Assembly: GCA_020352515.1 (NCBI GenBank)
Contig: CP070678.1
Location: 1,583,752-1,620,324, forward strand
Source: Phycisphaerales bacterium
Lineage (GTDB): Bacteria > Planctomycetota > Phycisphaerae > Sedimentisphaerales > Anaerobacaceae
Reading direction: 5' to 3'
Length of the DNA stretch: 36,573 bases
The notes beneath the pieces were generated by a model. It was not told the origin of the DNA and did not search any database. It saw nothing but the letters and a program-made list of their open reading frames with translations. Positions 1 through 36,573 of the stretch are shown here, piece by piece. The stretch's first letter is position 1. Every line of letters starts with the position of its first letter. The position numbers and the translations under genes are program-made.

Positions 1-2534
1 CACTGGATGTTGTCTCCGTCGCTCATGACAAATGCCACATAGTGCCTGCCGGGTATAGTCCGGATATGGCGGGAAATATGGGTCCTCTGCTTGACTATCG
101 GAACCTTCCACTGCGAGGTGGCCGAGCCGCACTGCAGCCAGTCTGCCGCAACGCCCAGAAGGTTGTGGCGCGAACACCGTGCGAAGAACTGCATCTCATC
201 AACCCACTGCCCGAAGACCTGGGTGTGGTCGTTCTGATTGGCCCAATAGACTTCCGAAGCCTCCCAGCACATAAACGCCTTCTTATAAATGGCGTAATCC
301 CTCAAGTGGTGGCCAAGGTTCAAGCCATTGTGATTGAACAGAATATTCTTATTGAATTCGTTGCCATAGTTGGCATAAACCCAGTCATCTGTCTTTCCCC
401 TCACGTCTTGAATCATGGTCAGACCGACGGCCTTCGCGTAGGACTCGGTTGTGGAATCCACGATAACGGCCGAGCGAATGCCGGCCAGACTTGCAGCAGT
501 ATTGACGTTACGGTCGTCGTAGAGGATGTATCCGCTGAAGTGGCCCTTGTATCTGTTCAAGTACCACGCCGGGTCGTTGTTCCAAACAGCCTCTATACTG
601 GGGAACTTGCGCTGCAACTCATGCAGCCAGAACTTGGGGTTATGGTTCAGATCTGAAGGATCTCGGACGAGGTAGACTTCCGGAGATGTCCTTGCCACTA
701 TCCCCATGATGCTGGTCATAAGAGACCTTTGGGCAAATGACGTGGGCTGCATGTTGAAAACGTAGACCTTCTCGGGAATCGGCGAGACCTTGAACTTCCA
801 GACTTTGCCCTTTCGCGGAGCCTCTCGTTTGTTGTATGTCACCTGGTCGACCCGCCAGTAATAAGTCTGACCGGGCACAAGGTCGCCGGGATCGTAGCTG
901 TTGGCGTCAAGGCTCCGGTTGCCCTTATACGAACTTCCGGCCGGAAGTGCATTATTCGCCGTTTCCACAGCAGCGCAATCTGTTCCGAAGTAAACATCAT
1001 GTGAGGTGACGTCGAAACCACCTCCGGGTGACCAGTTGAGCACTACCCCGTCATACGGCAGGACATGTTCTGCATTGTCCGCCGGCCGCGGATTCCAGGC
1101 GGCGCCCGCAACAGCCAGCCTGGCTACCTCTCCATCGGTGAGCTCACGATCGTAGATGCGGAAATCGTCAACCATGCCTTCGTAGAAACCATAGGACTTG
1201 CCGTCGCCCGAACAGTATGAGCCGATACTGGCTTGGGTGACTCCAAGCGGTGGAACAATGGGTTCTGTTTTGCCGACTCCGCAGCTTACCTGTGAGCCAT
1301 TAAGATAAATCCGCGCATATCCCGTCTCGGTATTCTTGGTGAAGGTCCAATGGTTCCAGCACCCTTTGTATTCGCTCGTATCGGCAGCAGCATACCTGAT
1401 CCTGTTGGAAGACGGGCAGTCCCAGATCACCTCACCCTTGTCATTGGGAAGATGGATATTCAGATTGGTGGCATGGCCGGGCCTGGATGTCTGAAACACA
1501 GCATCCTGAACAGGTTGGGGCTCTGAACCATATTGCCAAAGGGTGACGGTTATTTCCTTATCAACGCTCGAGAATACTTCAGTCGGTATCTTTACACTCC
1601 CGGCACCCTGAAGATTCAACGCTCCGTCCACCCGGCCGGCAGCAGACCATTCCGAAGCTCCAACAATCACACCATCGTTGCCATTACCACTCGAATCAAG
1701 GGCAACATCGCCGGAATCTTCGTCAAACCGCCAGTGGCCGATCAGGTTGGGGTCACCAGAGCCGATCTGCGACCAGTGCTGAGCCAATAGCGCGAAATCA
1801 GGCTCAGCCACCCGGTAGTCACCGTCCAGATCGCCCGCGAATTCCGGAAGATCCCGGCTTTCCGGAGGATCAGCAGGTATGTATCCGGGATCAGAGGTCA
1901 GCAACAATCGGTCAATCTTGACCCCACTGTCGCGCATCCAAAGATCCACGGTATGCCTGCCTCCGGAAAGGATTGTCAGAGTCGGGCGGTTACCATCACC
2001 CCGGAGCGATTGCCAGCCAAAGGCAGTACTCGTGGGTAGTTTGAGACAATCGCACCAACTGCTGCCGATGGCCGAACCATCAATCCCATAGTGGACATCG
2101 TCCGAGAGACGATCACCGGCCTTGCCCTTCAGCCACAAGTAGTATGTTTGCGGCCCTCCGGCATTGAAATTGACCACGTAGCTCAATCTCGGTGAACAGA
2201 TTTCCAAATTGGAGTCTGCAACTTGCCCGGTTTTCGGCAGGACCTGCATGAAATTCGCATTCGCCGCGTTAGCACTCGACAAATGCTGCCACCTCAAGCC
2301 TTCGAGCGACCCGCCGCCTTGATCCTTATTGAAGTAATGTTCTGCCTCAATAACTACCAGGCCGTCAGATTCTTGAAACACGCCCCCCGACATGAGCCAC
2401 TGTTCGGCAAGGATCAGCACATCGGCGCAATTGACCCGACAATCACCGCTCAGGTCCCGCACAGGACACGTCAGCGTCTCCGGCAAACCGACGGAAAACA
2501 CCAATGAGATGGTGGCCAGCAAGACTGTGCTCAT
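1..2534 (-). CDS. Secreted multidomain GxGYxYP-type putative glycosidase (3' end beyond window)
   Basis: An open frame of 844 codons runs from an ATG at 2534 off the left edge. The upstream stretch AAAGGTAAGG can serve as ribosome binding site, and no other in-frame start lies just upstream. The N-terminus is hydrophobic (residues 1-22) but lacks basic residues, so the signal peptide is only probable. Next come a dockerin-like loop (about 28-48), a carbohydrate-binding module of the GH115 C-terminal/CBM6-like kind (about 58-215, starting VVIEAEHY and ending IDRLLLT), a second dockerin-like segment (about 233-256), a LamG jelly roll (about 264-460) and an Fn3-like module (about 463-560, YYWRVD). 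From about 565 it matches the GxGYxYP family, with the hallmark HYVAFVMSDGDN just before the window edge. The role is inferred to be extracellular glycan hydrolysis; the family's chemistry is poorly known. The catalytic C-terminal part is outside the window. Confidence 0.85.
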   Translation of the reverse strand, partial: MSTVLLATISLVFSVGLPETLTCPVRDLSGDCRVNCADVLILAEQWLMSGGVFQESDGLVVIEAEHYFNKDQGGGSLEGLRWQHLSSANAANANFMQVLPKTGQVADSNLEICSPRLSYVVNFNAGGPQTYYLWLKGKAGDRLSDDVHYGIDGSAIGSSWCDCLKLPTSTAFGWQSLRGDGNRPTLTILSGGRHTVDLWMRDSGVKIDRLLLTSDPGYIPADPPESRDLPEFAGDLDGDYRVAEPDFALLAQHWSQIGSGDPNLIGHWRFDEDSGDVALDSSGNGNDGVIVGASEWSAAGRVDGALNLQGAGSVKIPTEVFSSVDKEITVTLWQYGSEPQPVQDAVFQTSRPGHATNLNIHLPNDKGEVIWDCPSSNRIRYAAADTSEYKGCWNHWTFTKNTETGYARIYLNGSQVSCGVGKTEPIVPPLGVTQASIGSYCSGDGKSYGFYEGMVDDFRIYDRELTDGEVARLAVAGAAWNPRPADNAEHVLPYDGVVLNWSPGGGFDVTSHDVYFGTDCAAVETANNALPAGSSYKGNRSLDANSYDPGDLVPGQTYYWRVDQVTYNKREAPRKGKVWKFKVSPIPEKVYVFNMQPTSFAQRSLMTSIMGIVARTSPEVYLVRDPSDLNHNPKFWLHELQRKFPSIEAVWNNDPAWYLNRYKGHFSGYILYDDRNVNTAASLAGIRSAVIVDSTTESYAKAVGLTMIQDVRGKTDDWVYANYGNEFNKNILFNHNGLNLGHHLRDYAIYKKAFMCWEASEVYWANQNDHTQVFGQWVDEMQFFARCSRHNLLGVAADWLQCGSATSQWKVPIVKQRTHISRHIRTIPGRHYVAFVMSDGDNIQ

Positions 2535-2763
2535 GTGATGCGCGCCCCTTACCTTTGCAAAGCCGGCATCGACCCGGAAACGCCGGCAAACGCATCATAG
2601 ACTACCACAACGTCTCGACAAATCAAAAGGCATTGACCATGGGCGAATCCACATCGTCGCGAGATGACGCCCGCCGTCAAAGGAGGATGGGGCCTAAGCC
2701 TGCGCGCATAGGCCCCACCGACGCGAACTTGATTTGCCGGACCGTTAGTTCCGCGCAAGAACG
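2535..2763. other. Intergenic region between two minus-strand genes
   Basis: No credible gene is seen. The region holds one strong inverted repeat (2689-2716), described separately. The small ORFs on both strands here have no family features. Confidence 0.6.
2689..2716 (-). terminator. Hairpin downstream of LamG PEP-CTERM gene
   Basis: The perfect 8-bp inverted repeat GGGGCCTA/TAGGCCCC has a 12-nt loop and lies 48 bases past the stop codon of the minus-strand LamG gene. No T-run follows it, so it may be a weak terminator or an mRNA 3'-end stabiliser rather than a classical intrinsic terminator. Confidence 0.45.
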
Positions 2764-3549
2764 TTAACGTCTCCGGCGAAGCCCGACCAATCCGCCCAGG
2801 CCCAGCAAAATCAGCGTTGCCGGCTCAGGTACGTACTCGTAGATATCCTGAATCTCCGCCGGGCTCAGAGCTGTATCATACAGCCGCACGTCGTCCATCG
2901 CCCCTGTAAACCAGTCCGCGCCCGCTTTCGGGTGTTTGCCAAGAACGTATTTGGTGATGGTCGAGAGGTTACCCGGTGTCGCCGTGCCCATCGTCCTTAC
3001 ACTGACACCGTCAACGTAGATATTAATCGCGGAATTCTCCCACGTTGAGCCGTCGCCGGCAACGTTCTGAAAGACCAAAGCCAAGTGGCTCCAGGCGTTT
3101 GCGGGAATGGGAGTAGCAAGCTCGTCAGCAACCACCGTACCCGTATCCATTTTGAAATACCACCTTGGCTTATTGTTGCGCAGATAGAAGGAGCCGCCGG
3201 CAACGATACCTACCGTGCTGTCGGAATATGGCTCGACGGGCTTGACCCAGCCTGTCCAGGTGAAGCTATCAGCCAAGCCGGCTGGTGCATCGCTGGTAAC
3301 AAACTGGTGGTCCGCTTTGTCAAGATAAATTGCGTTACCCAGGTTGCGCCCGGGAATGTCTCCGGGCACGAGCCAGGTTACAGGGCCAGCATCATGCATT
3401 ATGTCCGCCTCTATACCCCTCACGGAGTCGTAAGCGGTCGTACCGGCGCCTTCAGAGAACTCCAGGCGAGACACCAAGTCCGCCGGGGCATTACCGGCCA
3501 TACACAATACCACAGAGATAACAGCTACCATCAAGATTCTTCCAAACAT
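2764..3549 (-). CDS. LamG-domain protein with PEP-CTERM sorting signal
   Basis: This 261-residue secreted protein has a signal peptide (MFGRILMVAVISVVLCMAG), one LamG/concanavalin-like jelly roll (about 25-235) and a C-terminal PEP-CTERM tail (VPEPATLILLG, then GLVGLRRRR), the signal processed by exosortase systems. It therefore likely ends up at the cell surface or in the matrix. The start at 3549 is chosen because AGGAGG sits about 6 bases before it; an in-frame ATG 60 bases upstream would put residues before the signal peptide. The LamG domain is closely similar to that of the protein at 19083-20741, for example the shared stretches GLADSFTWTGWV and HLALVFQNVAGDGSTWEN, so these are recent paralogues with different C-termini. 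An operator-like palindrome lies in its leader. The ligand is unknown; sugar binding is inferred. Confidence 0.9.
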   Translation of the reverse strand: MFGRILMVAVISVVLCMAGNAPADLVSRLEFSEGAGTTAYDSVRGIEADIMHDAGPVTWLVPGDIPGRNLGNAIYLDKADHQFVTSDAPAGLADSFTWTGWVKPVEPYSDSTVGIVAGGSFYLRNNKPRWYFKMDTGTVVADELATPIPANAWSHLALVFQNVAGDGSTWENSAINIYVDGVSVRTMGTATPGNLSTITKYVLGKHPKAGADWFTGAMDDVRLYDTALSPAEIQDIYEYVPEPATLILLGLGGLVGLRRRR

Positions 3550-3658
3550 GGTTACTCCTCCTTTCAAACAAGGAACATTAGTACCGACGTCGGTTCGGCC
3601 CGGAGCCATCGATCGTCATCTTGAGAAATCCGATTTCCTTTCACATAAACAACACTGA

Positions 3659-3678
3659 TTACGTTTGCGTAAACGTAA
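3659..3678. promoter_or_regulatory. LacI/GalR-type operator, site 1
   Basis: This is a perfect palindrome with 8-bp arms, TTACGTTT and AAACGTAA, around GCGT, centred on a CG step. It lies about 50-70 bases downstream of the predicted start of transcription of the minus-strand LamG gene, where a bound repressor could block elongation. The core GTTTGCGTAAAC recurs at 4413-4424 and 17087-17098. Confidence 0.7.
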
Positions 3679-3734
3679 CCGGCGGAAAAAAACAGGGCCG
3701 CTAACCCCATGCCCTTTCTACTATTCACAAACGA

Positions 3735-3764
3735 ATGATACCACACTCGTCGCATCGGTGTCAA
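3735..3764 (-). promoter_or_regulatory. Sigma70-like promoter for LamG PEP-CTERM gene
   Basis: On the minus strand TTGACA (3764-3759) is followed after 18 bases by TATCAT (3740-3735). Transcription would start near 3728, giving a leader of about 180 bases that contains operator site 1. Confidence 0.6.
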
Positions 3765-4372
3765 GGAAAATCTGGCTTTCAGGCGGAAGAATCATTGCGC
3801 CGAAGTGATCCAAGAAACCATAAATCCTTAGTTCACAGGTGTTTACAATCACTTCACGTCTTGGATAGCACACGCTGAAAAAGACGCAACCGCCCCTATC
3901 ACTCTCGTCTATAGCACGGTATAGCCGTCTTTGGCGCCTCCTCTGCCGGACTCTTCCCAGCCGAAACATACCTACCCCTATTTAAACAGGCTGTGTCTGA
4001 AAACGCAGTGCCTGGCTTCGAGCGGCTTGTTCGACCTCCGGCGGCGTCCGTCTCCATCGACATATCTCCGGGGATACGCCTGCTTCGACGTCCTTGCCAG
4101 CGGCCGAACCGCTCACTCTCGGGCCGACGGCAGCGTTTTCAGACAAAGCCCAAATTCAGCCGCCAAATGGCGTGCGCCGGGAGCCGGCGCTATCCCGGAC
4201 GCCCCAAGAAGAACCGCCAATTTCACTTGGTTAGCTGTAGCGCCGAAGACGTGTTTGGTCAAGTGCGGTTGGCCCCGCTACGATTAGCGCGATGCCCATC
4301 GCAATGCAGCAGCTTAGCCCATGGCTTGGGGATGCTTCGAACACGACCTGCGAGAGTGCGACAAATTTTTCA

Positions 4373-4401
4373 TTGACGCGCCTGCAAGAAGAAAGTATTA
4401 T
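4373..4401 (+). promoter_or_regulatory. Sigma70-like promoter of the sugar/methyltransferase cluster
   Basis: TTGACG (4373-4378) and TATTAT (4396-4401) are spaced by 17 bases. The predicted start point near 4408 abuts operator site 2, the classical place for repression. It is the only strong promoter found ahead of the long co-directional gene run. Confidence 0.65.
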
Positions 4402-4410
4402 CTTAAAGTA

Positions 4411-4426
4411 ACGTTTACGAAAACGT
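4411..4426. promoter_or_regulatory. LacI/GalR-type operator, site 2
   Basis: The palindrome ACGTTT-ACGA-AAACGT, centred on CG, lies immediately after the predicted -10 box and ahead of the MttB-family start codon at 4468. It shares the core GTTT-RCGW-AAAC with sites 1 and 3. Confidence 0.7.
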
Positions 4427-4467
4427 ATATTCGTCGTCTTACTCACGTTGAACGAAGGGTGGCCAAG

Positions 4468-5952
4468 ATGCTGACAAAGGAAGGGATCATCCCGATTCGC
4501 GGCGGACAATACAAGATTCTCTCGGAACATCAGATACAAGCTCTGCACGATGCGACCGCTGAGGTCTTGCAGAAAGTCGGCCTCAAGGTGATGCACGAGG
4601 AGGCGCTCGAGCTGCTCAGGTCCAACGGATGCAACGTAGACTTTGAAAGACAGGTAGCCAAAATTCCAGAAGAGGTGCTGATGAAATATGTCGGCATGGC
4701 CCCCTCAAAAGTCCCTCACTACGGCAGGGATGCAAAGTACGACCTTATACTTGATGATTCGGACAGCGTGTACGTAATGGGTGGCGCAGGTGCGGTACAC
4801 TACCTGGATATGGAAGGTGAACGTCGCGAGTCTACAATGAGGGCGCTGGAGGACTTCACGCGTCTCGAGGACACGTTGGAGTATATGGACATCGCTCATT
4901 TCCTCCTGACGCCGCAGGATATCGAACAGAAGGGTCATGAGATGCTTTTGTTTGCCCACATGCTTAAGAACAACACACGCAACTTCTATGCTCTGCCCGG
5001 CGGTTGTCGTAAAGGTCTGGAATTCCAGATTGAGATGGCGGCAGTCTGCGCCGGCAGTGTCGAAGAAGTCTCGAAGAGGCCCTTCTTCACGGCGGGCCTG
5101 TGTATTCTGAGCCCCCTGACGCACAGGCGGGATTTTGTTGAGGAGTTGTGGGCCTGCGGCGATTACAACATCCCGGCGTATGTGGAAGCGGATGCGATGG
5201 CCGGAGGAACCACACCATTCACAATCGCCGGGTGCATCGTTGAGGTCAACGCTAACGTGCTGGCCGCCATTGCGCTGGCTCAAATGAAGAATCCAGGCGC
5301 CCCGTGCGTCTATTCATCCAGCTCAGGGATATTAGATATGAGGACACTGAATTTCGCCGGATGCGCCCCGGAAAGCACGCTGTTGCACATGGCCTCATGC
5401 CAAATGGCACACCACTATCATCTGCCCTACTACGGTACAAACACCCCTGACTCAAAACTGCCTGACGCCCAGATGGGTTATGAAAGGGCGCAGCATTTTC
5501 TTGGCTGTGCACTGGCCGGCGTGAACATCATCCACGTTGCTATTGGCAACCTGGAAATGATGAGACTGGCTTCTTTCGAGCAGTGTCTGATAGACAACGA
5601 AATTCTCGGGGCCACGTTCCGTTTTGTCCAGGGTATAGACTGCCGTCGCGAGGCGATAGGCCTTGATGCTTTCGAGGAGGTCCGACACAGCAGCCGTTTT
5701 CTTGAGTGCCAGCACACTCTAAACTTCGTTAGAAGCAGGGAAAGGTGGGAGCCAAAGCTCACAGATCGTAACTCATGGAACAGTTGGATGGAGAGAACCG
5801 GCGGTAAAGACATGCGTGAAAGGGCCCGGGCCATGGCGTCCGATATTCTCAAGACGCACCACCCCAAGTACGCGAGTGACCGGCAGGCTGAAGAGATCGA
5901 CCGAATTGCCATGGAAGCGCAGAAATACTTTGTAAACGGAGGTACGCAATGA
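4468..5952 (+). CDS. MttB-family (trimethylamine methyltransferase-like) protein, non-pyrrolysine
   Basis: The 494-residue product matches the MttB superfamily over its whole length (usual length about 480-500), with typical stretches such as GGAGAVHYLD (N-terminal third), VYSSSSGILDMRT (middle) and ALAGVNIIHVAIGN (C-terminal third). Family members move a methyl group from a methylated amine to a corrinoid protein. The frame has no internal amber codon, so this is the pyrrolysine-free type, whose characterised members act on quaternary amines such as glycine betaine, proline betaine or carnitine. The start at 4468 is preferred over an ATG at 4321 because the promoter and operator lie between them. 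It is the first gene of the cluster. No corrinoid protein, downstream methyltransferase or corrinoid-activating protein is next to it. Its substrate is therefore open; a methylated amino-sugar or osmolyte is a hypothesis. Confidence 0.88.
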   Translation: MLTKEGIIPIRGGQYKILSEHQIQALHDATAEVLQKVGLKVMHEEALELLRSNGCNVDFERQVAKIPEEVLMKYVGMAPSKVPHYGRDAKYDLILDDSDSVYVMGGAGAVHYLDMEGERRESTMRALEDFTRLEDTLEYMDIAHFLLTPQDIEQKGHEMLLFAHMLKNNTRNFYALPGGCRKGLEFQIEMAAVCAGSVEEVSKRPFFTAGLCILSPLTHRRDFVEELWACGDYNIPAYVEADAMAGGTTPFTIAGCIVEVNANVLAAIALAQMKNPGAPCVYSSSSGILDMRTLNFAGCAPESTLLHMASCQMAHHYHLPYYGTNTPDSKLPDAQMGYERAQHFLGCALAGVNIIHVAIGNLEMMRLASFEQCLIDNEILGATFRFVQGIDCRREAIGLDAFEEVRHSSRFLECQHTLNFVRSRERWEPKLTDRNSWNSWMERTGGKDMRERARAMASDILKTHHPKYASDRQAEEIDRIAMEAQKYFVNGGTQ

Positions 5953-6200
5953 CGCACCTTACACTTGGCCCACTACGGAACAGCCGCCTATGGTGCGGGC
6001 AAGAGGGTTCTGCGTTCGTTCACGCCGCACAGTGGGACTCAAGCGGGCCAAGGCGGGTAAAGTCCCAAATTGATCGTCACGCCGGAAAGGCGCAAGACGT
6101 TGCCGGCCTGACGACCTCGGATGTAAGCGAAATTAACCAGCCGCAGTCAGAGAAAGCCTGTTTGGCACAATCGAATTATACAGAACGAAATACGGAATGA
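5949..6200 (+). pseudogene. Short ORF overlapping the MttB-family stop, possibly a frameshifted gene remnant
   Basis: An ATG at 5949 overlaps the preceding TGA and has a strong ribosome binding site, GGAGGT at 5938-5943. The frame gives 83 residues with no recognisable domain and an unnatural composition. After residue 7 the +1 frame reads on with a more protein-like stretch, HYGTAAYGAGKRVL, ending at a TAA near 6060. This suggests that one extra C in the run around 5969-5971 broke a gene that was translationally coupled to the methyltransferase. I cannot name the family. It could also be a real short peptide, or nothing. The rest of the gap up to 6232 shows no other gene. Confidence 0.35.
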
Positions 6201-6232
6201 AGACTCCTTGTTGAAGAACGAAAGAGACGACT

Positions 6233-7567
6233 ATGTGTTCGCAATTGGCTATTAACGGCGCCAAACCAACCGTCCCCAAGGGCCTGCACAGACCCTGGCC
6301 ACCGATTGTACAGGACGACATTGATGCCGTGGTCACGGTCCTAAAGAGGGGCATACTCTGGGGGCCGATGGAAGAGGAAGTGACCGGCTTACAGAGGGAA
6401 TTTGCTGAGTATATAGGAGCCAAGCACGCTCTGGTAGTCAATTCGGGCACGGCTGCACTGCATGCATCGGTGGCGGCCGCCGGCGTGGAGGCAGGCGACG
6501 AGGTGATCCTGCCTGCATACACTTTCTGGGCGACGGCCCAGGCGGTATTGGCCCATCACGGAATACCCGTGTTCGTGGATATCGAGCCGGACTACATGAA
6601 TATAGACCCGTCGAAGATAGAAGAAAAGATCACAGACCGGACTGTGGCGCTGCTGCCGGTTCACGTACACGGCCTTTGCGCTGACATGGACCCGATCGTT
6701 AGGATCGCTGAGAAACACGGCCTGAAAGTTGTTGAAGATGCTGCCCAGGCAGCGGGCGCCAAGTACAGGGGTAGAAATGCAGGCGTGTTAGGCGATATCG
6801 CAGGCTTCAGCCTCAACGGGAGCAAGAATCTGCCGGCAGGAGAAGGCGGCATCGTCACAACGAACGACGACGAGTTGTTTGACAGCGCGCGAAAGATGGC
6901 CATGTTCGGCGAGAAGCTTGTGCCCAAGGGCGCGATCCGACTCTACGATGCGGAGATCATGGGGTTCAACTATCGTAATAATGAGATGGCGGACGCTCTG
7001 TGCCGGTCAATCCTCAGAAGATATGATAACCTTCAGGCTCTGCGTAGAGCCAACTGTGAGTATTTGAATACTCAACTGGCTAAGATCGAGGGCGTAAGGC
7101 CGCCTGAGCAACCCGATGGGTACGTACATAGCTGGCACCTTTACAAAGTCAGAGTCTATCCTGAAAAACTGGGTATAGCCGATGTTCACGTCAAAAGATT
7201 TCGCTGGGCGGTTCAAAAGGCTCTCCAGGCTGAAGGTTGTGACCTGTTCGAATGGCACAATATGCCCGTGCCCGCACAGAAGATATTCCTTAAAAGAGAT
7301 GCTTACGGCAAGGGAGCCCCATGGACTTGCGGTCACACCAGCGCGCAGGCCGCGACCATGGTCTATGACCCATTCGACTATCCGGTCTGTATAGACATGT
7401 TCGACAGGTCTTTTTGCATCAAGCCCGTTTATCCGCCGAATGACCTGAAGCTTATGGAGTACTATATTGAAGCATTCACCAAGGTATTTGACAACATTGA
7501 CGAAGTGCTTGAATTCTCAAAGAGAATTGAGTTCCCAGCGGTACCAGGTGAAAAAAGAGACATATAG
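6233..7567 (+). CDS. DegT/DnrJ/EryC1/StrS-family PLP-dependent aminotransferase
   Basis: This 444-residue fold-type I PLP enzyme belongs to the sugar aminotransferase family. Visible signatures are NSGTAALHASV (70-80, phosphate-binding), EDAAQAAGA (168-176, with Asp169 for the pyridine nitrogen) and SKNLPAGEGG (197-206), where Lys198 is the expected PLP lysine. Members usually transfer an amino group between glutamate or glutamine and a keto-sugar, commonly nucleotide-activated but also sugar phosphates. The presence of an isomerase, dehydrogenase and HAD protein downstream resembles in kind the oxidation, transamination and dephosphorylation logic known for kanosamine, but orthology is not claimed. 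The start codon at 6233 has only a weak purine-rich stretch upstream (GAAAGAGA). It might work in the catabolic direction, on an amino-sugar, because the cluster also has glycosidase and uptake genes. Confidence 0.9.
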   Translation: MCSQLAINGAKPTVPKGLHRPWPPIVQDDIDAVVTVLKRGILWGPMEEEVTGLQREFAEYIGAKHALVVNSGTAALHASVAAAGVEAGDEVILPAYTFWATAQAVLAHHGIPVFVDIEPDYMNIDPSKIEEKITDRTVALLPVHVHGLCADMDPIVRIAEKHGLKVVEDAAQAAGAKYRGRNAGVLGDIAGFSLNGSKNLPAGEGGIVTTNDDELFDSARKMAMFGEKLVPKGAIRLYDAEIMGFNYRNNEMADALCRSILRRYDNLQALRRANCEYLNTQLAKIEGVRPPEQPDGYVHSWHLYKVRVYPEKLGIADVHVKRFRWAVQKALQAEGCDLFEWHNMPVPAQKIFLKRDAYGKGAPWTCGHTSAQAATMVYDPFDYPVCIDMFDRSFCIKPVYPPNDLKLMEYYIEAFTKVFDNIDEVLEFSKRIEFPAVPGEKRDI

Positions 7568-7584
7568 TCTGGAGGCGCCAAGAG

Positions 7585-8169
7585 ATGTCGGAGTACTTGG
7601 AATTAACAACAAAGATTCTAAACGAGCACAGACAGGTCCTTTTAGACGTCAAGGACGAAGAAGTTGAGAGACTACTTGAGGCCGTTGCCGAGGCCAGGAG
7701 CGTTCAAGTCTTCGGAATGGGAAGAATGAAGTGCGCAGTGAGGGCGTTTGTCATGCGGCTTATGCATATGGGCCTTGATGCCCATGTCGTGTATGATACA
7801 ACCTGCCCCAATATTGGCCCCGGTGATCTGCTGATCGTCAACTGTGCGTGCACGACGATCGGCTACACCGTAATGCAATTTGCCAAGAGGCTCGGCGCCA
7901 ACGTGGTGGCAATTACGGCAAACCGCAATTCCAAAGCTGCAAAGTTGTGTGACTTTACGGTGAGCCTCAGAGGTCAGGTGCACGGCGGCAGAGACTACGA
8001 AATACCCTCGGTACAGCCGATGGCGGCGTTGTTCGAGCAGGCCATCTTTATCTTTGAAGATATAGTTGTACAGTTGTTGATGAAAAAGCTGAATATTACA
8101 GCCCAGCAGATGGCAAAGAGGCACACAAATCTTGACGGCTATATGGATTTCAACGTTGATGAGAATTAA
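7585..8169 (+). CDS. SIS-domain sugar-phosphate isomerase, 6-phospho-3-hexuloisomerase-like
   Basis: The 194-residue SIS-domain protein resembles 6-phospho-3-hexuloisomerases (HxlB/PHI) in length and layout. The sugar-phosphate loop GMGRMKCAVRAF follows the first strand (about 44-55). NCACTTIGYT is in the place of the usual S/T-rich GxSGxT loop, so the usual glycine-serine arrangement is altered. The conserved C-terminal part has PMAALFEQAIFIFED and ends in AKRHTNLDGY, as in PHI proteins. It likely interconverts a ketose and aldose phosphate in the cytoplasm. A good ribosome binding site (TGGAGG) precedes the ATG. No hexulose-phosphate synthase lies nearby, so a ribulose-monophosphate role in formaldehyde fixation is not supported here, although it would fit a demethylation pathway if one were encoded elsewhere. 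Confidence 0.82.
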   Translation: MSEYLELTTKILNEHRQVLLDVKDEEVERLLEAVAEARSVQVFGMGRMKCAVRAFVMRLMHMGLDAHVVYDTTCPNIGPGDLLIVNCACTTIGYTVMQFAKRLGANVVAITANRNSKAAKLCDFTVSLRGQVHGGRDYEIPSVQPMAALFEQAIFIFEDIVVQLLMKKLNITAQQMAKRHTNLDGYMDFNVDEN

Positions 8170-8186
8170 GAAAGGGGACGCCGGCA

Positions 8187-9332
8187 ATGGCACGAAGAAC
8201 GGCAAGGGCCAACCTGCTTTCAGAACCTAGGGGAGATTTCATTATTGGGGAGTACCCACTTCCGGAACCGGCTCCCGGTACCGTCTTAATGAAGATCGAG
8301 CTGTGCGGAATTTGCGGGACGGATGTTCACACCTGGCATGCATCGGCCGACGCCGTCGGTTGCGAGTACCCAATCAGTCTCGGCCACGAGATATCAGGTA
8401 CGGTTGCGGCTTTAGGCGAAGGAGTCACAACCGATTATGTTGGTCAGCCACTGAAGGTTGGCGACAGGATAGGTGTCTGTCCCGCCATCCACTGCCACAA
8501 GTGCTATTACTGCACTATCGCAAAGACACCGGAGAAATGCACCGACTGGAAAACGTACGGCACGTGGCCCAGAGCCGATCAGGAACCCCACTTCACAGGA
8601 GGCTACGGCGACTACCTTTACATTCATGATCCCAACTCCGTGTTCCTTAAGACAAACACCTCCGCCGAGCGGACGGCGTTCCTGGAGCCGATGGCCGTCG
8701 TTGTGCACTCGCTTTTGCACGCAAATATTAAGCCGGGCGACACGGTGGTCGTCCAGGGCTCGGGGCCGATCGGGCTGCTCACTATCGCCTGCTGCAAGAC
8801 CGCAGGGGCAGCCCGCCTGATTGCCACGGGAAGGAGAAATAGGAAACGACTCAAGTTGGCGCGGAAAATAGGAGCCGACCTGACTATGTGTCATGCCGAT
8901 ATGCCCGACCCGAAAGACCGTAAGGAGTTCGTGTTTGACAACTCATTGAATCTGGTCGGAGCAGACATCGTGATTAACACTGTCGGCACATGTGACGGCT
9001 TCGCCGAGTGCCTTGATTTCGTTAGAAACAGCGGAACGATAGTCGAGGTGGGAAACTTCGTGGATTCCGGAACATTTGCCTTCGATCCTTGCAGGGACCT
9101 TTTGGAGAAGGGTATAAGAATAGTAGGCAGCTTTGACAACGAGGCGGAACATTTCGTCCGTTCCCTGCCGCTGGTCGCCGATGCACGAATACCCTTGGAA
9201 GAGCTAATCACGCACAGAGTGCCGCTGGGAGATGTACAAAGGTCACTGGACGCTGTTAGCCAGGGGCGAAAACTGGATGGCAAGGAGGTGGTCAAAGTAA
9301 TGATGGATCCTGGATTGCCGGAGAGAGGTTGA
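8187..9332 (+). CDS. Zinc-dependent medium-chain alcohol/polyol dehydrogenase
   Basis: The 381-residue protein has the medium-chain dehydrogenase fold. Catalytic zinc ligands are Cys43 (in CGICGTD), His67 and Glu68 (GHE). Structural zinc ligands are Cys103, Cys106, Cys109 and Cys118, with a last spacing one residue longer than usual. The NAD(P)-binding Rossmann loop is GSGPIGLL (about 191). Sequence style is that of threonine/sorbitol dehydrogenase-like enzymes, so oxidation of a sugar or sugar-derived hydroxyl is the likely reaction. It sits 17 bases after the SIS gene and one base before the next start codon, which supports co-transcription. AAAGGGGA precedes the ATG. The exact substrate cannot be read from the sequence. 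Confidence 0.9.
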   Translation: MARRTARANLLSEPRGDFIIGEYPLPEPAPGTVLMKIELCGICGTDVHTWHASADAVGCEYPISLGHEISGTVAALGEGVTTDYVGQPLKVGDRIGVCPAIHCHKCYYCTIAKTPEKCTDWKTYGTWPRADQEPHFTGGYGDYLYIHDPNSVFLKTNTSAERTAFLEPMAVVVHSLLHANIKPGDTVVVQGSGPIGLLTIACCKTAGAARLIATGRRNRKRLKLARKIGADLTMCHADMPDPKDRKEFVFDNSLNLVGADIVINTVGTCDGFAECLDFVRNSGTIVEVGNFVDSGTFAFDPCRDLLEKGIRIVGSFDNEAEHFVRSLPLVADARIPLEELITHRVPLGDVQRSLDAVSQGRKLDGKEVVKVMMDPGLPERG

Positions 9333-9333
9333 T

Positions 9334-10581
9334 ATGCTGAGAAACGTTCCACGTTGTATCTCACCCGATCTGATTCACGCCCTGATGAGCATGGGGCACG
9401 GCGATGAAATCGTCCTGGCGGACGCGGACTTTCCCGCCGTGACTAATTCAGGCAGAGTTATCCGCGCCGACGGCGTCGATATCGCCAGACTGCTTGAGGC
9501 AATCCTGCCGTTCTTTCCCCTCGATGCTTTTGTGGAAAAACCTGCCGTCACCATGGATTGCTCTGAATGGGGGGATGAACCGGAATCCTACGAGAGGTTT
9601 AGAAGGACTATCAGAAAGCATAATAGAAAGTTCAAGGATTTCGACTTTCTGGGGCGTTTCGAATTCTACGAACGAGCGAGAGGCGCCTTCGCCGTAGTGG
9701 TTACAAGCGAAGCGGATGGTAACGTTATTCTCAAAAAAGGCCCGGTAATGATGGACCCCGGCGATGCGGACAAAAATGTCGGTTCGCAGAAGGCCGAAGG
9801 CGACGCGAACACCCCCGATAGTCTGCCCGTGGGACAGTCGTCCGCAAATGCCGGCGGGACCCGGTATATTGACAAATACAAGGTGCTTCTATTGGACATG
9901 GGTCGCACCTTCATGTTCAACGTGGATCGTTTCTATGATGCTGATGCAGTTTGGGCCATGTACTGCAATCTTGGTGGAGACCGTCTAAACAGCCAAGATC
10001 TATACCAGATACTCTCGCAAGTGTTCCATCAGATAATTGCTGACAGTAAAAAGCCGGAAAAACAGGAGAGTTTCCCCCCTGTTCTGGCCTACCTGAGCAT
10101 ACATCCGAAGTCAGCACAACTGCCCCTGCATGAAATCGGCATCTTGGAGAGAGTGTTTTGCGAGCAGGAGATAGGTTCTGTCCCCCAACGGTATGTAAAC
10201 GTCTTGCGAGAGCTTCACACAACACACCGTTTGGGAGTCGTATCCGATATCTGGTCCCGCAGTGACAGATTCTATCGGGAACTCGAACATGTCGGCATCC
10301 GAGGCCTGTTCGAAACCATAGTGTTTTCTTCCGACATTCGCGTAATAAAACCCTCCCGAAAGATCTTTCAGAAGGCTCTGGATGCTTTCGGCTCGGATCC
10401 GTCGGATGTGGTCTGTATCGGCGACAGCCTGCAAAGGGACATCGCCGGAGCGAAGAAGGCTGGAATGGCGACCGTGTGGATTCAAAACGGAGAGGTCTCC
10501 GAGACGAATCCTTCGGTTCAGCCGGATATTGTCATCAATGATTTGCAGGATATTCTAACTGCGCGAGCGCCGCGACCTTGA
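9334..10581 (+). CDS. Fusion of L-fucose mutarotase (FucU/RbsD) domain and HAD-family hydrolase domain
   Basis: Residues 1-140 match FucU (start MLRNVPRCISPDLIHALMSM, then GHGDEIVLADADFPA with the expected catalytic His22). These enzymes interconvert anomers of L-fucose or related pyranoses. A linker of about 40 residues rich in Gly, Ser and Asp leads to a HAD domain (about 183-410) with motif I LLLDMGRT (Asp188), motif II Ser304 (GVVSD), motif III Lys339 (IKPSRKIF) and motif IV CIGDSLQRD (Asp364, Asp369). The second motif I aspartate, used as acid/base by phosphatases, is replaced by Gly190, so classical phosphatase activity is doubtful. Both domains are normally separate proteins. It starts one base after the dehydrogenase stop, with GGAGAGAGG upstream, showing tight coupling. 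Confidence 0.85.
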   Translation: MLRNVPRCISPDLIHALMSMGHGDEIVLADADFPAVTNSGRVIRADGVDIARLLEAILPFFPLDAFVEKPAVTMDCSEWGDEPESYERFRRTIRKHNRKFKDFDFLGRFEFYERARGAFAVVVTSEADGNVILKKGPVMMDPGDADKNVGSQKAEGDANTPDSLPVGQSSANAGGTRYIDKYKVLLLDMGRTFMFNVDRFYDADAVWAMYCNLGGDRLNSQDLYQILSQVFHQIIADSKKPEKQESFPPVLAYLSIHPKSAQLPLHEIGILERVFCEQEIGSVPQRYVNVLRELHTTHRLGVVSDIWSRSDRFYRELEHVGIRGLFETIVFSSDIRVIKPSRKIFQKALDAFGSDPSDVVCIGDSLQRDIAGAKKAGMATVWIQNGEVSETNPSVQPDIVINDLQDILTARAPRP

Positions 10582-10584
10582 CTA

Positions 10585-10890
10585 TTGACAACGATTGGCG
10601 CAGAACCTGGTATAAAAGGCGAGAGTATAGCGATGGTAGCCAGGCGCCTTGATACCATTACCCCGAAACCTCCCTTCTATAAGAGGTGTTGCATGGAGGA
10701 TGTCTTCTACCCCGGCAGACTGACTAATTTGGGAGAGGCCGTACTCTCTACGGGCGGGGCTGCCTCCAACACGGGCCCTGCCGTGGCCAAGCTCGGCGTC
10801 GACGCAGTTCTCAGCGGGCAGGTGGACAATTGGCAGTTTACAGCCGACTTCCTTGAGGATAGAATGGAAGTTCGCAATCCAGTGGGGTAG
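10585..10890 (+). pseudogene. Truncated PfkB-family sugar kinase remnant
   Basis: The 101-residue frame carries only the N-terminal part of a PfkB/ribokinase-type kinase. FYPGRLTNLGEAVLSTGG, then AASNTGPAVAKLG and the GQVDNWQ segment correspond to the substrate-binding lid and first strands. The stop at 10890 comes after about a third of the usual 300-350 residues, and the ATP-binding and catalytic GAGD region is absent. The following 80 bases give no continuation in another frame that I can recognise. It begins three bases after the HAD stop, so a kinase was once part of this operon. A short regulatory protein is possible but less likely. Confidence 0.75.
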
Positions 10891-10972
10891 GACGACAACA
10901 ATTGGTTCTATTCACTAAGTCAACAGGTGTATTACGGCCTGCATGACAGGTTGATTCTTGAGAGAAGGCTAA

Positions 10973-12577
10973 ATGGACTTTAGGCTGAACATCGGCTTGT
11001 ATGACCTGCTAATCGTAGTAGCGTACCTGGCCGCAATGGTTTTCTTGGGCTGTTGGGTGGGTTTGAGGCAGCGGAAGAAAGCCGTTGGCAGCGGCTATTT
11101 TCTGGCGAGCAAGTCGCTTCTCTGGCCTTGGATCGGTTTGTCCCTTTTCTCAACAAACATATCCACGATCGAACTGGTTAGCATGGCTGAAGAAGGCTAT
11201 AAGCGAGGGCTGGTTTACGGGAACTTGGAGTGGATGGCGGCATTGACACTAATCGTGCTCGCTCTGTTTTTTGCGCCCTTCTACATACGCAGCAATGTCT
11301 CGACCCTTCCGGGTTTTCTGTTGAAGCGATACGATAACCGCTGCCGCGTTTTCGAGGTTGTCATCGCAATCTTCTCCGCCATTTTCATTCACACCGGCTT
11401 CGCTTTGTTTGCAGGCGCGAAGGTAATGGAAGGCCTGTTCAACATGCCCATTATGACAAGCATGACTATCATATTGCTGCTTACGGGTCTGTATACAATT
11501 GTAGGGGGCCTCAAGGCGGTAGTCCTGACCGATTCTCTCGCGACAGTCGTGCTGATAAGCGGCAGTATCATCATGACGGCGATCGGCTTCCACCGGGTAG
11601 GGGGCTGGGAAGGACTAACTGCGAGTGTGGAGCCGGCCAGGTTGCACATGCTGCGGTCGGCCAAGGACGTGCCGGATATGTCGTGGTATTCGGTCTTTTT
11701 GGGCTATCCAATTATCGGGATTTGGTATTTTTGCACCGACCAGACTATCGTTCAACGCGTGCTTGGCGCCAAAGATGTGAAGCACGCCCAGTTAGGCCCG
11801 ATCTTCGCCGGCTTCATCAAAATTCTCCCCGTTTTCATTTTTGTGATGCCGGGATTAATCTGCTACGCGCTCATCCGCAACGGCGCTCTGCCAGACAAGC
11901 TCGAGGACTCCGCCACGACGTACGCCTACTTGATAGCACACATTCTTCCGGCAGGCCTTCAAGGCGTCGTCGCGGCGGCGATGCTGGCCGCATTAATGAG
12001 CACTCTGTCAAGCGCGCTCAACTCGATTGCCACTGTTTTCTGCTACGATATATATAAGCCCTTGCGGCCCGAAACCTCTGATCGCACTTTGGTCAGGGTG
12101 GGCCGAATCACGACTCTGGTCGCTATGCTTTTGGCGATCCTGTGGGCGCCCAGAATTGCCAGATTTGAGAGCATTCTCGAAGGCAACACGATGATGATAT
12201 GTTACGTTGCGCCGAGTATCACGGCGGTGTTCCTGGCGGGCGTTTTATGGAAACGGGCTTCAGCAAAGGGTGCTTTTCTAACACTCTGCGCGGGAACCGC
12301 CATGGGAGCGGTGGTTTTCATACTGGATTTTGTGTTGGGAAAATGGAATTATTCATTTATGATGACCGGCTTCTGGCTGTTCGTTCTTTGCTCGGTGATT
12401 TTGGTTGTGACATCACTTGTATATCCCCATAAGCATACTCGTGAAAGCGAAAGACTAACCTGGGCCAATCCGCTTGAGGCGATCCGCACGCCGGGCTGGC
12501 GGGGCCTTGCCAACTATAAATTTCTGTCTCTCTTGCTGCTTGCGGTCATGGCGCTGCTGTACATAATCTTCGACTAA
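10973..12577 (+). CDS. SSS-family sodium:solute symporter
   Basis: The 534-residue inner-membrane protein has about 13 hydrophobic segments and the solute:sodium symporter signature near the N-terminus (ASKSLLWPWIGLSLFSTNIS, about 46-65, as in SglT-like sugar transporters). AAAMLAALMSTLSSALNS (about 335-352) matches the conserved TM8 region with the sodium-site serines. Family members take up sugars, amino acids or other solutes with sodium. Its place between sugar enzymes and the mutarotase/glycosidase genes suggests uptake of the sugar freed by the GH106-type enzyme. The start has AGAAGG upstream. Charged intracellular C-terminal loops are normal for the family. Confidence 0.92.
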   Translation: MDFRLNIGLYDLLIVVAYLAAMVFLGCWVGLRQRKKAVGSGYFLASKSLLWPWIGLSLFSTNISTIELVSMAEEGYKRGLVYGNLEWMAALTLIVLALFFAPFYIRSNVSTLPGFLLKRYDNRCRVFEVVIAIFSAIFIHTGFALFAGAKVMEGLFNMPIMTSMTIILLLTGLYTIVGGLKAVVLTDSLATVVLISGSIIMTAIGFHRVGGWEGLTASVEPARLHMLRSAKDVPDMSWYSVFLGYPIIGIWYFCTDQTIVQRVLGAKDVKHAQLGPIFAGFIKILPVFIFVMPGLICYALIRNGALPDKLEDSATTYAYLIAHILPAGLQGVVAAAMLAALMSTLSSALNSIATVFCYDIYKPLRPETSDRTLVRVGRITTLVAMLLAILWAPRIARFESILEGNTMMICYVAPSITAVFLAGVLWKRASAKGAFLTLCAGTAMGAVVFILDFVLGKWNYSFMMTGFWLFVLCSVILVVTSLVYPHKHTRESERLTWANPLEAIRTPGWRGLANYKFLSLLLLAVMALLYIIFD

Positions 12578-12647
12578 ACTTTCTGAGCGATTTTCGGCGT
12601 CTCGATACGCCCATGGGTGTATCAATGTTTGAAAGGATAATATTTTT

Positions 12648-13451
12648 ATGAAACTCCCGCTCAAGTCAAACACTCTCATGGCCGTTCTTTTCGCGTTTGC
12701 TCTTCTGCTTTCGGGATGTGCCGGACAGGAAAAAACTATAAGGCGCTTCGGCCGGATCGCGATATTGGGACCGGATGAAGCAGAGGAGTATAGAAGAAAA
12801 CTCTACGTGGCGCTTCCACCCCACGTGCTCCAAGAGCTGAGCAGCCACAATATAGGCAGCTACTCGATTTACGTCAAGGATTTGAAGGAAGCGCAGCCGT
12901 GCCTGTTTGCCTACTTCGAGTACACGGGCGACAATTTCGATGTTGATATGGCCGAAATGATGAGAGACGAAGCCGTGGAAAGATGGAACCCTGTCGCGGC
13001 AGGTGTGTTGGCAACTGGTGAGTCATCTGGGACAAACGAGCCATTGTGGATCGATATGGAGCAAGTGTTCTATTTTGCCGGCAAAACCCACGCCCAGCCC
13101 GATGAGTCAAAGGTCCGGCGATACGGCACTGTGATAGGCTTAAGAGCTGAAATGGTTGAGTCATACAAGCTGCTGCATAAGTATGCCTGGCCGGAGGTGC
13201 TTGCGGCCATTGAACGGGGCAACATACGAAGCTATTCTATTTACCTTCATCGCATCGAGGATGAGTTCTACCTATTTAGCTACTTCGAGTATACGGGCGA
13301 CGATTTTGACATGGATATGGCTCTAATAGACAACGATCCAGCGACAAAGGCTTGGATAAAGTTTACCGACAAGGGCTGTCAACTGCCCATACCCACCCGC
13401 GCCGAGGGTGAGTGGTGGGCCGAGATGGAGGAGGTGTTCCACTTAGATTGA
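12648..13451 (+). CDS. Lipoprotein with two L-rhamnose mutarotase (RhaM) domains
   Basis: The 267-residue product begins with a lipoprotein signal peptide (lipobox LSGC, Cys24) and then carries two RhaM-type ferredoxin-like domains, about 33-142 and 156-267. Each shows the family pattern SYSIY followed by YFEYTGD-FD-DM, and ends with EQVFY or EEVFH. RhaM interconverts alpha and beta L-rhamnose. The second domain keeps the expected catalytic His177 and Trp181 (HKYAWPEV). In the first the corresponding positions are Leu52 and Leu56 (KLYVALPP), so it probably lost catalysis and may bind sugar or support dimer-like packing. RhaM is normally a single-domain cytoplasmic enzyme; here a surface or periplasmic location is predicted. 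Its place between a symporter and a GH106-type enzyme fits delivery of the right anomer for uptake. Confidence 0.85.
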   Translation: MKLPLKSNTLMAVLFAFALLLSGCAGQEKTIRRFGRIAILGPDEAEEYRRKLYVALPPHVLQELSSHNIGSYSIYVKDLKEAQPCLFAYFEYTGDNFDVDMAEMMRDEAVERWNPVAAGVLATGESSGTNEPLWIDMEQVFYFAGKTHAQPDESKVRRYGTVIGLRAEMVESYKLLHKYAWPEVLAAIERGNIRSYSIYLHRIEDEFYLFSYFEYTGDDFDMDMALIDNDPATKAWIKFTDKGCQLPIPTRAEGEWWAEMEEVFHLD

Positions 13452-13657
13452 GCCGGCACGTCAACCCGCTTTGGCCGGCGCAACGTCAAGTGGCCCAAAC
13501 TGAATCGACGGTTGATGACTCATTTGAACAGGCAAGGACAAGAGCTCTGGTAAAGGCCCGCCGATGCGATCGGCAAAGGCAAATCGAATAATATGAACGC
13601 GAGGCCAACTCGCAACGAATACTGGTACAGCTGAATCCGCAAGAGGAGCTGACACGC

Positions 13658-16483
13658 ATGGCTGCAATACAAACGGGACTTCGCCTGAGATTATTGGGTA
13701 TTTTTGGCGCCTTGGCCTCCTATTTCATGTTTGCGGCTGGTGCGCACGCGAAAGACACGTCGCGTGTCAGTTGGCCCCAGGCGACGAAAGAGTGCCGGCC
13801 TTGGGCATACTGGTGCTGGATGGGCAGCGCCGTGGACAGAGATAATCTAACCGAGCTTCTGGCAGAATACCGCAGGGTCGGCATCGGTGGGGTGACAGTC
13901 ATTCCCATGTACGGCGTAAAAGGCTGTGAGGGCCGCTTTATCGATTATCTATCAGCAGAGTGGCTTGAGATATTTGAGTATGCCGCGAGTGAGGCTGAGC
14001 GATTGGACATGGGCATTGATACGACCTTGTGCACGGGCTGGCCATATGGCGGTCCATGGGTGTCCGTCGAAGACGCCGACTCCGTGATCATACTAAAGAG
14101 CTACAACCTTGACGCTGACACACAAGTTGACAAAAAACTCCAATTCAAGCAAGGCAAGCTTCAAGCTGTAATGGGATACTCACCGGACGGCAACGTGCTT
14201 GACCTCACAGACAAAGTGGACAGTAATGGTGTTCTGGACTGGGTCCCCTCAGAGGGCAACTGGGATGTGTATGCTGTTTCGCAACGCCCCTCACCCCAGA
14301 GGGTAAAACGTGCCGGACCCGGCGGCGCAGGGTATCCTGTGAACCCCTTTTCTTACGAATCATTAAGAAACCACCTCTCACAGTTTGACAAGGCGTTGGC
14401 CGGACGCGGACAGCCTCTTGCGCGCGCCTATTTTCACGACTCCTTTGAGTATGCCGGAAATTGGACCCCGGATTTCTTTGAGCAGTTCAAGTCTCGCAGA
14501 GGTTATGATCTCAGAAGACATTTACCTGCTTTGCTGGAAAAGGGTACAGAAGAAGTGGTCGCAAGGGTAAAATCCGACTATAGGGAGACCCTGTCGGACA
14601 TGCTGCTCGAACGCTTCACCGTGCCGTGGGTCGAGTGGTGCCATAAGAAGGGAAGCATTGCGCGTAATCAGGCTCATGGTTCTCCCGGCAACGTCCTTGA
14701 TTTGTACGCCGCTGCGGATATACCCGAGACAGAAGTTTTCGGACCGGTCAGGCTTAACATCCCCGGGTTGCGGACCGACCCTGATTCCCTCAAAAAGCAT
14801 TATCTCAAACCGGATCCGTTAGTCTTGAAATTTGCATCCTCAGCCGCTCACTTGACAGGCAAGAGATTAACCTCTTCCGAGACCTGTACATGGCTTGGGG
14901 AACATTTTAAGATCGCTCTATCCCAGGTCAAAGCTGAAGCGGACCTGCTGTTCGTCTCGGGCGTTAACCATATATCCCTTCATAATATCGCCTATTCACC
15001 CGCCGATGCGCCGTGGCCGGGCTGGCTCTTCTATGCTTCCGCCAATTTCGGACCCTCTAATACCATCTGGCGGGATTTTCCCGAGTTCAATGCCTACGTC
15101 GCCAGATGCTGTTCGATCCTGCAAAGTAGCAGGCCCGCCAACGATATTCTGGTCTATTTCCCCATATATGATTGGTGGCACGGCCGAGGCGGGATGTTGA
15201 GACGCTGGGAAGTTTGGAACCAGAACAGCTGGTTCAACGGCAGCACATTTCAAAGAGTTGTAAAGAGACTGTGGAATCGAGGATACACGTTCGATTACGT
15301 CTCAGACAGACTGCTGGCCAGGGTCCGAAGCTCCCCGGCGCACCTGGAGTCGTGCGGCGCAAAATACCAAGCGGTGATAGTCCCCGAATGCCGCTTTATG
15401 CCCATAGGGACCATGGAGAAACTGATCGACCTTGCCAAGGCCGGGGCAACCATCATCTTTCAAGAAAACATGCCGCGAGATGTTCCGGGGCTTGGCGCCT
15501 TGGCAATACGACAAGAGCGTCTCAGGGAGATTCTGGCCGCTGTCGCCGTCTCCAACTCACGCCATCCTGGGATAAGAAAGGCAACGATAGGCAGCGGACA
15601 GTTTCTCATTGGCCGGGATATTGAACAGATGCTGGGTCTGACTGGTGTCCGTCGCGAATCCATTGTTGATACAAACGGGATCAACTTTGTTCGACGCGCC
15701 TATCAAGAAGGATACTACTATTTCATTGCCAATATGGGCGAGTTGAATTTCGACGGCTGGATTACCCTCGGCACAAAGGCAATATCGGCCGCAATATTGG
15801 ATCCGCTGTCTTCAACGCAAGGCCTGGCGGCTATAGATAAGCAACAAAACGGTCTGACACGAGTTTATCTCCAGTTGCAGGCCGGGGAGTCTCGTATTCT
15901 GCAGACCTTCTCGTCATCAGTTTCTCAGGAACCCGGCTGGAAGTATTGGCGGCGCGGCGATCGGTCCTACGAACTCAAGGGAACCTGGGAGATAACGTTC
16001 GTTGAAGGTGGCCCGAGTCTGCCGGCGAGCCTGCGAACGAAGAAGCTGGCGTCGTGGACCAAACTTGGTGGAACTGAAGCCGAAGCATTTTCTGGAACAG
16101 CACTCTATACTATCAAGTTTGACAAACCTGCCGTGAACGCGGACGATTGGGTACTTGATCTTGGAAGAGTGTGTGAGAGTGTCCGCGTGCGAATAAACGG
16201 CCGCAGTGCAGGGACGCTCTTCAGCGTTCCCTTTCAGATTCGCCTCGGCCAATTCCTGCGCGAAGGAGTGAACCTGCTTGAGTTGGAGGTAACAAATCTC
16301 ACTGCCAACAGGATTGCCGACATGGACCGTCGCAAAATACCCTGGAAGAGATACCACGATATCAATTTCGTCAACATGCAGTACAACGAGTTTGATGCTT
16401 CTGACTGGGCTCCGATGGATTCAGGGCTGATAGGTCCGGTTCACCTTATTCCGTGTGTGGCGTTCAGGCCTGGCGAGCAGTAG
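13658..16483 (+). CDS. Secreted GH106-type glycosidase (alpha-L-rhamnosidase-like)
   Basis: The 941-residue protein has a signal peptide (about 1-31, ending AGAHA) and the architecture of family GH106. The N-terminal motif ECRPWAYWCWMGSAV (45-59) and GIGGVTVIPMYG (75-86) mark the TIM barrel. DSFEYAGNWTPDFFEQF (about 265-281) and TSSETCTWLGEHF (about 408-420) carry candidate catalytic acids. GVNHISLHNIAYSP follows, as in the family. The C-terminal 200 residues form beta-sandwich domains with LDLGRVCESVRVRINGR and the ending DSGLIGPVHL. Characterised GH106 enzymes remove alpha-L-rhamnose from pectic or bacterial polysaccharides. The ATG at 13658 has AGAGGAG about ten bases upstream. It is the last gene of the cluster, after a 206-base gap without visible features. 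Rhamnose specificity is inferred from the family and the neighbouring RhaM protein. Confidence 0.87.
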   Translation: MAAIQTGLRLRLLGIFGALASYFMFAAGAHAKDTSRVSWPQATKECRPWAYWCWMGSAVDRDNLTELLAEYRRVGIGGVTVIPMYGVKGCEGRFIDYLSAEWLEIFEYAASEAERLDMGIDTTLCTGWPYGGPWVSVEDADSVIILKSYNLDADTQVDKKLQFKQGKLQAVMGYSPDGNVLDLTDKVDSNGVLDWVPSEGNWDVYAVSQRPSPQRVKRAGPGGAGYPVNPFSYESLRNHLSQFDKALAGRGQPLARAYFHDSFEYAGNWTPDFFEQFKSRRGYDLRRHLPALLEKGTEEVVARVKSDYRETLSDMLLERFTVPWVEWCHKKGSIARNQAHGSPGNVLDLYAAADIPETEVFGPVRLNIPGLRTDPDSLKKHYLKPDPLVLKFASSAAHLTGKRLTSSETCTWLGEHFKIALSQVKAEADLLFVSGVNHISLHNIAYSPADAPWPGWLFYASANFGPSNTIWRDFPEFNAYVARCCSILQSSRPANDILVYFPIYDWWHGRGGMLRRWEVWNQNSWFNGSTFQRVVKRLWNRGYTFDYVSDRLLARVRSSPAHLESCGAKYQAVIVPECRFMPIGTMEKLIDLAKAGATIIFQENMPRDVPGLGALAIRQERLREILAAVAVSNSRHPGIRKATIGSGQFLIGRDIEQMLGLTGVRRESIVDTNGINFVRRAYQEGYYYFIANMGELNFDGWITLGTKAISAAILDPLSSTQGLAAIDKQQNGLTRVYLQLQAGESRILQTFSSSVSQEPGWKYWRRGDRSYELKGTWEITFVEGGPSLPASLRTKKLASWTKLGGTEAEAFSGTALYTIKFDKPAVNADDWVLDLGRVCESVRVRINGRSAGTLFSVPFQIRLGQFLREGVNLLELEVTNLTANRIADMDRRKIPWKRYHDINFVNMQYNEFDASDWAPMDSGLIGPVHLIPCVAFRPGEQ

Positions 16484-16803
16484 TACTATCGAAATGAATT
16501 CCGCAGGGCCTTTTGGGGTGTAGAAATGGAATGTCTCTCCTTTGAGCCGCATTCGTCGTCAAACGAGGGTCAATTCCGGAAGAACATCCACCGAGACGCC
16601 CGCGATCCTGTATACCGGTCAATGCCGCGGAAGTCGAACGCCGTAGGAATCTGGCGTGTCGCGCTGCAATATCGGGCTCGCGTTCACCCGGCTCTATTGT
16701 TATGGGAGCTTGCGTGTGCAGACTTGATTTCCCCAGCCATGCCAAGTCTAAATGTGCACCCAACAGCCGGTCTATGCCGGGAGACAGGGACGTCATCGAA
16801 CAA

Positions 16804-16822
16804 CCGAAAAACAGTTTTTCGG
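16804..16822 (+). terminator. Possible intrinsic terminator hairpin
   Basis: The inverted repeat CCGAAAAA-CAG-TTTTTCGG is perfect, and its right arm contains five T. The stem is AT-rich and the T-run lies inside it rather than after it, so termination activity is uncertain. Confidence 0.3.
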
Positions 16823-16984
16823 CAGAATCGCAACGGTCGATTATTACCTCCAAGGGCAGATGGCTACACGGCGCAACCCCATTTTTTGGCCGAAAAAGCT
16901 GGTGTTAAGAGCTCTCCACGGCCCTGCGCAACCGGCAGATGCGCCCACCCGCACCGGCCGGCCGCCAAAAGCAAAATATTTCAC

Positions 16985-17013
16985 TTGACTTCGCTGACGT
17001 GCCGATATATATT
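16985..17013 (+). promoter_or_regulatory. Sigma70-like promoter of the LamG gene pair
   Basis: TTGACT (16985-16990) and TATATT (17008-17013) are separated by 17 bases. Transcription would start near 17020, about 65 bases before operator site 3, the same arrangement as for the minus-strand LamG gene. Confidence 0.65.
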
Positions 17014-17084
17014 GATCGTGGTTGGGTTACGAGTGTGGCTTGCTCGATGAGGTTCGCGTAGGAGCCTTTTTTTGATGACAGTTG

Positions 17085-17100
17085 ATGTTTACGTAAACCT
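17085..17100. promoter_or_regulatory. LacI/GalR-type operator, site 3
   Basis: The sequence ATGTTTACGTAAACCT contains the perfect 12-base palindrome GTTTACGTAAAC, centred on CG. It matches the cores of sites 1 and 2, with weaker outer positions. Confidence 0.65.
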
Positions 17101-17299
17101 AATTGAATCCCAACGGCGTACCCCTGTGTCGTCGGTTTCTCGCTGCCGGCGCGTGCAACAGAACGTTGGCGCAGCCGCTGCCAACAACGGTTACGTACAG
17201 GGGCAATTGCTTCTCTTTCACACAGAAGCATTGCCCAGGCGTCGGATGATGAGGCAATGATGCCACAGGCCGAGTTCATTTAAATGAAAGGAGGATGTT

Positions 17300-19048
17300 A
17301 TGTGTGGTAGGTTCTTCTTGTCAATTGCCCTTTTCGTCGCATTGGCGGCGGCAGGTGGCGCTCGTGCTGACTTGGTGTCGCACCACAAATTAGACGAGGG
17401 CGGCGGCACGAGCGCGTACGAGGAGATAGCCGGTGTGTCCGATGAGATCACACATGAATCGGGGCCGGTCACCTGGGCTACGCCGGGAGGAATTCCGGCC
17501 CGGCCGCTCCTGGGCAATGCCCTGAATTTTGATGTCACTGACAAACAGTTTATTCAGAGCACGGTTCCCGCCGGCTTGGAAGACGGACTCTCCTTCGCGT
17601 TTTGGGTCAGACCCACCGGCGCGGCGATAGATCCAACACCCGGAGGAATCAACGGCTGCACTTTCTATCTACGAAATAACAAGCCGAGATGGTACGTTAG
17701 AATGTCTAACGGCCTGGTGTTGAACCAGGAGCTCTCAACCCCGCTCGCCAGTGATACGTGGAGCCACATAGTGTTCACATTCGAACCAACCTCTGGTGAG
17801 TACGAGGCAATGGCCGCCGTAAAGATATACATCAACGGCGAGCTTGCGGGTTGGCAAGGCACCAACTTTGCCGCGAACCTGAATACCCCAACGAAATACG
17901 CCATAGGCAAACACCCCGCCGCCAGCGCTGACTATTTCAACGGCGCCTTGGACGACGTCAGGCTCTACGATACAGCACTTACCGCCGCCGACGTCGGGGA
18001 CCTCTACAATGTCGGCTTCTACGTAGATCCTCTCGAAGCGAGTAACCCACACCCGTACTACGACGCTACGGGTGTAAACATAAGGACGGTCCTGAGCTGG
18101 ACCGCCGGAAGCGCTGCCACCCACAGCGACGTGTATTTCGGCACGGACTTTGACGATGTGAATGAGGCGGCTGACCCAAATACTCTGCCCGGCAGGGGTC
18201 GACAGGATACAAACACGTATGACCCCGGAATTCTCGAATTCGGCCGGACTTACTACTGGCGAGTAGATGGTGTAAACGCGACCGAAGTGCGCAAGGGCAA
18301 TGTCTGGAGCTTTACTGCAGGCGACAGCCTGATAGTGGATGATTTTGAGGGCTACGGCGACGGCAATGTGCCCGGTGAACCTGGTGGAAGGGTGTGGTAC
18401 ACGTGGAATGACGGTGAAGGCTGGACCGATGCTTCGCCCAGCTACGAGGGTAACGGCACAGGATCGCTTGTAGACCTGAGCACTGATCCTGCTCTCGGCA
18501 AACAGGCCCTGGCGTATTACTACGACAACGACGGTACTAATTACCTCGGCACCTCCGGCAAGCAATACTACTCGGAGGCTGCGGCTTCAACCGCCGATTT
18601 GGCAAGCGGCTCCGACTGGACCTTGGCGGATGTCAAGCTGCTGTCGCTGCAATTCCACGGCCACCCGGACAACGACGCTAACGCCACCGAGCAAATGTAC
18701 GTGAGACTGAAAGACGATCAGGGTCAGGTTGCCGAGATACCACACCCGAATCCGGGTGCAATCCAGACCGGCGCCTGGCGGGTCTGGGAAATCCAGTTGC
18801 AGGACTTCGTCCAGATTAACAACGCACTGAGCCTCGCTAAGATCAGCGAGATAACCATTGGCTTCGGGGACAAGAACAGTGCCATTCCCGGCGGCTCGGG
18901 AGTCGTTTACTTCGATAATATAGGACTGTTTCCGGCGAGATGTGAAAGTCCGCCCGCCCAGGGGGACGTCAACGGCGACTGCGTGGTTGACTTCCGTGAC
19001 TGTGCTCTCCTCTTCAATAGCTGGCTTGAGAGCGGGTTGTGGCCGTGA
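17300..19048 (+). CDS. Secreted LamG / Fn3-like / dockerin-like protein, first of a tandem pair
   Basis: The 582-residue product has a signal peptide (1-23, ending GGARA), a LamG jelly roll (about 24-240), an Fn3-like module (about 243-340, with DVYFGTDFDDVNEAADP and YYWRVDGV), a beta-rich domain opening with DDFEGYGDG (about 343-546) that resembles carbohydrate-binding or jelly-roll modules, and a C-terminal calcium-loop dockerin-like segment (GDVNGDCVVDFRD, 555-568, ending WLESGLWP). The start is fixed by AGGAGG six to ten bases upstream. No catalytic domain is visible, so a binding or scaffold role outside the cell is likely. It belongs to the operator-linked set and is followed after 34 bases by a paralogue. 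Confidence 0.88.
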   Translation: MCGRFFLSIALFVALAAAGGARADLVSHHKLDEGGGTSAYEEIAGVSDEITHESGPVTWATPGGIPARPLLGNALNFDVTDKQFIQSTVPAGLEDGLSFAFWVRPTGAAIDPTPGGINGCTFYLRNNKPRWYVRMSNGLVLNQELSTPLASDTWSHIVFTFEPTSGEYEAMAAVKIYINGELAGWQGTNFAANLNTPTKYAIGKHPAASADYFNGALDDVRLYDTALTAADVGDLYNVGFYVDPLEASNPHPYYDATGVNIRTVLSWTAGSAATHSDVYFGTDFDDVNEAADPNTLPGRGRQDTNTYDPGILEFGRTYYWRVDGVNATEVRKGNVWSFTAGDSLIVDDFEGYGDGNVPGEPGGRVWYTWNDGEGWTDASPSYEGNGTGSLVDLSTDPALGKQALAYYYDNDGTNYLGTSGKQYYSEAAASTADLASGSDWTLADVKLLSLQFHGHPDNDANATEQMYVRLKDDQGQVAEIPHPNPGAIQTGAWRVWEIQLQDFVQINNALSLAKISEITIGFGDKNSAIPGGSGVVYFDNIGLFPARCESPPAQGDVNGDCVVDFRDCALLFNSWLESGLWP

Positions 19049-19082
19049 TAGGTCTTTATCTTTATTCGGAAGGAGAAGTATT

Positions 19083-20741
19083 ATGTGTGGTAGAAGATTA
19101 TTCTCGCTAACGGCTTATGTTTTCGTGTTGCTTGCGGCCGGCAGCGCCTCAGCGGACTTAGTGGCCCACTATGAGTTTTCCGAGGGCAGCGGCACCACCG
19201 TCTATGACCCCGTACGCGACACTACCGTCAACATTACGTATGATATCGGCCCTGTCACTTGGCTGGTGCCCGGGGGCATCGCGGAGCGCGATTTAGGTAA
19301 TGCGTTGAGTTTTGACAAAGAAGACCATCAATTCATCAAGAGCGACGCTCCCTCTGGGTTGGCGGACAGCTTCACCTGGACGGGCTGGGTCAGGCCGGTA
19401 GAGCCGTACTCCGATAGCACGATCGGGATAGTCCAGAACGGGTCCTTCTATCTGAGAGACAACAAGCCGAGGTGGTATTTCAAGATGGACAATGGCGTAG
19501 TAGTGGCGGACGAACTCACTTCTGCGTTGCCCGCAAACACTTGGAGTCACTTGGCTCTGGTCTTCCAGAATGTCGCCGGAGATGGTTCAACGTGGGAGAA
19601 CGCTGTCATTAACATCTATGTTGACGGTGTGAGCGTAAGAACGATGGGAACAATGACCCCGTCTAACCTTGCTGTTCCAGCCAATTACACTCTTGGAAAA
19701 CACCCCAAGGCTAGCGCGGACTGGTTTACAGGGTCGATGGATGATGCCCGCCTCTACGACAAGGCGCTCAAACCATCAGAGATAGCTGAAGTCTATAATA
19801 TTGGCGCTCTGATAGACCCTCTTGAGTCCGTCAACCCCGATCCGCCGCACAACGCAAGCGGCGTAAGCATCGCTGCTGACTTGAGCTGGACCCCCGGAGA
19901 CGCTGCCACCCATAGCGATGTGTACTTCGGCACGGATTTTGACGACGTAAACGAAGCTGCCGATCCGTACACGGCCCCTGGCAGAGGCCGCCAGGATACG
20001 AGCAGCTATGAACCCGGAATTCTTGAATACGGCAAGACTTACTATTGGCGAGTTGACGGGGTGGGCCTGTCTGACGTGCGCAAGGGCGAAGTCTGGAAGT
20101 TTACGGCGGGAGACTCGCTCATTGTGGACGACTTCGAAGGATATGCCGACGATGCGAATTTGGCGGCGGCCTGGCCCCACAATATCGCCGGCTACGATTA
20201 CATCTATCTCGAGACCGAAGAAACACATCGGGGGGCCAAGGCGATGCGCTTTGAGTACCAGAACCAGTACGAGCCTTTTTACACCGTGGCCACACACACG
20301 TTTGACGACGTCCAGGATTGGACTGTAGCCGGCCTGAAGGTGATGGATTTGTGGCTTCATGGCGACCCATGTAACGTCAGTGAGCAGTTGCACGTTACCA
20401 TAAAAGACAGTGACGGCCGGGCCGCCCGGATAACACATGATGACCCCAATGCAGTTCAGAACAACAAATGGCAGGTCTGGCAGATTGAGCTGCGAGATTT
20501 CGTTGACGCGAACGGTGTGAACCTGGCCATGGTCAGCGGGATATCAGTAGGCTTGGGTGACGGGCTCGATTCAGGTCAAATGCTTGAAGACAACGATGTC
20601 GTATATATCGATGATATCAGATTGTACCCGTCCAGATGCACCAGTCCACCTGCCCTGGATCTAAACGGCGATTGCATTGTCGATTTCAAGGACTTCGCCA
20701 CGATAGCGGCCGGCTGGCTCGAAAACGGATTGTGGCCTTAA
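19083..20741 (+). CDS. Secreted LamG / Fn3-like / dockerin-like protein, second of a tandem pair
   Basis: The 552-residue paralogue of the preceding gene has the same order: signal peptide (MCGRRLFSLTAYVFVLLAAG), LamG, Fn3-like module, DDFEGYADD-type beta domain and a C-terminal calcium loop (DLNGDCIVDFKD, then WLENGLWP). The start at 19083 is chosen because AAGGAG precedes it and the signal peptide begins here; the frame is open further upstream only within the neighbour's 3' end. Its LamG domain is closer to that of the minus-strand PEP-CTERM protein at 2764-3549 than to its direct neighbour, which points to domain exchange or separate duplication. It is probably co-transcribed with 17300-19048 from the same promoter. 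Confidence 0.88.
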   Translation: MCGRRLFSLTAYVFVLLAAGSASADLVAHYEFSEGSGTTVYDPVRDTTVNITYDIGPVTWLVPGGIAERDLGNALSFDKEDHQFIKSDAPSGLADSFTWTGWVRPVEPYSDSTIGIVQNGSFYLRDNKPRWYFKMDNGVVVADELTSALPANTWSHLALVFQNVAGDGSTWENAVINIYVDGVSVRTMGTMTPSNLAVPANYTLGKHPKASADWFTGSMDDARLYDKALKPSEIAEVYNIGALIDPLESVNPDPPHNASGVSIAADLSWTPGDAATHSDVYFGTDFDDVNEAADPYTAPGRGRQDTSSYEPGILEYGKTYYWRVDGVGLSDVRKGEVWKFTAGDSLIVDDFEGYADDANLAAAWPHNIAGYDYIYLETEETHRGAKAMRFEYQNQYEPFYTVATHTFDDVQDWTVAGLKVMDLWLHGDPCNVSEQLHVTIKDSDGRAARITHDDPNAVQNNKWQVWQIELRDFVDANGVNLAMVSGISVGLGDGLDSGQMLEDNDVVYIDDIRLYPSRCTSPPALDLNGDCIVDFKDFATIAAGWLENGLWP

Positions 20742-21071
20742 TTGGCGGCCATGACGGATGGCACAATGAAGCAGGATATCGTATGGCGAGGGGCCGCTTG
20801 ATGAGTAGTCTTCCCTTCGCAGACTGAAGCCCTCCGACCCTTCCTGGGTCGGAGGGGCTTCCAAAACAAGTTGGTTTTGCGGCAGGAACTTGATTGGCTC
20901 TATGTGTAGTGACAAGCAACATGCTGGAGTGCCGGGCGTGAGGTATTCCGCAAATCATCCGAAGGTGTCGGGAGTGGCAGTAGTCGTGCGGTTGCCGGAG
21001 GCTCCGGGAGAGTCCTCTCAAGCGCGGGCTAATGAAGCTTTGGGCAGGTTTTCATGATTGGAGTCCTGACT
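20742..21071. other. Intergenic region with terminator
   Basis: Apart from the strong hairpin at 20830-20856 the region shows no gene. Short ORFs here are without features. Confidence 0.55.
20830..20856 (+). terminator. Strong hairpin ending the LamG pair
   Basis: CCCTCCGACCC and GGGTCGGAGGG form a perfect 11-bp stem with the loop TTCCT, 88 bases after the stop codon. A second small inverted repeat (CCAAAAC/GTTTTG) follows. There is no clean T-run, but stem strength favours a transcript end. Confidence 0.6.
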
Positions 21072-21848
21072 ATGAAACGGAAAGGATTTACGTTAATAGA
21101 GCTTCTCGTGGTCATCGCGATCATAGCCCTGTTGATGGCAATACTTATGCCGACGCTCGCCCGGGCGAAAAAGCAAGCAAAGGACGTCATATGTCGGGCC
21201 AATCTCAAGCACTGGGGTCTGGTTTGGTCCATGTATACGGGCGACCATGACGGCTACTTTCATCGCGGCTGGATCGGTGGCGCTACCGGCCCGGCCGATA
21301 CATGGCCGAATGCGGTTCGTTCCTACGTCGGCATCGGAACAGACAGTAATGATGTCGACTTCTACTGCTGTCCGGAGGCAACCAAACCGATTGATCAGGG
21401 CAAGAGATTGGACGGTGGAGTACACCTTGCATGGTCGTTTGGCGGCGTGTTTAACCATAGGATAGGTGATTATGGCAGCTACGGGATAAATTCCTGGGTA
21501 TGTAACCCGCCTCGGGGTTATGGATCAGGAGAGAACTGGAGGACTCCGAGTGTGAAAGGCGCCGGCTACGTGCCGCTTTTCCTGGACAGCGCCTGGTATA
21601 ATGCCAAGCCACATCATACCGATAACCCACCGTTTGCCGAGGATGGTTTCTTTCACGTGGTCGGCTCCACAGTGGGCATGTTCTGCTTGAACCGACACAG
21701 CGGAGCGGTGAACGGCTTGTTTTTGGATTGGTCCGTTAGAAAGATCGGACTCAAGGAACTCTGGAAGCTCACTTGGCATAAAGGGTATCCTACGGACGCC
21801 GATCCTCCTGTATGGCCCGATTGGATGAAAGGCTTCAAAGACTATTAG
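21072..21848 (+). CDS. Type IV prepilin-like / pseudopilin protein
   Basis: The 258-residue protein starts MKRKGFTLIELLVVIAIIAL, the canonical prepilin cleavage/methylation site (cut between Gly5 and Phe6, Glu at +5) followed by the hydrophobic helix. The C-terminal part contains NRHSGAVNGLFLDWSVR, which matches the H-X9-DG motif of planctomycetal prepilin-type proteins except that Trp replaces the Gly. GGAG about nine bases upstream supports the ATG at 21072 rather than the one at 21054. Such proteins are abundant in Planctomycetota and are thought to be assembled or displayed by a type II/IV pilus-like machine. No assembly genes are nearby. Confidence 0.9.
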   Translation: MKRKGFTLIELLVVIAIIALLMAILMPTLARAKKQAKDVICRANLKHWGLVWSMYTGDHDGYFHRGWIGGATGPADTWPNAVRSYVGIGTDSNDVDFYCCPEATKPIDQGKRLDGGVHLAWSFGGVFNHRIGDYGSYGINSWVCNPPRGYGSGENWRTPSVKGAGYVPLFLDSAWYNAKPHHTDNPPFAEDGFFHVVGSTVGMFCLNRHSGAVNGLFLDWSVRKIGLKELWKLTWHKGYPTDADPPVWPDWMKGFKDY

Positions 21849-22157
21849 CAGACACTTTCGGGCATAATACAAGTGCAATGTTCAAGAGCGCTGATGCTGT
21901 GTACGTCGGACCAACAATCCCGTGTGGGTATCAACTGTTTGTCGAATGTGACGCAACTCTGAACGCAGTACATTGTGAGTGGAAAAGCGAGCGGCGCAGT
22001 GGCTTGAATCCTCGCCAGTTGCGCCGCAAAAGTCACCTTTGCGGCACAGTTAGCTCGCCGGAGGGTCAACAAAGCCACATACAGTATCGCGTGCCACTCA
22101 GCTGAAAGACATTTTTGTAGCGCAACCGTTCGTGATGCCCGACGGGCAGTAGGTAGA
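21849..22157. other. Intergenic region without recognised features
   Basis: Only short ORFs with no domain or ribosome binding site are present. I see no clear promoter or terminator. Confidence 0.5.
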
Positions 22158-23528
22158 ATGAACATGATGGGACCAAAAATAGCTTCTCTAACAATCGTAG
22201 GAGTGATGCTTTGTCTCTACCCTCAGGCGGGACAAGCAGAATCAATAAAACCTGTGGCCGTATTCTCTGTGAACAAATCCAACGTTCTCCAGCCTTGGCC
22301 ATGCCACATAATCGATGACTTATCGCCGGGCGGCGCTGACGGAGTCAGGCTGGCCGACGTCAATCGTGACGGCCTTTTGGATATAGCTGTAGGGTGGGAA
22401 GAAAGGGCAATTACAAGAGTGTATCTCAATCCTGGATACGCTGCGGCTTGTGTGCGTTGGCCGGCAGTCACGGTTGGTAAAACAAAGCGCGTCGAAGATG
22501 CTGTACTTGTGGACCTTGATGGCGATGACGCTTCTGATGTCGTCAGTTGCTGCGAGATTACCGTGAAAACGATATTTGTAAGTTGGGCGCCAAAAGACGC
22601 CGGAGAATACCTGGATGCCGCCAAGTGGCAAACAGAGCCGATTCCGGCATCCGCGGGGCTTATGCAGTGGATGTTCTGTATTCCCATGCAGGTGGACGGG
22701 AAGAATGGTGTTGACCTGGTCGCCGGTGGGGCGGCGGATATGATAGCTGGCGTCGTCGGGACAACCGCACAAATTGGGTGGTTCGAATCTCCGGCAAATC
22801 CGCGTGCGCTTGCTGACTTCAAGTGGCATTCTCTCTCGCCGGCCGCCTGGGTGATGTCGCTTATTTTGTCTGACATGGATGGCGACGACGACCTGGATGT
22901 TGTGACTTCAGACAGAACCGGCGCCGTGCGAGGATGTCGCTGGCTTGAAAATCCCGGACCGGGGCGAGCCCAGTATCAGCAGTGGATAAGTCATTTCATT
23001 GGTGCCGTAAATGTCACAGTAGGGTTCATGAAGATAGGCGACTTGGACAAAGACGGGTTGGAGGATGTGGTGGTCGCCGCTAAGCCGCGGAGCATCTTGT
23101 ATCTTAAGCGGCTGGATACTACGGGCCTGTCATGGCAAGAGTATGAAATTCTCCTACCCGAGGGGGCGGGCGCCGCAAAGGCAGTCGCCGTCGGCGATAT
23201 AGACAATGACGGCAAGCAAGATATTGTGTTTAGCTGCGAGGGTGCAAACGAGGGGAAATCTGGTGTGATGTGGATATCATACAAGGACAATGTCTTGGAT
23301 GGAGAATGGATATGTCACGATATTAGCGGCCCGTTGGGAAGTAAATTTGACCGTCTTGAACTGTTGGACCTTGACGGAGATAGTGATCTTGACGTATTGA
23401 CCACAGAAGAAAGGGAGCATCGTAGCGGACTGGGTGTAATCTGGTATGAGAACCCGCACGAAGAGCCAGCCCTTACATCACGCGAAATTGGCAGTGAAGA
23501 TCGGGCCCAAAATGCCGGCAGGCATTGA
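22158..23528 (+). CDS. Secreted FG-GAP/VCBS-repeat beta-propeller protein
   Basis: The 456-residue protein has a signal peptide (about 1-27, ending AGQAES) and at least six calcium-binding repeat loops of the FG-GAP/VCBS type: DVNRDGLLD, DLDGDDASD, DMDGDDDLD, DLDKDGLED, DIDNDGKQD and DLDGDSDLD, spaced about 50-80 residues apart. This indicates an integrin-like beta-propeller. No enzyme domain is attached. Such proteins are extracellular and often linked to binding of glycans or other surfaces in planctomycetes. Start choice is modest: ATG codons at 22158 and 22164 are both possible, with only a weak AGGT upstream. Confidence 0.85.
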   Translation: MNMMGPKIASLTIVGVMLCLYPQAGQAESIKPVAVFSVNKSNVLQPWPCHIIDDLSPGGADGVRLADVNRDGLLDIAVGWEERAITRVYLNPGYAAACVRWPAVTVGKTKRVEDAVLVDLDGDDASDVVSCCEITVKTIFVSWAPKDAGEYLDAAKWQTEPIPASAGLMQWMFCIPMQVDGKNGVDLVAGGAADMIAGVVGTTAQIGWFESPANPRALADFKWHSLSPAAWVMSLILSDMDGDDDLDVVTSDRTGAVRGCRWLENPGPGRAQYQQWISHFIGAVNVTVGFMKIGDLDKDGLEDVVVAAKPRSILYLKRLDTTGLSWQEYEILLPEGAGAAKAVAVGDIDNDGKQDIVFSCEGANEGKSGVMWISYKDNVLDGEWICHDISGPLGSKFDRLELLDLDGDSDLDVLTTEEREHRSGLGVIWYENPHEEPALTSREIGSEDRAQNAGRH

Positions 23529-24007
23529 TCTTGCATCTGGGTCGCACCGCTGGGAGCTTCACAAGGTATTCGTCAATAACCTTCCATATAGTTTAGAGTA
23601 GATCTGTTTATAGGCATGAACAGCGGTCGGCTTGTTTTGTCACACTGCCCAACTGGAAGATGTTTACTCGGTTTTGTGTTACGTTCTTGACTGCAAAAGG
23701 TTTTGTGCTGCTTTGCCCCGATAGTCCCGGCTTGGATGCCGGATAGCCCAGGGCCGGGTTGCCCGAGCAGGGGCCAGGTGAGAATGGGTCAGTCAAGAGC
23801 TGGTCGGATAGTCACCGCAGCGGGTTGAGTGGTACAGCCCGGTCGAATTCTGAACACGCCTTCCAAACTCATGCCGACAATGCACCTCCTCGATCGTCAC
23901 TTTCTCCAGCTTCTCTCACGCTGCTTTTGGCGACATAGAAAAATGGCCCCCGGCATTTTGCCGGGGGCCGTCCGAATATTTTTATCCAGTCCCGACTGGG
24001 TCCGGCT
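23529..24007. other. Convergent intergenic region
   Basis: The region lies between the plus-strand VCBS gene and the minus-strand DUF378 gene. It holds one clear terminator (23936-23969) and a GC-rich part near 23717-23785 with several short complementary GGC/GCC runs. No gene is credible. Confidence 0.55.
23936..23969 (-). terminator. Intrinsic terminator of the DUF378 gene
   Basis: A perfect 11-bp stem (23945-23955 with 23959-23969) and a 3-base loop are followed on the minus strand by ATTTTTCT. This is a textbook rho-independent terminator, 39 bases past the stop codon. Confidence 0.85.
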
Positions 24008-24253
24008 CTACGCATGTGCCGGCTCGTGGAAGTGAACGTTCCACCGTCTCCATATTGACTTGAAGGTGAGAATGTCATACACGGCCGCAAGACCAACAAG
24101 CGCGTAGACGATTCTGCTCAGAAAGCTCATCTCTCCGAACAGCCCCGCCACAAGGTCGAACCCGAACAGGCCGACCAGCCCCCAGTTCAATGCCCCGACG
24201 AGTAAGAGTGAGTACGCTAATATGTCCACCATTTTCATTCTTGAAGAGTTCAC
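24008..24253 (-). CDS. DUF378 family small membrane protein
   Basis: The roughly 81-residue protein has two transmembrane segments and the DUF378 signature ILAYSLLLVGALNWGLVGLF followed by FLSRIVYALVGLAAVYDI. The family is widespread in bacteria (YuzA-like) and of unknown function. A GTG at 24253 is preferred because GGAG lies seven bases upstream; a TTG at 24259 is too close to it and an ATG at 24238 too far. It is a single gene with its own terminator. Confidence 0.85.
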   Translation of the reverse strand: MNSSRMKMVDILAYSLLLVGALNWGLVGLFGFDLVAGLFGEMSFLSRIVYALVGLAAVYDILTFKSIWRRWNVHFHEPAHA

Positions 24254-24389
24254 GATCAATCTCCTTTAAGACGGTTTCATGCCACTATTAACTTTTTCTT
24301 CTACAGTCTACTACGCTGCTCCTCTGGAACGGTTCGCACTCTTGCCGATTTTCCAGGACAAAATTAGTCCTACTAAGGTTTCAGGAATC

Positions 24390-24611
24390 TCAGGGCCTGA
24401 ACCAACTGCGGGCCATGCTCCAGAATCGCCTGCCAAATGTTGCCGCAAGGATTCCGAACACTCCAGCCGAAACGAGCAAATCTGACAGTCGAACGGCCTT
24501 TGAAACGCCTATAGTTCCCATGAGTGCAACGAAGACGCCCAAGACAGACCCCCACGCGAAGTGCAGCAGGGCCCGCCGCAGCCCCGCTCGGTTGTTCTCT
24601 TGCGAACGCAT
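24390..24611 (-). CDS. Small two-helix membrane protein, unknown function
   Basis: The 73-residue frame starts at ATG 24611 and contains two hydrophobic segments (about 15-35, WGSVLGVFVALMGTIGV, and 42-60, SDLLVSAGVFGILAATFG) with a basic C-terminus. The frame is open further upstream, to 24752, but a strong promoter lies between, so the short form is preferred. I recognise no family. The predicted transcription start coincides with the start codon, which suggests a leaderless mRNA. Confidence 0.55.
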   Translation of the reverse strand: MRSQENNRAGLRRALLHFAWGSVLGVFVALMGTIGVSKAVRLSDLLVSAGVFGILAATFGRRFWSMARSWFRP

Positions 24612-24617
24612 GAAGTT

Positions 24618-24646
24618 ATTATACGGGCACCCCTTTAGCGCTTCAA
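24618..24646 (-). promoter_or_regulatory. Sigma70-like promoter giving a leaderless transcript
   Basis: On the minus strand TTGAAG (24646-24641) and the consensus TATAAT (24623-24618) are spaced by 17 bases. Only six bases separate the -10 box from the ATG at 24611. Confidence 0.6.
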
Positions 24647-24795
24647 TCGATAGATCCCCGCCTGCCGCCTTTCGACGCGAGGCGTGCCAGTGCCGCTTGC
24701 CTGCTGTGAGGGCTTGAAAAAAGAAATGCTTCGTCGAACACCCGGCGCTCACAGCCGCTCGTTGGGGGCAGCAACCTCTTGGCAGGCGCCCCTCA

Positions 24796-27405
24796 TCACT
24801 TAACCGTACCGGTCTCTACGGTGAAATTGTCGAGGTAGGCATCTCCCGAATCGAGAACCTGGCCGATAGAGCCGCCGCCCAGCTTAATGCGTACCGGCGA
24901 GGCCGCCCAGACGCCCTTGAGCAGTCCCGAGGCCGTCCTGAACGCGTTCTCGCTACCGTAGCCGGTGTAGCTGACGTACAACTCGTCGGCGGTCGAATTG
25001 TAGGATATGTAGAACGTGCCGTCATCGGCCGATCTGGGCGTCCAGTGTTCGTCACCGCCGGATTTTGCGGCAACCTCGTACCAGAAATAAGGCCCGGGTG
25101 CCGAATGGCCGGCGCTGATCTCGACGTGGGGGTCGTTGGCGTCGTCGGTCTCGCTCGGAACCACGTGAACAAGGATCCAGGCGTCCTGCTCGCTGGCACG
25201 GCTGTAGTGGAAATCAACCTTGAAAGAAAAGTCGGTATCCACATCCAATACCCAGCCATCCGACACATAAGCCGCCCTTGCGTAGGCGGCATTTGCCGTG
25301 GCCCTGGCCTCAAGCCGCCCGTTGATCTCCTCCAGCCAGCAGTTTGCCGGGTCATCGGCCTGCACCGCCCAGAGCGAGCTTTGGATGTTGTCGTTGAAAT
25401 CGTCAAACGGAAGGCCCACCCTATTGTCCACGAGCCAGTTGTCGGCGAAGAGCATAATATCCTCGAAACCGACCTTGATGTTCCTGTCCAGGTCCGCTAC
25501 AGACGGAGGTCCTTTCTCTTCGTATCCCTGTGCCAGACGAGAGAAATCCGGGAAGTTTATTATATCGTCGTTGGTGAGATCGGCGATATGGCCGGCATCA
25601 GACAGGGACATGCTCGCCTCGGTCGTGGCGCCGTAGGCGCCCATGTTTACGCTTCCGCCGTGCGGCCAGGGCTCGTTGCCCAAATCAGACATCGGACTGC
25701 CGCTGTCGATACACACGCTGTTGACCGCATCCTGTACCCAGGCCTTGCTGTTCGGGTCCCAGCGGCCGGCCTGCGATTTCAAATGATAATCGCCGCCGGC
25801 AGGGTCAGCAAAGCATGGATCGACATCGATATTGTTGTAGCCCGGCCAGCCGCCCTCAATGTCGCTGTAAGTCACCTCGACAACGGGCTCTTGCTCATTC
25901 CACAACTCGTCTGGCGTGTCACCTCGCAGAATACAATTAGTGACGCTGACAACGAGGTAATTTGAAGGCTGACTCTTCTGACTGTATATCCCACCGCCGC
26001 CAGCCGCCAAATTGCCCTGGAAAGTGCTGTTGGTGATGGTTACAGTGAGGCTTTTGTTGCTCGCGAGGTTACATACAGCGCCGCCGCCGCTGCCTGCCGA
26101 ATTGTCAACCAACAGACATTTCAGAAGCGTCGGACTCATCGGATCACTGAAGGTCTGGTTACACACCGCCCCACCATACATCGCCGCTGAATTTTCCTCA
26201 AACACACAACCCGTGATGGTTGCGCTGGAACTACAGTTGTGGACGCCGCCGCCCCTTTCCGCCGAATTCTCGTAGAACTTGCAGGCGGCTATGACAGGTT
26301 CGGTTTTCGAATCATTACAGATGGCTCCACCTATAGAGTTCGCTGAATTGCCGGAGAAAGTGCAGCCTGTAATCTTGGCGTTTGAGCCATAGTCGTTGTA
26401 TATTGCACCAGCGCGATAAGTCGCGGAGTTTTCGGTAAAGGTGCAATCAGAAACAGTCGGGCTGCCCTCGAGGTTGGTGATGCCGGCACCGTTGCCAGCG
26501 GTATTGGCGTGGAATGTACACGCGGCCAGTGTCGCGTTGCTCCCAATGTTCTGCACTGCACCGCCGGAAAACGCCCCATTTCCGATGAACGCACATTTCT
26601 CGAAACTCGAGCAAGCCGAGGAATCATTGCATGCGCCGCCACCCATATACGACCAGTTGTCACGGAAAGCGCACCCAGTAATCTTCGGGCTGCTGTTGCC
26701 GGCATTGTACATTCCGCCGCCCCAGCCCATTGCTGGGTGGCCGTCACCCCAGCATGCACAGTTCCCCCTGAAGGTGCAGTTCTTAACCGTCGGGCTGCCG
26801 TCCCGGTTGTGCATCCCGGCACCACAAGCGCGGCTCTCACAGAACTCCGGCAGTTCCGGGATCGGACAGAATGACCTGTTATCCCATCCGGCCGCGACGG
26901 TAAAACCATTGATGATTGCCGTCGCGTCGGTGGCGCTTCCGGTCACAACATTGTAGCAGTTCTCGGCCCTGGTGGGCTCCGTCGGCAAGTCGCACGGATC
27001 AGATACTGCGGCGTCGTCCCCGTTCAAGTCACCGCTGAGGATCGTTTCATAAAGCCCGATATCGCGCGCATTCGGATCAGGCTCGCCGAACCCGGCGTAG
27101 CCACCCAGAACAGCGACACCGCTTATTAGCTGAAAAGTAGCTCCCCGGCCACCCGGGGCCTGTCCGCTTCCCTGGTCAGGCGTGTAAATGCCTTCGGCAA
27201 CCCGAATCTCAATCGGCTTAGGGCTGGAATTGGCATCGGCCAGGGCATCCTGGAGGTACTTGTAGGCATTGATCCAACTGGAACCGTCGTTTGCACCGAC
27301 TGCATCCACATCTACGTAGATTACGTGGCCCGCCACAGCCGTGCCCGTCAGTGTCAACAAAAAGACCCACACGAGCCTCGGAATACTTCGATCTATCGCA
27401 CACAT
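24796..27405 (-). CDS. Secreted right-handed beta-helix protein with dockerin-like segment and C-terminal jelly roll
   Basis: The 869-residue product has a signal peptide (about 1-25, ending GTAVAG), then the usual opening of planctomycetal beta-helix proteins (IYVDVDAVGANDGSSW, then YLQDALADA). A long parallel beta-helix follows, with repeats resembling polymorphic outer-membrane protein modules (GGAICN, ENSAERGGGV and similar, each near a T-x-C-x-F strand). A calcium-loop dockerin-like segment (about 605-660) and a C-terminal beta-sandwich (about 663-869, starting DDFNDN) complete it. The start at 27405 is fixed by AGGAGG just upstream, although the frame is open to 27528. The role is likely surface adhesion or polysaccharide binding or cleavage; no catalytic residues can be assigned. 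Confidence 0.87.
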   Translation of the reverse strand: MCAIDRSIPRLVWVFLLTLTGTAVAGHVIYVDVDAVGANDGSSWINAYKYLQDALADANSSPKPIEIRVAEGIYTPDQGSGQAPGGRGATFQLISGVAVLGGYAGFGEPDPNARDIGLYETILSGDLNGDDAAVSDPCDLPTEPTRAENCYNVVTGSATDATAIINGFTVAAGWDNRSFCPIPELPEFCESRACGAGMHNRDGSPTVKNCTFRGNCACWGDGHPAMGWGGGMYNAGNSSPKITGCAFRDNWSYMGGGACNDSSACSSFEKCAFIGNGAFSGGAVQNIGSNATLAACTFHANTAGNGAGITNLEGSPTVSDCTFTENSATYRAGAIYNDYGSNAKITGCTFSGNSANSIGGAICNDSKTEPVIAACKFYENSAERGGGVHNCSSSATITGCVFEENSAAMYGGAVCNQTFSDPMSPTLLKCLLVDNSAGSGGGAVCNLASNKSLTVTITNSTFQGNLAAGGGGIYSQKSQPSNYLVVSVTNCILRGDTPDELWNEQEPVVEVTYSDIEGGWPGYNNIDVDPCFADPAGGDYHLKSQAGRWDPNSKAWVQDAVNSVCIDSGSPMSDLGNEPWPHGGSVNMGAYGATTEASMSLSDAGHIADLTNDDIINFPDFSRLAQGYEEKGPPSVADLDRNIKVGFEDIMLFADNWLVDNRVGLPFDDFNDNIQSSLWAVQADDPANCWLEEINGRLEARATANAAYARAAYVSDGWVLDVDTDFSFKVDFHYSRASEQDAWILVHVVPSETDDANDPHVEISAGHSAPGPYFWYEVAAKSGGDEHWTPRSADDGTFYISYNSTADELYVSYTGYGSENAFRTASGLLKGVWAASPVRIKLGGGSIGQVLDSGDAYLDNFTVETGTVK

Positions 27406-27684
27406 GCCTTTCCTCCTCGTAATTTGGCGTATTTGGGCCAACACAACTCTTCCACAACGCATCACGCAGTCACTGCCGGATACGGGCTCAGTTGAGACCC
27501 ATGAAGCCCCCCCCGGACGCCAAATCATTCAAATCGCATCCACCCGCCTGTATTGCTCATCCGGACTCATAATCCCTTCTTGTGGGACGGCACAGGCCCG
27601 CCGGAGATTCCTTCATCACTTTGCGCCTGAACGCTGCCCGAGATAATATCGGTGACTATAATACCCGAACTCTCTATTTTACCT

Positions 27685-27713
27685 ATTTTACAGTCTTGCC
27701 AATCCCTTTTCAA
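27685..27713 (-). promoter_or_regulatory. Possible promoter of the beta-helix gene
   Basis: On the minus strand TTGAAA (27713-27708) and TAAAAT (27690-27685) are spaced by 17 bases in an AT-rich stretch. Other weak combinations occur nearby, and the leader would be about 270 bases, so confidence is moderate. Confidence 0.4.
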
Positions 27714-27858
27714 GCAAAAAAGCATGATTCAGATTTTCGTACTCTTCAGGTTCGACCGTTTGGTCCCATAATTTGAGGTGACGAGCGGTTTCGTCCGAAC
27801 AGCACCCAGGGGCTCAACCGCCGGCGGTATTGCTTCGCGCCGGACCTCTGCGGAGGAT

Positions 27859-27893
27859 AAAAAGGGGCGGCTGTGGCAAACACAGCCACCCCC
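27859..27893 (-). terminator. Intrinsic terminator of the beta-helix/phosphodiesterase gene
   Basis: On the minus strand a hairpin with a 7-bp stem (GGCTGTG/CACAGCC), one mismatch and four more G-C pairs is followed by TTTTT. It lies about 115 bases past the stop codon. Confidence 0.75.
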
Positions 27894-28006
27894 TTCATTA
27901 CTGAAACTGAACAGGCAACATTGTTGCCGAGCTACCTGCTAATCATCTCCTTTCTCAATCGCATTAAACCAACCCAGTAAAGCACATGCGTCAGCCGGAG
28001 TACCTT

Positions 28007-30886
28007 TTAGGGGTTGTACTTTAATCTCATGTTCTTGATGATGGCGCCAGGGCCAGTGGGGTCGCTGGTGCCAATAGCCTGGACTCCCAGGAAGTTCAGA
28101 CACAGGTCAACACCGTCGGCATGGCGTATCGGCTGGCCGGACATATCGAACTGGCCGCCCACGCAATCCGGATATGCGGGATTGACCGACTGTCCCGGTT
28201 TTGCCCGGCTCTTGTCGCACCACTGGTACATGTCTCCGCCTTTCGGAATCAGATGACCCCAGACGCCAAACGGAATGGTGTAGTTGCAGGGGTCCGAGGA
28301 TGTACCGTGCCCGCCGTTCACTCCACCATGGTCGGCCGACACAACAATCATAGTGTTGTAGTACCATTCATCCTGAGTGGAGTCTTTCGCCAGGTCCATC
28401 AGCGTATCGAGATGTCCATCCACGCTCTGGGCGATTTTTAACCAATTATCGGGAACACCGCTGGTCGGGTTCCCCCATCCACCTTGGTTGTGCCCCACTT
28501 TATCGGGGCCTTTGAGGTGGAGGAATGTAAAGCCGAAGTAGTACTCGGGGTTACCCGAGCCGTCAATGAATCTGGACATCAAGACATTCGAATTGTAATC
28601 ACCGCCAGTGCCTGGGTAATTCCAATGGTCGCTCGTCCATTCGAAGGTGTCTATCTTGTCCTTTCCATCATTGGGAGAGTACGGGTCCGACCGGCCGCCT
28701 TCCTGATAGCCGGTGTCGGAGTCATAACTCCATTCGTAGATGATCAGCTTGTCCTTGCCAAAATACCCGGCGGTGGTCAAGCTCCTGTCATGAACCTCGC
28801 AGAAGCAACTCGAAATGTACGAGAGGTACGGATTGTACTTGTGCAGCGTGCGAGTGATCGGTGGCATGCCGTTGTCGGTATACCCATGGTGTACATAATT
28901 CGTCCAGTTGGCACCCGGCGTTGTCTTCTTTCTCACGGGGCGCCCGGTGACCATCGTAGTGTGGTTCGGACTGGTTTCCGTGGTGGTCGGGTCGGTCCTC
29001 GCCTGCCATGTCCAGAGACCGTTGTTCTTGAGGCTCTTAAAGGCGGGCAGCTCGTTGGCATTGATCAGCATCTCGACACTCCACCCCGGGAAGCCATCTA
29101 CACTGATGAATATGGTGCGTTCCACTGCCGCCTCGAACGCGCCCATGTCATAGTACGTGGGAGTCCCCGTGCCGGCATCCGTGACGGTCCTGATGTCGAT
29201 ATGCTTGATGCCGAGGGCATCCGCCACGTTTACGTTCGCCTCGGTATAGGAGTCCTTGGCATCGCCGTCGCCGGAGTCGATACAGGGGCTGTTGAATTTG
29301 ATCCGCAGGCCGTCATCACAGGTCAGCCAACGACCATCCGGGCCAACAAGAGCGGCGGCGTCTGTTGTATCGACAAACTCGGGATCGACGTCCTTGTTTC
29401 CGCCACCGTCAGTGCCGCACGTCGTGTTCCACGAGGGGCCGCTGCCGTTACAACCTTCAACGTCGGAGTAGCTTACCGTGATGCTCGACGTGGCGTTGAA
29501 GAAGAGTTCAGGCCCGTTGTCCGCGCAAACATCGTCCCAGAAAATGCAGTTCTTCAGTGTGACATCGCTGCCATCCTTAGAGGACAATCCTCCACCGTCG
29601 TCACCGGCCGTGTTCCCGCGGAACGTACAGTTGATATAGACGGGGTCGTTATCAGTTTGGCTTTCGGCGTTATTGGATGCTCCGCCACCGTCGCGCTGCG
29701 TTTGGTTTCCGGCAATCACACAGTTGATGAAAACAGGGCTGGAGCCGTCCTCGTTGTCTTCCATGGCAGTGTTGAAGATTGCGCCGCCGTCGCCTTTGTA
29801 GTCGTCACCCTGCGCGGTGTTGTTGTAGAATGCGCAGTTGATGAACTTTCCGTTGCCGTCGTGCTTGTTACAGAGCGCCCCGCCGTCATCGCCCGCTACG
29901 TTTTCAAGAAACACGCAGTTGATAACAGTCGGGCTCGAATGGTTGTAGCATTCCATGCCGCCGCCATCTGCATCCGGACCGTCGCAGAAGTTGTCCTTGA
30001 AGATGCAGTTTTGAATGGTGGGCGAGCAGCCGGAGATCCAGATTCCGGCGCCATCCGCCGTCCCGCGACCTTTGGTGACAGTGAAGCCGTCGAGCACGGC
30101 ATCGCCGCTGGTACACGTGACAACCCATATGCTGTTGTCACTGTCGTCACCTGAAGTCCCGATATCGCCGCTGAGGGTCGTCTGATTCGCGGCCCAGTCT
30201 CGCTGCTCACGGGCATTTTCAGTCCCGGCAAACCCACCGTAGATTTTGACGCCCTTGTCTATGGCAATGGACGTGTATTCCGGCCACGTCGGGTATGGGC
30301 CGGGTGGCGGGTAATAGGTGCCGTGGGCTACCCAGAGCTCCGTGCCGGCGCTGACCTGCCCGATGGCATAGGACAGGTCGGTGTAGGCATCGCCCCAAGA
30401 TGTACCGTTGTTGGAGCCACCGGCAGTGTCGTGGACGTAGCGGACGGTCGTTGTCTTGACGTTCACGTTGATCTTGTGGGTTCTATCCACGTCATCCGCA
30501 TAGTAGGGCGAGCTGTTGTCATGCACGGCAACGGTTATCTCGACAGTAGTCTCACTCCCGGGGGCGATCCAGTTCACCTCCGTGCCGGTGTTGCCGCCGC
30601 TGAACAAGCCGTTGGTTGAGTCCCAAGTGAATGTAAGGGGGTCGTCCTGCTGATAGGGGTAATCATTTGGAGGTGCTTGATACGGGCACCAGACGTCCAC
30701 GTCGTTGGCCACCACACACTTGAGAGTGTAAGTCTCCCCAGCAAGAACGATAGCGTTGTCCTCAGGCTGGGTTATTCTCACTATCGTCAGTTCTCTGTAC
30801 TTTTCCCAGGCTCCCATCGCCCCCGTGGCGAGAAGGAGCACCAAAAAGAGCACACATGTGATTATTCGTTTCCTTTTGGTTTTCAT
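28007..30886 (-). CDS. Secreted fusion of beta-helix domain and alkaline-phosphatase-superfamily phosphodiesterase
   Basis: The 959-residue product has a signal peptide (1-25), an Ig-like or PKD-like domain (about 35-145), a parallel beta-helix (about 148-585, repeats such as GGALCN and NNTAQGDD) and a C-terminal alkaline-phosphatase-superfamily domain (about 590-959) of the nucleotide pyrophosphatase/phosphodiesterase type. Metal and active-site candidates are Asp597 (FISVDGFPG), nucleophile Thr638 (TETSPNH), Asp795 and His799 (GPDKVGH), Asp852 and His853 (SADHGG) and His922 (IRHADG), so the site appears complete. The enzyme likely hydrolyses phosphodiesters or related esters outside the cell. 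The joining of a beta-helix to this catalytic domain is uncommon. It lies 15 bases after the repeat-protein gene, which suggests one operon. Confidence 0.87.
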   Translation of the reverse strand: MKTKRKRIITCVLFLVLLLATGAMGAWEKYRELTIVRITQPEDNAIVLAGETYTLKCVVANDVDVWCPYQAPPNDYPYQQDDPLTFTWDSTNGLFSGGNTGTEVNWIAPGSETTVEITVAVHDNSSPYYADDVDRTHKINVNVKTTTVRYVHDTAGGSNNGTSWGDAYTDLSYAIGQVSAGTELWVAHGTYYPPPGPYPTWPEYTSIAIDKGVKIYGGFAGTENAREQRDWAANQTTLSGDIGTSGDDSDNSIWVVTCTSGDAVLDGFTVTKGRGTADGAGIWISGCSPTIQNCIFKDNFCDGPDADGGGMECYNHSSPTVINCVFLENVAGDDGGALCNKHDGNGKFINCAFYNNTAQGDDYKGDGGAIFNTAMEDNEDGSSPVFINCVIAGNQTQRDGGGASNNAESQTDNDPVYINCTFRGNTAGDDGGGLSSKDGSDVTLKNCIFWDDVCADNGPELFFNATSSITVSYSDVEGCNGSGPSWNTTCGTDGGGNKDVDPEFVDTTDAAALVGPDGRWLTCDDGLRIKFNSPCIDSGDGDAKDSYTEANVNVADALGIKHIDIRTVTDAGTGTPTYYDMGAFEAAVERTIFISVDGFPGWSVEMLINANELPAFKSLKNNGLWTWQARTDPTTTETSPNHTTMVTGRPVRKKTTPGANWTNYVHHGYTDNGMPPITRTLHKYNPYLSYISSCFCEVHDRSLTTAGYFGKDKLIIYEWSYDSDTGYQEGGRSDPYSPNDGKDKIDTFEWTSDHWNYPGTGGDYNSNVLMSRFIDGSGNPEYYFGFTFLHLKGPDKVGHNQGGWGNPTSGVPDNWLKIAQSVDGHLDTLMDLAKDSTQDEWYYNTMIVVSADHGGVNGGHGTSSDPCNYTIPFGVWGHLIPKGGDMYQWCDKSRAKPGQSVNPAYPDCVGGQFDMSGQPIRHADGVDLCLNFLGVQAIGTSDPTGPGAIIKNMRLKYNP

Positions 30887-30901
30887 AATAATGTCAGTCC
30901 C

Positions 30902-31984
30902 TTACGAAGATTTTTTTCTTGCTGCGAACACAGCATGGGCCAGAACAGCAATCCCCGCTGCGCCTACGATTGTCAGTATCGCCAACAGGGCGGGGGGGGC
31001 TCTGGGCGCATTTGCCAGGGGAATATCCGACCGCCGCTTTTCAGCAGCATTGGGCTCGGGCGCCGAAAGCCGGTTATTCGTACCGAGGCCGGCATCCCGA
31101 GGCTCTTCTACACCTCCAGGATCCCTGCGGAAGGTGATTGGCACAGGTGGCGCAGCCTGCCAGGCGGAGGCCGGGCCACGCGGCAGTTCGTCGTCGGGCG
31201 CCCATAGGTCCGGCCACTTATCCATGCCATCGCGAAGGCGTTGTACAGCCCGCTCGCCGACGGGCGTGCCGGCATATTTCTCCGCTATGGCTCTTAGCTC
31301 TCCGTGAGCACGCAGCGGGTCAATCAGTTCCGCCGTCTGGGCTATTCGGTCAACCGCGTAGATCCGTTGGCGCTTAATCTTCTCCAAGTCATCCCTGAGT
31401 GGGAAGACCCGGACCGCATCCTCAATGATGGCCATGCGCTCGGGCTCTGGGTATCGCACGTTGCTCAATGATTTAGCTTTGACCGCGACATCTTTGATGC
31501 GTTTCTCGGCGGCGCTCGTATCATGCTCGAGAGCTTTCTTGGCCCACTTGAGGGCGGTCTCAAATTCGCGAAGGGTGGTATAGTGGGCGCTGATAAGCCC
31601 CATCGCCGTCATGACCATCGGCTCTTCGGGAGGATATGAGTCGACTATCTGCTCGTAGCAGCCTATGGCCTTGCGGTAGTCAGGCCTTTCCCCCTTTTGA
31701 CGGTCAAATATGCAGCCGTGTAGCTGCGCCATCCTGAAAAGGGCGTGCAGTCGCTGCCGGTCATTAGGTGTGGCGTCAAGGACCTTGCTGTAGAGACCAA
31801 TGGCTGTCTGCTGGCTGGCCTTCTCTCGCGGGCAATACATCCCATCGTACAGACGGGCTTGTTCAATAAGCTCGGCCGCGGTCGATTCACTCTCGGAGGC
31901 CGCGGCCGTGCCTGTGGCCGCGAAAAGGACGGGCAAAACACCCACCACAACAACCACGCCCCAAAACCATCTCGTCGGTCTCAT
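30902..31984 (-). CDS. Exported TPR-like repeat protein with C-terminal membrane anchor
   Basis: The 360-residue product has an N-terminal signal or anchor (WFWGVVVVVGVLPVLFA), helical repeats of TPR character (about 35-250, for example GLYSKVLDATPNDRQRLHALF, split around the AIGLY and ALKWAKKAL helices), a proline-rich low-complexity stretch and a C-terminal transmembrane segment (about 338-357, LLAILTIVGAAGIAVLAHAV) followed by RKKSS. The ATG at 31984 is preferred for its GGATGG upstream, but ATG at 31993 and TTG at 32008 are alternatives. It probably scaffolds protein contacts at the membrane. It is likely co-transcribed with the downstream phosphodiesterase fusion. Confidence 0.75.
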   Translation of the reverse strand: MRPTRWFWGVVVVVGVLPVLFAATGTAAASESESTAAELIEQARLYDGMYCPREKASQQTAIGLYSKVLDATPNDRQRLHALFRMAQLHGCIFDRQKGERPDYRKAIGCYEQIVDSYPPEEPMVMTAMGLISAHYTTLREFETALKWAKKALEHDTSAAEKRIKDVAVKAKSLSNVRYPEPERMAIIEDAVRVFPLRDDLEKIKRQRIYAVDRIAQTAELIDPLRAHGELRAIAEKYAGTPVGERAVQRLRDGMDKWPDLWAPDDELPRGPASAWQAAPPVPITFRRDPGGVEEPRDAGLGTNNRLSAPEPNAAEKRRSDIPLANAPRAPPALLAILTIVGAAGIAVLAHAVFAARKKSS

Positions 31985-32348
31985 AGGGACCATCCAGCTT
32001 CTAAACAACTACCCACCCCAAGCTGTATAAGGAGCGTATGCAGGAAGCCTGTTGTTGATGGCCACTTTGAAAATTCTGAAGTTTTTTTTCGGTGTCACAA
32101 AAAGGCAGGCTGAGTACGGAGGCTTACGTTCAGAAATGAGCACTTTCAGGTCAGGGCCAAGCATATCGCGGTGGTCAAATCCCACCAAGTCACCCTAATA
32201 TGACATTAATGCCTCGCGCAAAAGTCCCCAGTTTACAACGCACCGTGGATAGTTTCCCTATTGTGACGTTCCGTTCCAATAAAGGTTTGCCCAGACAAAC
32301 ATCGTCACGGACAGAAGGCAATGTCCCTGCCGAAGGCAAAGGCGTGGA
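31985..32348. other. Intergenic region of about 360 bases
   Basis: The stretch lies between the prolyl oligopeptidase stop and the repeat-protein start. It must hold the latter's promoter, but I find no convincing -35/-10 pair, and no terminator hairpin with T-run for the peptidase gene. Confidence 0.5.
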
Positions 32349-34490
32349 TCAATCGGTGATGCTTAGGGCTCTGGCGAGAAAGGCGTATATATCGGCCTGC
32401 TCTTCAATGATCTTTGAGGTGGGCTTTCCTCCGCCGTGTCCTGCTTTGGTGTCGACGCGTAGGAGAATTGGATTCTTGCCGGCGGCCTCTGCCTGGAGGG
32501 TCGCGACAAATTTCTTGGCGTGGGCGGGGACGACGCGGTCGTCGGTGTCTGCGGAGGTGACAAGTATCGGCGGATATTCTGCGCCGCGGCGGATGTTGTG
32601 CAGGGGCGAATATGCATAGAGGTACTCGAACTGATCGGGCGATGCCTCGGCGCTGCCATATTCGGGTATCCAGTATCGGCCGACGGTGAATTTGTGGTAG
32701 CGAAGCATGTCGGTGACAGGCACCTGGCAGACGACGGCGCCGTAGAGATCGGGCCGCTGGAGCATGCAGGCGGCGACGAGCAGGCCACCGTTGCTGCCTC
32801 CCCTGATGGCGAGCTTTTTCGCTCTTGTGTATCTGTTTTTGATGAGCCACTCTGCGGCCGCGATAAAGTCGTCGAAGACGTTTTGCTTTTTGTCGAGCAT
32901 TCCGGCCTGATGCCATTCCTGGCCGTATTCGGCCCCGCCGCGCAGGTTGGCCACCGCGAAGACACCGCCCATTTCGAGCCAGTTGACGGCCGAAACGGAG
33001 AAGGAGGGCCTGATGCTGATATTGAAGCCGCCGTAGCCGGAGAGCAGGGTCGGGTTGCCGCCGGTGAGTTGAAGGTCCCTGCGATGCGTGATGAACATCG
33101 GGACCCGCGTACCGTCTTTAGAGTCAACGAAGACCTGGTTTGTCTCGTATTTCGACGGCTCAAAGGCAACCTGGGCCTTCTGGAAGACTTGCAGCTCTTC
33201 GCATTTGAAGTCGTAGCGGTAGGAGGTTGGTGGAAAGAGGAAGGAGGTGAAGGAGAAGAACATCTCGGCGTCACCCTGTTTTCCGGCCAAGCCGCCGACG
33301 GCGCCGATAGCCGGCAGGGGAATCTCCCGCACGAAGCTTCCGTCGAGCTTGTGGATTCTTAGCTGATGGTGTACATCGCGCATGCAAGCGAGAACGAAAT
33401 GACTGTTTACAACGGCGACCCGGTCGATGACGTCAGGACTCTCGGGAATGAGTGTCCGCCAATTGTCACGGCCGGGCGCCTCCGTATCGACTGCTATTAT
33501 GCGGCCGCGAGGGGCACCCAGGTCCGTATCGAAATAGAAGACGCGGCCGAAGTTGCCGACAAAATTGTAGCGCGCGTCGGCCGTGTCGAGCAGCTTAACG
33601 AAGGGGACACCGCCGTCGATGGGGCGGTAGTAGATGCGGTTGTTAGGGTCGGTGCCGTGGGAGACGTTCAGAATAAGGTATTTGCCATCCTCGGTGACGG
33701 AAGGATAGAAGGCGAGATGTTTGTTCTCGGGGTCCTCGTAGATGAGGCGGTCCTGTGACTGCGGTGTGCCGAGTGCGTGCCAGTAGAGGCGATTGTGACT
33801 GGTGCGATCCTCGGGCGCGACGGTATCCGGGTCGGGGAAGCGGTTGTAGAAGAAGCCGGAGCCGTCATTCTTCCATGCTATGCGGGTGAAGCGGCACCAC
33901 CTCAGCACCTCGTCGAAGTCCCTGCCGGAATCAACTTCGCGGATTCTGACCTCCTTTTCGTCACTCCCGCTGCGGGAGAGGCCATATGCAAGGAGCTTTC
34001 CGTCCTCGCTGACGGCGGTAGCGGTGACGGCCACGGTACCGTCCTTGCTGAGAAGATTTGGGTTGATGACGACGCGTGGCTCACCTGTGAGGCCTTCGTG
34101 GACATAGAAAACGGACTGGTTCTGTAGTCCGTCGTTCTTCCAGAAGAAATAGCGGCCGCCCCGCTTGTGGGGGATGGAATACCTGGCGTAATCCATCAGA
34201 CGGGTGAGACGGGCCTCGATTCTATCTCTGGCCGACACAGAGAGGAATTCAGCGGTAAGCTCGTTCTGGGCTGTGACCCAGGCCCGGGTATCCGGCGAGT
34301 CGGCCTCTTCGAGCCAGCGATAGGGGTCGGGGACCCTGGCGCCGTGATAGACGTCTACGACGGAATCCTCTTTGGCAGGTGGATAAGCAAGCCGACCGGT
34401 TCCGGCGGGCGATAGTCCCCTGCAGCCAAAGGACGACAACAACAACGTCAGGCACGAGGCAAGGATCAGACCAATACACAGTCTTTTCAT
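32349..34490 (-). CDS. Prolyl oligopeptidase family S9A serine peptidase, exported
   Basis: The 713-residue protein has a hydrophobic N-terminal export signal ending SSFGC (possible lipid-modified Cys23, imperfect lipobox). Its family start is YPPAKEDSVVDVYHGARVPDPYRWLE, split here as the conserved VPDPYRWLE segment after about 30 further residues. It continues with the seven-bladed propeller and the alpha/beta-hydrolase domain. The catalytic triad is Ser566 (GGSNGGLL), about Asp651 (DTDDRVVP) and His685 (AGHGGG). Family members cut short peptides after proline. Export suggests use of peptides outside the cytoplasm. The ATG at 34490 is chosen because the signal peptide begins there; the frame is open to 34541 with weak upstream signals. 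Confidence 0.93.
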   Translation of the reverse strand: MKRLCIGLILASCLTLLLSSFGCRGLSPAGTGRLAYPPAKEDSVVDVYHGARVPDPYRWLEEADSPDTRAWVTAQNELTAEFLSVSARDRIEARLTRLMDYARYSIPHKRGGRYFFWKNDGLQNQSVFYVHEGLTGEPRVVINPNLLSKDGTVAVTATAVSEDGKLLAYGLSRSGSDEKEVRIREVDSGRDFDEVLRWCRFTRIAWKNDGSGFFYNRFPDPDTVAPEDRTSHNRLYWHALGTPQSQDRLIYEDPENKHLAFYPSVTEDGKYLILNVSHGTDPNNRIYYRPIDGGVPFVKLLDTADARYNFVGNFGRVFYFDTDLGAPRGRIIAVDTEAPGRDNWRTLIPESPDVIDRVAVVNSHFVLACMRDVHHQLRIHKLDGSFVREIPLPAIGAVGGLAGKQGDAEMFFSFTSFLFPPTSYRYDFKCEELQVFQKAQVAFEPSKYETNQVFVDSKDGTRVPMFITHRRDLQLTGGNPTLLSGYGGFNISIRPSFSVSAVNWLEMGGVFAVANLRGGAEYGQEWHQAGMLDKKQNVFDDFIAAAEWLIKNRYTRAKKLAIRGGSNGGLLVAACMLQRPDLYGAVVCQVPVTDMLRYHKFTVGRYWIPEYGSAEASPDQFEYLYAYSPLHNIRRGAEYPPILVTSADTDDRVVPAHAKKFVATLQAEAAGKNPILLRVDTKAGHGGGKPTSKIIEEQADIYAFLARALSITD

Positions 34491-34652
34491 AGAGCAACCC
34501 ATTACACTTTCGTCGTGAACAGAGCGTGTTTCCAAACGCACATTTGATTACAAGCGGACTCTACTGTCAAATATGAATTGGAGCGGGAGCGGGTGGTCAG
34601 GGTGACCAAGGCCGCCTCGAAAGTCGGACGTGGGAGGTCGATTTGGGAAAAT

Positions 34653-34682
34653 TTGTTGCAATTGCTGGGTATGGGGTATACT
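34653..34682 (+). promoter_or_regulatory. Possible promoter of the small hypothetical gene
   Basis: TTGTTG (34653-34658) and TATACT (34677-34682) are spaced by 18 bases. Transcription would start near 34689, just ahead of the ATG at 34709. Confidence 0.45.
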
Positions 34683-34708
34683 ATTCGGCTCAAACGAGGC
34701 TGTTGGCA

Positions 34709-35005
34709 ATGGCTGAGCCAGGTGAACATGGTAAGAAGGGCGGCAGGACAACGGTGAGCAAGGTCATCACGGATTACGTGCAGGGCCTTAGCAATGAGCA
34801 CAAAATGCTCGTGATCCTGAAGGCCCAGTTGTACGGCGGCACGTGGGATCCGATGCTGGACGATCTGGTAAACCGACGGCAGGGCAAGCCGTACATATTC
34901 AAGCTCGTGAACCGAATAAACGACGATATAGAGCGCATCGAATCGATGCGAAAGTTCGAGGAGCAGCACAGTATCGATCTGGCCGACTACGTGGAAATGA
35001 CGTGA
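34709..35005 (+). CDS. Small hypothetical protein
   Basis: The 98-residue frame begins MAEPGEHGKKGGRTTVSKVI and is rich in charged residues, with a predicted helical C-terminal half (INDDIERIESMRKFEEQHSI). No signal peptide or membrane segment is visible. GAGG lies nine bases upstream of the ATG. A longer form from a TTG at 34643, which has GGAGG upstream, is possible, but the promoter at 34653-34682 argues against it. I do not recognise a family. Composition is protein-like, so the gene is probably real. Confidence 0.6.
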   Translation: MAEPGEHGKKGGRTTVSKVITDYVQGLSNEHKMLVILKAQLYGGTWDPMLDDLVNRRQGKPYIFKLVNRINDDIERIESMRKFEEQHSIDLADYVEMT

Positions 35006-35150
35006 AAGGGCCCGCCGCTGACTGAACGACAAGGGGGGCGACGTGCAGAGGTTGGCAGCAAAGTAATTATAATCTAAAAAAGGAAATGTGGGGTCGGGGC
35101 TTTCGATTGTGGGCTTTGGACCTTTTTCCTGGAGTATGGAGGATTGGGCA

Positions 35151-36260
35151 ATGCTTAAGATGTCGAGATTCAGACAAGTCTTCTTTTTTGGCCTTGTGGC
35201 GGCCTTCGGAACAGGTGTCGGCCATGCTGGTGGAGATGGTTCGGGGAGGCTTGTTTCGCCGGAGCTGCTCGAACACGCCTGGCTCAAAGCGCCCTGGGAA
35301 AACGAATTGCCGTTCAGAAGAGGGGAGAAGCTAAAGGAGTTGTTTCTCGTTGGCGATCGCATCTATGCGATTTCGGACCGCAACTTCATGGCCTGCCTTG
35401 ACCGGGAAAACGGCAAGATGGTCTTCGGGAGGTCGGTTGCGGCGCCCGGTATTCCGGTGGACAGTCCCAAGCTGTTTGGGGACAAGCTCATGTCGATAGA
35501 GGGCAAGAAGCTGATAGAGCTCGATCCCGGCACAGGCCAGAAGCGAAAGGCCACGGATGTGGGTTTTAGCATAGTGTGCCCTCCGGCCCGGAACAGCTCC
35601 TTTTTCTATCTGGCGGGGCCCGAAAATCGCCTGCATGCGCTTCGCATCGAGGACAAGGTTGAGGTCTTCCAGGTGGCGGCGGAGAACGAGTCGATGATTA
35701 CGTCGATTGTGGCCGAAGAGGATTATGTGGTGTTCGCCACGGACGCCGGGAATGTAATAAGCGTTGCGGCGGATGCACCGAGGCGTCTGTGGCAGTTTGA
35801 CGCGTCCAAAGGGATTGTGGGGGCGCTTATTCAGGACGGCGGCTCGCTGTTTTTTGCGAGCAGGGACACGTATGTCTACAAACTGGAAATTGTCGATTTG
35901 CCGATTGTGAACATGGCCTGGAAGTACCAAGTGGACGGAATGCCTGAGTTTGAACCCCGGGTTACCCGCGATGTTGTGTACCAGCGTATTCGTGAAAAAG
36001 GCGTCACTGCAATCGACCGGCAGAGCGGACAATTGATGTGGACGGTCCAGGGCGGCGCCGAACTGCTGGCGGAGGTGACCGGCCGGGCGTATGTGTTTAC
36101 CGATGCCAGGACGCTTGTAGTGATGGACAATGCCGCGGCGAAACGGCTGTACACGGTCAACCTGGCGCGGGTTTCGAGATACGTGGCCAATACGAAAGAT
36201 TCAAGAATGTATATTGGCGATGATGCCGGACGGATTGTGTGCCTGGAGCCCGTTCAATAG
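35151..36260 (+). CDS. Exported PQQ-like beta-propeller repeat protein
   Basis: The 369-residue product has a signal peptide (about 1-28, RFRQVFFFGLVAAFGTGVGHA) and repeats of the PQQ/WD-like propeller type, each with a strand pattern such as RIYAISDRNFMACLDRENGK, then LIELDPGTGQ, GVTAIDRQSGQLMW and MYIGDDAGRIVCLEP. No catalytic residues for a quinoprotein dehydrogenase are evident, so it is more likely a structural or binding propeller. The ATG at 35151 has GGAGG eight bases upstream; the frame is open to 35088 without such a site. It precedes purH by 38 bases but is functionally unrelated. Confidence 0.83.
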   Translation: MLKMSRFRQVFFFGLVAAFGTGVGHAGGDGSGRLVSPELLEHAWLKAPWENELPFRRGEKLKELFLVGDRIYAISDRNFMACLDRENGKMVFGRSVAAPGIPVDSPKLFGDKLMSIEGKKLIELDPGTGQKRKATDVGFSIVCPPARNSSFFYLAGPENRLHALRIEDKVEVFQVAAENESMITSIVAEEDYVVFATDAGNVISVAADAPRRLWQFDASKGIVGALIQDGGSLFFASRDTYVYKLEIVDLPIVNMAWKYQVDGMPEFEPRVTRDVVYQRIREKGVTAIDRQSGQLMWTVQGGAELLAEVTGRAYVFTDARTLVVMDNAAAKRLYTVNLARVSRYVANTKDSRMYIGDDAGRIVCLEPVQ

Positions 36261-36298
36261 TAAACGTAATTTGACGCCAGCAAAGAGAAGGGATTCAA

Positions 36299-36573
36299 AT
36301 GGATGTGAAAATCAAAACGGCACTTATAAGTGTTTCGGATAAGAGCGGCGTCATTGACTTCGCAAAAAAGCTAAGCTCGATGGGCGTCAAGATAATCAGC
36401 ACGGGCGGGACCGCCAAGGTTCTGAGCGAAGCGGGGGTCCGCGTGGTCGCGATCGACTCGGTCACGGGTTTTCCCGAGATGATGGACGGCAGGGTCAAGA
36501 CCCTTCATCCCAAGGTTCACGGCGGGATCCTTGCTAATCGAGATGAACCCTCTCATATGGATGCAGCTGACGA
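36299..36573 (+). CDS. purH: Bifunctional AICAR transformylase/IMP cyclohydrolase (5' part, runs off window)
   Basis: The first 91 codons encode the N-terminal MGS-like IMP cyclohydrolase domain of PurH. Signatures are [10 protein letters not shown] (8-17), [10 protein letters not shown] (33-42) and [20 protein letters not shown] (55-74), with the lysine and histidine expected in the cyclohydrolase site. PurH carries out the last two steps of de novo purine synthesis in the cytoplasm. The ATG at 36299 has GAAGGGA upstream. The transformylase domain lies beyond the right edge. Confidence 0.95.

What the first reader, a model, noticed from the sequence alone, without database searches (positions are those of the whole stretch)
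3659..17100. Three CG-centred palindromes define a putative LacI/GalR regulon spanning the whole locus
Seen directly: sites at 3659-3678, 4411-4426 and 17085-17100 share the core GTTT-RCGW-AAAC, and each is placed at or 50-70 bases downstream of a promoter with 17-18 base spacing. They precede the LamG PEP-CTERM gene, the 12 kb cluster and the LamG pair. A partial scan by eye found only half-sites elsewhere. LacI-family proteins typically bind palindromes centred on CG. Inference: one repressor co-regulates intracellular catabolism and the secreted LamG proteins, giving the latter a functional link to a specific sugar.
Basis: partly seen in the sequence, partly recalled or inferred. Interest (0 to 1): 0.75.

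Follow-up and report, generated by a model that had tools for sequence, protein, structure and literature searches.

The report
Six-site LacI-type deoxysugar polysaccharide regulon
Three near-identical palindromes in this planctomycete locus, plus three more elsewhere in the same genome, sit downstream of promoter-like sequences and are likely the binding sites of one repressor, predicted to be a LacI-family protein encoded about 2.4 Mb away, that would switch on LamG proteins predicted to be secreted, glycosidases and a sugar-breakdown gene run together.

Summary
Exact GTTTNCGNAAAC occurs in the window only at 3663-3674, 4413-4424 and 17087-17098 (0.027 expected). The 16-mer AYGTTTACGTAAACRT with at most one mismatch has six places in the 5.84-Mb genome: these and three more. 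Eighty-eight family relatives hold six together; the reversed control finds none here. None of the six lies in a gene with a recognised family. Each lies downstream of a sigma-70-like promoter on the matching strand. The other three precede a LamG gene, a GH30-GH78 pair and a GH29-sulfatase run. The upstream regions share only the motif. The genome has two LacI genes and no GntR match. P0002 is unlikely: of seven relatives' genomes with its recognition helix, five lack the motif and two have one place each, and its group's promoters show another palindrome. P0001 (QM-TVSR) remains and, like the exact motif, was found in no other sampled genome. Against: no operator by P0001, position -3 is T not A, binding untested. 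New member of a known kind: a dispersed LacI-type local regulon.

The parts
3659..3678 (.). operator A (TTACGTTTGCGTAAACGTAA)
   Evidence: matrix score 29.7 against 12.0 for the best non-site among 147,751 windows of held own-genome DNA
3735..3764 (-). promoter-like TTGACA-18-TATCAT with TG before the second hexamer, ~60 bases upstream of operator A
2764..3549 (-). LamG PEP-CTERM protein gene; start read by eye at 3549 behind a GGAGGAGT ribosome-site-like stretch
   Evidence: the ORF listing gives an earlier start, 3609
4373..4401 (+). promoter-like TTGACG-17-TATTAT before the catabolic run
4409..4428 (.). operator B (TAACGTTTACGAAAACGTAT), about the expected transcription start
4468..5952 (+). 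MttB-family (trimethylamine methyltransferase family) protein without in-frame TAG; start 4468 chosen because orthologues begin there, the open frame itself extends to 4321
6233..7567 (+). DegT/DnrJ/EryC1-type aminotransferase
7585..8169 (+). SIS-domain protein close to 6-phospho-3-hexuloisomerase (158.1 bits, cut-off 160)
8187..9332 (+). zinc-type alcohol/polyol dehydrogenase
9334..10581 (+). RbsD/FucU mutarotase fused to HAD hydrolase
10973..12577 (+). sodium:solute symporter (SSF)
12648..13451 (+). protein with two L-rhamnose mutarotase (rhaM) stretches and a lipoprotein-like N-terminus (by eye)
13658..16483 (+). GH106 alpha-L-rhamnosidase
16985..17013 (+). promoter-like TTGACT-17-TATATT of the LamG pair
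17083..17102 (.). operator C (TGATGTTTACGTAAACCTAA)
17300..19048 (+). LamG protein 1 of the pair
19083..20741 (+). LamG protein 2 of the pair; ATG start inferred at 19083, just after gene 1

Best explanation
The palindromes are likely the operators of one sugar-responsive LacI-family repressor, predicted to be P0001 (genome 4021255-4022262), which would block six promoters until a sugar released from a rhamnose- and fucose-containing polysaccharide binds it. Shown: the six sites share a palindrome centred on CG, lie 43-202 bases before start codons and always downstream of a -10-like hexamer, none is in a gene with a recognised family, and the upstream regions are otherwise unrelated. Shown: what follows the sites is two LamG units in the window, an eight-gene run ending in a GH106 rhamnosidase, a 933-residue double-LamG protein, a GH30-GH78 pair and a GH29-sulfatase-GH29-GH2 run. 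Inferred: each run is one transcript; a repressor bound past the promoter blocks initiation (site B) or elongation (the other five); the ligand is a 6-deoxysugar such as L-rhamnose or L-fucose; and the protein that binds is P0001, by elimination of the other LacI gene and absence of GntR genes.
For: Six places at no more than one mismatch in this genome, six in 88 family relatives together, no reversed-pattern match here (Poisson P about 1e-9 from relatives or 8e-7 from the control; the pattern was drawn from the sites, so these flatter). The exact 16-mer occurs in 0 of 391 other sampled phylum genomes and twice here. In leave-one-out each site scores 22.7-28.5 with a matrix from the other five and no background window of 147,751 held reaches it. 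Promoter-like pairs precede 6 of 6 sites on the right strand. No similarity between upstream regions beyond 12-20 bases at the motif, apart from scattered short matches at E 0.3 or worse. Two PF00356 genes, no PF00392 match. P0002 relatives with the same LHYTTVSKAL helix occur in 7 family genomes among the loci held; 5 of these have no motif place and 2 have one each, inside open frames without a Pfam family. Four of the seven, and P0002 itself, show a different shared stretch before the gene, AACGTTATATCACACGT in the four. P0001 relatives keep QM[TS][VI]SR in 59 of 59 complete helices. R at AA-20 goes with G at NT-6 (PMC2978694), and NT-6 is G in 12 of 12 half-sites.
Against: No operator lies near P0001 or P0002, whereas 72% of studied LacI regulators are autoregulated (PMC4052901, passage). 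NT-3 is T in 12 of 12 half-sites, while the canonical TVSR backbone has A there. P0001 is beside none of the targets. MttB orthologues in four other loci have no motif at one mismatch or fewer. Two of six sites lie about 200 bases from the start codon, outside the usual 30-140. The bare core is no commoner than its reverse. Open frames without a Pfam family cover sites C, D and E, a 66-residue frame covers A, and B lies in the upstream extension of the MttB frame. Masked stretches (N) and an estimated completeness of 87.5% leave room for an unseen regulator.
Confidence: 0.7

Rival explanations
1. The operators are real but another regulator binds them, such as the XylR-like Peripla_BP_3+AraC protein (L107:7679-8899) or a regulator of a family not searched for.
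For: The XylR-like protein scores best in the genome for the Peripla_BP_3 sensor domain and carries an AraC helix-turn-helix. No regulator gene was recognised among the scanned neighbours of the sites. NT-3 = T departs from the TVSR backbone.
Against: Even palindromes with a central CG are the rule for LacI-family regulators (1173 of 1303, PMC4052901). AraC proteins usually bind direct repeats (recalled). No GntR match exists in the genome. DeoR, ROK and other families were not searched for.
Confidence: 0.2
2. P0002, the second LacI protein, is the repressor.
For: One of only two LacI genes; its hinge keeps a leucine where a CG centre expects one (by eye).
Against: Of seven family genomes with relatives carrying the same recognition helix, five have no motif place and two have one each inside open frames. 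Four of seven relatives' promoters, and its own, share a different stretch. AA-20 is K, not R.
Confidence: 0.05
3. Chance palindromes: the core is no commoner than its reverse in this genome.
For: 7 places against 7 for the reversed core; 13 against 19 for a 14-mer with one mismatch; the 16-mer with up to three mismatches has 39 against 31.
Against: The 16-mer separates sharply: 6 places at 0-1 mismatch, 3 at two (all in frames with a Pfam family), 30 at three. The three unseen sites have the promoter layout and kinds of gene seen in the window.
Confidence: 0.02
4. The sites are copies carried along by duplication of LamG genes, with no regulatory role.
For: The LamG proteins of units C and D are related (30-57% in parts; the script's row for unit A returned nothing because of a frame slip of mine).
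Against: Upstream regions share only the motif, and three of the six sites precede genes that are not LamG.
Confidence: 0.03

Closest known systems
LacI-family local sugar regulons (Ravcheev et al. 2014, PMC4052901)
   Same: Even palindrome centred on CG, upstream sites, small carbohydrate regulon
   Different: No operator seen at the regulator's own gene; that gene lies about 2.4 Mb from the window; 'planctomyc' has 0 occurrences in the paper's main text
LacI-type RhaR, RhmR and RhiR (Rodionova et al. 2013, PMC3870299)
   Same: LacI regulators of rhamnose oligosaccharide or rhamnogalacturonide uptake and breakdown; 20-base palindromes (passages)
   Different: Those regulators were found by their place in the neighbourhood of the target genes; here no isomerase, kinase or aldolase of the known rhamnose pathway was recognised in the window's run, which starts with an MttB-family gene, and LamG proteins are included
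E. coli GntR/IdnR (LacI family, KMTVSR helix; recalled)
   Same: Methionine at AA-16 and a half-site ATGTTACC with TT at NT-5, NT-4, as in the present A(C/T)GTTTAC
   Different: NT-3 is A there, T here; different ligand and targets; helix and operator letters are recalled, not from a call

Membership tests
LacI-family operator set | Even-length palindrome with central CG | tested here: met
   6 of 6 sites
LacI-family operator set | Sites upstream of genes, rarely in coding DNA | tested here: met
   6 of 6 before a start codon, none in a frame with a Pfam family; 4 of 6 within 30-140 bases of the start, two near 200
LacI-family operator set | G at NT-6 where the regulator has R at AA-20 | tested here: met
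   12 of 12 half-sites; P0001 is TVSR; rule from PMC2978694
LacI-family operator set | Typical but not defining: A at NT-3 in the TVSR group | tested here: not met
   T in 12 of 12 half-sites
LacI-family operator set | Usual but not defining (72%): autoregulation | tested here: not met
   no site near 4021255 or 5053800
LacI-family operator set | Binding by a LacI protein, relieved by a sugar | not testable with these tools
   needs gel shift
LacI-family repressor (P0001) | PF00356 helix-turn-helix plus Peripla_BP sensor | tested here: met
GntR/AraR-type operator | A GntR-family regulator in the genome | tested here: not met
   0 PF00392 matches; control rings in 12 of 14 genomes
XylR-type (AraC) operator | An AraC-type protein with sugar sensor that binds this motif | tested here: inconclusive
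   protein present, binding unknown

The most novel reading that the evidence does not exclude
A lone, non-autoregulated LacI protein of a rare QM-TVSR group commands a dispersed six-promoter regulon in a planctomycete. It ties secreted LamG and PEP-CTERM proteins to a methyltransferase-led breakdown operon, so these surface proteins would be working parts for one methylated, sulfated deoxysugar polysaccharide whose N- or O-methyl groups the MttB-family protein removes.
Probability: 0.2. Interest if true: 0.7.

Novelty: new member of a known kind. Interest (0 to 1): 0.45.

Why it matters
Planctomycetes carry many scattered glycosidases, sulfatases, LamG and PEP-CTERM proteins without a clear locus structure to say which act together (general knowledge). 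A genome-wide operator set groups genes at three distant places into one unit and gives a testable role to LamG proteins that homology alone cannot place. It also narrows the regulator to one gene.

Tried and rejected
Chance (rejected). Duplication of upstream DNA (rejected). P0002 as regulator (nearly rejected). GntR-type regulator (rejected). The fourth exact-core place outside the window, GTTTTCGAAAAC at 5513401, lies inside a Band_7 gene and is not among the 16-mer places with up to three mismatches; dropped as background. The three two-mismatch places (125083, 1910372, 1911823) lie inside frames with Beta_helix, T2SSE and T2SSF domains and were dropped. Footprinting through MttB orthologues led nowhere: L015-L018, the four of 21 loci with 61-72% identity, hold no motif at one mismatch or fewer, so the operator is not inherited with the cassette. 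A search for P0001 relatives at E<=1e-60 found only the own genome (0 of 391 phylum, 0 of 396 class; these samples may overlap), so the P0001-motif link could not be footprinted; the relatives came without genomic context.

apply it to both: frames of 124-248 residues that cover sites C, D and E have no Pfam family, A is covered by a 66-residue frame only, F by none of 60 residues or more, and B only by the extension of the MttB frame and a minus-strand frame of 121 residues that I did not scan (4231-4596).

Full report
What was checked. The three palindromes are present at the stated places and no other exact GTTTNCGNAAAC lies in the 36.6-kb window. By base composition 0.027 are expected there. 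Genome-wide the bare core gives 7 places in 5.84 Mb, as does the reversed pattern, and ACGTTTNCGNAAAC with one mismatch gives 13 forward matches against 19 for the control, so the core alone proves nothing. Three of the seven core places lie in this window; random placement puts three of seven within 13.44 kb with a simulated frequency of 0.0005.

Extension of the motif. Of the four core places outside the window, three read GTTTACGTAAAC and lie upstream of genes; the fourth, GTTTTCGAAAAC, lies inside a Band_7 gene. The 16-mer AYGTTTACGTAAACRT gives 2 exact places, 4 with one mismatch, 3 with two and 30 with three, 39 in all against 31 for the reversed control at the same cut. The six at one mismatch or fewer are the three window sites and the three GTTTACGTAAAC places; the three at two mismatches lie inside frames with Pfam domains. 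In 88 other genomes of the family, 351 Mb together by the rounded sizes shown, the same search at one mismatch gives 6 places in 5 genomes; the reversed control gives 18 in these and none in the own genome. Of those six background places four lie inside open frames (two of these with a Pfam family) and two between frames. The exact 16-mer is absent from 391 other sampled genomes of the phylum. The pattern was written from the sites, so these probabilities flatter. Leave-one-out avoids that in part: each site scores 22.7-28.5 with a matrix from the other five, and no other window of 147,751 in eight held stretches of the genome reaches it; the best non-site scores 12.0 with the full matrix.

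Are the sites between genes? By recognised genes, yes. Mechanically, open frames of 124-248 residues without any Pfam family cover C, D and E, a 66-residue frame covers A, none of 60 residues or more covers F, and B lies in the upstream extension of the MttB frame, whose orthologues begin at 4468, and in an unscanned minus-strand frame of 121 residues.

Anatomy. Every site has a sigma-70-like promoter upstream on the strand of the gene it precedes: A TTGACA-18-TATCAT, B TTGACG-17-TATTAT, C TTGACT-17-TATATT, D TTGACG-17-GAGAAT, E TTGACC-17-TAAAAT, F TTGACT-17-TATGAT. The four scans found 9 such pairs in all against about 2.3 expected from shuffles. Core sites begin about 60, 11, 73, 60, 91 and 90 bases after the -10 hexamer and end about 113, 43, 201, 92, 44 and 202 bases before the start codon. 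One search prints three of the latter one base off; I corrected them by reading the sequence. A position past the promoter fits a repressor, not an activator (inference). The six upstream regions share no similarity beyond 12-20 bases at the motif apart from scattered matches at E 0.3 or worse, so the sites were not copied with their genes.

Targets. A: LamG PEP-CTERM protein. B: MttB-family protein, DegT-type aminotransferase, SIS-domain protein just under the hexuloisomerase cut-off, zinc dehydrogenase, FucU-HAD fusion, SSF symporter, double rhaM protein, GH106 rhamnosidase. C: two LamG proteins. D: 933-residue protein with two LamG domains. E: a protein with the GH30 C-terminal domain followed after 12 bases by a bacterial alpha-L-rhamnosidase of the GH78 kind (family number recalled) that also carries a polysaccharide deacetylase domain. 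F: GH29 fucosidase, sulfatase, a second GH29 protein, GH2. Whether all genes of each run share one transcript is inferred from strand and spacing; gaps of about 280 and 390 bases occur in run B. Secretion of the LamG proteins is read from their N-termini and, for A, the PEP-CTERM match. Rhamnose and fucose recur in five domain families of units B, E and F (GH106, rhaM, FucU, GH78, GH29), so a 6-deoxysugar is the likeliest ligand (inference).

Regulator. The genome holds two proteins with the LacI DNA-binding domain, four with the Peripla_BP_3 sensor (the same two, an AraC-type XylR-like protein and a transport-type binding protein by eye) and no GntR match. P0002 belongs to a large group (4,589 proteins at E<=1e-30 among 8,000 scored); of the 118 of 120 listed that I aligned, 102 carry TVSK or TISK and 16 TVSR. 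Among the loci held, seven family genomes have relatives of 60-63% identity with the same LHYTTVSKAL helix. Five of those genomes have no motif place and two have one each, inside open frames. Four of the seven carry AACGTTATATCACACGT, and P0002 itself AACGTTATATCAAACGT, just after a promoter-like pair read by eye; the other three relatives do not. That stretch is the likely operator of P0002's group and is not the present motif.

P0001. One search lists 62 relatives of 48-74% identity (P0005-P0066; three shorter fragments were left out, P0004 is the protein itself), and all 59 with a complete helix carry QM[TS][VI]SR. Its best match in 88 family relatives has 36% identity. No relative at E<=1e-60 occurs in 391 sampled phylum or 396 sampled class genomes, with up to five candidates scored in each. 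Regulator and exact motif are thus both confined to this genome in the samples, which is a single case. The published LacI code links R at AA-20 to G at NT-6 and AA-15/16 to NT-5/-4 (PMC2978694, abstract and section 5 read); G is at NT-6 in 12 of 12 half-sites. E. coli GntR, with KM at AA-15/16, has TT at NT-5/-4 (recalled), as here. Against it, NT-3 is T in all half-sites instead of A, and no operator lies by the gene.

Literature. Of PMC4052901 I saw the abstract, section 9 and passages; of PMC3870299 passages. Searches listed no paper whose title or abstract start describes such a regulon in Planctomycetes; I read none of those listed, and one search showed 12 of 34.

Verdict. A real, dispersed, six-operator regulon of a familiar type, with one LacI gene as the likely regulator. 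Surprise is moderate; the use is in grouping otherwise unplaced LamG, glycosidase and MttB-family genes.

Noticed in passing
window 4468-9332; L015, L016, L017, L018: MttB orthologues of 61-72% identity occur in MAGs labelled Planctomycetota, Spirochaetales, Spirochaetota and Actinomycetota. In three of the four (not L018) a DegT-like frame follows, and in L015 also SIS-like and dehydrogenase-like frames (by eye). DegT plus a hexuloisomerase-like SIS protein plus dehydrogenase would suit 3-keto or 3-amino sugars, with MttB perhaps removing N-methyl groups (idea only).
   Followed up: partly
L014 about 7720-7760; L097, L098, L100, L102: Shared stretch AACGTTATATCACACGT (AACGTTATATCAAACGT in L014) before genes of the P0002 LacI group, a likely autoregulatory operator.
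   Followed up: partly
window 17300-20741: Both LamG proteins of the pair end in dockerin-like stretches such as DVNGDCVVDFRD (read from the translations; name recalled).
   Followed up: no
window 9334-10581: FucU mutarotase fused to a HAD hydrolase in one frame.
   Followed up: no
window 28007-30886: Protein combining Chlamydia PMP-type repeats with a type I phosphodiesterase domain.
   Followed up: no
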